Assembly: GCA_029204225.1 (NCBI GenBank)
Contig: MU832124.1
Location: forward strand, 1 to 64,000
Direction of reading: 5' to 3'
DNA: 64,000 nt
Source of the DNA: Diphasiastrum complanatum
Taxonomy: Eukaryota; Streptophyta; Lycopodiopsida; Lycopodiales; Lycopodiaceae
Shown: piece after piece, positions 1-64,000 of the stretch
How positions within the stretch are numbered: the stretch's first letter is position 1
Layout of the letters: each line of letters opens with the position of its first letter
Program-made: the position numbers and the translations under genes
The notes under the pieces: generated by a model
Database searches by the model: none
What the model was told of the DNA's origin: nothing
The model's input: only the letters and a program-made list of their open reading frames with translations

Positions 1-262
1 CTCCAGATTGATCACACCATATTTTAAAAAGTCTTGTTCCAAAATAACGAAAACATAATAAATGCAACTTATTAAAAACAATTGTCCCTTTCTCATCCCT
101 CGCTACATCCCCATCGGCATTTAAATTGTAGTGAGAGTTGGAGGACGATTCATCTGTAGCAACGGGTGGAGATGAAGGGCCTTCTGCGGCATAATCTTCA
201 TATACAGATCTGGATCGACGATGTCCGTTGTCGCTGCCACTAACACTGCCACTTCCACTCAT
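1..262 (-). CDS. Partial unidentified ORF cut by the window edge
   Basis: An ATG at 262-260 on the minus strand opens a frame that stays open for 87 codons to the window edge, so the 3' part is missing. The protein begins MSGSGSVSGSDNGHRRS and is rich in Ser, Gly and Asp/Glu for about 60 residues. It then turns basic and hydrophobic (FNKLHLLCFRYFG). The Ser/acidic start looks like a disordered N-terminal tail or a first exon. The later part could already be intron read-through, since its base composition becomes AT-rich. I do not recognise a family. It could be a host first exon or the N-terminus of a transposase. No promoter element stands out upstream (263-340). Confidence 0.35.
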   Translation of the reverse strand, partial: MSGSGSVSGSDNGHRRSRSVYEDYAAEGPSSPPVATDESSSNSHYNLNADGDVARDEKGTIVFNKLHLLCFRYFGTRLFKIWCDQSG

Positions 263-1511
<1,249 letters not shown>

Positions 1512-2136
1512 ACATTTTGACTATATGCAATCAACGGTTACAGTTAATTCTTATGAAAAAAAAGAGTCTCACACATTTGAAATACTTTACTAGAATTGAA
1601 TGTTTTGATGGATGTTTGTGTAGCTTATCAGACAAAAAATCTAGTGACAAGGGCAAAAATGTCAATAAGGTAAGTTTTATGTGAAGTCAATATACCATAT
1701 TCTACAATGATTTTTTTGCAAGTTAAATATTATCATTTTTTGCAAGAAACATCGTAATTACAATTTTTTGTAGGCCAATTATTATCAAGAACGAATGGGG
1801 TGCACCTACGTCAGATGCGACAGGCAAGTGATGTGTCAAAGACGCACTGTCAATGATCACTTGTGGAAGTATGGAAGTAGAGGGGATGGTCAAACATCAA
1901 ATTCATAAGAGATTGAGGTTTGCTTTATAAGCTAACGCATTTTTTATATTTTTTTAATATTAGGATATCTAGGAACCATTGACTCGTTTAAATGACACAT
2001 TCTCTATCGGTTTCTTTAGACACACCATCGAATGCCATGACATGGTCTTGATCCATCTGTATTAAATTCAAAGCGAAAAAAAGTTTTGATAAAAATGAGG
2101 GAACAAAGAATGAAACAAATAGAATAAGCTCGTGGA

Positions 2137-3733
2137 TTGCTGCAAACATCTGATGAGGAAGACGTTGCAGTTGAAGATAATGATACTGAGGTACTACACG
2201 ATGATGCAATGCATGACTTGTTTGAATTATATTTTACAACCAACAATGAATGTTCAAACTCAACGAGTGGAGAGAACATGGATGAAAGTGAAGAGTTGCA
2301 TGATGATGAAAACGAGATATTACTACGCAAAGAAGCCGACACTCCCTTGTATCCAGGAGCATCTTTTTCTCAACTGGCAACAACACTTCTCTTTCTAAAC
2401 TTACAAGTTACATACAAATGGAGTTCTACAGTGTTACATCATTGTTTAGATATGCATAAACCCTAAATGCATTATATTGTTTGTTAGGATTTAAGGTTAT
2501 GCATTCATGTTTACAAATAGAATATTATTACAATTTATTACAAAAAATACTTCCAAAAGACAATGTGATGTCGGGAACGCGAAAAGAAGCTCGAAACATG
2601 TTAAGCAAGCTTGGAATGGATTATGAAAAGATTCATGCATGTCCAAATGACCACATTTTATATAGGGGTGTGCATTCAGAAAAAGATCAATGTCCAACAT
2701 GTGGCACATCATAATACAGAACAGACGTTCAAGGATCGAGTGTGCCACAAAAAGTGTTACATCATTGTCTTGTCATTCCACGACTACAATGTTTGTTTCG
2801 ATGCAGGTCTTTGGCACAAATACTAGATTGACATGCTAAGAATCGATCTACGGATGATGTTATGCGGGTACCAAGTGACTCACCTGCGTGGAAACATATT
2901 GATGAGCAATGGTCCGTGCTCAAAAATGAACCTCATCATTTACAATTTGGTTTAGCAATGGATGGCATAAATCCTCCATGGCTAAGTATAAAGAAGAGAC
3001 ATTTGTTTGTAGCTCTAATGGCTCCAAGAAAATACAAGGTTAAGAACATGGATGTTTACCTCAAACCATTGATTGAAGAATTGTCCAAGCTTTGGAATGG
3101 TGTCAATGCGTATGACATCTCAAGGCCTTTGCAAGAAAGAAATTTCACTCTTTATGGAATTCTAATGTGGACCTCATAATTATCCCGGTTTGAGTGAATG
3201 TTCATGTATGATTAATCTTCGTATGGATTGTCAATAATAATCATTTTTTCTCGTGATCTATTACATCTCATAAATATATTCGAACTTTCTATTGCAATCA
3301 TAAATGTAGGTTTTACAACATCTAGATTTTAAGAAAAGTTGTGTACAAAAATCATCGAAAGTACCTACCAATTGATCATCCTTTTTGGACAAACCAAAGG
3401 CTAGCTTGGGGTAGACCGGAAGATGGCCCTCTAATCACACCTCCACCCATTCGAATGACTGTAAAATATTGGTACAACGAGTGGATCAAACAACATGATG
3501 TGAATGATTCTTGGGATAAGTCAATTCCAAGCATGAAGATATTGTCGATATTCCAACGATTACCCTATTGGAATAATCTATTAATCAATCACCTCTTGGA
3601 TCCTATGTGTATATACAAAAACATGGGTGAATCTATACGGAAACATATAATTGGTGCAAAGGACAATGTTGCAACACGTTACAGATTTGGAGGTGGCTAT
3701 GGTGAAGAGACCTTATTGGATTCAAAACAATGA
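2137..3733 (+). pseudogene. CACTA (En/Spm) Tnp2 transposase relic
   Basis: Plus-strand pieces follow the order of plant Tnp2 proteins. First comes an acidic N-terminal stretch ending EADTPLYPGASFSQL (2137-2466). Next is the conserved block LGMDYEKIHACPNDHILY with CPTCGTS (2481-2714). Then come PAWKHIDEQ, FGLAMDGINP and MDVYLKPLIEEL (2862-3179), and lastly LPIDHPFW and LPYWNNLLINHLLDPMC (3341-3733), matching the family block that precedes the LDxMH motif. Frames change between pieces and stop codons intervene (2465, 2712, 3177, 3731). The part between FGLAMDGINP and the IPG-like block is shortened. The function would have been cut-and-paste transposition. No CACTA terminal repeat was seen, so element ends are unknown. 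The Gypsy element at 3862 lies just downstream. Confidence 0.85.
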
Positions 3734-3861
3734 AAGTGGGATGACATTTATTCTAGTTGTTCTAGTTCTAAATCCTAAGCCCTAAAATGTTTAAAATATG
3801 TTGTGCTAAATTTTCAAGATATGTTGTGCTGGTACAAAACATACAATGCCATGTGGGCATG

Positions 3862-5016
3862 TTGGCTGATTCTGACAAATCCCCAAGATACTCGGACAGA
3901 GCAACTCAAGAGCACCTCTCACCTTAGATCGAGGAGGTCTTTGAGAAGACGAGACGAATGAAGATTGAGAGCCGAGTATGAGAGCTGAGAAATGCTAGTT
4001 AGTAATAACAAGCCATAACTGTGTAAGCCTCATGGTGAACCCTAAAAGATGGAATGACCATGTAGGAACTAGTATTTCTAGGCAAATGTAATAAATGCAA
4101 GTAGACCCCTCTTAAAGAAAGCAGAGTGGGCCACCTTTTGATGGTGGCCTCTAGTGGAGAGCAATATTCCACTTGTAATTTGTGAGATGTGGAAATTCCA
4201 CTAGAATGCCACATAAGGAGCTCTCCTGCTTATTTAAGAGACTCCCTCTTTGTGAAGAGGAGCTTTTTGTGTATTGTATCAACTCCATGCTGAAATGAGA
4301 AGAGCTTCCATGAGTTAGATGCATCCATTGAGCTCCTTGATCATGATGGTTTTCTTGAGTGATGCCCCTATGATCATGCCCTTCCATTCATATTGTGTGT
4401 GGTTGTGGATTTAGAGTGGATTAGTTTTCTTGCTTTCCTAGTTGTGGATTAGATTTCATGTTTTCTTGTGGATTTATGTAGGAGCCAGCATTCAAGTAAA
4501 CTATATAGCTAGAAATGTGGCATAAATCTTGCACATTCTCTAACATTCTAGTTCTTGATGTTCTTGGGATGTCCAAGAATCAAAAGACTGGTTGGTTTCT
4601 TGATTCTTGGACTTCTAACATGTTGTATATTAGTTCTTGTTTCTTGTTTTGTCAATTTATGCAAGTAAAGTATGTAGGATCTGATTTTAGTTCATTTTAC
4701 AGCAAAGTAGAAGTAGAATTTCATTGTTTGTTCAACGAATCTGCACTCTGATTTTATGGTTGAACGTTTTGGCATGTATGAGTGGTTGTTTATGCATGTG
4801 CATTAGTTCAAGAGTGACTTCCCTGGATTGTCCTCTGACAGGCAAGACATTTACTACATCGATATCAGTCCCTTCTGTCTAGTTTCGGCATTGAACTAAG
4901 AAGCTAACATTCAAGAAAATGCCAACAAGCCTCTAAACAAGAAGAAAATAGTTCTTATAAACAAGAAACATGGAAGAACTAGTAAACAAATTCTATAGGC
5001 TCTGAAGATGTCAACA
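3862..5016 (+). repeat. 5' LTR of the Gypsy element, 1155 bp
   Basis: It begins TGTTGG and ends CAACA, giving short inverted ends. It aligns along its length with the solo LTR at 61965-63132, and its last 303 bp align with 8187-8468. A TATTTAAG box at 4231-4238 is conserved in the solo copy (about 62336-62343) and is the likely core promoter. Confidence 0.9.
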
Positions 5017-5018
5017 TT

Positions 5019-5030
5019 TGGCACCGTTGC
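5019..5030 (+). other. Primer-binding site, tRNA-Asp type
   Basis: TGGCACCGTTGC begins two bases after the LTR end. It differs by one base from TGGCGCCGTTGC, the usual plant Gypsy site complementary to tRNA-Asp. Confidence 0.8.
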
Positions 5031-5342
5031 TACTTGAATTCCACACCTCATAAACCCACACCTGCTACAACCGTGTTCTTGAACAAATCCATAACAGTTC
5101 TCATCTATAGTCTACCTTGCAAACAAACTACCCTACTTGCAAAGCGATCTGCAAGAAACAACAATCGTAGGGAAATAGACTTGCTTGCAAATCCATCTGA
5201 AAACTAACTTGCTTGAACCTGAACCTGCAAACCAACCAGCAAGCCACAACAACTGCAAACACAAGCAATCAGACTTGCTTTAGTATCAAACTGCAAAACC
5301 AGAGCCCACACGCATCAACTACACTCCTTCAGCCGCCTCGTC

Positions 5343-5775
5343 ATGCTCCATTTCTTTTATATCTCAACTGACGCTTTCCTTCATATCTCAGCTGATGCTT
5401 CCCTTCATATCTCAGCCAATGCTTCCCTTCATATCTCAGCCGACGCTTTTTTCATATCTCAACTGACACTTTCCTTTATATCTCAACCGACGATTTTTTT
5501 CAAATCTACGGGTTCGCGTCAAATCTTGACCGGCGGGTTTTTGATCAAATCTCGACCGACGTGTTTTCGCATCAGATCTCGGCCGACGAGTTTTTGCGTC
5601 AGATCTCGAGCAACGGATTTTTGATCAAATCTTGACCGATGGGTTTTCACGTCAAATCTCGACCGACGAATTTTCGATCAGATTTCAACTGACGGGTTTG
5701 CGTTAAATCAAGACCGATGGTTCTGGGTCCAATTTCGACCGACGGGGTTCCTCACTATCTCAACCGACCAACTCC
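5343..5775 (+). repeat. Diverged minisatellite in the Gypsy leader
   Basis: About 16 imperfect tandem units share the core ATCTCGACCGACG. The first block (about 5350-5500) has units near 24-27 bp, written like CATATCTCAGCCGACGCTT. The second (about 5500-5770) has units near 28-30 bp, like TCAAATCTCGACCGACGGGT. The array is noticeably richer in CG dinucleotides than the surroundings. It lies between primer site and gag. The open frame over it (5343-5624) is repeat read-through. Confidence 0.85.
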
Positions 5776-5969
5776 ATGCCAGACCACAGAACTTCCAAAC
5801 AACACCTCTGAGTGACATTTCGACTGAACCATCATCTTCCCAAAGCCTTAGGGGCTGAAAAAAAGAAAGAAAAAAAAGACATGAACACCAAAAAAAATTT
5901 CAAAAAAATAAAACTCATATCTATAGAAAGCCCTTTTTATACTTAGTCTCCACCTTCACTTCCTTCAAC

Positions 5970-6082
5970 ATCCTAAAAAATCCAAAAACACCAAAAATCC
6001 TAAAAAATCCAGCAAACACCAAAAACCCTAAAAAATCCAACAAACACCAAAAACCCTAAAAAATCCAAAAACACTAGAAACA
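5970..6082 (+). repeat. Tandem repeat, about 27-29 bp x 4
   Basis: Four copies of a unit resembling CTAAAAAATCCAACAAACAC sit immediately 5' of the gag start at 6117. A-rich, G-poor leaders are common just upstream of Gypsy gag. Confidence 0.85.
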
Positions 6083-6116
6083 CATACCTAACACAAAAAA
6101 GATAGAACAATACCCA

Positions 6117-7044
6117 ATGACCGACAATACATATCCTAAAATTCCAGAAGATTATCCATACGAGATCAGGTCCCCTATAGCTGAACAAATCACCCGTCAT
6201 AGGTTCTACCAAATGCGGGCCCAAATACACGAGTCATCCACAAATCCATTCGAGGGACAAGAACCTGATAGAGCTGAGTCTTCACGAGCACGAGCCTATT
6301 CTTATGGTGCTGAATCCTCACAAGACAGAACCAACCTTTTATTGAGTCTCTGCTACCCACAATGCTCATTATGAGAGACGTATACCCAAGCTAGATCTAC
6401 CAAAGTTCGACGGTAGTTCGGACCTTCAAAGATTTTTGCAAATCTCTGAGAATGCATGTGATCTGTATGGCGAAACATCTCCCGATGCTATGGTCCAACT
6501 GTTTTCGATGACCATGATCGCTAAAGCACGTGATTGGTTTTTCAACCTTGATCGTGAAAATAAGATAGACTGGTCAATCTTGAAAGAGTCCTTTATCAAG
6601 CGTTTTAAGCCCTTTCGCTTGATCGAGAGTCCTTTTGTCAAATTGAGTAACATCAAGGTGGCAAAGGATGAATGTGTATGAGACTATATCAAGTGTTTCA
6701 AATGCCTCAAAAGTCAAGTATAGAAACAACCCTTCAAACAGATGCTCATCATCTGGTTCTTAGTCGGCCTTCCAAGATGGATTAGACGTGAGCTTAAATC
6801 CAATGATGAATATATGAGTCTCAAATTAGCTATGTCTGACGTCATCAAAGAAGAAGACAAGGGATCAAATGTTGATGAATCCAAGGAACGACGAGCACCA
6901 AGTGCTCCTCTCCATGAGTCGAAGCTGATCGAGGGTACCCGAGATCAGCTTTGGAAATCCCAGTTGGAGTTGTTTAATAAGCAACACCAACTACAGATGG
7001 AGAAACTCACCAATGAGTTTCAAGCTACCCTGAAGTTTATTTAA
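6117..7044 (+). pseudogene. Gypsy gag relic (retrotransposon gag domain)
   Basis: The first frame starts MTDNTYPKIPEDYPYE (6117-6374). A frameshift follows, and the core continues as RIPKLDLPKFDGSSD, then YGETSPDAMVQLFSMT, AKARDWFFNL and WSILKESFIKRFKP (6380-6681). This is the classical Ty3/Gypsy capsid pattern in which a Trp-containing helix precedes a W..F...F..RF motif. After a stop at 6679, a further piece (6742-7044) carries FLVGLPRWIRRELKS and a charged, coiled-coil-like tail. Gag would form the particle that packages the RNA. At least two stops and one frameshift make it non-functional. Confidence 0.82.
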
Positions 7045-7299
7045 AGCAGTATGTCTGGTCAGTCAAACCCTGCACAAGTACCTTATAGACGAAAAACAAT
7101 ATGGTGCCACACTGCCGGGCTACGCATCCTGTTGATGCTTGTCTTTCATGTCCGCCTATCCAAGCACATACAGTCCAACAATATGAAGCACAACCATCAC
7201 ATTCTCGACATTCCTTGACTTATCCCGAATATCCACCAGAAAGTCCAGAACCATAAGCCATACAAGATGGCTATGCCGTTATACAAGAGTTATTGCACA

Positions 7300-7430
7300 C
7301 CAAACGTTTCATCTGTGGTGAAATTGGCCACTTCATGGTTGATTGTCCAGTCAAGGCCAAGTACCATGTTGAGTGTCCTGATTGTATCAGAAAACACAGT
7401 TTCAAAGACTGTCCAAAACAACCAACTAAG
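7300..7430 (+). pseudogene. Gag zinc-knuckle remnant
   Basis: One frame reads RFICGEIGHFMVDC followed by CPDCIRKHSFKDCPK. The first motif keeps CX4HX4C but appears to have lost the first Cys of CX2CX4HX4C. The second is CX2CX3HX4C. These are nucleic-acid-binding knuckles of the same Gypsy gag. The region 7431-8186 shows no further recognisable pol domain. Confidence 0.65.
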
Positions 7431-8186
7431 ATCCTACCTGCCTGTCACATCAGTTATGAATCACAATAGGATCTTCACGACAACAACACGAGCACTATAG
7501 CACCCTCCCGCTCAACCTGCTACTCACTCGAGAAGTTTCTAGCAAACATCTACAATACCACAGAATACACCAGCTCTATAATGAAAAAAGACAATATGAA
7601 ATGAGTCCTTGTCGAAAGAAAGTGAAACTGATATTCCGTCATCTGCTACAATGTCCAACCAAGAGCAACCTCCATAGGGAATTGACAGTTTTTCTCAACC
7701 TTCTACAACCTCAAATCTATTTGTCTTTCCACATGCTGATAAGATTTCCAATGTGCCAATACACAATCAATCTAGGATTCGGAAATCCAGATAGAGATTC
7801 AACTCTGAATCTCTTACTCGGAGAGGTCCTCAGGACATAGTACCTCACCATCTCTGCATCTCAAGCTATATTTTTACAACATCTGCTATCAATGATGGTA
7901 GATTTAGTGTAACCAACCCTACCTTGTTTTGACAAGGGCATGTCAAAGTAAATCACATTACTCTACAAAACAACTAAAATATTGCAACTTTCAAGGTACA
8001 TTATCAATGTTGATGAATGCAAGTTTTGTTCGACAAGTGCTATACAGTTCTCACTCTCTGTAACGTTTGTTTATTTCCTTGTTTCTCTGCACCTATTTTG
8101 TGTGATTGATTTTTGCTTGAGGAATAGCTATTGCACAAGAGTCTTCTGTAGAGCATCTCCAAAACACATTCTCATTCATCTATCCA

Positions 8187-8468
8187 TAGAATTTCATTGT
8201 TTGTTCAACGGATCTGCACTCTGATTTTATGGCTGAACGTTTTGGCATGTATGAGTGGTTGTTTATGCATGTGCATTAGTTCAAGAGTGACTTCCTTGGA
8301 TTGTCCTCTGACAGGCAAGACATTTACTATATCGATATTAGTCCCTTCTACCTGGTTTCGGCATTGAACTAAGAAGCTAACATTCAAGAAAATGCCAACA
8401 AGCCTCTAAACAGGCAGAAAATAGTTTGAACTAGTAAACAGATTCTATAGGCTTTGAAGATGTCAACA
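8187..8468 (+). repeat. Truncated 3' LTR of the Gypsy element
   Basis: It aligns to 4714-5016 of the 5' LTR, with one deletion of about 21 bp. The first 850 bp of the LTR are absent, so the deletion that removed pol also removed the LTR start. Confidence 0.88.
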
Positions 8469-8832
8469 GGGCATATGGATATCACTTTCGTGTTGAGGGC
8501 ATTGACACCAAAAGATGCACATTTGATTGCGACATAATGGCAAACTTTCAACAAGAGAGTCGATCTAGTGCAAACGACACAAACGTGTGAGCATGGCAAG
8601 GGAGGAGTTTTCTCAAGTGGAATTATGGCACAAGATATTAGACCAGCACCAAAAAGTGATGGTGTTTGCATTGGGCTACATATATTTGTATGTACAATAT
8701 CTAGCAAATATTTGAAAATGTGTTCTTGATTTGACTTAAATGGCCTTCTTGTCTGCTTTCCTATAATATAGCTTTGATAGACAAGAGGGTCAACAATTTG
8801 ATAGTCTAGATCAAGAACTGAAGGTAGACATG

Positions 8833-9802
8833 TTACCTATCGAAATATATAAGGTGACCAAGTCTATAATGCCAAAGCAATTCTTTATTGATAGACGTTG
8901 AACTCCTTAAAGCACATTTGGTCATAGTATTACAATGACTAAGCCTATAGAGATATTCTTGTCTCTTTCTGAGTTCATCATCTTCTGAATCTTGGTTCTT
9001 ATGCTTTGTGTTGGTTGCATGGGCTTGCTGGTCCGACTGTTTCTTCTTGTCATTGTTGAGCTTCAAGATTCGACAGTTTAGGATTTCGTGATTCATCCTT
9101 TTGTAGTATCTGCAAAATAGTCTTTTCTTGTTCAGGGCAAGTGGTTGATTCTGGGTCTTTTGTGTCTGCTTCTTATTGTTATCATTTTGTCAGACAACTT
9201 TCTTCTTCTATTGTTTCCTTGTGTTCTTCTTCGAGAATAATGCTTGTGAGTCGTTGATGGAGGACGAGGATGCTCCATTCCTTCTTGTTTCCTCCTGCAG
9301 TAGCATGATTAAGACTTTGTACAATGTTATATCTGAGTGTGTGGTTATCATCATCACCCAGTTTTCATAAGAGGATGGCAAACTAGTCAATAAGGTCATT
9401 ACGGCGTCAGAGACTTTGACTACTGAACCTATTGTCACCATCTGTTCTAATAGAGACATAATCACTTTCTGGCATTCTGAGTGAGAAGAATTTTCTCCTC
9501 AAGTGCAGCTTCGATGTAACATCTCTCACTTCATATGATGTACTCAATATGTCCCAAGCCTCTTTCAAAGATTAGGCTTGTCTAATATGGCCAATCTATG
9601 TGTCGGAGATATTAAGGGTGATCAAGGCAAAATTCTTGCCATCCTTGAACTTCCATTTGAAAATGGCTTGCTCATCAACACCAACGACTATTTCCCAAAG
9701 CTCCTTGGCCATCAGAACTACCTTCACCTTGAACTTCCATAAATGGTAATTCGAACCATCGAGTTTGTCTACCATTAGAGTAGACTATGATTGCAAATCC
9801 AT
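8833..9802 (-). pseudogene. Copia gag to pre-integrase relic, separate lineage
   Basis: Reading from 9802, the frame begins MDLQS, then a stop, then KLDGSNYHLWKFKVK, the usual start of a UBN2-type Copia gag. Further on come VMTLLTSLPSSYENW (9465-9208), a zinc knuckle decayed to CX2YX4HX4C (about 9100), and the GAG-pre-integrase signature LLWHYRLGHL (about 8870). The lineage differs from the Copia elements further right, whose gag begins LESNDRLTSLNY or similar. Several stops and frame changes are present. The 5' LTR may lie to the right, but I could not place its ends. A TATATA stretch near 10090 could be its promoter. Confidence 0.72.
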
Positions 9803-12349
9803 TTGAGATTTTGAAATGATTTAATCTATGAGTAATTTTATCTGCAAGCATGAATCTATTTGACAATAAAAATGAAATAAGCATTTAGCATACACAACCT
9901 AAATTATTAGAACTTTGATAGATTAATCATATAGAAAATACAGTCGAATGCAGATAGAGATGCGTTCTTTTTTAGACAATACTCTGTGATAACAGAGAGA
10001 AATAACAATACAATTGCATTCTGAATGACCGATTGATCACAATGAATTAGATGATTCAGCTAGCCGAATAACTGATGATTAGTTGTTGAATATATACACA
10101 TGGCTAACTAATTAAAAGAATGGTTAATTTGTAGTTTACAATTAGATTTTGACACTACGTGTTGTTGGTAGTCACCATCAGACAATAGTTGATTTTGTCT
10201 TATCGTTATGTGTGTACTTGTTGATTCATCTATGGCTGAACAATCGATGATAGCCGAATAAGAGAAGGTGTCCAACAAAGAAGAGGTGGCCGAACTATCG
10301 GGTAACATTGTCACTGATTCCTTCATATTTCTACAGACTATCAAAAAACATGTGTAATCTGCAGAGTATGCAATTGTACAAATATTTACAACAACTTAAT
10401 GAGTGGATCTAGATTAACAGAGAATAGGGATGGAGAGGATAGAAATCCAACAACTCTAGGAATCCAGCCTATATCATCGGTTTCGAGAGCAGCTCCCTCC
10501 ACCAAGAGGAGGCTTTGCCCTCAAGAAACAACAAAACTGGTGAAATTCACTTTTCTTCTAGGACATTGTGCAAGCTAAAATAGCTAGACCAACAATTTAT
10601 CCAGTCCTCGATAATGATCTAAATGTGGTGTTATACTAGTATCATTGAGATTTGCACCTAAACATTTAAAGATTTCTGAATAATTGGCAATTCACTTGAG
10701 TAGCTTGGTTACTCTTGGATGAAGTTAATTGGTAAAACGATCATTGTTAAGAGGATTCACCAGAAATTGTTTGTTTTGAATCATATTGCTTGTAAGACGC
10801 AGAATTTGTGAGTCATCAAGATTCATCAATTAAAATTATGTGCATTGGATATACATTATTCTTGGTATAGAGTAATTGAGGAATAATCTCACTTCATTAG
10901 TGATTAGATCCTAGAGAGCTCAATTGGATAGTAAATCTTAATGATTCCAAGAATAACAATTGAATTTATATTCAACAGGACTTTGGGTGTCTAGATTTGG
11001 TTCTAAACAGTAATTTATAGTTTTTTGTGGATGAAGATGGTTGCCATTATCATTTTGGTATGCTTTCTGTCTTTAATTACCCGTGGCATATAGAACTTGA
11101 CTATCTCGTACTTCTGTTAAAGAATCCAGTATGGAAAATATTCTTAAGATCTAGTATTCCTGATGGGAAAGATTAAAATGATTCTTACTTTTCTTGACTT
11201 ATGTTGGACATATACTCCAATATCTTTAATGAGTTATGTTTGACGAATCATAATGATCTAAATATTTATTATTGACAAATCATAAATAGATAGTTAATTA
11301 TTGTCATAAAATTATAAGGAATTGTGATGATTCTTAAGTGTGATGATTAATTCTCGATCTATTAAATGAGTAAGAAATTTAGATCAATGTTTTGAAAATA
11401 TGGATCTCTTTACTTTAGTGTTTTATTGAGAGCCTATGGATCTCATAGACATTCTCACAAAGTAAGTTGTTTTACTTGTGAAGAATTTAATTAACCTAGT
11501 GGATGATATTCTGCTACAAATTATGGTCTACAAATGCTTGAGTACAGTTCTTTGATTAGATCTCTAGTTATTATAGGAGATAGACAAATCTTTTTGAATG
11601 GTTGTTATTTTCTTGCATATGATGCTAGAAATCAAGAGTATATCTAGGATACTCAGAGTTGAGTTTAATCATTTTTTTATCTTAATGGATCTCCTAGAGG
11701 ATCTAGTTGAATGAATTATTATATCTTAGACTTATGGATTCTAAGGATATTTGTACTTGGAAGCCTTTATGAATTGTCTTCCAGAGATTGGGGATAATTT
11801 CAAACTGTAATTGCTAATTTTTTTCACTTTAATCTCATGAGTTAGGTAATACTTCCCTTAAGGTTTTACATGAAAGTGATGTTACTAAGTTATAGAGAGT
11901 GAAACCTAGATGAGAAAATTTATTGCTTAGTGTACTTTCCAACTTGAGTTTGTACTCCAGGGCTGAGATTAACAACTGAAAAATAGTATTATCTCTAAGT
12001 ACTTGTTTGATATGTAAGTCAAACTAAGGATAATGATTTTCTAGGTTAATAATGAAAGTTAAAGAAACTAATCCTGATTTTCTTTTCTATTCTAAGGACA
12101 TAACCAGTTCAAGGGAAAAATAATGTTATGTCCACGTCCTATATATAGGATTTGTTATAGTCCTATACTTGGATACACGGTAATCTAGAAATCGAAATTA
12201 TTGGTTATGCCACATCATACTTGATGTGACTCGTAAAGTGATCAATAACCTTGTGAGTCCTAGCACAGTAATTGGAGTTAGTACAAGGTTTGGGACAATA
12301 AATGCATGTGTAGAGTCTTGAAGGCAAGTTATTGGCTTCAAATTTGGAG
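9803..12349. other. AT-rich stretch, nothing recognised
   Basis: No open frame carries a recognisable motif. The part up to about 10400 could be the leader and LTR of the Copia relic at 8833-9802. The part from 10440 to 12200 has no repeat structure or coding signal that I can support. Confidence 0.4.
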
Positions 12350-13798
12350 ATCCAATCAAGATTCATGGCACCTCTCTCCTGGTATGAAGAGATTATCAAT
12401 ATTTCATAAACTTTCATATTAGAAAAAATTGTTAATAACCATCTTTTGGACCCAATGCACATATTCAAGAATGTAGGGAGCATAATCTAGGAGCACTTGA
12501 CCGGTGCCAAAGATAAAAAAGTTGCACAAGACGACTTGAAGGAAGTAGAAAAGATAGTTGATTTATGACCACAAATGATTGAGAATAGAATTGTCCTCCC
12601 AAAGGGGCTCCATGGATTTTCTCTGGGAGAGAATAGATGATTGTAAAGAAGGCAATAGCCTCATTCGAACACCAACAAGACACATGCAATGCCTAAAGGG
12701 CGCCTTCACAAAAGACAACAAGCTAAGTGGACTAAAGTCTCATGACTGACATAATTTTTACAAGTTGCTATGTTTTTTGACATTGCCTAGACTCATGAAT
12801 ATAGTATGTCTTGTTTCAATAGTCATATATGTATCTCAATGACCACATTGTTTTTGTGTATGTACTTTGTGCTTCCCTTGGTGTTAAGAGCTCAAGAGTG
12901 CAATCTACAAATCAATGGTTTAGTGAGGTATGAGCGATGCAAATCACATTATTTCTTAGAGAGATGATTTAAGAAGACCTAACTAATGCATATGTTATTG
13001 TTTTTTTAATTTTCTTACAAATATGCATTTTATCCCAGAAGATACCACTAGCATCCATTGAGGTGGCAAGACAAAGCCCAATTGAGGCAATGTGTTTGAT
13101 CGAGAAGCACATTCCCACATCAATTTTAACCATTCAAATGCATCTCATTGTGCATTTGCTAGATGAGGTGGCCATTGCAAGTACATCATCTATTTTTGTC
13201 ATTTGTCCATTCATAGTCAATCCTAGAATAATAGTATTGTGGTTTTGGCATTCTCTCATTGATCAATATTATCAGTACAGACACTGTCCATAGCCGATGG
13301 ATGTTTTCTTTTTTGGAATGATCTATAAAAACATTGAAAGGCTTCATAATACAAAGAGAAAGACCTGAGGATAGCATGGCAAAAGGGTGGCTAGTGCAAG
13401 AATCCATGGGTTATATCATAGAGTTTCTTGCTCATAGGAATTCCTTGGTTCCTCATCTTTGGGATAATAAGGATGACGAACGTGTTGTTCGAGAGGTTCC
13501 TCAAAGAAAAGGAGTGATCAAGAAAATGACTGAGTCCTTCAAGGAGAAGGTGAATAAATTTTTCATTCTTAATAGCAAAGAAATGCAAAAGTGGATTTCG
13601 AGATTTGAAGAAGCCAAAGCTCATAGAACAATTGCTAGAGCCACTTTCAAAAGAGGGCATAGAAGACAATCATACCCACATGACCTCACCCTTCTACCCA
13701 AGGACATGATGCTCGATTGGATACTTGATGCCCTTAGACAAGACACAACAAACAAAGATGAAGTAACAAAGAGAGAGCAAGAATTTGCAAGGACTTGA
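12350..13798 (+). pseudogene. Second CACTA Tnp2 relic (C-terminal half)
   Basis: The sequence around 12430-12520 reads NHLLDPMHIFKNVGS...EHLTGAKDK, parallel to the first relic at 3600-3670. The Tnp2 signature KLSGLKSHD follows near 12720. Then comes the DUF4218-like region: CLIEKHIPTSILTIQMHLIVHL (about 13090-13160) and KGFIIQRERPEDSMAKGWL with EFLAHRNS (13334-13440). The tail NKFFILNSKEMQKWI...FEEAK ends by 13798. The last 154-codon frame (13334-13798) is intact, but upstream stops and gaps, possibly including introns, break the rest. It overlaps the first relic only around the LDPM block. Confidence 0.78.
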
Positions 13799-14463
13799 TT
13801 TTCATGTAAGCTATTTAAATTGTTCACTTGTTTAACTATTTTTACATAATGGATTGATATTGCGCGATGTATAAGGTAATATAGCTTGGAACATGACATC
13901 ATCAATCAGGATTTGCTATTTTCCCAACACATTTTGTCTTTCTCTTTTAGTACAACAAATACAATCCATTGTGGAAGCATGGATGACATTTTTGTACGGA
14001 ACACATTGATAAAAATAGAAGCACATATTATTGTGGAGCCATGGCAAATTTTACCCAAGAGAGTACAAATCCAACATCAAAATGATGCTCTGCAATGTGG
14101 CTAGTTTTATCATATTTTGACAATTTGCACACATCCACATGAAAATGCTCAACCATAAGATAGGACAAGTAAATTAGACTTGAAAAACACTTTCTTACTA
14201 CTCCTTTGACCTTACTTGAGTCTTCAATAACCTGAAAAAATGGGTCCATAACATCTTTGCCAATTGACTCTCCTTTGATGCTCTTGACTAGCTCCAAATT
14301 GCCAACTTCCCTTTTGACTAGTTGAAGCCCTTTGAGATCAACCTCTTGATCATCAAATTGACCGTCAAAGTCATTGAACAAACTTTGTTTTCTAGGTCCA
14401 TTACTTGAATTTACAGCAAGATAACATCCATCCACTTGCATAGCACTATCTACACAAGAAGAT
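13799..14463. other. Unassigned stretch between CACTA and Copia D
   Basis: A minus-strand frame (14513-14028) starts in Copia D (MDLEYQALMKNET) and then continues into unrelated sequence, including a VDLKGLQLVKREVGN stretch. I see no known domain in it. Confidence 0.4.
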
Positions 14464-14523
14464 CCTCCAAAAGGTGTTTCATTCTTCATAAGAGCTTGAT
14501 ACTCAAGATCCATTGCTATATGA

Positions 14524-14992
14524 TGGTTTCAAGCATACAAAAGTGAAAGATATTGATGCCGACTAATCTCATACCATACGTGTTGCATTTCTGATTAGTG
14601 TATCCAACTTATTGTTTGGACCGATATATCGATAGGTGCACCTCATAAAGTTTTTTAGACAAGTGAGGTCTGTTACATAAGATAAACCAAGGCAGAGAAA
14701 CATGCAAATGTCTCAGTACAATCCAAATGTAGTCCGACAATCTGTCCTCAATAACAAAAAGCGCTCATTCAAAAGAACGACTAACTACTGAGTTAGATTA
14801 GTGTAATGTAACAATGATTCCGAATGTTAACATCATAATTAAGTTCCAAGCAATTGATTATTCAATCGCATAGGCAATCAAATGATCATTGAGTTTTAAA
14901 ACAATCTTTAGCAATGAAATTTACGGTTGCTTGCATAAGACAGTATCAAGGCTAAGGAAATGTTTGACCAAAGTTACAATCATAAGGACATC
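14524..14992 (+). repeat. Left arm of the fold-back element
   Basis: It pairs with 15587-16055 on the opposite strand. Homology stops sharply after CATAAGGACATC. Confidence 0.9.
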
Positions 14993-15586
14993 ATATTTTC
15001 TGATATTTTTTGATGCAAAACCCCAATCAACCTACTCAACTGATGAAGATAATCACCAAATATGAAGAAATATCTAATGGACATGTGACAATGACAAGTT
15101 ATTCAAAGACATATTGAAGATAAAGATATCTAAATAAATGTGACTGAAGGAAGGACTATATTCCGAAGGGCATATATGAAACGACATGAACCTTAATAAG
15201 AAGGCTAGCCCTAAAAACGAAACATTCCAAAAGACTCATTCAGTATGCCTCAAGCAAACTTTGTAACCTTCCATGTGCTTGCTTCTCATTGGAACAAAGT
15301 CGCGTGACAAGGATGCCATCTACGGAATTCTACACTTGTAATTTTTCTATTGAATGTAATTAGTTAATTAAATTAAATATGAAGCGACATATCAGTTACA
15401 AGAGGGTTGCATACTTTCACGTCGGTCCCTATATGTACACCACTTACACTTCAATAGAACCACTGAGTTTTTTAGGAGATAACAGTGAGAGTTTGAGTCT
15501 TCAAGTTTTTCCTTCTCTCTACTTTCAAAATCCTTCTAATTGTTGAGTACTTCTGTTTTTGACATTTGGTAAGCCTCACCTTGTCG

Positions 15587-16055
15587 GATGTCCTTATGAT
15601 TGTAACTTTGGTCAAACATTTCCTTAGCCTTGATACTGTCTTATGCGAGCAACCGTAAATTTCATTGCTAAAGATTGTTTTAAAACTCATTGATCATTTG
15701 ATTGCCTGTGCGATTGAATAATCAATTGCTTGGAACTTAATTATGATGTTAACATTCGGAATCATTGTTACATTACACTAATCTAACTCAGTAGTTAGTC
15801 GTTCTTTTGAATGAGCACTTTTTGTTATTGAGGACAGATTGTCGGACTACATTTGGATTGTACTGAGACATTTGCATGTTTCTCTGCCTTGGTTTATCTT
15901 ATGTAACAGACCTCACTTGTCTAAAAAACTTTATGAGGTGCACCTATCGATATATCGGTCCAGATAATAAGTTGGATACACTAATCAGAAATGCAACACG
16001 TATGATATGAGATTAGTCGGCATCAATATCTTTCACTTTTGTATGCTTGAAACCA
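15587..16055 (-). repeat. Right arm of the fold-back element
   Basis: Inverted copy of 14524-14992. Its outer end is GTATGCTTGAAACCA. Confidence 0.9.
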
Positions 16056-16313
16056 CATCCTAATTGGTGATACTACTCGCCGATATATCTAAATGTCTGT
16101 TGACAACTAGCTTTTAATCCAAGAACAATAAATGAGTTTAAAACATCCAAAATCACAACATTAAGCAGTCTCTTTGGGGAACGACAATCATTTATAGTAC
16201 ATATCCTTACAATTAAGATAAGTATGGCACAACATACATCAACATCAAGAATGTTAGATCCATCCACACCTTTATCAATCATGCTTGAAGACACTTTTGG
16301 AATGTTCCCCTCA

Positions 16314-18174
16314 TCAAAGTTGACATCTCTGAAGATGGATCCTCCTTGTCCTATCATCAAGAGTAATGTTGACATAGCACGTGAATCCAAAGGTTCTTAA
16401 AAAGTTGACAATCGGCCTCCTCTTGAATAGCATCTCAAAAGGTGTCCTTCCATCCAAAAAAGCACTCGGCCACCTATTGCACAAGAAATTGGCATACAAC
16501 AAAGCATGATCCCAAAATGGTTTGCAAAGATCAGCACTTAACCTCATGGCTTTAGCACTTTCACATAAATTCCTATTCTTCCTTTCAACCACTCCATTTT
16601 GTTGTGGGGTCCTTGATGTTGTATACTCCCTCTTGATCTCATGCTCATCACAAAAGGCCTTGAACTTGGTAGATATGTACTCACCACCATTGTCACTCCT
16701 TAAGCACTTGATCTTTGTGGAAAATCGGTTCTCCCTTGTATTCTTGGACTTGATAAATACATCATACACTTCATCCTTGCTCTTTAGTATATAGATCCAA
16801 TAAAATCTACTAAAATTGTCAATGAATGTTACATACATCTTAGCTCCACTATTGCTAGCTATAGTAACTCCATGAATATCTGAATGTATAGGTTGAAAAG
16901 GCTTTGTAGATGTGACTTAGACAAAGCACAAGACTCACAAACATGATTCATGCCACTTAAGGAACTTGGAAGACCTATCACAACCTTCTTTCTAGCCATT
17001 ACTTCCAATGACTTGAATTTGAGGTGTCCCATCCTTTTATGCCAAACCTCTTGAATAGGTATTTGCTCTCTTTCCAAATGAGCATTCCTATTTGTAGAGA
17101 GAGAAATAGGAATTGTGCCAATCCCTTTGATGGCACACTCACCATCATTTGTCATGTAGATCACCCTTTTGTCATCTCCATATGCCAACAAAGAAGTGAA
17201 GTACTCTTTGTGAAAAGTCATGTGTGAACTTGCTCCACTATCAATCCACCAAGGATCTAGATCTCCATCATTAGCAAGCATACATGAAGACGTCACAAAA
17301 GCATCATCATTTGCATCTTGAACATCCAAACCATCCTCATCCAGAGTAAGATTACCTAGCTTTTCTCCTTGATCTCTCTTTTTCTTGTAGCACTCACTTG
17401 CAAAGTGTCCATTAATGTCACAACAGAAACACCTGATCTTTGATCTGTCCTTCTTTTTGCCACTTGAAGAAGCATCCACTTGATCTTGCCCTTTAGACCA
17501 CTTACTTTTGGTTTTGCCCTTTGTGAACATAGCCTCCTCTTGAAGTGTCGATCTAGATCCACCTCTTGCTTGAAGCCTATATTTTTCATTGATCAAGGTC
17601 TCTTGAAGATCCACCAAACTTGGCAAAGTATTTTGAATAGTAGAACTTTGAGAAATGTTAGCATGAGCATTCAACAATCCATTAAGAATCATTTGAACAA
17701 GTGCTCCTTCCTTAATGCTCTCATCAATGCAAGCCAATTCATCATTCAATGCCTTCATCCTCAAAACAAAAGTACTTGGACTTTCTTCATTCTTTTGAAA
17801 ACAATAAAGTATTTGTCTTCTTAAAGTCAACACTCTAGAAGTAGACTTGGATTCATAAAGCTTCCTCAATGAATCCCAAACATCTTTAGATGAAGTACAC
17901 TTACCAACTTCCTTGAGAAGCTCATTGGTAACATTCATCTTGATAATGTGTGTGTGTAAAGCTCTTTTGGCCCTCTTATCATACCTCATTTGATTTTGTG
18001 TGTTGCTAGTCTCTCCTCCAAACCTACAACAATATCCAAAACATTATTCATCTGAAGAACTGATTCCATCCTCACTTTCCACAATGAATAGTTACTTGAG
18101 GTAAGCCTATTATTGGCTTCCAACATGAATCCAATGAGGTTGCCATGTAGCAATGACCTGATTTTCTTTTTCAA
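16314..18174 (-). pseudogene. Copia D gag-protease-integrase relic
   Basis: Gag begins at 18174 (FMLEANNRLTSSNYSLWKVR), stops at 17986, and resumes at 17989-16859 with MNVTNELLKEVGKCTSS. The knuckle is CFCCDINGHFASEC, the protease motif is WWIDSGASSHM, and pre-integrase is VWHKRMGHL with CESCALSKSH. The integrase core continues at 16838-16314 (TFIDNFSRFYW, LRSDNGGEYIS, TPQQNGVVERKNR), so Asp, Asp and Glu of the D,D35E triad are still readable. Compared with A, about 65 residues between protease and pre-integrase are deleted (RNAHLEREQIPIQEVW). Frame breaks lie at about 17986, 16850 and 16314. The stretch 16056-16313 is the badly decayed integrase C-terminal linker. Confidence 0.85.
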
Positions 18175-18730
18175 CCTATTTCAATGCACAAAGCACTCCT
18201 TTGAACAACAACAAATGTTTTCAAAAGAAATCACAAAGATTTGAAACTATCTCAAAAATTCTCTTCTAGCACTTATACCAAGCAAATCAACACCTAGAAT
18301 CATGGAATCTTGATCAACCTATGATCTATCCTCAATATAATGACTTTGCCACTTCCTAAGATTGAAACATACTCAAATGAAGTCTAGCAACCTCAATATC
18401 TAGAGATCCAATCAAAATTAGGGTTTGGACAAAATCAAAAAAATTGACTATTTCAAATCTACTTGCAAATGGTGAAAATTTGATATGCAATCTATTAGCC
18501 ACCACTTAGGCTGATCCAATGATCCAAAAATTGGCCAAATCCAGTATGTAAATTCAAAAATCAGAATTGATCAAGTTTATAGACCTACATAGAATTTTGA
18601 TCCACAAAAGATTCAATCTACAAAAGCAAAAAACTCGATTTTGGTGTAGAATCCTCTCTAGCATGTTCTGGCCTTGATATCTTCATCAAATCATTGATAT
18701 ATATGATTTCCTCCTTCATAACCTGAAACA

Positions 18731-18745
18731 CAAGCTCTGATACCA
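18731..18745 (-). other. Primer-binding site of Copia D
   Basis: On the minus strand TGGTATCAGAGCTTG follows directly after the LTR end. This is the plant Copia site complementary to initiator tRNA-Met. Confidence 0.85.
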
Positions 18746-19387
18746 TGTGAAGGATTTCATATCATTGATGATCCAGTACACAAAAGAATCTTGGGTTACA
18801 AAATAAGTAACTCTACCAATCTCACCAATGTAGAAAAATCAGCATCTACATGCAAAATGAGATGCAAATTCTAACGGAACTTGATCAAACTTGAATCAAA
18901 TGATAAGTACTATTGTTGTCCATACAAAACCAGCAAACTACAATATTTCACACATGTGGATCCAAAAATAGCAAATATAGATCATTCTACACGTAAAATT
19001 GCATGCAATCACAAGTATAGGGCACCAATGGATAGTAGAACCCAAGAGAACCATGTATAAGCATGAAATGAGATAAGAGAGAAGATATGTCTCTCCATGA
19101 ATTACATCCTTTTATAACAGGTCCAAACCCTATTTGGCCACTTGGCTTTCCCACCAAAATGCTTACCCTACTATTTTTGGGTCTAGATTCAAAGTACCCA
19201 ACATTCAAATTTGAATCTACTCAAACTCGACTTCTAACTTTTCCACACTTTCAAAAAGTGTTTATTCAAATGAGATTTAGACTAATGAACTTTGAAAATT
19301 CAAACTCTCAATCTGAATCAAAATTGGCTTCAATTTTCCAAATATGAAAATACAGCAAATATGATCAAACTAGTTGAATATTTCACA
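18746..19387 (-). repeat. 5' LTR of Copia D
   Basis: It begins TGTGAAGGATTTC and ends ATATTTCACA on the plus strand. A minus-strand TATAAAAGG box near 19108-19117 is the likely promoter. It carries a CACACATGTG variant of the palindrome seen in the other Copia LTRs. Confidence 0.78.
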
Positions 19388-21367
19388 ATGAATTCAACAA
19401 ATGATAATGATGTATTAGCAAATGAATAAGTGAGATAGTGCAATGTATTGCAACTTTTTGTAATATGAATCACATTGCTCACAAATGCATTCCGAATTTA
19501 GGTGATAAACTAATCATTATCAAAATAGCAAAATTGTACATTTTAATTCATATTGAGATTTAATAAAAATATTTTATTATGGGCCACTCAAAGAATGTGT
19601 TAAAGCCTAAAGACACCCTAGTTACTTTCAAATTTTTAAGGTAAAAATATTTATTTACTAATTCATATGAAAATGAAAACCTAGAGTGCAAAATTTGATA
19701 GACTCATAACTTATAAAGGGCTCAAACATATAGTTTGTGAAAACTTTCAAAAAATATTTTGGTAGGTGGATCCTAAATTTGGTAGACTTTTCTCAAAAGA
19801 TTGTAGGTTTTTGACAAGTACTATTAGCACTTGAGGATCATATCTTGCCCAGTGATGGAATCTGTAGGCATGTCCCCTATGCCCACCTTGATGTCCAAGT
19901 TTGAATTCTTGTTCTATGGCATGACACATATATAAAAATATAAAAGACTCCTCTTGCATGAAATACTGATATTCTTAATGTATTGCTTGAACATGTTTTT
20001 GATAGTTGCATTTTGTAAAATCATGACCAAATCTTTTTATGATTCTCTGGATAAAGTTAAAATGATTTTTCTAAATGATTTTGCATCTACAGGAAAGAGA
20101 TTGATCATTTACGTGGTCTTTAGGTCCTTGAAGGTTGGCAGCCCCTCCCTCGATGCAATGCCACTAGCAAACATCTGAAATTTTTCTGACAATCCACTCG
20201 TTGTCTTGTGACCCAATTCTACTTCCCATATTGGCTGCCCCCAATCATCATGAGTTGATTTGTCAATTCCTTAATGCATGAGCGAATGCATGTGTAGTAT
20301 CCTCAGGTTGATTTTACTAAATTTTGGACATTGAATGGATATACAATCGATCCAAAAGAGGTGTTGGATGCTTATTAGATAGATCAATCACAAATCTAAT
20401 GTTTAGATCTTGATCTAGATAAAAAATTGTATCTAACTAGCAATAACAACTTGTAAAATGATCAATATAACTCAAGAACGGCCTCACACGTGTGAAACTT
20501 TGTATGGATAGTGAGTAGAGAATGAAGCTCATTAACTATGGATAGCATACAAAGCAAAAATCACAACACAAATATTGCCTCAAAATCAAGATCTCTCATC
20601 AATTTTCATATTCACAATGATGATCTATATATAGATATTGATCAAGTACATTTTGACCTAGTATGTCTGTCACGTGTGGGGAATGCCACATCACTTACAT
20701 CCACCAATCAATACAAGATAAGCCCCCACTCTTTGACTCCTAACTTGCTGCCTTTGCCTCACCATGATTTTGCTTGATTTGAGATAATTTTCCTAACTTA
20801 TGGGAACCTGCAAGATTGACTAGTATGATAAGGTACTAATATTTTTCAGATATGTACACACTTGGGAATAGCCTCTCAGACGTGGAAACCATCCCTCATT
20901 CACATGATCAACAAGTAAAATTGTGCCAAATGGCAATTTCCTAGTTGACTAGCTTTTTACTAGTTCACACCTGTTTGAAGACAATTTCTATCTAACTAAA
21001 TTTGAATGCATTTATGACTACCATCCACATGTGTGAATGGGTTCCTCACGTGTGGGATCAAGTTATACAACTTTGGGTGTAGGAATCTTGCCATGATATG
21101 CTCCTTTCTAGCCTACAAACAACAAAGCCAATGCAAGCAAAAAATTCACAAGGTTGTATTGATCTTCAATTTATTAAGAGGTGTAGCTTATGCAATTTAT
21201 TTTGATACATTGTTTTCATCATGCACATAGATGTTCATTACTTTTATGTTCTTGATGATATTCTGTCACAAAAATAAACACACTAATGTTGCTCCTTTGC
21301 TGCATCATTGCAAGAATATCAAATTGTTGTAGTTGGATGTGAAGTAATAGAGGATGAAGCCATATTA
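19388..21367. other. No gene; possible decayed LTR material
   Basis: No coding motif was found. The interval 20330-21060 resembles the local Copia LTRs in layout: CACACGTGTG at 20485-20494, then a TATATAG stretch near 20625, then GGCATTTCC-like AT-rich sequence and further CACGTG motifs near 21010-21050. I could not define LTR ends. Confidence 0.35.
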
Positions 21368-21893
21368 TGTAAAAATTTCAGATCCAAAACACACTTAATG
21401 GATCAATTAGAACTTGGCTAAATTTGGATGCACAACTAGAATCATTCACAAGCTAGAAATCATACATCTACCATGGTAGAATTGAGAAATTCATGATCAT
21501 AATCACTAATATTTGATATGGTATTGTCCCCATCCTTACAACAACAGTACAAAAAAGTACTTCACACGTGTGGATCCAAGAACAACAAGAAAACTCACAT
21601 TTTATATACTAGAACTCAAGATATCATGAGAAATATGCAAGAGATTAACATAGAATCAAAAGAGAAAAGTTCTCCACATAAAAAGAGAACTACAAGATGC
21701 TTTCTCCATGATAGTATAGCTATTTATAGCATCCATATAATGTCATTTGGCCACTTGTCCAAAACTAGCCCTAAAGTAGCAACTTCTAGGTTCTTCACCA
21801 AAAACCTAGTTTTGAGTGACTAAATAAGTTGAAATCCCAAGTTGGCCTCAAAATTGCCAAAATAACTCAAATAAACTAGCTGAATTTTTCACA
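21368..21893 (-). repeat. 3' LTR of Copia C
   Basis: Its plus-strand start TGTAAAAATTTCAGATCC resembles the A LTR start TGTGAAAAACTCAGATCC. It ends TTTTTCACA and is followed by CTCCCTCTTC, the complement of the polypurine tract. It contains CACACGTGTG at 21563-21572 and TATTTATA near 21718 (minus-strand TATAAATA). Confidence 0.75.
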
Positions 21894-21924
21894 CTCCCTC
21901 TTCAACTAGCTTTAGCATAGATTT

Positions 21925-22976
21925 TCATAGTACTCCAAATTCAATTCTATGGTTCATAAACAAGTCCTTTCCCAATGCTTTGGTGAAGATATCAGCCACA
22001 CACTCCCTTGATGAGACATGTTGAAGCTCCACTTCTTTTGCCACGACTTGTTCTCTCACAAAATAATAAGCCACTTCAATATGCCTGCTCCTTGCATGAA
22101 AAACATGATTGCTTGCCAAACTTTGGGCTGAAAGGTTATCACAAAAGATGATTGGACATTTTTTAAAGTCCATCAAGTTAAGATCTATTACCATCCTTTT
22201 GATTCATATCATCTCCTTTGTGCATGAAGTTAAGGCTTTGTACTTGGTCGCACTAGATGATAAAGAGATTGTTGCTTGTTTTTTTGACATCCATGAGATA
22301 GCTCCATCACATATAAAAATAGCATATGCATGAATTGACTTAATCTACCAACACAACTGATGGTTAGATATATGAGTGAACCAACTAGCTTCCTATAGAG
22401 AGTGATGTCCTTGAAGGATCTTTCATTACCTCTTATAGTGAGCTTTACATTTGACTCCATTGGTGTATCAATAGAATTAGCATAACATATGAAACCTTTT
22501 AAGAATAGAATTAGCATACTTCTCTTGACAAATGAAAGTAGATTGAGAAGTTATAAATACCTCTACTCCCAAGATATGATGAAAAAGACCAAGATCATGC
22601 ACCTCAAACTCCTTTTTGAGTGCCATTTTGATATCATCTATAACTTGATTGTTGCCTCCACTCAAAATGATATCATCCACATAGATTAGGAGAATAATAA
22701 TAGCATTTCCAACAAATCTAAAATAGAATGAATGATCATACTCACTCATTATGAAATCATGAGAAAGTAGAAAAGTGTTAAGCTTATTATACCAACTCCT
22801 TGGTGCTTGCTTAAGCCCATACAAACTCTTTTGGAGAAAAAACACACATGATTAGGCTTGCCATGTGAAATGTAGCCCTCGAGTTGCTCCATAAAAAACT
22901 CCTCCTTAAGATCACCATTCAAGAATGCATAGTGATGTCCAATTGCCATAGATCCCATCCATAAATAATGACACAA
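21925..22976 (-). pseudogene. Copia C RT-RNase H relic
   Basis: The RT end reads KSLYGLKQAPRSWYNKL, LLIYVDDIILSGGN (the YVDD catalytic motif is intact) and VHDLGLFHHILGVEV (22845-22477). The segment continues as NERSFKDITLYRKLVGSLIYL (22517-22230). The RNase H end has FCDNLSAQSLASN, HIEVAYYFVREQV and CVADIFTKALGKD (22194-21925). Upstream, FLNGDLKEEFFMEQLEGY (22976-22749) shows the RT palm start. At least three frame breaks separate these pieces, and the first RNase H Asp region is lost between 22230 and 22200. It would have copied RNA to DNA in the particle. Confidence 0.85.
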
Positions 22977-23130
22977 ATGCTTACCATCTTTTCCACAAGT
23001 GCAAAGGTCTCATCATAGTCAATATCATACTTTTGAGCATATCCTTATCCCACCAACCTTGCTTTCTTGTATCAAGAAAGTAGATGACAAGAGAACCAAA
23101 GCCCTTGACCAAAATACTAATAAGCCATTC

Positions 23131-23898
23131 TTTGTCCATCAAATTAACCTATATAAATTCACAATATCGACAGAATAATGATAATCACAATGCAGAAAAT
23201 GTGTGTTATGATTACCTACTATGATAGTTGTGGGCCTCAACTATGGTTATTTGAACCTCTAATCAACTCCAATCGGAATTGGACTTGTAGATTATGAGTA
23301 CCTGCTCAATGCCTGAAATAACTTGATTGGCAAAAATAGGGATCTATGGACAAATGGATATGCATTCGTGTTAAGGCCAAGCACTCTAAAAAATATTTAG
23401 TAGATATATTTGCATGCCTTGTGTGATTGTCTAGCCATGTGCTTAAAGTCTTCATAGTCACAATGTGGATGTTCTAAAATTTGCACTGTGTGTACACTTG
23501 GTTATGCATGAATAATCCACTAGTTACCATGCCAAATTCAATGTTTAGATTGACCTTGATTACTTTCTCATAGAAATTTTTTGGTTCCATGTTCAATGCT
23601 CTCTCTATCCAATCACACACACTCTTTGAGATGTTCCTGTGACTTCCTCTACCAAACTTGTGGAAAAACTTGGACTTTCATAGTCCCCATCATCCTCCAA
23701 CACAAAACCTTGACTAGTTGAACCTTCTCTTGTAGATAGACATTGGTACCAATGACAACTTTCCACACTCTTTTTCTCACACATACATCTTCCTCTCTCT
23801 TTTTTGTCATCATTTACTCTTTCTCTCTTCCTTTTTTTTGTCCTCACTTACTTTTTGAAAGCAAATCCTACATTGAATCTGACATGTTAACATTCTAA

Positions 23899-23949
<51 letters not shown>

Positions 23950-24662
23950 TATTTCTTTTGTTTTCTTTTCTCTTGTATCTTAGCATACACAAAAAAACAA
24001 AAAAAATGATAAATACACAAAAAAAAGTACTTGCAATCAACAATAAAAGATAGTATAGCAATTAAAGCTAGTAGGACTAAGAATGTAATCAAATCAACAA
24101 GATTGCACCTCCAAAATGCCACAAAACCTCCAAAGTTGTAGGAAAGAACGATGGGATATGGGCAGGATTGTGTGGAAATCTAGAAAACAAATAGATGCTA
24201 GATTTTGATGTCCCAATATCCATTAGAATCCAACGTCTATACCCAAGTCTTGACGCCCATCAAATCTGATTTATGTCAGATTGTTGACCTGGTCGTCGAA
24301 TTCCAACGTGCATTGCATTTCGATGGCCATGTCAGCTTCCAAGAATTTTTTTTTTCAAAAACTTATGCAACGTCGACTCCACGTAGTTGTATCACAATAT
24401 GATGTCTATATATCTATTGGATTCCAAAGACCATTTCAAAATTTAATTGTCTTCGTAGTTTTCGGACCATCGGAGATTTGATTTCGGAAGTTTCACATGG
24501 ATGTCAAAAAACAATGTATTGAAAATCTGCATCACGAACATCACGATGTGCTATTTGATATCCAAAAATAAAAAAATATCTACTAAAGTGAGGGTTTGTG
24601 TGGATTACAAGTAATTAAACCAAAAAAAACAAAAAATGTTATTATCCCCTCCTTTCATACAC
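23131..24662. other. AT-rich stretch, no gene seen
   Basis: Apart from the AC repeat at 23902-23946 and purine/pyrimidine-rich sequence around it, I see no coding or transposon signal here. Confidence 0.4.
23902..23946 (+). repeat. (AC)n microsatellite, about 45 bp
   Basis: A perfect AC dinucleotide run. The Val-Cys frame on the minus strand is an artefact. Confidence 0.97.
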
Positions 24663-24766
24663 TTTATGGACTATTTTCCTTGTTGTCACTAAATAGTAGT
24701 CAGACAAGAGGACAAGACAAAGACCACATTCATGACCACATTTGGAGTGTTTGCATAATATGTAAT
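24663..24766 (+). pseudogene. Gypsy RT relic, piece 1
   Basis: The frame reads FMDYFPCCH, a stop, IVVRQEDKTKTTFMTTFGVFA. This matches the Ty3/Gypsy RT palm pattern (F-D-G-F-S-G-Y-N-Q-I followed by E-D-x-x-K-T-T-F and a W/F-G-x-F-A-Y block). The piece ends at the GTAAT target duplication where a solo LTR was inserted. It continues at 25458. Confidence 0.78.
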
Positions 24767-25457
24767 TGTGAAAAATTGCCTACATTGGCAAATCTAGCTA
24801 TGTAGAATATTGTACATTTTGTCAATATTATTTGTTGGTTACCTGAATGGCCAAAGTGCCACTTGTACATTCACACCTAAAGTAGGTTACCACGAGTCAA
24901 GAGGAGTGGTTGTGTCCATTTGGTAGTGATTCCTACTTTGTAGGATCTAGACCATGATTTATATTGAGATTTGTACCTACCATGCACCTACCAAGCATGA
25001 CTCTTGGATCTAGGCTAGGGTTTTCACATTAGGGCAAGAAAGTGGAGTCTAATTCCTTATTACTTGCTGGATTTTCACCTAACTTAGCAAAGGAAGTGTG
25101 TTTTACTATGTATTCTCATTCTCCATAGTGAGAAGATAGAAACTTTTTGGAGCCTCAAGGAGAAACTCGAGTTTCCTCTCATTGTATGGTGATTGCTTTT
25201 GATTCCAATGAAACCCAGATTTAGCACATTCTAAACACTGTCTACAGGCCATACTACAGCCTTATTTCTACACGTGTGGAGTTGGATTATAGTTATTGAT
25301 CAATGTTTTGATTGTCTCTACTTGTTTTCTATCAAGCTGCTAAACTAGATCTTGTTTTCTGATGACTAATATATGATAGATTGTTTAACAAGCACACAAT
25401 CAACCTTGTGGATCATTAAAAGATCCATTTATGGTCCTTAGTACTGTACTTTTCACA
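24767..25457 (+). mobile_element. Copia-type solo LTR in a Gypsy RT (TSD GTAAT)
   Basis: It begins TGTGAAAAATTGCC and ends TACTTTTCACA, the reverse complement of the B-family LTR layout, so it lies in the opposite orientation to the B copies. GTAAT occurs at 24762-24766 and 25458-25462. The 691-bp length is close to the 701 bp of the B LTR, but the sequence is visibly diverged. No internal sequence remains, as expected after recombination between two LTRs. Confidence 0.88.
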
Positions 25458-25781
25458 GTAATGCCATTTGGATCATGCAATGCTCCTATACATACCAGAG
25501 ATTTATAAACAAAAGCTTCAACAACATTTTAGATGATGATTTAAAACTATTCATAGATGAGTTGTGACAGGGGCATCTAAGAAGAAAGGACATATTTATA
25601 TACTAAAAAATATTTTCAAAAGTGTGCTACTACATGTACTACTCTGAATGTGAACAAGTGTGTGTTTGGTGTGCCATATGGGGTACTATTAAGTCATGCC
25701 ATTAGCAAATATGGTATAGCCACAAATATAGAGAATTAGCTTTAATGGCTCTAACCATGATCACACAACTACAATCTTTCC
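25458..25781 (+). pseudogene. Gypsy RT relic, piece 2
   Basis: It resumes VMPFGSCNAPIHT right after the TSD, then a decayed LDD-containing stretch (FXDDDLKLFIDEL). NKCVFGVPYGVLLSHAIS and a QLQSF-like end follow. These are the RT motifs V-M-P-F-G-L-x-N-A-P and K-C-x-F-G-V. It ends at TTTCC (25777-25781), the TSD of B copy 1, and continues at 34727. Confidence 0.78.
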
Positions 25782-26479
25782 TGTAAAAGTACTGTACTTT
25801 AGGACCATAAATGGATCTACAAAAGATCCACAAGAGTGATTGGATGCTTGCTTAACAATCTATCAAAAAACTAGACACAAAAAAGTTGATCTAGATTGGC
25901 AATTTGACAAACAACAAGCATTAACAATCAAAAGCATTGATAAACATTGAAATACGAGCCCACACGTGTGTACTACAGGCTTTAGTACGGCCTTCAACCT
26001 GAGAAACAAGTAGAAATTGATTTGGTTTCATTTGGATCACAAAAACTCAATGTACATAGTGAACTAGCTTGAGATTGCCAATGAGCTCCAAAAATTTTCT
26101 TTCTCACTATGGAGAGAGGGAATACATAGCAAATTCGACTTCCTTCTTGAAGTTAGGTGGATTTCCAGCATGTAATAAGGAATTTAACTCACTCTCCTTG
26201 ACCTAAAATGAAACCCTAGTCTATTTCCTAGAGTTATGCTTGGTAGGTAGCTAGCTGGTCAAATTTTCACCTTAAACTTAGGTGTAGGTCCTATAAAGTA
26301 GGGATGACCACCAAATAGACATGACCAACTCTCTTGACTTGAACTAACCTACATTAGGATGGGTTTCCCATGTGGCATCATGGCCTCACATGTGTGGGAC
26401 CCACTTGTGTACACAATCTACACTATTCTACATGGTTTTTGATCAAGCTAGATTTGTCAATTTTTGGCAATTCTTCACA
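25782..26479 (-). repeat. 3' LTR of B copy 1
   Basis: 698 bp, beginning TGTAAAAG (TGTGAAAG in other copies) and ending TTCTTCACA. It has T at 25982 and the GGGACCC and CAATCTACAC variants, all shared with the right LTR of copy 2. CACACGTGTG lies at 25961-25970. Confidence 0.92.
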
Positions 26480-26683
26480 CTCCTCCTCAAATTTAGCTTG
26501 ATCTATTTACAACTCTCTTGATAGATCAATGAAAGCTTTTATAAGTGTCTAAAAAATCCAGCTACAAAGAATGAACTTTTGAGACTCCAATAGAGAATGA
26601 TGTCCATGAAGGATCTTTCACCACCTCTTAAAGGATCCCTTACAAGATGTTCCATAAATGTGTCTATATACATGTAGCACACT

Positions 26684-28870
26684 TCAAAAATAAACATCAT
26701 GCCAAGCCATGGATTCCAAGGAATTTTGTGCACTTGAAGATACATCAATTAAAATATTGAGTGCATAAATAATGTTGCCAAAGACAACTTGTCTTGCTTG
26801 ATCCATATGATTGAGCCTAGATGGCTCCATCTTGATACTCAAGGTTCTTCTTGGAGTCCTCGGGTCTTGAGCTTGCTCCTCCACTTGACTTGACTCCAAA
26901 CCATCAATGAATTGAATAAGGTGTTGATCCAAAGGTGCTTCTTCAAGTTTACAAATCTTCCACTCTTGAAAGATCACATTTCCACCATTGACAAATTCTT
27001 TGGCTGAAAACAAGTACATTCGACAATCTCTACTTGAAGAGCAAAACACTACCATTATTCCTATCATTGAAATAGGATAATCTTTGGTCCTTACATTTGA
27101 ATGATCATGTTCAAAGCATGTGGACCCAAATATTTCCAATACAAATGATGTTTCATCTTTTATGACACTATTCAAACTATTACAAAAATAGTTATCCAAT
27201 GAAATTGCTTTATCAACAACAAATGTAGATTTCAAAGCATCCCATTTCATTGTCTTGTCATACAAAGTAATAAACACCATGAATCTTAAAGGTAAGAAAC
27301 AAGTCACTTCATGTTTACTAATACTTTCCAAAAAGTATTCAAAGATAGTAGACTCTCCAATGCTCACCACCCTTGCAAGATGCACACTTGAATGGACAAT
27401 TTGCATGCAATTTGATGACTCGGACATTGTCATTGAGGACTCCCTTGGAACTCTCATGCTTTGAGGCTGATCCTCAAGATCTTCCTCCTTTTGATGCTCC
27501 TCCTCAATGCAAGCAAGATCACACTTTGCCAAGATCTCCTCTTGAGTGATCTCCTCCTTTGCCAAGCTCATTCTTTCAAAAGCAACACTAGATTCCAACC
27601 TAAACAATCTTCCATGTTTAAATCCCTTCGTAATGCAAACATCATTCTTCAAGATGAAGCAAACACCATGCTTAAAGTGGACATCCAAACCACTTTCTAA
27701 GAGTAAACCAACACTAAGCATATTCTTGGTGATTGATGGTACATAAAGGACATTTTCTAGGTCCATGCATTTTGAGGATTCTAGATACAAAGAGATGGTG
27801 CCAACATCATCTATCCTACACTCTTCATCATTTGCAGTAAAGACAAACTTTTTAGCATCATTGAAAGAGTGTAAGGTTGAGAAAAAGTCCTTTTCACAAG
27901 ACATGTGGGAGCTAGCCCCACTGTCGATCCACCAATTGTCTCTTGAATTGCTATTGCTTGTTGGTGAGGATGTAGATGCCATCAAGAATACATCTACTTC
28001 ATCCTCCTCCTCCTCCTTTGCAAGGTTTCCTTGTTTGTCCTCCTCCACTTGTGCTCTTAGCCTCTTGTAGCATTCAGATGCATAATGCCCCTTCTTTCCA
28101 CAAAAGAAGCATTTTTGCTTTGACTTGTCCTTTGAGCTTCATGCATCATCCTCTTCTTTTGCCTCCTTTGGATGCTTCTTCTTTCCATTGGTCTTATTTT
28201 TGCCCTTGAATGAGAAATTGGATTTCTCATCACCATCCTGCAAAGACAAGGAACTCATTCTAGATTTTGCATGGAGCATCCTACACTCTTCAGCCACTAA
28301 TACACTATGAAGTTTTTCTATAGTTGGCAAAGTGTCTTGGATGGCAAAACTTAGGACCAAATTTGCAAAGTCATCTCCTAGACCATTAAGGACAATTTGT
28401 ACAAGCTCTCCATCATGAATCTTCTCTCCTATGGAAGCCAACTCCCTATTTAGAGACTTGATTCTGAGTACATAATCCTGTGCACTCTCCTCACTTCTCC
28501 TCATGCTTTGCAAAATTTGATTTCTAAGCATAAGAACTCTAGAAGTGTTGCTAGACTCATAGATTGATTTTAAAGACTCCCAAGCCTCTTTAGCATTAGT
28601 ACAAGCTGATACTTCTCTCAACAAATCATTGCTCACATTCATCTTCACACAATGAAGTGCAAGCCTAGATCTCTTCTTGTATCTAGCTAACTCCTGTGCA
28701 CCTAGAGGTTCATCTTCATCTTCAATCAAGAACTCATACAGGTCTTGGAGCACCAAGAGTGACTCCATTCTAATCTTCCAAATAGCATAATTTGTAGAAT
28801 TCAACCTCTCACTAGCTTCTAGAAGGTATGCTCCAGCAGATCCCATCTTACTAGTGACTTCTACAAACAA
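26684..28870 (-). pseudogene. B copy 1 Gag-protease ORF with an opal stop
   Basis: This is the same protein as in copies 2 and 3, but Ser in the DASSSKD segment is changed from TCA to TGA (stop at 28139-28141, about codon 244). The frame is then open again from 28138 to 26684 and holds the zinc knuckle CFFCGKKGHYASEC and the protease WWIDSGASSHM. At the C-terminus copies 2 and 3 end HDV-stop, while copy 1 reads HDVYF before stopping. A truncated Gag of 243 residues lacking knuckle and protease would be made. The insertion is otherwise well preserved. Confidence 0.88.
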
Positions 28871-29462
28871 GAAATAGATTTGATTGACTTGAAACTCACA
28901 AAGGTCTCACACTTGCAGTGTTTCACTCAAATTTGATTTCTAATCCAACAAATGGACTTATAATCACTGTTCTATCACTCCCTCACAAAGCTGGAATGAA
29001 GATAAGATGAAATGAAAACTACTTTCAAACAAATCTTGCCAAGAAATGGATTTGATTGTCTCTAGAAACTCACTAAGGTCTCTCTCTTGTAGTTTTTCAC
29101 TCAAATTAGATTTCTAATCCAAAAAATGGACTTATAATCTCAGTTCTAGCACTCCCTCACAAAGTTGGAATGAAGATAAGATGATGTGAAATCTACTTAC
29201 AATCAAATCTTGCCAATTTTGGCTATTTTTGGACAAAAAAATGACTTAATCTCTTTCTTCATTCTTGGTGTACTTTGAATACCTGTTTTTAACCTTAATA
29301 GGACTTGAACTCAGCCTAGATTAATTAGATTCCATGAAACAAATTCAAATCTAATCAATGGCAAATGATCTTGGTAGATTATCCTAGGATCTCCGACAAA
29401 AATTACACCAATAGCTCACAAATTGAATTTTTTTTGGATCAAATGAATACCATGCATTAAAT

Positions 29463-30151
29463 TTGGAAGGCCCCTTTTGGAGTCCAAATTTGTGCAATTA
29501 ATATCTCATGTTGAAAAAGATTGGAAGTCATCGCCAATTTGTCAACATTAGACGAAGCCTAGCCATCAAAAAAGCGGCCTTCTGAATCTCTCTCTCTCTA
29601 GATATTGTTTGTCCTAGTTGTTACTTCTTGGAAGGCCCCTTTTGGAGTCCAGATTTCTTAGCATATTTACACTTTTGTGAAGTTACATCATCTTCATGAT
29701 GATTTTCTTATTGTGGTATAACATCTAGAAGGGTGATAGATCATAGGATAGAGTTTTTGTAGTCGAAATGTCTATTGGAAACCACATCACTTTAATGGCA
29801 AGTAAAATAGAGGAGTACCTTTGGATGGGCCTCATGAGAACATGAAAGTCAACATGGCTTCATTTGTCCCTCTAGAAAGTACAAAAAAGAATAGCATTAA
29901 AATATGTGTAGATTAAAAAGGTCAAGCAAACTTAACCACATTTTAAAATATGCTCTTTCTAGGATGAATGACCTTGCACATAGCTTAACTAGAGATAAAT
30001 AGTTCACTAAGATAGATATTAGAACAGTGTACTATCTTATGAAGATCAATTGAAAGAAGTACCAAAGATAGGTCTATAGACTCAATATGGCACTGCAAGC
30101 TTTTAATTTTATCATTTGTGTTAAGAAACATTGATTATGGCAAGGTCACAT
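29463..30151 (+). repeat. D block, copy 1 (689 bp duplicated flank)
   Basis: It matches 36427-37115 and appears identical by eye through its end at CACAT. It carries a decayed Gypsy RT stretch near 29900-30090 (FTKIDIRTVYYLMKI). It precedes B copies 2 and 3 in exactly the same way, so it is part of a segmental duplication and not of the B element. Confidence 0.9.
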
Positions 30152-30852
30152 TGTGAAAGTACTGTACTTTAGGACCATAAATGGATCTACAAAAGATCCA
30201 CAAGAGTGATTGGATGCTTGCTTAACAATCTATCAAAAAACTAGACACAAAAAAGTTGATCTAGATTGGCAATTTGACAAACAACAAGCATTAACAATCA
30301 AAAGCATTGATAAACATTGAAATCCGAGCCCACACGTGTGTACTACAGGCTGTAGTACGGCCTTCAACCTGAGAAACAAGTAGAAATTGATTTGGTTTCA
30401 TTTGGATCACAAAAACTCAATGTACATAGTGAACTAGCTTGAGATTGCCAATGAGCTCCAAAAATTTTCTATCTTCTCACTATGGAGAGAGGGAATACAT
30501 AGCAAATTCGACTTCCTTCTTGAAGTTAGGTGGATTTCCAGCATGTAATAAGGAAGTTAACTCACTCTCCTTGACTTAAAATGAAACCCTAGTCTATCTC
30601 CTAGAGTTATGCTTGGTAGGTAGCTAGTTGGTCAAATTTTCACCTTAAACTTAGGTGTAGGTCCTATAAAGTAGGGATGACCACCAAATAGACATGACCA
30701 ACTCTCTTGACTTGACCTAACCTACATTAGGATGGGTTTCCCATGTGGCATCATGGCCTCACATGTGTGGAACCCACTTGTGTACACAATTTACACTATT
30801 CTACATGGTTTTTGATCAAGCTAGATTTGCCAATTTTTGGCAATTCTTCACA
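30152..30852 (-). repeat. 3' LTR of B copy 2
   Basis: 701 bp. It appears the same as 37116-37816 by eye and has G at 30352, GGAACCC and CAATTTACAC. CACACGTGTG lies at 30331-30340. Confidence 0.95.
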
Positions 30853-30861
30853 CTCCTCCTC
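30853..30861 (-). other. Polypurine tract of B copy 2
   Basis: On the minus strand GAGGAGGAG directly precedes the 3' LTR. It primes plus-strand DNA synthesis. The same tract is present in copies 1 (26480) and 3 (37817). Confidence 0.85.
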
Positions 30862-31062
30862 AAATTTAGCTTGATCTATTTACAACTCTCTTGATAGATC
30901 AATGAAAGCTTTTAGAAGTGTCTAAAAAATCCAGCTACAAAGAAGGAACTTTTGAGACTCCAATAGATAATGATGTCCATGAAGGATCTTTCACCACCTC
31001 TTAGAGGATCCCTTACAAGATGTTCCATAAATGTGTCTATATACATGTAGCACACTTCAAAA

Positions 31063-33243
31063 CTAAACATCATGCCAAGCCATGGATTCCAAGGCATTTT
31101 GTGCACTTGAAGATACATCAATGAAAATATTAAGTGCATAAATAATGTTGCCAAAGACAACTTGTCTTGCTTGATCCATATGATTGAGCCTAGATGGCTC
31201 CATCTTGATACTCAAGGTTCTTCTTGGAGTCCTCGGGTCTTGAGCTTGCTCCTCCACTTGACTTGACTCCAAACCATCAATGAATTGAATAAGGTGTTGA
31301 TCCAAAGGTGCTTCTTCAAGTTTACAAATCTTCCACTCTTGAAAGATCACATTTCCACCATTGACAAATTCTTTGGCTGAAAATAAGTACATTCGACAAT
31401 CTCTACTTGAAGAGCAAAACACTACCATTATTCCTATCATTGAAATAGGATAATCTTTGGTCCTTACATTTGAATGATCATGTTCAAAGCATGTGGACCC
31501 AAATATTTCCAATACAAATGATGTTTCATCTTTTATGACACTATTCAAACTATTACAAAAATAGTTATCCAATGAAATTGCTTTATCAACAACAAATGTA
31601 GATTTCAAAGCATCCCATTTCATTGTCTTGTCATACAAAGTAATAAACACCATGAATCTTAAAGGTAAGAAACAAGTCACTTCATGTTTACTAATACTTT
31701 CCAAAAAGTATTCAAAGATAGTAGACTCTCCAATGCTCACCACCCTTGCAAGATGCACACTTGAATGGACAATTTGCATGCAATTTGATGACTCGGACAT
31801 TGTCATTGAGGACTCCCTTGGAACTCTCATGCTTTGAGGCTGATCCTCAAGATCTTCCTCCTTTTGATGCTCCTCCTCAATGCAAGCAAGATCACACTTT
31901 GCCAAGATCTCCTCTTGAGTGATCTCCTCCTTTGCCAAGCTCATTCTTTCAAAAGCAACACCAGCTTCCAACCTAAACAATCTTCCATGTTTAAATCCCT
32001 TCGTAATGCAAACATCATTCTTCAAGATGAAGCAAACACCATGCTTAAAGTGGACATCCAAACCACTTTCTAAGAGTAAACCAACACTAAGCATATTCTT
32101 GGTGATTGATGGTACATAAAGGACATTTTCTAGGTCCATGCATTTTGAGGATTCTAGATACAAAGAGATGGTGCCAACATCATCTATCCTACACTCTTCA
32201 TCATTTGCAGTAAAGACAAACTTTTTAGCATCATTGAAAGAGTGTAAGGTTGAGAAAAAGTCCTTTTCACAAGACATGTGGGAGCTAGCCCCACTGTCGA
32301 TCCACCAATTGTCTCTTGAATTGCTATTGCTTGTTGGTGAGGATGTAGATGCCATCAAGAATACATCTACTTCATCCTCCTCCTCCTCCTTTGCAAGGTT
32401 TCCTTGTTTGTCCTCCTCCACTTGTGCTCTTAGCCTCTTGTAGCATTCAGATGCATAATGCCCCTTCCTTCCACAAAAGAAGCATTTCTGCTTTGACTTG
32501 TCCTTTGAGCTTGATGCATCATCCTCTTCTTTGGCCTCCTTTGGATGCTTCTTCTTTCCATTGGTCTTCATTTTGCCCTTGAATGAGAAATTGGCTTTCT
32601 CATCACCATCCTGCAATGACAAGGAACTCATTCTAGATTTTGCATGGAGCATCCTACACTCTTCAGCCACTAATACACTGTGAAGTTTTTCTATAGTTGG
32701 CAAAGTGTCTTGGATGGCAAAACTTAGGACCAAATTTGCAAAGTCATCTCCTAGACCATTAAGGACAATTTGTACAAGCTCTCCATCATGAATCTTCTCT
32801 CCTATGGAAGCCAACTCCCTATTTAGAGACTTGATTCTGAGTACATAATCCTGTGCACTCTCCTCACTTCTCCTCATGCTTTGCAAAATTTGATTTCTAA
32901 GCATAAGAACTCTAGAAGTGTTGCTAGACTCATAGATTGATTTTAAAGACTCCCAAGCCTCTTTAGCATTAGTACAAGCTGATACTTCTCTCAACAAATC
33001 ATTGCTCACATTCATCTTCACACAATGAAGTGCAAGCCTAGATCTCTTCTTGTATCTAGCTAACTCCTGTGCACCTAGAGGTTCATCTTCATCTTCAATC
33101 AAGAACTCATACAGGTCTTGGAGCACCAAGAGTGACTCCATTCTAATCTTCCAAATAGCATAATTTGTAGAATTCAACCTCTCACTAGCTTCTAGAAGGT
33201 ATGCTCCAGCAGATCCCATCTTACTAGTGACTTCTACAAACAA
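31063..33243 (-). CDS. B copy 2 Gag-protease ORF, 726 codons, no RT
   Basis: Met9 (MGSAGAYLLEASERL) fits the Copia gag start of related elements better than Met1. Gag covers residues 9-250, and the zinc knuckle CFFCGRKGHYASEC is at 254-267. The aspartic protease motif WWIDSGASS has Asp316, with the protease reaching to about 425. Then an acidic stretch (KEEITQEEILAK) replaces the pre-integrase. The rest keeps only degenerate integrase C-terminal sequence (FGSTCFEHDHSNVRTKD, about residue 590). The HHCC zinc site and D,D35E triad are absent. No RT or RNase H follows. The protein could form particles and mature them but could not copy or integrate DNA, so a helper element would be needed. The length is about half of a full Copia polyprotein. 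Confidence 0.88.
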   Translation of the reverse strand: MFVEVTSKMGSAGAYLLEASERLNSTNYAIWKIRMESLLVLQDLYEFLIEDEDEPLGAQELARYKKRSRLALHCVKMNVSNDLLREVSACTNAKEAWESLKSIYESSNTSRVLMLRNQILQSMRRSEESAQDYVLRIKSLNRELASIGEKIHDGELVQIVLNGLGDDFANLVLSFAIQDTLPTIEKLHSVLVAEECRMLHAKSRMSSLSLQDGDEKANFSFKGKMKTNGKKKHPKEAKEEDDASSSKDKSKQKCFFCGRKGHYASECYKRLRAQVEEDKQGNLAKEEEEDEVDVFLMASTSSPTSNSNSRDNWWIDSGASSHMSCEKDFFSTLHSFNDAKKFVFTANDEECRIDDVGTISLYLESSKCMDLENVLYVPSITKNMLSVGLLLESGLDVHFKHGVCFILKNDVCITKGFKHGRLFRLEAGVAFERMSLAKEEITQEEILAKCDLACIEEEHQKEEDLEDQPQSMRVPRESSMTMSESSNCMQIVHSSVHLARVVSIGESTIFEYFLESISKHEVTCFLPLRFMVFITLYDKTMKWDALKSTFVVDKAISLDNYFCNSLNSVIKDETSFVLEIFGSTCFEHDHSNVRTKDYPISMIGIMVVFCSSSRDCRMYLFSAKEFVNGGNVIFQEWKICKLEEAPLDQHLIQFIDGLESSQVEEQAQDPRTPRRTLSIKMEPSRLNHMDQARQVVFGNIIYALNIFIDVSSSAQNALESMAWHDV

Positions 33244-33588
33244 GAAATAGATTTGATTGACTTGAAACTCACAAAGGTCTCACACTTGCAGTGTTTCACT
33301 CAAATTTGATTTCTAATCCAACAAATGGACTTATAATCACTGTTCTATCACTCCCTCACAAAGCTGGAATGAAGATAAGATGAAATGAAAACTACTTTCA
33401 AACAAATCTTGCCAAGAAATGGATTTGATTGTCTCTAGAAACTCACTAAGGTCTCTCTCTTGTAGTTTTTCACTCAAATTAGATTTCTAATCCAAAAAAT
33501 GGACTTATAATCTCAGTTCTAGCACTCCCTCACAAAGTTGGAATGAAGATAAGATGATGTGAAATCTACTTACAATCAAATCTTGCCA
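33241..33588 (-). repeat. Leader duplication in B elements (172 bp x 2)
   Basis: 33241-33412 and 33413-33588 are imperfect direct repeats lying between primer site and gag. Both contain TTTCACTCAAAT, GGACTTATAAT and CACTCCCTCACAAAG. The same pair occurs in copies 1 (about 28868-29215) and 3 (about 40205-40552), so it predates their spread. Confidence 0.85.
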
Positions 33589-34012
33589 ATTTTGGCTATT
33601 TTTGGACAAAAAAATGACTTAATCTCTTTCTTCATTCTTGGTGTACTTTGAAGACCTGTTTTTAACCTTAATAGGACTTGAACTCAGCCTAGATTAATTA
33701 GATTCCATGAAACAAATTCAAATCTAATCAATGGCAAATGATCTTGGTAGATTATCCTAGGATCTCCGCCAAAAATTACACCAATAGCTCACAAATTGAA
33801 TTTTTTTTGGATCAAATGAATACCATGCATTAAATGCAGGTTCAGAGGTTCCCACACATGTGGACAGTACGGATTTGGACCCCTACCAAGTTTGGGATCA
33901 AATCTCCTCACCAAAATCAAGATTCTAACTTGCCCTCTCAAGACTAGTTTTTAGCACCAAAACTTGCTAAAAATGGATTTGCATTAGATCAATGGCTTTT
34001 GCTCTTGTACTT

Positions 34013-34025
34013 GGCTCTGATACCA
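34013..34025 (-). other. Primer-binding site of B copy 2
   Basis: TGGTATCAGAGCC on the minus strand abuts the 5' LTR. It is complementary to initiator tRNA-Met. Copy 3 has TGGTATCAAAGCC at 40977-40989. Confidence 0.9.
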
Positions 34026-34726
34026 TGTGAAAGTACTGTACTTTAGGACCATAAATGGATCTACAAAAGATCCACAAGAGTGATTGGATGCTTGCTTAAC
34101 AATCTATCAAAAAACTAGACACAAAAAAGTTGATCTAGATTGGCAATCTGACAAACAACAAGCATTAACAATCAAAAGCATTGATAAACATTGAAATCCG
34201 AGCCCACACGTGTGTAATACAGGCTTTAGTACGGCCTTCAACCTGAGAAACAAGTAGAAATTGATTTGGTTTCATTTGGATCACAAAAACTCAATGTACA
34301 TAGTGAACTAGCTTGAGATTGCCAATGAGCTCCAAAAATTTTCTATCTTCTCACTATGGAGAGAGGGAATACATAGCAAATTCGACTTCCTTCTTGAAGT
34401 TAGGTGGATTTCCAGCATGTAATAAGGAAGTTAACTCACTCTCCTTGACTTAAAATGAAACCCTAGTCTATCTCCTAGAGTTATGCTTGGTAGGTAGCTA
34501 GTTGGTCAAATTTTCACCTTAAACTTAGGTGTAGGCCCTATAAAGTAGGGATGACCACCAAATAGACATGACCAACTCTCTTGACTTGACCTAAACTACA
34601 TTAGGATGGGTTTCCCATGTGGCATCATGGCCTCACATGTGTGGGACCCACTTGTGTACACAATCTACACTATTCTACATGGTTTTTTATCAAGCTAGAT
34701 TTGCCAATTTTTGGCAATTCTTCACA
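34026..34726 (-). repeat. 5' LTR of B copy 2
   Basis: 701 bp. It carries T at 34226, GGGACCC and CAATCTACAC, the haplotype of copy 1 rather than of its own partner LTR. CACACGTGTG lies at 34205-34214. Confidence 0.95.
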
Positions 34727-35130
34727 TTTCCTAGGGTCTAGTGGATACTATAGACTCTACATGAAAGCTTATGCAACTAGAGCCTATTTTCTTAATGATT
34801 TATTAAAAAGAGACATGGTATGTAAATGGACTGATGACTACGAAATAGCTTTCAAAGAGGTAAAGGAAGCTTTAGCTATGGCCACTATATCAAATCCCCT
34901 TTGCTATGGCAAAGAATATTTCATCTTTAATATTGCAACAAAGACACACATAAGCTATTACATGGCCTAAGTATAGGAGAAAAAATATCATCCTATAATA
35001 TTTGTTGGAAGGAAGCTTAACATCTTTGAGTTTAACTATAACAAAGTTGAAAACGCATGTCTTTACATAGCCTATGTTGCTGCAAAAAATTGATAGATAG
35101 AACCTAATCCAATGTCGCATAACTTTCTTC
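34727..35130 (+). pseudogene. Gypsy RT-RNase H relic, piece 3
   Basis: Directly after the LTR the frame reads FLGSSGYYRLYMKAY, LNDLLKRDMVCKWTDD, FKEVKEAL and FNIATKTHISYYMA. This is the Ty3/Gypsy thumb and RNase H start (F-L-G-x-x-x-Y-Y-R, W-T-x-x-x-x-x-A-F-x-x-L-K). After a stop, GRKLNIFEFNYNKVENACLYIAYV matches the next RNase H block. Piece 2 ends QLQSF at 25781 and the shared TTTCC closes the gap, so the two pieces were one gene before the B insertion. The 117-codon frame at 34617 that starts inside the LTR is spurious. Confidence 0.82.
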
Positions 35131-36206
35131 ACCAGAAATGAAGGAGTGACATTGATGATAAAGAAGTTAGGGCCCTCGAATAGGCTATTTGAGTGGATCG
35201 TATCCCTTCAAAAGTTCTCTTACAAATTGAAGAGTAAACCACCTAGGCTTTAAGGTTGAATGATTGCAATCTAGAAGTAGAGAGTAGTACTTGGAAAGTA
35301 GCGGTCTGTGGGCTAAGTGGAGTACATCCCTCCACCCATCCTCCTTGCTCCACAACCACCTATAAAATCAAATCGACTTTATAGAAAAGCCAACAACTCT
35401 TTAAAGTACACTGATCTAGATTTGAAAGTTTTAGCAGTGAAGTTGTTAAAAATTATAAGCTCAGCTTAAAGTTTGCAAAATCTTAAAGCTTAAAACACTT
35501 TCTAAGTTATAAAACTTACAAAAAACTTGTAACTCAAGCTTGAATAAGCTTGTAAGAAAATCATCAAATTAAGTCTTGAATAAAGGGAAGAGGGGAGTGG
35601 ATGCGTACTCCCATAGGCTGTACCAATAGCAAGTACCAGTCGGTGGGCTAAGTGGAGTACATCCCTCCACCACCCTTTTGCTCTTCTTGACCTCCCTTCA
35701 TCCTCCTTGCAACCACCTATAAAATCAAACCGACTTTATAGAAAAGCCAACAACACTCTAAAGTACATTGATCTAGATTTGAAAGCTTTAGCTAGGACTA
35801 TTACTTAGGTGAAGTATTGCAATCATGAAGATCAATTGCAAATTCAAGAATTGGCTTGCTAGACTTTATTATTATTATTTATGCATTAATTTACATACTA
35901 CATAAGCGTTAAGGCAAGGACCTCCTCTCCACAAAATTACATCGAGCAATTTTACATTTTAACAAGTATATCATATTGTCTTTTTCAATATATGGTATAA
36001 TGCAGTTTTATATGGTGGGACTTAGCAACTCTAACAAATAGGGTAGGGTAGGTCCACAAGGCCTAAGTGCACCTAGAAGGCTTTGGTGACCTCATCTTAC
36101 TATTAACCACACATATTGTTATGCCTTGAATTCAATTCATTGTGAACATGGTATTTGGTGGGTACACTTAATAGACCTTGACAATTACATCAACATGGTG
36201 AAAATG
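35131..36206. other. Non-coding stretch with a direct repeat
   Basis: 35301-35429 and 35639-35785 are imperfect direct copies sharing GGGCTAAGTGGAGTACATCC and AAAATCAAACCGACTTTATA-like sequence. A local duplication is likely. No gene is seen up to 36206. Confidence 0.7.
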
Positions 36207-36616
36207 TCCACATTTGTGCAATTAATATCTCGTGTTGAAAAAGCTTGAAAGTCATCTCCAATTTGTCAACATTAGACGAAGTCTAGCCATCAAAAAAGCC
36301 TTTTGAATTTTCAACGCTTCAGTGCCCACATGGCCCAGTAGAAATTCACCACAATAACCTAACTATAAACTCAGGTGGCCTTCTGAATCTCTCTCTCTAG
36401 ATATTGTCTCTCCTAGTTGTTACTTCTTGGAAGGCCCCTTTTGGAGTCCAAATTTGTGCAATTAATATCTCATGTTGAAAAAGATTGGAAGTCATCGCCA
36501 ATTTGTCAACATTAGACGAAGCCTAGCCATCAAAAAAGCGGCCTTCTGAATCTCTCTCTCTCTAGATATTGTTTGTCCTAGTTGTTACTTCTTGGAAGGC
36601 CCCTTTTGGAGTCCAG
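36207..36616 (+). repeat. Local duplication at the start of the D block
   Basis: 36207-36446 and 36447-36616 repeat the same order: TTTGTGCAATTAATATCTC, then CCAATTTGTCAACATTAGAC, then the TC-rich CTGAATCTCTCTC, then GGAAGGCCCCTTTTGGAGTCC. The first copy has about 70 extra bp in the middle. Confidence 0.85.
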
Positions 36617-37115
36617 ATTTCTTAGCATATTTACACTTTTGTGAAGTTACATCATCTTCATGATGATTTTCTTATTGTGGTATAACATCTAGAAGGGTGA
36701 TAGATCATAGGATAGAGTTTTTGTAGTCGAAATGTCTATTGGAAACCACATCACTTTAATGGCAAGTAAAATAGAGGAGTACCTTTGGATGGGCCTCATG
36801 AGAACATGAAAGTCAACATGGCTTCATTTGTCCCTCTAGAAAGTACAAAAAAGAATAGCATTAAAATATGTGTAGATTAAAAAGGTCAAGCAAACTTAAC
36901 CACATTTTAAAATATGCTCTTTCTAGGATGAATGACCTTGCACATAGCTTAACTAGAGATAAATAGTTCACTAAGATAGATATTAGAACAGTGTACTATC
37001 TTATGAAGATCAATTGAAAGAAGTACCAAAGATAGGTCTATAGACTCAATATGGCACTGCAAGCTTTTAATTTTATCATTTGTGTTAAGAAACATTGATT
37101 ATGGCAAGGTCACAT
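36427..37115 (+). repeat. D block, copy 2
   Basis: 689 bp matching 29463-30151. It ends at the CACAT that abuts the LTR of B copy 3. Here the sequence to its left is continuous with related repeats, so this looks like the original location. Confidence 0.9.
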
Positions 37116-37816
37116 TGTGAAAGTACTGTACTTTAGGACCATAAATGGATCTACAAAAGATCCACAAGAGTGATTGGATGCTTGCTTAACAATCTATCAA
37201 AAAACTAGACACAAAAAAGTTGATCTAGATTGGCAATTTGACAAACAACAAGCATTAACAATCAAAAGCATTGATAAACATTGAAATCCGAGCCCACACG
37301 TGTGTACTACAGGCTGTAGTACGGCCTTCAACCTGAGAAACAAGTAGAAATTGATTTGGTTTCATTTGGATCACAAAAACTCAATGTACATAGTGAACTA
37401 GCTTGAGATTGCCAATGAGCTCCAAAAATTTTCTATCTTCTCACTATGGAGAGAGGGAATACATAGCAAATTCGACTTCCTTCTTGAAGTTAGGTGGATT
37501 TCCAGCATGTAATAAGGAAGTTAACTCACTCTCCTTGACTTAAAATGAAACCCTAGTCTATCTCCTAGAGTTATGCTTGGTAGGTAGCTAGTTGGTCAAA
37601 TTTTCACCTTAAACTTAGGTGTAGGTCCTATAAAGTAGGGATGACCACCAAATAGACATGACCAACTCTCTTGACTTGACCTAACCTACATTAGGATGGG
37701 TTTCCCATGTGGCATCATGGCCTCACATGTGTGGAACCCACTTGTGTACACAATTTACACTATTCTACATGGTTTTTGATCAAGCTAGATTTGCCAATTT
37801 TTGGCAATTCTTCACA
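37116..37816 (-). repeat. 3' LTR of B copy 3
   Basis: 701 bp. It has G at 37316 and the GGAACCC and CAATTTACAC variants. It is followed by the polypurine tract complement CTCCTCCTC. CACACGTGTG lies at 37295-37304. Confidence 0.95.
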
Positions 37817-38026
37817 CTCCTCCTCAAATTTAGCTTGATCTATTTACAACTCTCTTGATAGATCAATGAAAGCTTTTAGAAGTGTCTAAAAAATCCAGCT
37901 ACAAAGAAGGAACTTTTGAGACTCCAATAGATAATGATGTCCATGAAGGATCTTTCACCACCTCTTAGAGGATCCCTTACAAGATGTTCCATAAATGTGT
38001 CTATATACATGTAGCACACTTCAAAA

Positions 38027-40207
38027 CTAAACATCATGCCAAGCCATGGATTCCAAGGCATTTTGTGCACTTGAAGATACATCAATGAAAATATTAAGTG
38101 CATAAATAATGTTGCCAAAGACAACTTGTCTTGCTTGATCCATATGATTGAGCCTAGATGGCTCCATCTTGATACTCAAGGTTCTTCTTGGAGTCCTCGG
38201 GTCTTGAGCTTGCTCCTCCACTTGACTTGACTCCAAACCATCAATGAATTGAATAAGGTGTTGATCCAAAGGTGCTTCTTCAAGTTTACAAATCTTCCAC
38301 TCTTGAAAGATCACATTTCCACCATTGACAAATTCTTTGGCTGAAAACAAGTACATTCGACAATCTCTACTTGAAGAGCAAAACACTACCATTATTCCTA
38401 TCATTGAAATAGGATAATCTTTGGTCCTTACATTTGAATGATCATGTTCAAAGCATGTGGACCCAAATATTTCCAATACAAATGATGTTTCATCTTTTAT
38501 GACACTATTCAAACTATTACAAAAATAGTTATCCAATGAAATTGCTTTATCAACAACAAATGTAGATTTCAAAGCATCCCATTTCATTGTCTTGTCATAC
38601 AAAGTAATAAACACCATGAATCTTAAAGGTAAGAAACAAGTCACTTCATGTTTACTAATACTTTCCAAAAAGTATTCAAAGATAGTAGACTCTCCAATGC
38701 TCACCACCCTTGCAAGATGCACACTTGAATGGACAATTTGCATGCAATTTGATGACTCGGACATTGTCATTGAGGACTCCCTTGGAACTCTCATGCTTTG
38801 AGGCTGATCCTCAAGATCTTCCTCCTTTTGATGCTCCTCCTCAATGCAAGCAAGATCACACTTTGCCAAGATCTCCTCTTGAGTGATCTCCTCCTTTGCC
38901 AAGCTCATTCTTTCAAAAGCAACACTAGCTTCCAACCTAAACAATCTTCCATGTTTAAATCCCTTCGTAATGCAAACATCATTCTTCAAGATGAAGCAAA
39001 CACCATGCTTAAAGTGGACATCCAAACCACTTTCTAAGAGTAAACCAACACTAAGCATATTCTTGGTGATTGATGGTACATAAAGGACATTTTCTAGGTC
39101 CATGCATTTTGAGGATTCTAGATACAAAGAGATGGTGCCAACATCATCTATCCTACACTCTTCATCATTTGCAGTAAAGACAAACTTTTTAGCATCATTG
39201 AAAGAGTGTAAGGTTGAGAAAAAGTCCTTTTCACAAGACATGTGGGAGCTAGCCCCACTGTCGATCCACCAATTGTCTCTTGAATTGCTATTGCTTGTTG
39301 GTGAGGATGTAGATGCCATCAAGAATACATCTACTTCATCCTCCTCCTCCTCCTTTGCAAGGTTTCCTTGTTTGTCCTCCTCCACTTGTGCTCTTAGCCT
39401 CTTGTAGCATTCAGATGCATAATGCCCCTTCTTTCCACAAAAGAAGCATTTTTGCTTTGACTTGTCCTTTGAGCTTGATGCATCATCCTCTTCTTTTGCC
39501 TCCTTTGGATGCTTCTTCTTTCCATTGGTCTTATTTTTTCCCTTGAATGAGAAATTGGATTTCTCATCACCATCCTGCAAAGACAAGGAACTCATTCTAG
39601 ATTTTGCATGGAGCATCCTACACTCTTCAGCCACTAATACACTATGAAGTTTTTCTATAGTTGGCAAAGTGTCTTGGATGGTAAAACTTTGGACCAAATT
39701 TGCAAAGTCATCTCCTAGACCATTAAGGACAATTTGTACAAGCTCTCCATCATGAATCTTCTCTCCAATGGAAGCCAACTCCCTATTTAGAGACTTGATT
39801 CTGAGTACATAATCCTGTGCACTCTCCTCACTTCTCCTCATGCTTTGCAAAATTTGATTTCTAAGCATAAGAACTCTAGAAGTGTTGCTAGACTCATAGA
39901 TTGATTTTAAAGACTCCCAAGCCTCTTTAGCATTAGTACAAGCTGATACTTCTCTCAACAAATCATTGCTCACATTCATCTTCACACAATGAAGTGCAAG
40001 CCTAGATCTCTTCTTGTATCTAGCTAACTCCTGTGCACCTAGAGGTTCATCTTCATCTTCAATCAAGAACTCATACAGGTCTTGGAGCACCAAGAGTGAC
40101 TCCATTCTAACCTTCCAAATAGCATAATTTGTAGAATTCAACCTCTCACTAGCTTCTAGAAGGTATGCTCCAGCAGATCCCATCTTACTAGTGACTTCTA
40201 CAAACAA
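38027..40207 (-). CDS. B copy 3 Gag-protease ORF, 726 codons
   Basis: Intact and the same length as copy 2, with knuckle CFFCGKKGHYASEC and protease WWIDSGASSHM. It differs from copies 1 and 2 in gag (NLVQSFTIQ for NLVLSFAIQ, WKVRMES for WKIRMES). It matches copy 2 but not copy 1 near the C-terminus (NIFIDVSSSAQNALE). Two independent-looking intact 726-codon frames suggest either recent origin or selection on Gag-protease. It lies in a segmental duplication, so the count of independent insertions is two rather than three. Confidence 0.88.
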   Translation of the reverse strand: MFVEVTSKMGSAGAYLLEASERLNSTNYAIWKVRMESLLVLQDLYEFLIEDEDEPLGAQELARYKKRSRLALHCVKMNVSNDLLREVSACTNAKEAWESLKSIYESSNTSRVLMLRNQILQSMRRSEESAQDYVLRIKSLNRELASIGEKIHDGELVQIVLNGLGDDFANLVQSFTIQDTLPTIEKLHSVLVAEECRMLHAKSRMSSLSLQDGDEKSNFSFKGKNKTNGKKKHPKEAKEEDDASSSKDKSKQKCFFCGKKGHYASECYKRLRAQVEEDKQGNLAKEEEEDEVDVFLMASTSSPTSNSNSRDNWWIDSGASSHMSCEKDFFSTLHSFNDAKKFVFTANDEECRIDDVGTISLYLESSKCMDLENVLYVPSITKNMLSVGLLLESGLDVHFKHGVCFILKNDVCITKGFKHGRLFRLEASVAFERMSLAKEEITQEEILAKCDLACIEEEHQKEEDLEDQPQSMRVPRESSMTMSESSNCMQIVHSSVHLARVVSIGESTIFEYFLESISKHEVTCFLPLRFMVFITLYDKTMKWDALKSTFVVDKAISLDNYFCNSLNSVIKDETSFVLEIFGSTCFEHDHSNVRTKDYPISMIGIMVVFCSSSRDCRMYLFSAKEFVNGGNVIFQEWKICKLEEAPLDQHLIQFIDGLESSQVEEQAQDPRTPRRTLSIKMEPSRLNHMDQARQVVFGNIIYALNIFIDVSSSAQNALESMAWHDV

Positions 40208-40989
40208 GAAATAGATTTGATTGACTTGAAACTCACAAAGGTCTCACACTTGCAGTGTTTCACTCAAATTTGATTTTTAATCCAACAAATGGACTTATAA
40301 TCACTGTTCTATCACTCCCTCACAAAGCTGGAATGAAGATAAGATGAAGTGAAAACTACTTTCAAACAAATCTTGCCAAGAAATGGATTTGATTGTCTCT
40401 AGAAACTCACTAAGGTCTCTCTCTTGTAGTTTTTCACTCAAATTAGATTTCTAATCCAACAAATGGACTTATAGTCTCAGTTCTAGCACTCCCTCACAAA
40501 GTTGGAATGAAGATAAGATGATGTGAAATCTACTTACAATCAAATCTTGCCAATTTTGGCTATTTTTGGACAAAAAAATGACTTAATCTCTTTCTTCCTT
40601 CTTGGTGTACTTTGAAGACCTGTTTTTAACCTTAATAGGACTTGAACTCAGCCTAGATTAATTAGATTCCATGAAACAAATTCAAATCTAATCAATGGCA
40701 AATGATCTTGGTAGATTATCCTAGGATCTCCACCAAAAATTACACCAACAGCTCACAAATTAAATTTTTTCTGGATCAAATGAATACCATGCATTAAATG
40801 TAGGTTCAGAGGTGCCCACACATGTGGACAGTACGGATTTGGACCCCTACCAAGTTTGGGATCAAATCTCCTCACCAAAATCAAGATTGTAGCTTGCCCT
40901 CTCAATACTAGCTTTTAGCACCAAAACTTGCTAAAAATGGATTTGCATTAGATCAATGGCTTATGCTCTTGTACTTGGCTTTGATACCA

Positions 40990-41461
40990 TGTGAAAGTAC
41001 TGTACTTTAGGACCATAAATGGATCTACAAAAGATCCACAAGAGTGATTGGATGCTTGCTTAACAGTCTATCAAAAAACTAGACACAAAAAAGTTGATCT
41101 AGATTGGCAATTTGACAAACAACAAGCATTAACAATCAAAAGCATTGATAAACATTGAAATACGAGCCCACACGTGTGTACTACAGGCTGTAGTACGGCC
41201 TTCAACCTGAGAAACAAGTAGAAATTGATTTGGTTTCATTTGGATCACAAAAACTCAATGTACATAGTGAACTAGCTTGATATTGCCAATGAGCTCCAAA
41301 AAATTTCTATCTTCTCACTATGGAGAGAGGGAATACATAGCAAATTCGACTTCCTTCTTGAAGTTAGGTGGATTTCCAGCATGTAATAAGGAAGTTAACT
41401 CACTCTCCTTGACTTAAAATGAAACCCTAGTCTATTTCCTAGAGTTATGCTTGGTAGGTAG
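40990..41461 (-). repeat. 5' LTR of B copy 3, left part
   Basis: It continues at 47328-47469 on the other side of element A. The break point is within GGTAGGTAG, and GGTAG is the duplicated target. Confidence 0.93.
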
Positions 41462-42114
41462 TGTGAAAAACTCAGATCCAAAAGATGCTAAAGTTTCATA
41501 AAGATCTTGGCCATGGAAGTTATGCACATCTAGATTGAAAAAATGATAGAAATTGTGATGTTAAGCATACTAAACATCAACTAAACATCAAAATCTGATC
41601 ATAAGCTTCCACAAACAGAAACTTGCTGTCCCTGTCCGTACTTCAGAGCCTACAACCTGCATTTCACACGTGTGAAGCCATAGCAACAAAGAAATCACAA
41701 TTCTAGTGGCTAGAATGCAAGATATGAACAAAAAAGTGAGAGAGAAGAAGATGGACCTTCAAAGAGCATAACATTCATTCAATAGAATGAAAATGAGATG
41801 TGTACATACTCGTGGAGATGGCTATTTATAGCAGCCATAGTGCCTCTTGGCCACTTGTCTTATGATAGGCTAAAATTGGGGTCCAATAGGATTCACCCAT
41901 ATACCTAGAAATTTGGTCAAATAGGAATGCACCAAATTATGAGCCAATAGAAGAGCTCCACACTCGACCTCCTCTAATTAATGTGACCTCAAAAGTAGTG
42001 TACACATACTTTGGGCCTCTACATACATGTATGAACCTATCTCTAACTTTTATTTGGCCATAGGCCTACAAAATCTCAAGTTAGGAAAATACTACTAGTT
42101 GACAATTTTTCACA
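41462..42114 (-). repeat. 3' LTR of element A
   Basis: 653 bp, TGTGAAAAAC to ATTTTTCACA on the plus strand. It carries CACACGTGTG at 41665-41674. Confidence 0.97.
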
Positions 42115-45100
42115 CTCCCTCTTCAACTAGTTTTAGCATAGATTTAGAAAGTACACCAAGACTTGTTCTATGCTTGAAAAATAAGTCCTTTCCCAATGCT
42201 TTGGTAAAGATATCAGCCACACATTCCTTTGATGGGACATGTTCAAGCTTGATCTCTTTTGCCAACACTTGTTCTCTCACAAAATGGTAAGCCACCTCGA
42301 TATGTTTGCTCCTTGCATGGAAAACCGGATTGCTTGCTAGACTTTGGGCTGAAAGGTTGTCACAAAAGATGATTGGACTCTCTGAAAAATCCAGCAAATG
42401 AAGCTCCATAATCATCCTCTTGATCCACACCATCTCCTTTGTGCATGATGTCAAAGCTTTGTACTCGGCCTCACTAGAAGAAAGTGATATAGTTGCTTGT
42501 TTCTTCGACATCCATGAGATAGCTCCATCACCTATGAAAATAGCATGTGCATTTATGGATTTTCTATCCATAAGGTCTCCTGCAAAATCTGAATCTGAAA
42601 AACCAAATAAGTTAGGTGATGAGCCTCTATAAACAATGCCAAAATCTTTTGTTCCCGAGATGTATCTCAAGATCCTCTTTCCTAGTTTCCAATGTTCTAT
42701 GCTAGGATCTTGCATGAATTGGCTTAATCTACCAACACAATAAGATAAATCAGGTCTTGTGATGGTTAGATATATAAGAGAACCTATTAGCTTCCTATAG
42801 AGAGTAATGTCCTCGAAGGATCTTTCATTACCTCTTATAGTTAGCTTTACATGTGATTCCATAGGTGTATCAATAGGATTTGCATCTACCATATGAAATC
42901 TATTGAGAATAGAAATAGCATACTTCTCTTGTGAAATAAAAGTGATTTGAGAAGTTCTAATTACTTCTATTCCTAAGATATAGCTCAAAAGACCAAGATC
43001 ATGCACTTCAAATTCCTTTTTTAGTGCTTTCTTGATATCTTCTATATCTTCCTTGTTCCCTCCACTTAAAATAATGTCATCCACATAAATTAGAAGGATT
43101 GTAACATCATTAGCACTAATTCTAAAGTAAAGTGAATGATCATACTCACTCATAGTGAAGTTTTGAGAAAGTAGAAAAGAGTTAAGCCTAGCATACCAAC
43201 TCCTTGGTGCTTGCTTAAGACCATACAAACTTTTTTGTAGAAAACACACATGATTAGGCTTGCTATGAGAAACATAGCTCTCGGGTTGCTCCATGTAGAC
43301 TTCCTCTTCAAGATCACCATTCAAGAAAGCATTAGAAATGTCTAATTGCCAAAGATCCCATCCATAAAGAGTTGCAAGGGAAATGATTACTCTTATGCTC
43401 ACCATCTTTGCCACGGGTGCAAAGGTTTCCTCATAGTCAATGCCATGCTCTTGAGCATAACCTTTAGCCACCAACCTTGCCTTCAACTTGTTGATAGATC
43501 CATCTTGATTTGTCTTTACCTTGAAGATCCATTTGCATCCAATTGCACTTTTGCCCTTTGGAAGCTCCACCAATCTCCATGTGTTGTTCTTCATAAGTGC
43601 TTCAAACTCAAGATCCATTGCTTGGATCCATTCCTCTTCTTGCCTTGCTTCATCTACACATGAAGGTACATCAAAAGAAGTTAGGAAAGCATAGTTGGAT
43701 CCATCCACCACTTGCTTACCTTTGCCATCATAAGTGAGCCTTGAGGGTTTCACTTTATGCCTTGGAGTTCTCCTTGGAATTTGACTTGAAGAGGCTTCTT
43801 CAACATCCACATCCAATGTGTCATCAACTCCATTGTCATCAAGCACATTAGTTGCAACAACACCATCATCACTTGAAACAACTTTTGGAATGTTACTTTC
43901 ATCAAAAATGACATCCCTACTTGTGAACACTTTCTTGATTGAAGGAACATAAATCCTATATGCTTTGCTTACTTCACTATAACCAACAAAAATGCCCTTT
44001 CTTGAAGATGGATCCTCCTTAGTTCTATCATCAAGAGTAATGTTGAAGTAGCAAATGCATCCAAAAGTTCTTAGAAACTTGACATTAGGCTTCGTACCAA
44101 ACAAAGCTTCAAAAGGGGTTTTTCCTTCCAATACAACACTTGGCCATCTATTGCATAGGAAATTTGCACACAACAAAGCATCACTCCAAAAAGGTTTAGG
44201 AAGATTAGCATTCAATCTCATTGCCTTTGCACTCTCACACAAGGTTCTATTCTTCCTCTCGGCCACTCCATTTTGTTGTGGTGTTCTTGGACATGTGTAC
44301 TCCCTCTTGATCCCATGCTCATCGCAAAAGGCTTTGAATTTGTTAGAAATGTATTCACCACCATTGTCGCTCCTCAAGCATTTGATTTTGGTTGTAAATT
44401 GAGTCTCAATAGCAACTTTGAACTTGACAAACACATCAAACACCTCATCCTTGCTCTTTAGTAGATAAACCCAACAAAATCTACTAAAATCATCAATGAA
44501 AGTTACATACATCTTAGCACCTCCATTGCTAATTGTAGTAACACCATGAATATCCGAATGCAAGAGAGAAAAAGGCATCTTAGATCTAGATATAGATCTA
44601 GTATATGGCAATCTATGTGATTTAGACAAAGCACATTCTTCACAAACATGATTCAAGCAAGTAAGAGACTTGGGAAGTCCCCTTACTACCTCCTTTTTGG
44701 CTATTACCTCCAAGGCCTTGTAGTTGAGATGTCCCATCCTTTTATGCCATACCTCTTGAATTGACATTTGTTCATTTGCCATGCATCCAACTTGGTTAGC
44801 AACAACACATGCATCAAGCTTGAACAATTTCCCTTGCCTTTTCCCTTTTGCAATGATACTACACCCCTTTTTGATCAAGCAAGCATCACCATCAAACTCA
44901 ACTTTGAATCCTTTGTCAAGCATTTGGCTTACACTAAGTAAGTTCTTGGTAATGGATGGAATGAGCAAAACATCTTTCAATTCTATATTCCTATTTGTAG
45001 AAAGTGAAATAGGAATTGTGCCAATCCCCTTGATTGCACACTCACCATCATTTGCGGTATAGATTACCTTCCTATCACCATCAAATGCCATTAAAGATGA

Positions 45101-46060
45101 AAAATACTCTTTATGATATGTCATATGAGAAGTGGCTCCACTATCAATCCACCAAGGATCAATGTCTCCATGATTAGCCAACAAGCAAGATGACATAACA
45201 AAAGCATCATTTGAAAGAAGCTCATCCCCACCCTCATCAATAGTTAGATTGGTTTGCTTTTCCCCTTGATCCCTCTTTTTCTTAAAACAATCACTAGCAA
45301 AATGCCCTTTGACTCCACAATAGAAACATTTTAGCTTAGATCTATCCTTCTTTTTGCCAAAAGTAGAGTGCTCACCTTGGTCTTGCCCTTTAGACCAATT
45401 GCTTTTACCTTTGCCCTTGAACTTGCCTTTAGAGAACATTGCCTCCTCTTCTCCTCCTTGAGATGTAGAAGATGCTCCCACTCTTGTTTGCAACCTGAAT
45501 TCTTCAGCCAACAAGACCTCTTGCAAGTCTCCAACACTTGGTAAACATTTTTGGATAGCATAACTTTGAACAAGATTAGCATGATCATCCAACAAGCCAT
45601 TGAGAATCACTTGAACAAGCTCCTCATTATTTATGCCATCATTAATGCATGCTAACTCATCATTCAATGCTTTAACTCTCAAAACAAAAGCATGTCCATT
45701 CTCACTCTTCTTTTGCATACAAGAAAAGATTTGCCTTCTTAAAGTCAACACTCTAGAAGTAGACTTGGATTCATAAACCTTCTTCAAGGCTTCCCAAGCT
45801 TCACTAGATGATGTGCACTTACCAACCTCTTTGATAAGCTCATTTGTCACATTCATCTTGATCATGTGAAGGGCTTTCTTTGCCCTCTTGTCATACCTCA
45901 ATTGTTCTTGAGGTGCCAAAGGTCTCTCCTCCACACCTACAACAATATCCATCAACTCATTCATCTCAAGCAAAGACTCCATCCTTACTTTCCAAGTAGA
46001 ATAGTTGAGGGAGGTAAGCCTATCATTGCTTTCCAACATGTAGCCTCCATTTGTAGCCAT
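42110..46060 (-). CDS. Complete Copia gag-pol polyprotein, 1316 residues
   Basis: It encodes every retrotransposition function in one frame. Gag spans residues 1-240, with the zinc knuckle CFYCGVKGHFASDC at 245-258. The protease is around WWIDSGATS (Asp306). The integrase zinc site is His439, His444, Cys473 and Cys476. The integrase core has D503, D565 and E601, with 35 residues between the last two. RT spans about 825-1065, with YVDD at 992-995. RNase H spans about 1150-1290, with candidate catalytic residues D1156, E1197 or E1199, and D1234. Its end is CVADIFTKAL. The start MATNGGYMLESNDRL fits the family. The final codons read through the polypurine tract, and the stop TGA is formed by the first LTR bases. 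No frame break is present. Confidence 0.96.
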   Translation of the reverse strand: MATNGGYMLESNDRLTSLNYSTWKVRMESLLEMNELMDIVVGVEERPLAPQEQLRYDKRAKKALHMIKMNVTNELIKEVGKCTSSSEAWEALKKVYESKSTSRVLTLRRQIFSCMQKKSENGHAFVLRVKALNDELACINDGINNEELVQVILNGLLDDHANLVQSYAIQKCLPSVGDLQEVLLAEEFRLQTRVGASSTSQGGEEEAMFSKGKFKGKGKSNWSKGQDQGEHSTFGKKKDRSKLKCFYCGVKGHFASDCFKKKRDQGEKQTNLTIDEGGDELLSNDAFVMSSCLLANHGDIDPWWIDSGATSHMTYHKEYFSSLMAFDGDRKVIYTANDGECAIKGIGTIPISLSTNRNIELKDVLLIPSITKNLLSVSQMLDKGFKVEFDGDACLIKKGCSIIAKGKRQGKLFKLDACVVANQVGCMANEQMSIQEVWHKRMGHLNYKALEVIAKKEVVRGLPKSLTCLNHVCEECALSKSHRLPYTRSISRSKMPFSLLHSDIHGVTTISNGGAKMYVTFIDDFSRFCWVYLLKSKDEVFDVFVKFKVAIETQFTTKIKCLRSDNGGEYISNKFKAFCDEHGIKREYTCPRTPQQNGVAERKNRTLCESAKAMRLNANLPKPFWSDALLCANFLCNRWPSVVLEGKTPFEALFGTKPNVKFLRTFGCICYFNITLDDRTKEDPSSRKGIFVGYSEVSKAYRIYVPSIKKVFTSRDVIFDESNIPKVVSSDDGVVATNVLDDNGVDDTLDVDVEEASSSQIPRRTPRHKVKPSRLTYDGKGKQVVDGSNYAFLTSFDVPSCVDEARQEEEWIQAMDLEFEALMKNNTWRLVELPKGKSAIGCKWIFKVKTNQDGSINKLKARLVAKGYAQEHGIDYEETFAPVAKMVSIRVIISLATLYGWDLWQLDISNAFLNGDLEEEVYMEQPESYVSHSKPNHVCFLQKSLYGLKQAPRSWYARLNSFLLSQNFTMSEYDHSLYFRISANDVTILLIYVDDIILSGGNKEDIEDIKKALKKEFEVHDLGLLSYILGIEVIRTSQITFISQEKYAISILNRFHMVDANPIDTPMESHVKLTIRGNERSFEDITLYRKLIGSLIYLTITRPDLSYCVGRLSQFMQDPSIEHWKLGKRILRYISGTKDFGIVYRGSSPNLFGFSDSDFAGDLMDRKSINAHAIFIGDGAISWMSKKQATISLSSSEAEYKALTSCTKEMVWIKRMIMELHLLDFSESPIIFCDNLSAQSLASNPVFHARSKHIEVAYHFVREQVLAKEIKLEHVPSKECVADIFTKALGKDLFFKHRTSLGVLSKSMLKLVEEGV
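42115..42124 (-). other. Polypurine tract of element A
   Basis: Minus-strand GAAGAGGGAG abuts the 3' LTR. It primes plus-strand synthesis and also encodes the last residues LVEEGV of the polyprotein. Confidence 0.85.
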
Positions 46061-46657
46061 GTTGCAATGATTGATCTCTGATCTTTGACCTGTTCCAATG
46101 CACTAAGCACTCTCTTGAATCAACAAATGAAACACAAGAAGAAATCACAAAGATTTGGAACCTAAAACCTTACTTTTTCTCTCTTTTCCTCACTTTTTCC
46201 TTAATTTTAGCCACTAGTTTTATGATTTCTTGATCAAACCAAGACCAAACCTCAATATACTTGCTTTTCCCTCACTCCTAAGATTGAAATACACTCTTGA
46301 ATCATTCAGCAAACTGAAAATCAGAGGGTTACATCAATTTTGAAGTTTTTGACATGAAGAAGCAAGAAATTGAATCAAAAAACTATATGCTAGAATGGAA
46401 AACTAATAGGATCTTGTTGGATCTTGCATCTCCCTCTTTCCAAAACAATTTTTGTCTCCTTATTCTGATAAGTAGAGAGGGAATTCGTCCTACTTCAATT
46501 GAAATGCATACAAATGATGTTTTGATCACAAAGATCCAATTTCTACACATAAATCAACAAGATTTTTAGCTAGAAACTTGATTGGAATGCTACAAAAGCA
46601 AACTCGCCCACAAATCTCTTCTAAATCTGGCAAAACCTGCACATTTGGCCGCCTAAT

Positions 46658-46669
46658 GCTCTGATACCA
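46658..46669 (-). other. Primer-binding site of element A
   Basis: TGGTATCAGAGC on the minus strand lies immediately inside the 5' LTR and is complementary to initiator tRNA-Met. Confidence 0.92.
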
Positions 46670-47322
46670 TGTGAAAAACTCAGATCCAAAAGATGCTAAA
46701 GTTTCATAAAGATCTTGGCCATGGAAGTTATGCACATCTAGATTGAAAAAATGATAGAAATTGTGATGTTAAGCATACTAAACATCAACTAAACATCAAA
46801 ATCTGATCATAAGCTTCCACAAACAGAAACTTGCTGTCCCTGTCCGTACTTCAGAGCCTACAACCTGCATTTCACACGTGTGAAGCCATAGCAACAAAGA
46901 AATCACAATTCTAGTGGCTAGAATGCAAGATATGAACAAAAAAGTGAGAGAGAAGAAGATGGACCTTCAAAGAGCATAACATTCATTCAATAGAATGAAA
47001 ATGAGATGTGTACATACTCGTGGAGATGGCTATTTATAGCAGCCATAGTGCCTCTTGGCCACTTGTCTTATGATAGGCTAAAATTGGGGTCCAATAGGAT
47101 TCACCCATATACCTAGAAATTTGGTCAAATAGGAATGCACCAAATTATGAGCCAATAGAAGAGCTCCACACTCGACCTCCTCTAATTAATGTGACCTCAA
47201 AAGTAGTGTACACATACTTTGGGCCTCTACATACATGTATGAACCTATCTCTAACTTTTATTTGGCCATAGGCCTACAAAATCTCAAGTTAGGAAAATAC
47301 TACTAGTTGACAATTTTTCACA
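46670..47322 (-). repeat. 5' LTR of element A
   Basis: 653 bp. It is the promoter-bearing copy and appears identical to the 3' LTR. Confidence 0.97.
47031..47038 (-). promoter_or_regulatory. TATA box of element A
   Basis: TATAAATA on the minus strand within CTGCTATAAATAGCC. Transcription would start about 30 bp further left (near 47000). The palindrome CACACGTGTG at 46873-46882 would then lie in the transcribed leader. The sister TATA in the 3' LTR is near 41823. Confidence 0.75.
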
Positions 47323-47327
47323 GGTAG

Positions 47328-47469
47328 CTAGTTGGTCAAATTTTCACCTTAAACTTAGGTGTAGGTCCTATAAAGTAGGGATAACCACCAAATAGACATG
47401 ACCAACTCTCTTGACTTGACCTAACCTACATTAGGATGGGTTTTCCCATGTAGCATCATGGCCTCACAT
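47328..47469 (-). repeat. 5' LTR of B copy 3, right part, truncated
   Basis: It resumes CTAGTTGGTCAAATTTTCACC after the GGTAG duplication and ends at CCTCACAT. The last 110 bp or so of the LTR, including its TTCTTCACA end, are missing. Confidence 0.9.
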
Positions 47470-48579
47470 TATTCATGTTATTTTCCACTTTGAGTTGCGT
47501 TCCAATGAAAAATTCCACATCTATAGTGATGTATCTCTAAAGCCAATGTATGTTTTTCTTAACTCACTTTTCATGACAATCATATATAATGTAGAGAATT
47601 TATGTGCTTAGTTTTCCTTTAGCTACATGTGTTTTCCTTTGTCTAGATTGGTTAGAAACATCAAACGTCATTTTTTCATGATTATATATGTGACATGCAC
47701 CTAGAAAAATGGAAGGATACAAGAAACCATCAATCATTTCTAGTGATTTTCATATTAAAATTAGATTATTAGCAATTTTGAGTGTTATGAATAAAATTAA
47801 AAGTCAACCTTTCTATTGATGAAATTTCAGGCACTTCTATTCATGTCATTGTTGCAAAGGAAAACACACAATGATATTGGTACAAATTGCTTTTTTATTG
47901 TAAATTTGCATAATTTAAGTTCAATGAATATTTGTTTTTTGCTAAATTTATTACATATGCAAATTGTGAGAGATTATGAAATGCTAACTTAGACCAATGT
48001 GGTAAAGTTTGCAAATGCAACTTAGGCCAACATTGCAAATGTTAAACTTATTGTTCAAAAATTATTGGAGTTTGTGCACATGGTAATGTAAAATACCAAA
48101 TTAGGCCTATATGTGAGGCCAATTCAAGAAGATAACATTGTGCAAACTTTAGCCTCAAACTACCTCTTCTGAGTGCTACACAAGTTATTACATTCTATTT
48201 ACCAATGTCTCATCTTGAAAATTGGTGACAATTTAAGGCTAGGATTAGAGATGTAACTTGCACATCGGGCTTGGACTTGAGGAGGAAACTTCCTCTCCAT
48301 TATTCATGTAAATAGGGCATTGCATTCATTTCCATAAGTGGAATCGAGAGACCATTCCTTTCATTGCTTTTTTCATTTGTTGTAGTGTGAAGGGACAGTA
48401 GGAGAGGAGGCGGCTCATGAGATATTGATTTAGAGGGATAAAATGTGAATCCAAATCCAAAACAATGAAGTTTTTGTAGAAGAAGAATAAAATCTTGATG
48501 AACATGATTTTTAAACAAACAAATACATTAAGTCTCAATATATTGAACTAGTCTCATAATTACTAAACATGTCTTTAAT
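47470..48579. other. AT-rich stretch, no gene seen
   Basis: No domain or LTR end was recognised. Short overlapping frames near 48300-48538 lack family motifs. Confidence 0.4.
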
Positions 48580-50411
48580 CATAGGTTGAAGATATGTACC
48601 TAAGTACCCTTTTGGCCATTTTTCAATGATGAATAGTAGGATTTTGCATAGCTTGGATCAACTTATAAACACTAAAACTTACATCAGGCCTAGTTATGGT
48701 GAGCCAAATTAAGGAGCCTATAAGACTCCTAAAAAGGGTGATGTCCATGAAGGATCTTTCATCACCTTTGTTAGGGTCTTTTACAATTTGCTCCATAGGA
48801 GTATCAATACTCTTACAATCTATCATATTGAATTTTTTTTACATTGAAAGAGCATACTTGCATTGACAAACAAACGCTTTCTCATTATGGAAATCAATCT
48901 CTAATCCTAATATGTAATGAATTTTTCCAAGATCTTGCATCTTGAATTCCTTTCCAAGTGCAATTTTGGTTTCTTCAACTAAATTGATACAACTTCTTGT
49001 CAGGATAATATCATCAACATAAATGAGAAGAATGACAATATCTCTATCATAAAACTTGACATACAAGGAAGGATCATAGTCACTAAGATTAAATCCTAGA
49101 ATCAAGAAAAGTGCTAAGTCAAGAATACCACGATCTTGGAGCTTGCTTTAGTCCATAGAGACTTTTGAAGAGCAAGCAAACTTTGGTCTTGTCTTGGATG
49201 AACCCAAGAGGTTGATCCATATAAATTTCTTGTTCTAGATATCCATTTAAAAATGCATTTGAGACATCTAGTTGAAAAACTTGCCATTTGAAAAAACAAG
49301 CAATAGAAATTATGATTCTAATTGATACCATCTTTGCAACTGGAGCAAAAGTCTCCTCATAATCAAGTCCATAAACTTGAGCAAAACTCTTTGCACAAAG
49401 TCTTGCCTTGTACTTGTTGATTGTGCCATCTTGATTATATTTGACTCGGAAAACCCATTTGCAACCAATGGTGTGCTTGTTGGATGGAAGATCCACAAGC
49501 TCCCATGTCTTGTTGGCAATCAATGCATAATATTCCTCCTTCATGGCTAGAAACCATTCCTTTGAGTTGAGTGCATCATATACATCCTTTGGCTCCTCAT
49601 GTGAAAGAAAATAAGCATAATTAGTAGAGTTGAGTTTCACTTTCTTGCCTTTATCTCCATATGTAAGCCTCTTAGGCTCGGATCTTTCTCTTTGTGATCT
49701 CCTTGGTGAAAAAATTTGAGGTGACTCCTCTTTAATTCTTGGCCCCATCTCTCCATGATAATCTTCAAGGGTGATGATAGGAGAATGCTTTTGAGAATCT
49801 TTGATCTCGGCCTCATCAAAGATGTATTTTTTATTCTCATGGAAAATAACATCAGGCTACTCTCAATTGTAACTAAGGTAGAGGGAACATAAATTCTGTA
49901 AGCCTTCTTGTTGGATGAGTATCCAACCATGATCCCTTTGACTGAATTTGGGTCATCTCTTTTCCTTGTTTCCAAGGGTACATGAACAAAGCAAGCACAT
50001 CCAAAAATTCCAATATTAAAAAGGCAAAGAAGCTTCAACTGGGATTGCTTTAGCACATTCACAAAGATTCAGCAACTCCATTTTGAGATGGAGAATAAGC
50101 ACAAGAAAACTCTCTCTTAATCTCTTCAACCTCACAATAATCATAGAACTTGTTGGAGATGTATTCACCTCCTCCATCACATCTTAAAGCTTTAACTTTG
50201 AAAGAAATCTATTTCTCAACATAAGCTTTGAAGACTAGGAAGTGATAAAATACCACAGCTTTTGAAGAAAGTAGGTACAACCAACTATATCTTATAAAAT
50301 CATCAATGAAGGTAACAAAACAAGTTGCACCACCAAGACTTTTTGAGGAAGAAAAATGAACATCCGAGTGAATTAATTCCAAAGGATGAGAAGACTTTTG
50401 ATATGGCTTTT
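48580..50411 (-). pseudogene. Copia G: RT and integrase part of an element split by E
   Basis: Reading leftward from the E insertion: SHPLELIHSDVHFSS (integrase first Asp), FVTFIDDFIRYSWLYLLSS (50424-50209), and integrase C-terminal FGCACFVHVPLETRKRDDP (50062-49637). RT follows in one long frame (49748-49119: TIGCKWVFRVKYNQDG, FAPVAKMVSIRI, LDVSNAFLNGYLEQE, SLYGLKQAPRSWYS). After an Arg-to-TGA stop comes LLIYVDDIILTRSC (49105-48839), then IDTPMEQIVKDPNKGDERSF (48826-48623). A Trp-to-TGA change at 48623 and loss of RNase H follow. Its missing gag half is F (57528-58571). The protein is close to element E but much more damaged. Confidence 0.86.
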
Positions 50412-51148
50412 TGTTGAATTTCACACGTGTGGACTGTCCACTACATGTACTTGTGATCTCCTAAGGTGTGTAGATGCACCAAGATCAAGACTAGATTGAG
50501 ATTCAAGATCAATCTTGAATCCTATGGCAAAAACACACTACTACATGCATTCAATCACTTCCAACTCTCACTCACACGTGTGGGAAGTATTCAAAAAATA
50601 ATTTAAGTAAAAACAAGCTGCTCTCCTCGAGTAGAAAGAGAAAATGCATCAAGAGCTCTCGGGTAGAGAGAGAAAGCTAGAAATCCAATAACTCACAAAA
50701 TCCATGAAATCACCAAATCAATTGACTTCAAAATGAGGAGTACAATGATAATAGTAGGTCCACGAGCTACCACTATGCTTAACTATGATTGGACCACATT
50801 TTGTCACCTCTTGATCCTATTGGATCATTGATCTATGCACCTCTTCATTCTATTGGACTATATTCAAGCACATCTCAATTTCCTATTGGACCTCACAAGG
50901 TTCCACCTCTATATCCTATTGGACCTCTTGGAATTCATCAAACAAAAACTTTACACTTGTCTACACTCTAATTAGCAAGTGTTTAGCCTCTTACTCTATT
51001 TTGGCTCAATAGTGGCATTACAAGTGGAAATGCATAATTTGCCATCTATGCCAAATTTATTCCTATCAACATCCTACACCTAGATGCTTGATGTAAAAAA
51101 TATAAGACCCCTATATCTAACATAGATAATCTTTTTCAATTCTTCACA
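50412..51148 (-). repeat. 3' LTR of Copia E, 737 bp
   Basis: From TGTTGAATTTCACACG to AATTCTTCACA. It carries CACACGTGTG at 50422-50431 and 50573-50582, and CCTATTGGA-type repeats at about 50785-50935. Confidence 0.9.
50785..50935 (-). promoter_or_regulatory. CCAAT-type direct repeats in the E LTR
   Basis: On the element's sense (minus) strand, TCCAATAGGA or near variants occur about five times at intervals of roughly 30 bp, as in GAGGTCCAATAGGA. The spacing suggests a U3 enhancer array. The array is repeated in the 5' LTR at about 57165-57315. Function is inferred only. Confidence 0.5.
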
Positions 51149-51162
51149 CTCCTCCTAAAAAA

Positions 51163-54100
51163 TTATCTATGAAGATTTGAGCATTGATCTTGATATAACT
51201 CCAAGATTAGATCTATCTTGACGAAAGCACTTTTGCTCAAAGGCTTGGTGAGTAGATCGGCAATACAAGAGGACGAGTTGACATGCTCCAAATAGATTTC
51301 TCCTCCAATAAGCTTTTCTCTCACAAAATGGTGTGCCACTTCTATGTGCTTGCTTCTTGCATGAAATATGGGATTATTGGCAAGAGCTTGGGCCGAAATG
51401 TTATCACACTTGATCATTGGTAGATCATCCTCCTTGATGCACTTTAGTTCCATTAATAACCTCTTGATCCAAAGCACTTCTTTGGTAGTTGTAGTGAGTG
51501 CTTTGTACTCGGCCTCACATGAAGAGAGAAATATAGTATCTTGCTTTTTGGAAAGCCAAGATATTAGATTGCCTCCAAGAAAGATAGTGTATGCACTAAT
51601 AGACTTTCGATCCATCGTGTCACTTGCAAAGTCCGAATCCGAGTAGCCAATAATGGATAGATCTTCACTTTTATAGAGTAGACCATAATCACAAGATGAA
51701 GATACATATCTTAGAATCCTCTTGGCCATCTTCCAATGATGGATCTTAGGTTCTTCCATAAATTGACTCAATTTGTGCACACAAAACCTAAGATCGGGCC
51801 TAGTAATGGTAATCCAAATCAAGGAGCCTACAAGACTCCTAAAAAGTGTGATGTCCTCAAAGGATCTTTCATTACCTTTGTTAGGATCTTTTACAATTTG
51901 CTCCATTGGAGTATCTATGCTCTTAGAATTTTCCATATGGAATTTTTTCAACATAGAGTGAGCATATCTAGATTGGCATATAAAGACATGATTTTCATAA
52001 AAATCAATTTCTAGGCCTAGGATGTAATGTATCACTCCTAGATCTTGCATTTTAAACTCACATCCAAGTGCTAGCTTGGTTTCATCAACTAGCTTGATAC
52101 AACTTCCACAAAGAATAATGTCATCAACATAAATTAGAAGAATGACAATATTGCTATAAAAAAACTTTAGATACATGGAAGGATCATAGTCACTAAGAGT
52201 AAATCCTAGTGAGATAAGAAAAGAGTTAAGTCTTGAATACCATGATCTTGGTGCTTGCTTGAGTCCATAAAGACTTTTGAAGAGCAAGCACACTTTGGAC
52301 TCATCCTTGATGAATCCTTGAGGTTGTTCCATATAGATCTCCTCCTCAAGATAACCATTTAGAAAAGCATTGGATAGATCTAATTGGAACACCTTCCACT
52401 TGAAAAAACAAGCAAGAGAAATAAGAATTCTTATTGTCACCATCTTTGCAACGGGTGCAAAGGTCTCCTCATAATCAAGACCATGGATTTGAGCAAATCC
52501 TTTGGCACATAATCTTGCTTTATGCTTGTTGATGGTGCCATCATGATTGAACTTGATCCGAAATACCCACTTGCAACCAATCACATGCTTGTTGGAAGGA
52601 GGATCCACAAGCTCCCAAGTATTGTTGGTGATCAATGCATCATAATCTTGCTTCATGGCATCATACCACTCCTTGGTATTGAGTGCCTCTTGTACATTCT
52701 TTGGCTCTTCATGAGAGACATAAAAAACATAATTAGTGGAATCAAGATCCACTTGTTTGCCTTTGTCAACATATGAGAGCCTCTTAGGCTCGGATCTATC
52801 TCTCATGGATCTTCTTGGTGAAAAAATCCGAGGAGAGTCTTCTTCAAATCTCGACCCCATCACATCATGATTGTCTTCAAAATCAATAATTGATGATGCA
52901 TCCATAGATTTCTTGATCTCGGCCTCTTCAAATGATGAGTGTTGATCTTCATGAAAGACAACATCTCTACTTTCAATAACCTGAGAAGTAGAGAGTATAA
53001 AGACTCTATAGGCCTTCTTGGTGGATGAGTATCCAACCATGATCCCTTTGCATGCACTAGGATCTTCCTTCTTCCTTGTTTCCAAGGGAATATGGACAAA
53101 GCATAAGCATCCAAAAACTCTAAGGTGATCAACCTTAGGCTTCTTAAAAAATAAGATTTCATATGGTGACTTTCCTCCAAGAGCTATATGTGGGAGCCTA
53201 TTGCAAAGATAATTTGCACAGTTAATGGCTTCTCCCTAAAAATCTTTGGGCAAAGATGCCTCAATTCTCATAGATTTTGCACATTCACATAGAGATCTAT
53301 TCTTTCTCTCGGCCACTCCATTTTGAGATGGAGAGTAGGCACAAGAAAACTCTCTTTTAATGCCTTCAAGCTCACAAAAATCTTGAAATTTATTGGAGAT
53401 ATATTCACCACCTCCATCACTTCTAAGAGCTTTAATCTTGAATGAGAATTGCTTCTCTACATAAGCTTTGAAAATAAGGAAATGATCAAACACCATAGAT
53501 TTTGAAGCAAGAAGATATATCCAAGTGAATCTTGTGTAATCATCAATGAAAGTAACAAAACAAGTGGCTCCTCCCTTGCTTGTAGTTGATGAGAAATGCA
53601 CATCCGAGTGGATTAACTCCAAAGGATGCTTGCTTTTGATAGAAGATCTTGTAAATGGCTTTTTGTGAGATTTAGCAATAGCACAAGCCTCACAAGGCTT
53701 GATCTTCTTGGAGAATGACTTTGGCAAGCCAATAGCTTTGGATTCTTTGATCATAGAGAGCATGGATTTGTAGTTGGGATGTCCCAACCTCCTATGCCAT
53801 AATTCCTCCATAGAGAGCTTGTTCACAAGAGCAACGTTACAAGCATTCACATACTCATTTGGATCTAGTTTATAGATGCCACCAAATCTAGATCCTAATG
53901 CAAGTATCTCATCATTCTTCTTGATAGTGCAAGTATCAACATTGAATTTTACATCAAGGCCATTATCAAGCAATTGGCCAACACTAATAAGATTCTTGGT
54001 AAGCTTAGGTACATAAAGAACTCTAGAGAGAGAAAGAACTTTAGAGGATGCAAGCTTCAAGGGAATGTTCCCTATGCCTTCAATAGGACATTCAAAATCA

Positions 54101-55209
54101 TTTGCAGTGTATATTGATTTCTTCACTCCATCATAAGGTGCAATAGAAGAGAAAGAGTCCTTGGAGCTACACATATGTGAAGAGGCTCCACTATCAATAT
54201 ACCATAGGCCGTCCTTCTTGAAAGGAGTAGATGAGAAACTAGAGACCATAAGAGATCCCTCTCCATCACTTGCAATAGTGTCTTCCTTCTCATTGGTAAT
54301 ATTGGCTTGCTTGAGTTGATTCTTCTTTTTGAAGCAATTGGTGGCATAATGACCTTTCTTGCCACAATAAAAGCACTTGATCTTCTTCTTCTTCTTGAGC
54401 TTGGATGATGAAACATTAGAGGAATCATCTTCCTCCTCATCTTTGTCTTTGGATTTGACTTTGTCCTTGCTTGAGGATTGTTGATGTTGGTTTTTGCTCC
54501 TCTCTTTGTGCTTATCCTTGGCAAAGAGAGCTTTGCCATCATTATGAGTGAGAGAAAGCTTGTTCATCCTCAAGAGCTTGTACTCTTGTCTTGATTCTTC
54601 TGAAATTAGCACACTTTGGAGAGCCTCCAAACTTGGTAGCTCCTCCTTAATGGCATAGGATTGGACAAGATTGTCAAATTCACTTCTCAAGCCATTGAGA
54701 ATGACTTGAACTAGCTCATTTTGATTGATGGAATCACCAATACAAGCAAGCTCTCTATGAATATCTTTTACTCTCAAAACATAACTAGATGCACTCTCAT
54801 CACTCTTTTGGCTACTTTGAAAGATTTGATTCCTAAGAGTCAGAAGCCTAGAGGTATTCTTAGCCTCATAGATAGTCTTGAGATAATCCCAAGCTTCTTT
54901 GGTTGTTGTACAAGTACCTATCTCCCTCAATATCTCATTAGAGACATTCATCTTAATGCAGTGGAGAGCCATCCTAGCTCTCTTTTTGTATTTTTGAACC
55001 TCTTGAAGAACTTGTGGTTCTTCTTCAAGGCCAAGAACTATGTCCATCACGTCTTGAAGGATCAAGATGGACTCCATCCTCATTTTCCAAATTGAATAAT
55101 TTGAAGTGGTCAATCTTTCACTTGGTTCCAACAAGGATGAACCCATTGAATACATTTGAAGTGAAGAAAACTCAAATGATGAACAGTAAATGTTGTTACA
55201 CACTTTCAA
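51163..55209 (-). pseudogene. Copia E gag-pol polyprotein with a single amber codon
   Basis: One continuous frame of about 1349 codons is broken only by TAG at 53238-53236. The best start is Met22 (MGSSLLEPSERLTTSNY, near 55146). Gag is followed by the knuckle CFYCGKKGHYATNC, protease WYIDSGASSHM, pre-integrase LWHRRLGHPNYKSM, and integrase HSDVHFSS, LRSDGGGEYIS and QNGVAERKNR. The stop falls in LPKDF-stop-GEA, where related proteins have Trp, so TGG to TAG is likely. Beyond it, NYLCNRLP and the integrase tail continue. RT follows with LDLSNAFLNGYLEEE, YGLKQAPRSWYS and LLIYVDDIILCGSC, then RNase H with SSCEAEYKAL, KCDNISAQALANN and CIADLLTKPL. Apart from this codon all motifs are intact. Confidence 0.93.
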
Positions 55210-55899
55210 TAGGATCCAATAATTGAGTACTATCTCCTCCTATGAAAGATCTTACAACAATTTGTGAATTGATTCTCACTAGCTACTCAAATCTCTCTAA
55301 AACAAGATCTATTTCACATCAAATGATGGAGTATAGGCAAAGTTAGGATCTAACACTCTTAGCACGTGTGAAATACACTAAGAAACCAAATTTGACTCAA
55401 ATACAATGATATTGCATGAAACAAAATGGCTAAGATCTCAAAACAGTGCCTAGATCACATATAAATGAGATTGGCGAGCATACAACTGTGATTTTGGATC
55501 AACCAAGCAATCTCTTGACCAAACCAAATGTGTCCACCCAGGTCTAGGTGCCCTACCTAACCCTCTTCAAAAGCTTATAACTTTTGATTGGCTCAACCAA
55601 ATGGAATGAAACTGATTGCAACAGAAACTAGACAAAAATAGCTTCAAAACAAGCTATCAAGCAAGATAAATGGATTAAACATGAGAGAGAACTTCCAAAC
55701 TGAAATTGGATGTTCCTCACATGTGTCTGAGCACCTGATTCCGTACAGTACCAAGTCATACCCAGTCAATGTCCTTTTGATCTCTTTTGATCCAAGATTG
55801 AACAAGATAGCTAGGAAAATGGGCCTTGACAACTTCTAGCTCAAGATTGATGAAATTTTTTTCACTTAGATGGATCAAAATGCATGGTAACCTTAGGTA

Positions 55900-55912
55900 G
55901 GCTCTGATACCA
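55900..55912 (-). other. Primer-binding site of Copia E
   Basis: TGGTATCAGAGCC on the minus strand adjoins the 5' LTR. It is the same initiator tRNA-Met site as in A, B and D. Confidence 0.9.
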
Positions 55913-56072
55913 TGTTGAATTTCACACGTGTGGACTGTCCACTACATGTACTTGTGATCTCCTAAGGTGTGTAGATGCACCAAGATCAAGACTAGATTGA
56001 GATTCAAGATCAATCTTGAATCCTATGGCAAAAACACACTAATACATGCATTCAATCACTTCCAACTCTCAC

Positions 56073-57080
56073 ATGAAAAATGGAAGAAAAGAGAGGAAGA
56101 GCAAGGACATTCATCAATCCATTTCTAAAGAGAATCAATCTGCTTTTTTAAAATGAGGAAATGAACATGAGGAGCAACTCAAGTTGGTCCCTTTTTATAG
56201 TAGATGAATCCTATTGGTCCAGTCTTTCCTCTCTTTTTATTCAAATTTAAAACAGTGTGGGAACCATCAAAATTGGAGGGAAACCCAACTTTATTCACTA
56301 ACTTGACATTTAGGCCCCGCGACATTAAAAGTACCACAAAAAAGCCTAAAGTCCTTTTATTAACTTTTAACTAATCAATCAAATAACTATGTGATCATCG
56401 GGTTGGACTTACACACGCAGGGTGCCAAATCCCTCTCACTTATTAACTAGGGTTAGGGTTGTCTTGGGATCTGCAAACCCTTCAACAGTATCCCCCACCA
56501 AAATTGGTGGTGGTCCCATGACACCTGCAATATGCAGTTATTGGGAATTTTTATTGGCTTCGCACCGAATCTTAATTAAATGATACTGCACCTTCTCCAT
56601 AAAGTCAAGGCGTGCAGTATTGAAATCCAAATTATGCGACAGGAAACAACGGTGGGCTCCGGCAATCCACTTGGAAGTTGTCCATGAGGTGAAGCGGGAT
56701 TCCCAAGAGCCTCCCATCATAGCCGCATGGAAATACAGTCGAGCAATTGGCAGCTGATCTTTGATTTGCTCTGAGGCCATCGGCTTATTTGGATCAAATG
56801 CCAAGGCAGGAAGGCAATCGTCCCATTTGGTTGCCACTGACACCAACAGAGTTAGATCTTTTGCAAACATTGCCGATTGTTACACCGTTGGATCCAGAGA
56901 GTGGACATACTCTCTCTGATATGCTTGTAAGGCCCGGTGGAAATCCACTGAAATGTTTCAGCTGTAAGGCTGATGGATGATTGGCCAATTGGACATATGG
57001 ATGGTGATTTTATCCATAGCCAATCCCAAATCTTTTCATTTTTGTCTTCGCGGCATTGGCACGTAATAAGGATCTGCCCA
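56073..57080 (-). other. Foreign 1-kb segment in the E 5' LTR
   Basis: The sequence is unlike the 3' LTR. The first 250 bp contain a minus-strand CTATAAAAAG box near 56206-56215 and a CCTATTGG motif, so this part could come from a related LTR. From about 56460 it becomes less AT-rich and contains the ORF at 56538-56870. Confidence 0.7.
56538..56870 (-). CDS. Unidentified 110-codon ORF inside the E LTR
   Basis: The frame begins MFAKDLTLLVSVATKWDD and contains KPMASEQIKDQLPIARLYFH, SWESRFTSWTTSKWIAGAHR and LDFNTARLDFMEKVQYH. It ends KNSQ and a stop. Upstream the same frame is closed by a stop near 56873. Beyond that it reads VDFHRALQAYQREYVHSLDPT, which looks like the same protein. It is Trp-, Phe- and Ala-rich and predicted mostly helical. 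It has no Copia motif and its base composition differs from its neighbours. It could be a captured host exon or a fragment of an endogenised virus. I do not recognise the family. Confidence 0.45.
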   Translation of the reverse strand: MFAKDLTLLVSVATKWDDCLPALAFDPNKPMASEQIKDQLPIARLYFHAAMMGGSWESRFTSWTTSKWIAGAHRCFLSHNLDFNTARLDFMEKVQYHLIKIRCEANKNSQ

Positions 57081-57527
57081 CCATGAAATCACCAAATCAA
57101 TTGACTTCAAAATGAGGAGTACAATGATACTAGTAGGTCCACGAGCTACCACTATGCTTAACTATGATTGGACCACATTTTGTCACCTCTTGATCCTATT
57201 GGATCATTGATCTATGCACCTCTTAATTCTATTGGACTATATTCAAGCACACCTCAATTTCCTATTGGACCTCACAAGGTTCCACCTCTATATCCTATTG
57301 GACCTCTTGGAATTCATCAAACAAAAACTTTACACTTGTCTACACTCTAATTAGCAAGTGTTTAGCCTCTTACTCTATTTTGGCTCAATAGTGGCATTAC
57401 AAGTGGAAATGCATAATTTGCCATCTATGCCAAATTTATTCCTATCAACATCCTACACCTAGATGCTTGATGTAAAAAACATAAGACCCCTATATCTAAC
57501 ATAGATAATCTTTTTCAATTCTTCACA

Positions 57528-58571
57528 CTTTCTATGTGATTTTGCAATAGCACAAGCCTCACAAGGCTTGATGTCCTTGGAAAGTGATCTTGGAAGGCCA
57601 ATAGCCTTATCGTTCTTGATCATAGAAAGCATAGACTTATAGTTAGGATGCCCCAACCTTCTATGCCATAACTCCTCCTCAGAAATAAGAGCAATTTCAC
57701 AAAAGTTTGCATTCTCATAAGAATTGAACTTGAAGATGCCACCATATCTAGATCCATTAGCTAGGATCTCGTCATCTTTCTTGATAAAACAAGTATTGGA
57801 ATTGAATATTACATCACAACCACAATCAAGCAACTTTCCAACACTTATCAAGTTCTTTGTAAGCTTAGGAACAAAAAGAACATTGGAAAGTGTTAGAACT
57901 TTAGAAGAAACAAGTTTTAATTGAATGTTGCCAATTCCTTCAATAGAGCATTCATGATCGTTTGCAGTATAAATAGATCTTTTAAGTCCTTTATAAGGTA
58001 CAATAGAGTCAAAAGACTCCTTTGAACAACACATATGTGATGAGGCTCCACTATCGATATACCATGCTCCATCTTCCTTGAAGGGTGTTGAAAAAAAACT
58101 TGACACCATGAGTGATCCTTCTCCATCACTTGCAATAAAGTCTTCTTCTTTCTCATTAGAGAGATTTGCTTGTTTCAGTTGATTTTTCTTTTTGAAGCAA
58201 TTAGAGGTATAGTGCCCCTTCTTGCCACAAAAGAAACACTTGACTTTCTTCATTTTAATGAAGTGTAGAGCCATTCTAGCTCTCTTCCTATACTTTGGTA
58301 TTTCAAGCTGTGCTTGAGGCTCCTCCTCAATACCAAGTACTATGTCCATAGAACTGATTCCATCCTAACCTTCCATATTGAATAATTGGAGGTACTTAGT
58401 CTTTCACTTGGTTCTAAGAGATATCCTCCTACAGGTGCCATATTGTGCACTATAGGTATTTTCAAGGGTGTGCTACCATTCCTATGTGAAAAACTTGCAA
58501 CTATATTTGAGATAGATCTCAAATATTCCATAAAACAAGATAATCTAGATCAGTCTCTCAAAATGGATTGA
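57528..58571 (-). pseudogene. Copia F: gag-protease half of the element split by E
   Basis: Gag starts near 58442 (MAPVGGYLLEPSERLSTSNYS) and runs to SVL. It resumes MDIVLGIEEEPQAQLEIPKYRKRARMALHFIKM (58349). It then jumps directly to KKVKCFFCGKKGHYTSNC, so about 180 residues of gag are deleted in frame. The protease WYIDSGASSHM and pre-integrase LWHRRLGHPNYKSM follow, then CEACAIAKSH. That is where the E insertion cuts in. The next residues of the integrase are found at 50424 in G. No 5' LTR or primer site could be placed right of 58571. Confidence 0.87.
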
Positions 58572-58730
58572 CGAACATAGACGAGTTTGGATTCTACTTT
58601 TGGCACGTGTTAGATGCTATAAAAGAAAACACTAATGATTCAAAGAAGGCTCAAAAGTGTTCAATAACATCAACTTTGTCTTGAATGTGATAGCCATGTT
58701 TCTACAAGCATATTATTGATATTTCTAAGT

Positions 58731-59130
58731 CTACATTCTATATGCAAGTTGTATACTACCAACTAGACTTGAAGAACCCATGTAGCTCGAGTTTCTTCTA
58801 GGCCAAATTTGGCATTTACAATATGAAACAACAAACTCACATAGAAAAAAACTTTGTGACAAGCCTAAAGTCAAGATAGATGATTTTTTATTTTCAACAG
58901 TTACCAATGTGCTTGCAAGAATTGAGGCCAAGGGAGCATATGATTTTAAAAGACTATTGAGTAGAAGAACAAACTTCCCATGTTCATCAATTATGCATTT
59001 GATGGTTGCAAGTTTTTTTAAAATGGCTTACAACTCTTGAAAATACTCACCCATAGAGTCAGTTTTTGACATTTTCAAGAGTGAGGTTTCTTCTCAATTG
59101 TATATGTTAATAGAGAGAAACTCGCAAAAA
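58731..59130 (-). pseudogene. Copia gag fragment (UBN2-like)
   Basis: Minus-strand pieces read MSKTDSMGEYFQEL, stop, AILKKLATIKCIIDEHGKF, NSLLKSYAPLASILAST. These match the Copia gag pattern of an S-x-x-E/Y-F/I helix, I-x-D-E, and L-L-N-S-L-P-x-S-Y. The frame is broken. It belongs to a different lineage from E and F and closer in type to the 8833-9802 relic. Confidence 0.6.
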
Positions 59131-59575
59131 GTTTACTCATAGATTGTCAAAACCCCTAGTTGGGTCTTATGTGAGAAAATACTTCTTGTAGGTAGCAATG
59201 GTAGCTAACAATGATAGAGATTATGATTAACAATCAAGTGCTCTCACCCAATGAATGGAAACTCCAATAACAAATAGTACTTCTGCATACATTCAATGAC
59301 ATGTGACAAACAATTGTTAACGATTACCCATTCTACAACAACTCCACCCGTAATACCATTTTTTGTAACTACCCATAACTGATTAGCTATGGAAGCACTT
59401 TACTTGTAAGACATTGTAAACAAACACTTACGAATGCTTGGAATATCATAAGCATCTGTAAAAATTTCCTAATGCCACTTAACATGACTAACTTGATGTG
59501 AGTCCATATGCCTCGTCCATCTTTACACAAAGAAAGCAGTAATATTATGGCACAAAATTGGCCAAGTACAATGTG
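59131..59575. other. No gene seen
   Basis: AT-rich sequence with no recognisable motif. The frame at 59387-59650 on the minus strand runs into the LTR fragment and has no family signature. Confidence 0.4.
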
Positions 59576-59664
59576 TGTGAAGAATTGCCAAAAATTGGCA
59601 AATCTGGCTTGATCAAAAACCATGTAGAATAGTGTAAATTGTGTACACAAGTGGGTCCCACATT
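59576..59664 (+). repeat. 89-bp fragment of a B-family LTR, inverted
   Basis: From TGTGAAGAATTGCC to GTGGGTCCCACA it is the reverse complement of the end of the B LTR (compare 34638-34726). It has the GGGACCC haplotype. The rest of the LTR is absent. Confidence 0.88.
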
Positions 59665-59726
59665 TTTTGTAGACATTTCATTGTCATACCATTTCTATTT
59701 TGAATTCCATGGATAGCCAACGAGTT

Positions 59727-60150
59727 GAACCCCTCAAATGTTAGTATTCAAATAACAAATTTGACACATGAAATGGGTCACAACTAAAATTGTGTCAATC
59801 CTCTCCATGAATTCCATCGTTTGTGGTTGATGCTAATGTCAAATTATCTTGTGCCTTCTCAACAACTTTGATGGGGATTTTGATGGTCTTCAAATACTTT
59901 GGATGTTATGTTGACCTCCAACTCCATATCACAACAAAAGATGAACCCATCAAATGTTAGTATTTAAATAACAAATTTGACATACGAAATGGGTCACAAC
60001 TAAGATAAAATTGTGTCAATCCTATCCATGACCTCCATCATTTGTGGTTGATGCTAATGTCAAGTTATGTTGTGCCTTCTCAACTTTGATGGAGATTTTG
60101 ATGATCTTCAACTACTTTGGCCTCCAACTCCATATCACGACAAAAGATGG
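59727..60150 (-). repeat. Tandem duplication of about 210 bp
   Basis: 59727-59942 and 59943-60150 are imperfect copies. Both begin GAACCC.TCAAATGTTAGTATT and include GTCACAACTAA, TTGTGGTTGATGCTAATGTC and CTCCAACTCCATATCAC. Minus-strand frames such as MELEVNITSKVFEDHQN suggest part of a decayed coding sequence, family unknown. Confidence 0.82.
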
Positions 60151-60419
60151 CTCCCAATGCTATGGATAATACGAGTTCTTTCTCTATGTTTCATCCTCTA
60201 GTCCTTATATCTTTCAAAAGTAAAATATTATCTCTACAAATGCCGGGAGCCAAATTTGAGCAAGCACTTTAATGAAGTTTGGTGACACTTTTTTTTATAT
60301 TTACATCTAAAAGTGCAACAAGCACAAAATGTTCCTTTTGCACATCAATATGGGCCTAAAATTGAGCCTTGTGTTTACCTTTCAATGGACCTAAATAGTG
60401 TTGTTCTTCATCTGCAATC

Positions 60420-61020
60420 ATGCTAGCTAAATTGTCTCTATCCATCCATCAAATTCACATAATCCTCAAAGCTCCTATAGAAATCTAACATGTTAATAGT
60501 ATATTTCCAAAATGCAATGACAAGTAAATCGATATTTGAAGTTTGGATCAATAGCCTTAAGAGTCTCCATAAATCCATTCCAAAAAGTGATATGCTTATT
60601 TATTCCATTGACAATTGCAATTTGATCTTTAAAGATCTTCCATAGTGGTAATGCACAAGGATCTCCTTTGGGCTACAACATAAAAATCATTTGTGTATTT
60701 CTTTCCTGATTACATTCCAACTCATGTTTTCCATGTTTTTAATGGGGTTCATCATGTATTGCATGATGGAAATGCCACCTTCAATGAAAAAACAAATTTG
60801 GAAAATATTTTTGGCCTACCAATGTCTCTCCTGCATCACATAAACAAGATTTAGAAAAACCTTTGAAGGTACTTCTTGCATCAAGTATCGTACAAAGCAA
60901 AAGCATGAGCTCCCAACAAATGCATTCGTGAAAAAGAGTGAATACACAAGTTCTTCTTAGCTTCTCTAATAATCTACTATACATTGCATCAACATCTTCA
61001 TGTGTGACCCACCATGAAGA
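60420..61020 (-). pseudogene. Decayed unidentified coding stretch
   Basis: A minus-strand frame over about 60540-60720 reads PKGDPCALPLWKIFKDQ, then VNGINKHITFWNGFMETLKAI. It continues with stops into FKYRFTCHCILEIYY. A second piece (60984-60781) reads LLEKLRRTCVFTLFHE and LDARSTFKGFSKSCL. These look like one protein broken by stops. I do not recognise the family. It could be a transposase or a plant-specific repeated gene. Confidence 0.35.
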
Positions 61021-61964
<944 letters not shown>

Positions 61965-63132
61965 TGTTGGCTGATTCTAATGAATCCCCAAGATACTCGA
62001 CCAGAGCTAACCAAGAGCACCTCTAACCTTAGACCGAGGAGGTCTCTGAGAAGACGAGATGAACGAAGACTGAGAGCCGAGTATGAGAGCTGAGGAATAC
62101 TAGTTAGTAATGACAAGTAGAAATTGTGTAAGCCTCATGGTGAATCCCGGAAGATGGAATGACCATGTAGGAACTAGTATTTCTAGGCAAATGTAATAAA
62201 TGCAAGTAAACCCCTCTTAAATAAAGTAGAGTGAGCCACCTTTTGATGGTGACCTCTAGTGGAGAGCATTAATCCACTTGTACTTTGTGTAATGTGGAAA
62301 TGCCACTAGGATGTCACCTAAGGAGCTCTCTTGCTTATTTAAGAGACCCCCTCTTTGAGAAGAGGAGCTTTTTGTGTATTGTATCTACTCCATGCTGAAA
62401 TAAGAAGAGCCTCCACAAGTTTGGTGCATCCATTGAGCTCCTTGATCATGCTTGTTTCTTGAGTGATGCATTCATGATCTTGCTCTTCCATCCTTTGTGT
62501 GTGGTTGTGGATAGTAGAGTGGAATAGTTTTCTTGCTTTCTTAGAGTGGATTAGTTTTCCTTTCTTGTTTGTGGATTAATGTAGGAATCAGCATTCATGT
62601 AAACTAAATAGGCTGAGTTTGTGATGTAACTCTTGCATATCCTCTTACAACCCTACTCTTGATGTTCTTGGGATGTCCAATAATCAAAAGACTGGTTGGT
62701 TTCTTGATTCTTGGACTTCTAAAATGTTGTAGAATAGTTTCTTGTTTCTTGTTTTGTAAATTTATGCAAGTATAGTAGTGTTTAGGCTTTGATTGTAACT
62801 CGTTTTTGCAGCAGTAGAGTAGAATTTCAATCATTGTTCAACGGTTTTGCATGCTAATTTTATGGTTGAACGTTTTGGCATGCATGCTTGATTGACTATG
62901 GTCGTTTATGCATGTGCTTCAGTGCAAGAGTGACCAATCTGAGTGTCCTCTAACAGACAGGACAATACTAAAATGGTAACCAGTCCCTTTTGCCTGATTC
63001 TGGGCATTGCAATAACAAGAAAACACCAAGCAAATGCCCAACGTAGCCTGGTAACAGGCAGAAACCGTTTTGTAAATGAGAAGACAAGAAATAGTAGCCA
63101 GCAGATCCTCTGAAGCAAGGGATCTGTAAACA
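61965..63132 (+). mobile_element. Gypsy solo LTR (TSD CTTTC)
   Basis: It begins TGTTGGCTGATTCT, ends GATCTGTAAACA, and is 1168 bp long. It aligns with the LTR at 3862-5016, including the TATTTAAG box. CTTTC lies at 61960-61964 and at 63133-63137. No internal element sequence is present. Recombination between two LTRs of one insertion explains this. Confidence 0.93.
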
Positions 63133-63183
63133 CTTTCCAAAATTAATGAGGCCTCTCTTGTGTCCAGTTTGCTTTGCTTTTCA

Positions 63184-63480
63184 ATTTCACTACCATCTTT
63201 GGGATCAACTTAGTCATTCACAAATCTAATACTTTCTGCCAGCTCTTTGTTCAAGTTGAAAATACCACACTTCAATATGTTATCGCTTCTTGGTTTTGAA
63301 ATCTAGCATCACACATTATGATAGGATTTCTTCATATGCTTGTGTCAAGTTTTCTTCGCATCTGAATTTCATGTCCATCTATGCAATTAGCTAAACCATC
63401 CACAACTGTAATATTTTCTACTAGCTCTCTGTTCAAGGGGAAGATACCAAGCTTCAATATCTTGTTTGTTTCCCATGCTA
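63184..63480 (+). repeat. Imperfect tandem duplication, period about 182 bp
   Basis: 63184-63365 and 63366-63480 share ATTTCA...CCATCT, then TAATA.TTTCT.C.AGCTCT and TTCAATAT.TT. The second copy is truncated by the end of the match. Confidence 0.7.
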
Positions 63481-64000
63481 AAAAATTTCCTTCAGTAAAT
63501 TACGTGTCTATTTTGGATTCTTCTATTTGTTCGCAGTGGTGCACATATGTGGTTTCAACGTGGCAAGGTGATGCATGCTTTTTCATGGCAAGGTTCTATT
63601 CTACAAACTGGAGGTCAAATTTTGAGGTAGTATTGATTAGCGGTCACTATTTTTGAGGCATTGCCAATTCGCGATCACTAGTTTATAGCTCATGAGGTGG
63701 TTTCAAATTGTTGAGAGATTGTTCTTCGTTCTCGACCTTTGAAAGATTCACATGATTGTTGCTTAGTTTTTAGCATAATATCATAGATTTATGATTCCGC
63801 TGACTTATCATAAATTCTCAAAATATGTGCAAGATGTACTATACAATTATGAGCCATCTCAACTCTTGTGCAATGGCTTTTGCTACTACTTTTCTTCTAT
63901 ACTATGGCGCCATCATATGTGATCTAGAGGTGAAGCTTTGTATGGTCCTTTTGTAGGTTTTCAGGAGGTTGATGTTGTCATCATTACTTATTTAGAGGTG
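63481..64000. other. No gene recognised at the right edge
   Basis: Sequence is mixed, with short frames only and no motif I can name. Confidence 0.4.

Follow-up and report, generated by a model that had tools for sequence, protein, structure and literature searches.

Three neighbouring Copia-type copies in the window, the 64,000-nucleotide stretch of Diphasiastrum complanatum DNA analysed here, very probably derive from two insertions by unequal crossing-over, with the other haplotype of the locus carrying the opposite, one-copy product. The window's contig (C606, 86,018 bases) is a second haplotype of 23.18-23.26 Mb of the 49.6-Mb contig C17. Directly visible are the flanks, the target-site duplications (TSDs), a single switch within copy 2, and a one-copy haplotype with the left end of insertion X and the right end of insertion Y (Table 1). 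We infer that recombination, not assembly, produced both structures.

Table 1. Features of the locus, in window coordinates
Feature	Position	Strand	Basis or remark
Decayed Gypsy RT relic, site A left flank (VMPFG..., CVFGV..., QLQS-F)	25458..25776	+	translated motifs
TTTCC, left TSD of X (site A)	25777..25781	+	sequence; lone TTTCC in uninterrupted relic L016, C4
Copy 1 = X, truncated; left LTR 25782-26479	25782..29462	-	self-comparison, alignment
Blunt join of putative later deletion	29462..29463	.	self-comparison
Duplicated left flank of site B	29463..30151	+	identical to 36427-37115
CACAT, left TSD of Y, duplicated copy beside copy 2	30147-30151	+	ends duplicated flank
Copy 2, Y(left)/X(right) recombinant; LTRs 30152-30852, 34026-34726; open frame 31066-33279	30152..34726	-	three-way alignment, TSDs, domains
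Interval in which copy 2's exchange point falls; near-identity of copies 1 and 3	31133..32717	.	three-way alignment
Patch private to copy 2, 8 sites in 213 bases	32468..32680	.	alleles mostly in dispersed family copies
TTTCC, right TSD of X	34727..34731	+	sequence
Segment separating sites A and B, from RNase H relic (A-right) to RT relic (B-left)	34732..37115	+	absent from 100 kb of C17 examined
CACAT, left TSD of Y	37111..37115	+	sequence, beside copy 3
Copy 3 = Y; left LTR 37116-37816; right LTR from 40990, interrupted after 41461	37116..41461	-	self-comparison, alignment
Nested Copia in copy 3's right LTR; TSD GGTAG 41457-41461 / 47323-47327	41462..47322	-	absent on C17
Copy 3 right LTR continued, including GGTAG repeat, to inversion breakpoint	47323..47469	-	self-comparison
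Inverted end of copy 3: last 88 bases of right LTR (59575-59662) and right TSD CACAT (59570-59574, minus-read)	59570..59662	+	likewise on C17

The starting point would have been two same-orientation copies, X and Y, of one non-autonomous Copia-type LTR element, X inserted at TTTCC within a Gypsy relic (site A) and Y about 2.4 kb further downstream at CACAT (site B). Non-allelic homologous recombination would then have taken place between the two. On C606, an unequal exchange of Y with X very probably gave three copies (X, Y/X and Y), followed by a deletion of copy 1's right end and 1.7 kb of flank; on C17, recombination of X with Y very probably gave the opposite outcome, in which one X/Y element is left and the A-B segment is gone. 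The order of these events we likewise infer, as we do the exchange partner, sister or homolog. This model is supported by the uninterrupted related site A, by Y's right TSD in the inverted fragment and by the single X/Y element on C17. No two-copy haplotype was found in the one genome searched. The sequence-only reading had let unequal crossing-over of two insertions plus one deletion explain the whole arrangement. That suffices for copies 1 to 3; the rest would also require an inversion of 12.2 kb that both haplotypes share, insertion of the nested Copia on C606 only, one or more conversion patches at the exchange interval and, probably, an exchange on C17 distinct from that on C606. The two LTRs of the nested Copia (653 bases) are identical.

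The element combines a Copia gag and a Pol beta-barrel domain (Pfam, copy 2: PF14223, 5.6e-24; PF22936, 1.3e-21) with a 5-bp TSD and TG...CA LTRs; it also has what we take to be a primer site for initiator tRNA-Met and a DSGA protease motif. Pfam found neither rve nor RVT_2 in copy 2's 738-residue open frame, and no second frame of at least 120 residues wholly within copy 2 is listed. As an integrase or reverse transcriptase of its own was not found, the element is classed as a non-autonomous member.

The strongest indication of exchange comes from the ends of the copies. As the earlier reading had proposed, TTTCC lies to the left of copy 1 and to the right of copy 2, and CACAT to the left of copies 2 and 3, at the same coordinates. 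Copy 2 thus has unmatched TSDs, each of which pairs with the TSD at the far end of a neighbouring copy, together with a duplicated intervening flank and a single internal switch, whose interval contains the private patch. With the right CACAT of Y located in the inverted fragment, both ancestral insertions have two matching TSDs each. Positions 25781 and 34727 had been said to rejoin one Gypsy RT gene: the motif order does run on across both flanks, and the gene itself is decayed, with stops and frame changes. The Gypsy relic L016 on C4 has site A uninterrupted, with one TTTCC. Genome matches to the left flank of site A number 40, namely itself, C17 at 99% and 38 others at 69-82%. Pfam returned no match for the open pieces of this left flank; those of the right flank gave RT_RNaseH_2 at E 0.039, short of its cut-off, and a weak RT/RNase H match to solved structures (E 0.013). 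Among the loci compared, relics match the left side of site B and none match the right, and with no relic continuous over it site B therefore rests on its TSDs.

Within copy 2, a three-way alignment (copy-2 coordinates, each indel run counted once) gives one switch, in agreement with the claim that this copy is a recombinant of copies 1 and 3 with a crossover at about 31135-32720. At all 20 sites in 30152-31132, copy 2 equals copy 3 and copy 1 differs. Across 32718-33835, copy 3 alone differs at 13 sites (copy 1 = copy 2) and copy 1 alone at 2. The exchange interval between them has 2 copy-1-only, 10 copy-2-only and 1 copy-3-only sites. Of the 38 copy-1-only and copy-3-only sites, a one-switch model fails to fit 2, and none of 20,000 label shuffles did as well.

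The duplicated unit is exact, 29463-31383 and 36427-38347 having 0 differences in 1921 bases. Its flank portion (29463..30151) occurs at only these two genome places, weak matches aside, and 35800-37115 is present in full on C606 only in the one genome searched. At the left border of this unit, the blunt join proposed at 29462/29463 holds, with microhomology absent on both sides. By comparison, 2591 bases are missing there, comprising the remainder of X and 1.7 kb of flank.

The LTRs are less clear. Three LTR markers had been held to agree and prove the swap; all read as described, and only CAATCTACAC is cleanly diagnostic, so that this proof is rejected and the flanks and TSDs carry the case. 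GGGACCC recurs in the right LTR tail of copy 3 itself; where T stands at 25982/34226, the X-type left LTR on C17 has G; and at LTR positions 173 and 447 the left LTR of copy 1 groups with the right LTR of copy 3. Copy 1's left and copy 2's right LTR differ at 13/698 positions, copy 2's own pair at 8/701. LTR-pair similarity alone would not join the former two, which counts against the preferred explanation. A DNA search of the genome with the LTR, in which very common words were skipped, gave no match.

On C17 there is a single element at this locus, with the end and flank of X on its left and those of Y on its right, a deletion-type product; the segment between the two sites is absent from the 100 kb of C17 examined. 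Its switch lies between 31132 and 33147 (copy-2 coordinates). The left part has copy 1's allele at 16 of 20 copy-1-only sites and the right part copy 3's at 9 of 13 copy-3-only sites; in 33836-34497, 16 sites distinguish copy 2 from copy 3, and the C17 element has copy 3's allele at 14 of them. Between 32718 and 33147, both of Y type, the allele of copies 1 and 2 is present at 32726 and 32803, two sites at which 6/6 dispersed copies carry copy 3's. The C17 element is not a clean one-switch mosaic, and these two deviating sites also count against the preferred explanation.

The C606 duplication and the C17 deletion were probably separate events. That they are reciprocal products of one exchange is unlikely, even though the structures are complementary and the exchange intervals overlap (31133-32717 in copy 2, 31133-33146 in C17). 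Differences within the duplicated parts amount to 2/3039 (the middle zone omitted; 4/4123 with its non-patch part; patch omitted from both; indel runs counted as one), as against 13/2099 between haplotypes in the same element, or 10/1670 with the doubtful-type stretch left out (p ~4e-4 and 1e-3). The copy-1 allele shared by copy 2 and C17 at 32726 and 32803 is likewise unexpected for complementary products of a clean exchange. Set against the flanks (120/53,348, summed over 11 pieces), the contrast falls short of significance (p 0.07 and 0.11), and conversion at a later date could mimic all the opposing differences.

An assembly artefact, with the triple as a false duplication or C17 as a collapsed repeat, is very improbable. 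C606 is short beside C17, and the duplicated units are identical over their 1921 bases. Against this, copy 2 stands alone at 10 sites relative to copies 1 and 3, at 9 of them also relative to C17 (one is unreadable there); up to 33835, copy 1 is unique at 8 sites and copy 3 at 5 (two being family alleles) relative to the other three, C17 included. The nested Copia occurs only on C606 and a 3-kb insertion only on C17. Finally, 29462/29463 joins non-homologous sequences, a join that repeat collapse does not make.

Eight of the alleles found only in copy 2, previously unreported, cluster in the patch. New mutations arising in a burst where the break occurred would suit their density close to the right border of the exchange interval, and the allele T at 32617 occurs in no other copy examined; yet two dispersed copies on C15 carry 7/8 patch alleles together (4/5 at sites outside the search pattern) and the 73% relative on the same contig carries 4/8 (chance ~0.003 at an assumed 0.09 per site), which largely refutes a fresh mutation cluster and leaves it scarcely credible. 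The patch is instead read, from these shared alleles, as a gene-conversion tract. Copy 2 may have been converted from a dispersed family copy, or may have retained X's old sequence where copy 1 was overwritten by Y. Tentatively, copy 2's exchange could have used three templates, passing from Y to X by way of a fourth, dispersed member of the family over about 213-250 bases; if so, a bystander repeat would be imprinted inside the crossover interval. Mosaics from template switching during reverse transcription are known among LTR elements, but such an origin for copy 2, followed by insertion, is in effect ruled out, since a fresh insertion has matching TSDs where copy 2 has CACAT on its left and TTTCC on its right, and 689 bases of flank were duplicated along with it.

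Neighbouring elements with a common LTR arise by unequal recombination, and non-allelic recombination between LTR elements is already well known; here, both outcomes are clear at one locus. Known LTR-sharing neighbours have one LTR in common, whereas here whole copies lie side by side with duplicated flank between them. In human HERV-H (PMC4195946, 2014), two LTR elements likewise recombine to give deletions and reciprocal duplications, with exchange points clustered at high identity; those rearrangements reach up to about 1 megabase and were seen in patients, whereas the present ones span about 7 kb of a plant-type genome, and a single assembly contains both forms. The CRM1TR report (PMC3648361) describes a comparable short tract of another subfamily type in an array copy, of at least 71 and up to about 200 bases; those copies are satellite monomers of a Gypsy element, unlike the full-length Copia-type copy here, whose tract lies in the crossover interval.

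Taken together, the locus is a compact natural record of unequal LTR-element recombination, in which two haplotypes within a single assembly display the two types of product and TSDs, flanks and exchange intervals are still legible. Unequal recombination is named in the literature as a cause of genome shrinkage; the locus shows how such exchange can both add DNA to a repeat-rich genome and remove it. Elements such as copy 2 appear intact except for their unmatched TSDs, and LTR-pair similarity may assign wrong partners, and hence wrong ages, to recombined copies.

The three elements compared here lie in direct order in the window and are copies of one Copia-type LTR element of 4.6 kb, with minus-strand coding and 701-base LTRs. 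A 738-aa open frame is present in copies 2 and 3. In copy 2 (31066-33279), a domain scan of this frame identifies a Copia gag and a Pol beta-barrel domain, and neither integrase nor reverse transcriptase; the sole match in its second half is SH3-type and below the cut-off. The family is non-autonomous. Its primer site is presumably that of tRNA-Met. This site and the Copia content are the grounds for calling it plant-type. Every copy contains an internal tandem pair of ~175 bases, 88% alike (28868-29216 and equivalents).

Copies of the element and the nested insertion
Feature	Position	Strand	State
Copy 1	25782-29462	minus	cut off
Copy 2	30152-34726	minus	complete
Copy 3	from 37116 onward	minus	right LTR broken by nested Copia
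Nested Copia	41462-47322	minus	inside copy 3's right LTR; own LTRs identical over 653 bases

Two insertions of the family are distinguished by their target-site duplications (TSDs): X, at site A, by TTTCC, and Y, at site B, by CACAT. As the sequence-only reading had placed them, TTTCC borders copy 1 on the left and copy 2 on the right, and CACAT borders both copy 2 and copy 3 on the left. A decayed Gypsy reverse transcriptase occupies the two flanks of site A, its presumed motifs continuing from QLQS-F to LGSSGYYR. The further claim that this gene is rejoined across site A also holds, as the motif order continues and a related relic (L016, contig C4) is uninterrupted there, with one TTTCC and identities of 73% on the left and 82% on the right. 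Continuity was examined at seven loci, among them L015, which is the allele on C17, the contig carrying the second haplotype. L019 and L020 (contig C1) run through site A with overlapping matches, and L021 continues across it after a short unaligned gap; at L017 and L018, matches end 15 bases before the site, with no right-hand match at either. Within the Gypsy relic lies a solo LTR of a related family (24767-25457; TSD GTAAT at 24762-24766 and 25458-25462), in opposite orientation and ~70% identical to the LTR of copies 1-3; it has a 94% relative at 81.9-82.6 kb of the window's contig, C606 (L002 7883-8585).

The last 88 bases of copy 3's right LTR are found inverted at 59575-59662, followed by CACAT at 59570-59574. 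Y, for which the sequence-only reading had named no right TSD, is thus flanked by CACAT on both sides. A 12.2-kb inversion (47470-59662) probably cut this LTR after Y had inserted. The arrangement, with its breakpoint within the LTR, is identical on C17, and hence present in both haplotypes.

Three LTR markers had also been offered as proof of recombination. One of these, position 640 (CAATCTACAC), does separate X (copy 1 left, copy 2 right, C17 left) from Y (copy 2 left, both LTRs of copy 3). The other two are not diagnostic: the G of GGGACCC at position 620 is also in copy 3's right LTR, and position 201 reads T in the left LTR of copy 1 and the right LTR of copy 2, but the left LTR of C17 has G there. 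At positions 173 and 447, the left LTR of copy 1 pairs with the right LTR of copy 3. The proof is carried by the flanks and TSDs, not by the LTR haplotypes.

In a three-copy alignment, copy 1 differs at 20 sites left of 31132, where copy 2 equals copy 3 throughout. Over 32718-33835, 13 sites set copy 3 apart from copies 1 and 2, and 2 sites separate copy 1 from copy 2. The intervening zone holds private sites of copy 2 (10), copy 1 (2) and copy 3 (1). A one-switch model misfits at 2/38 sites, with 0/20,000 label shuffles equally good. This confirms that copy 2 switches similarity once between copies 1 and 3, and the proposed crossover bracket of 31135-32720 is correct to within a few bases. 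Copy 2 therefore has a left side from Y and a right side from X. The stretches 29463-31383 and 36427-38347 are the same, with zero differences over 1921 bases.

Eight of the 10 copy-2-private sites form a patch of 213 bases (32468-32680); 0/100,000 random placements were as tight. C17 has copy-2 alleles at 0/9 readable private sites, the tenth falling in a 10-base deletion. A genome search with a 42-base stretch of the patch found 1171 places with at most one mismatch (reversed control, 0), seven of them exact, copy 2 included. This is the count for a non-autonomous family, and some places may belong to relatives. The six other exact-match loci, selected by a stretch that itself spans 3/8 sites, carry patch alleles at 7/8 (L033, L034), 6/8 (L032) or 5/8 (L035, L036, L037); outside the stretch, L033 and L034 carry 4/5. 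Within the patch, L033 has 3/258 differences to copy 2 versus 11/258 to copy 1, and beside it is equally distant from both, on the left (8/551) and right (4/283). These alleles in dispersed copies, and the closeness of L033 to copy 2 only here, show that the patch is sequence of the family. Its source may be a dispersed copy that acted as donor to copy 2; alternatively, it belonged to X itself, and Y overwrote copy 1.

A search with site A's left flank yields a 99% match at C17:23204044-23204367. C606 (86,018 bases) is collinear, with gaps, to C17 from 23178687 onward, as far as the 100 kb compared extends, and the haplotype flanks, in 11 pieces, differ at 120/53,348 bases. Here, C17 holds one element. 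On the left it adjoins the left flank of site A; on the right it ends in copy 3's right LTR, followed by the same flank as in copy 3. Of the copy-1-only sites on its left side, 16/20 have copy 1's allele; of the copy-3-only sites on its right side, 9/13 have copy 3's allele, as do 14/16 of the sites within 33836-34497 that distinguish copies 2 and 3. The segment between sites A and B (34732-37115) was not found in the 100 kb of C17; a genome-wide search with 35800-37115 gave 41 matches (40 of 121 candidates scored), two being C606 and the rest short or at most 80% identical. One element with X's left end and Y's right end, lacking this segment, makes C17 the deletion-type product of recombination between X and Y; the duplication-type product is C606.

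C17 is X-type left of 31132; it is Y-type at 32718 and, at most sites, from 33147 rightward. Its alleles at 32726 and 32803 are those of copies 1 and 2. Copy 3's alleles there are carried by 6/6 dispersed copies (by L003 too at 32803) and are therefore not mutations private to copy 3. Further exceptions to the Y-type right side are 33510 and 33807, neither polarisable. The C17 exchange may fall within 32804-33146, in which case the base at 32718 needs a separate explanation; otherwise it falls to the left of 32718, and a small tract has undergone conversion, either in copy 3 or on C17. At the corresponding positions of copy 3 (39690, 39767), the family allele is in copy 3 and not in copies 1, 2 or C17. 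The alleles at 32726 and 32803 may thus mark another small patch, located either on C17 or in copy 3.

C17 has a clean empty site where C606 has the nested Copia. This absence from the other haplotype, together with identical LTRs and an uninterrupted 1330-aa frame, makes the nested Copia a very recent insertion. C17 (L026) has its own ~3.08-kb insertion (23206747-23209833) between GATGC repeats, with TG...CA ends and internal tandem repeats; a long terminal repeat was looked for in it and none was found, and it looks like a long solo LTR. Simple-repeat arrays at 1186-1509 and 61270-61380 recur inverted within the contig.

The duplicated parts differ internally at 2/3039 bases (4/4123 with the non-patch middle), versus 13/2099 for the same element between haplotypes (10/1670 without a stretch of doubtful type; p ~4e-4 and 1e-3); relative to the flanks, there is no significant contrast (p 0.07 and 0.11). 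Taken together with the alleles at 32726 and 32803, we read this divergence contrast as two separate exchanges, the duplication being the younger, a pattern that later conversion could mimic. Copies 1 and 3 differ at 1/1335 bases in 31133-32467 versus 35/2099 on both sides (p 8e-7), and exchange points of human HERV-H events are described as clustering in high-identity regions (PMC4195946). The overlapping switch intervals therefore require no special cause.

Solo LTRs, and elements that lack matching TSDs, are described as standard products of unequal homologous recombination (PMC7251063), and complex three-LTR elements have been tabulated (PMC5379124). In the literature searched, mostly outside subscription papers, we found no report of reciprocal duplication and deletion haplotypes from non-allelic homologous recombination of LTR retrotransposons. 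For TRIM elements of Arabidopsis, PMC545599 suspects recombination between the LTRs of different elements, but it reports no sign of this among the representatives of Copia-like, Gypsy-like and Athila elements that it tested. Reciprocal products of LTR-element recombination have been reported (PMC4195946).
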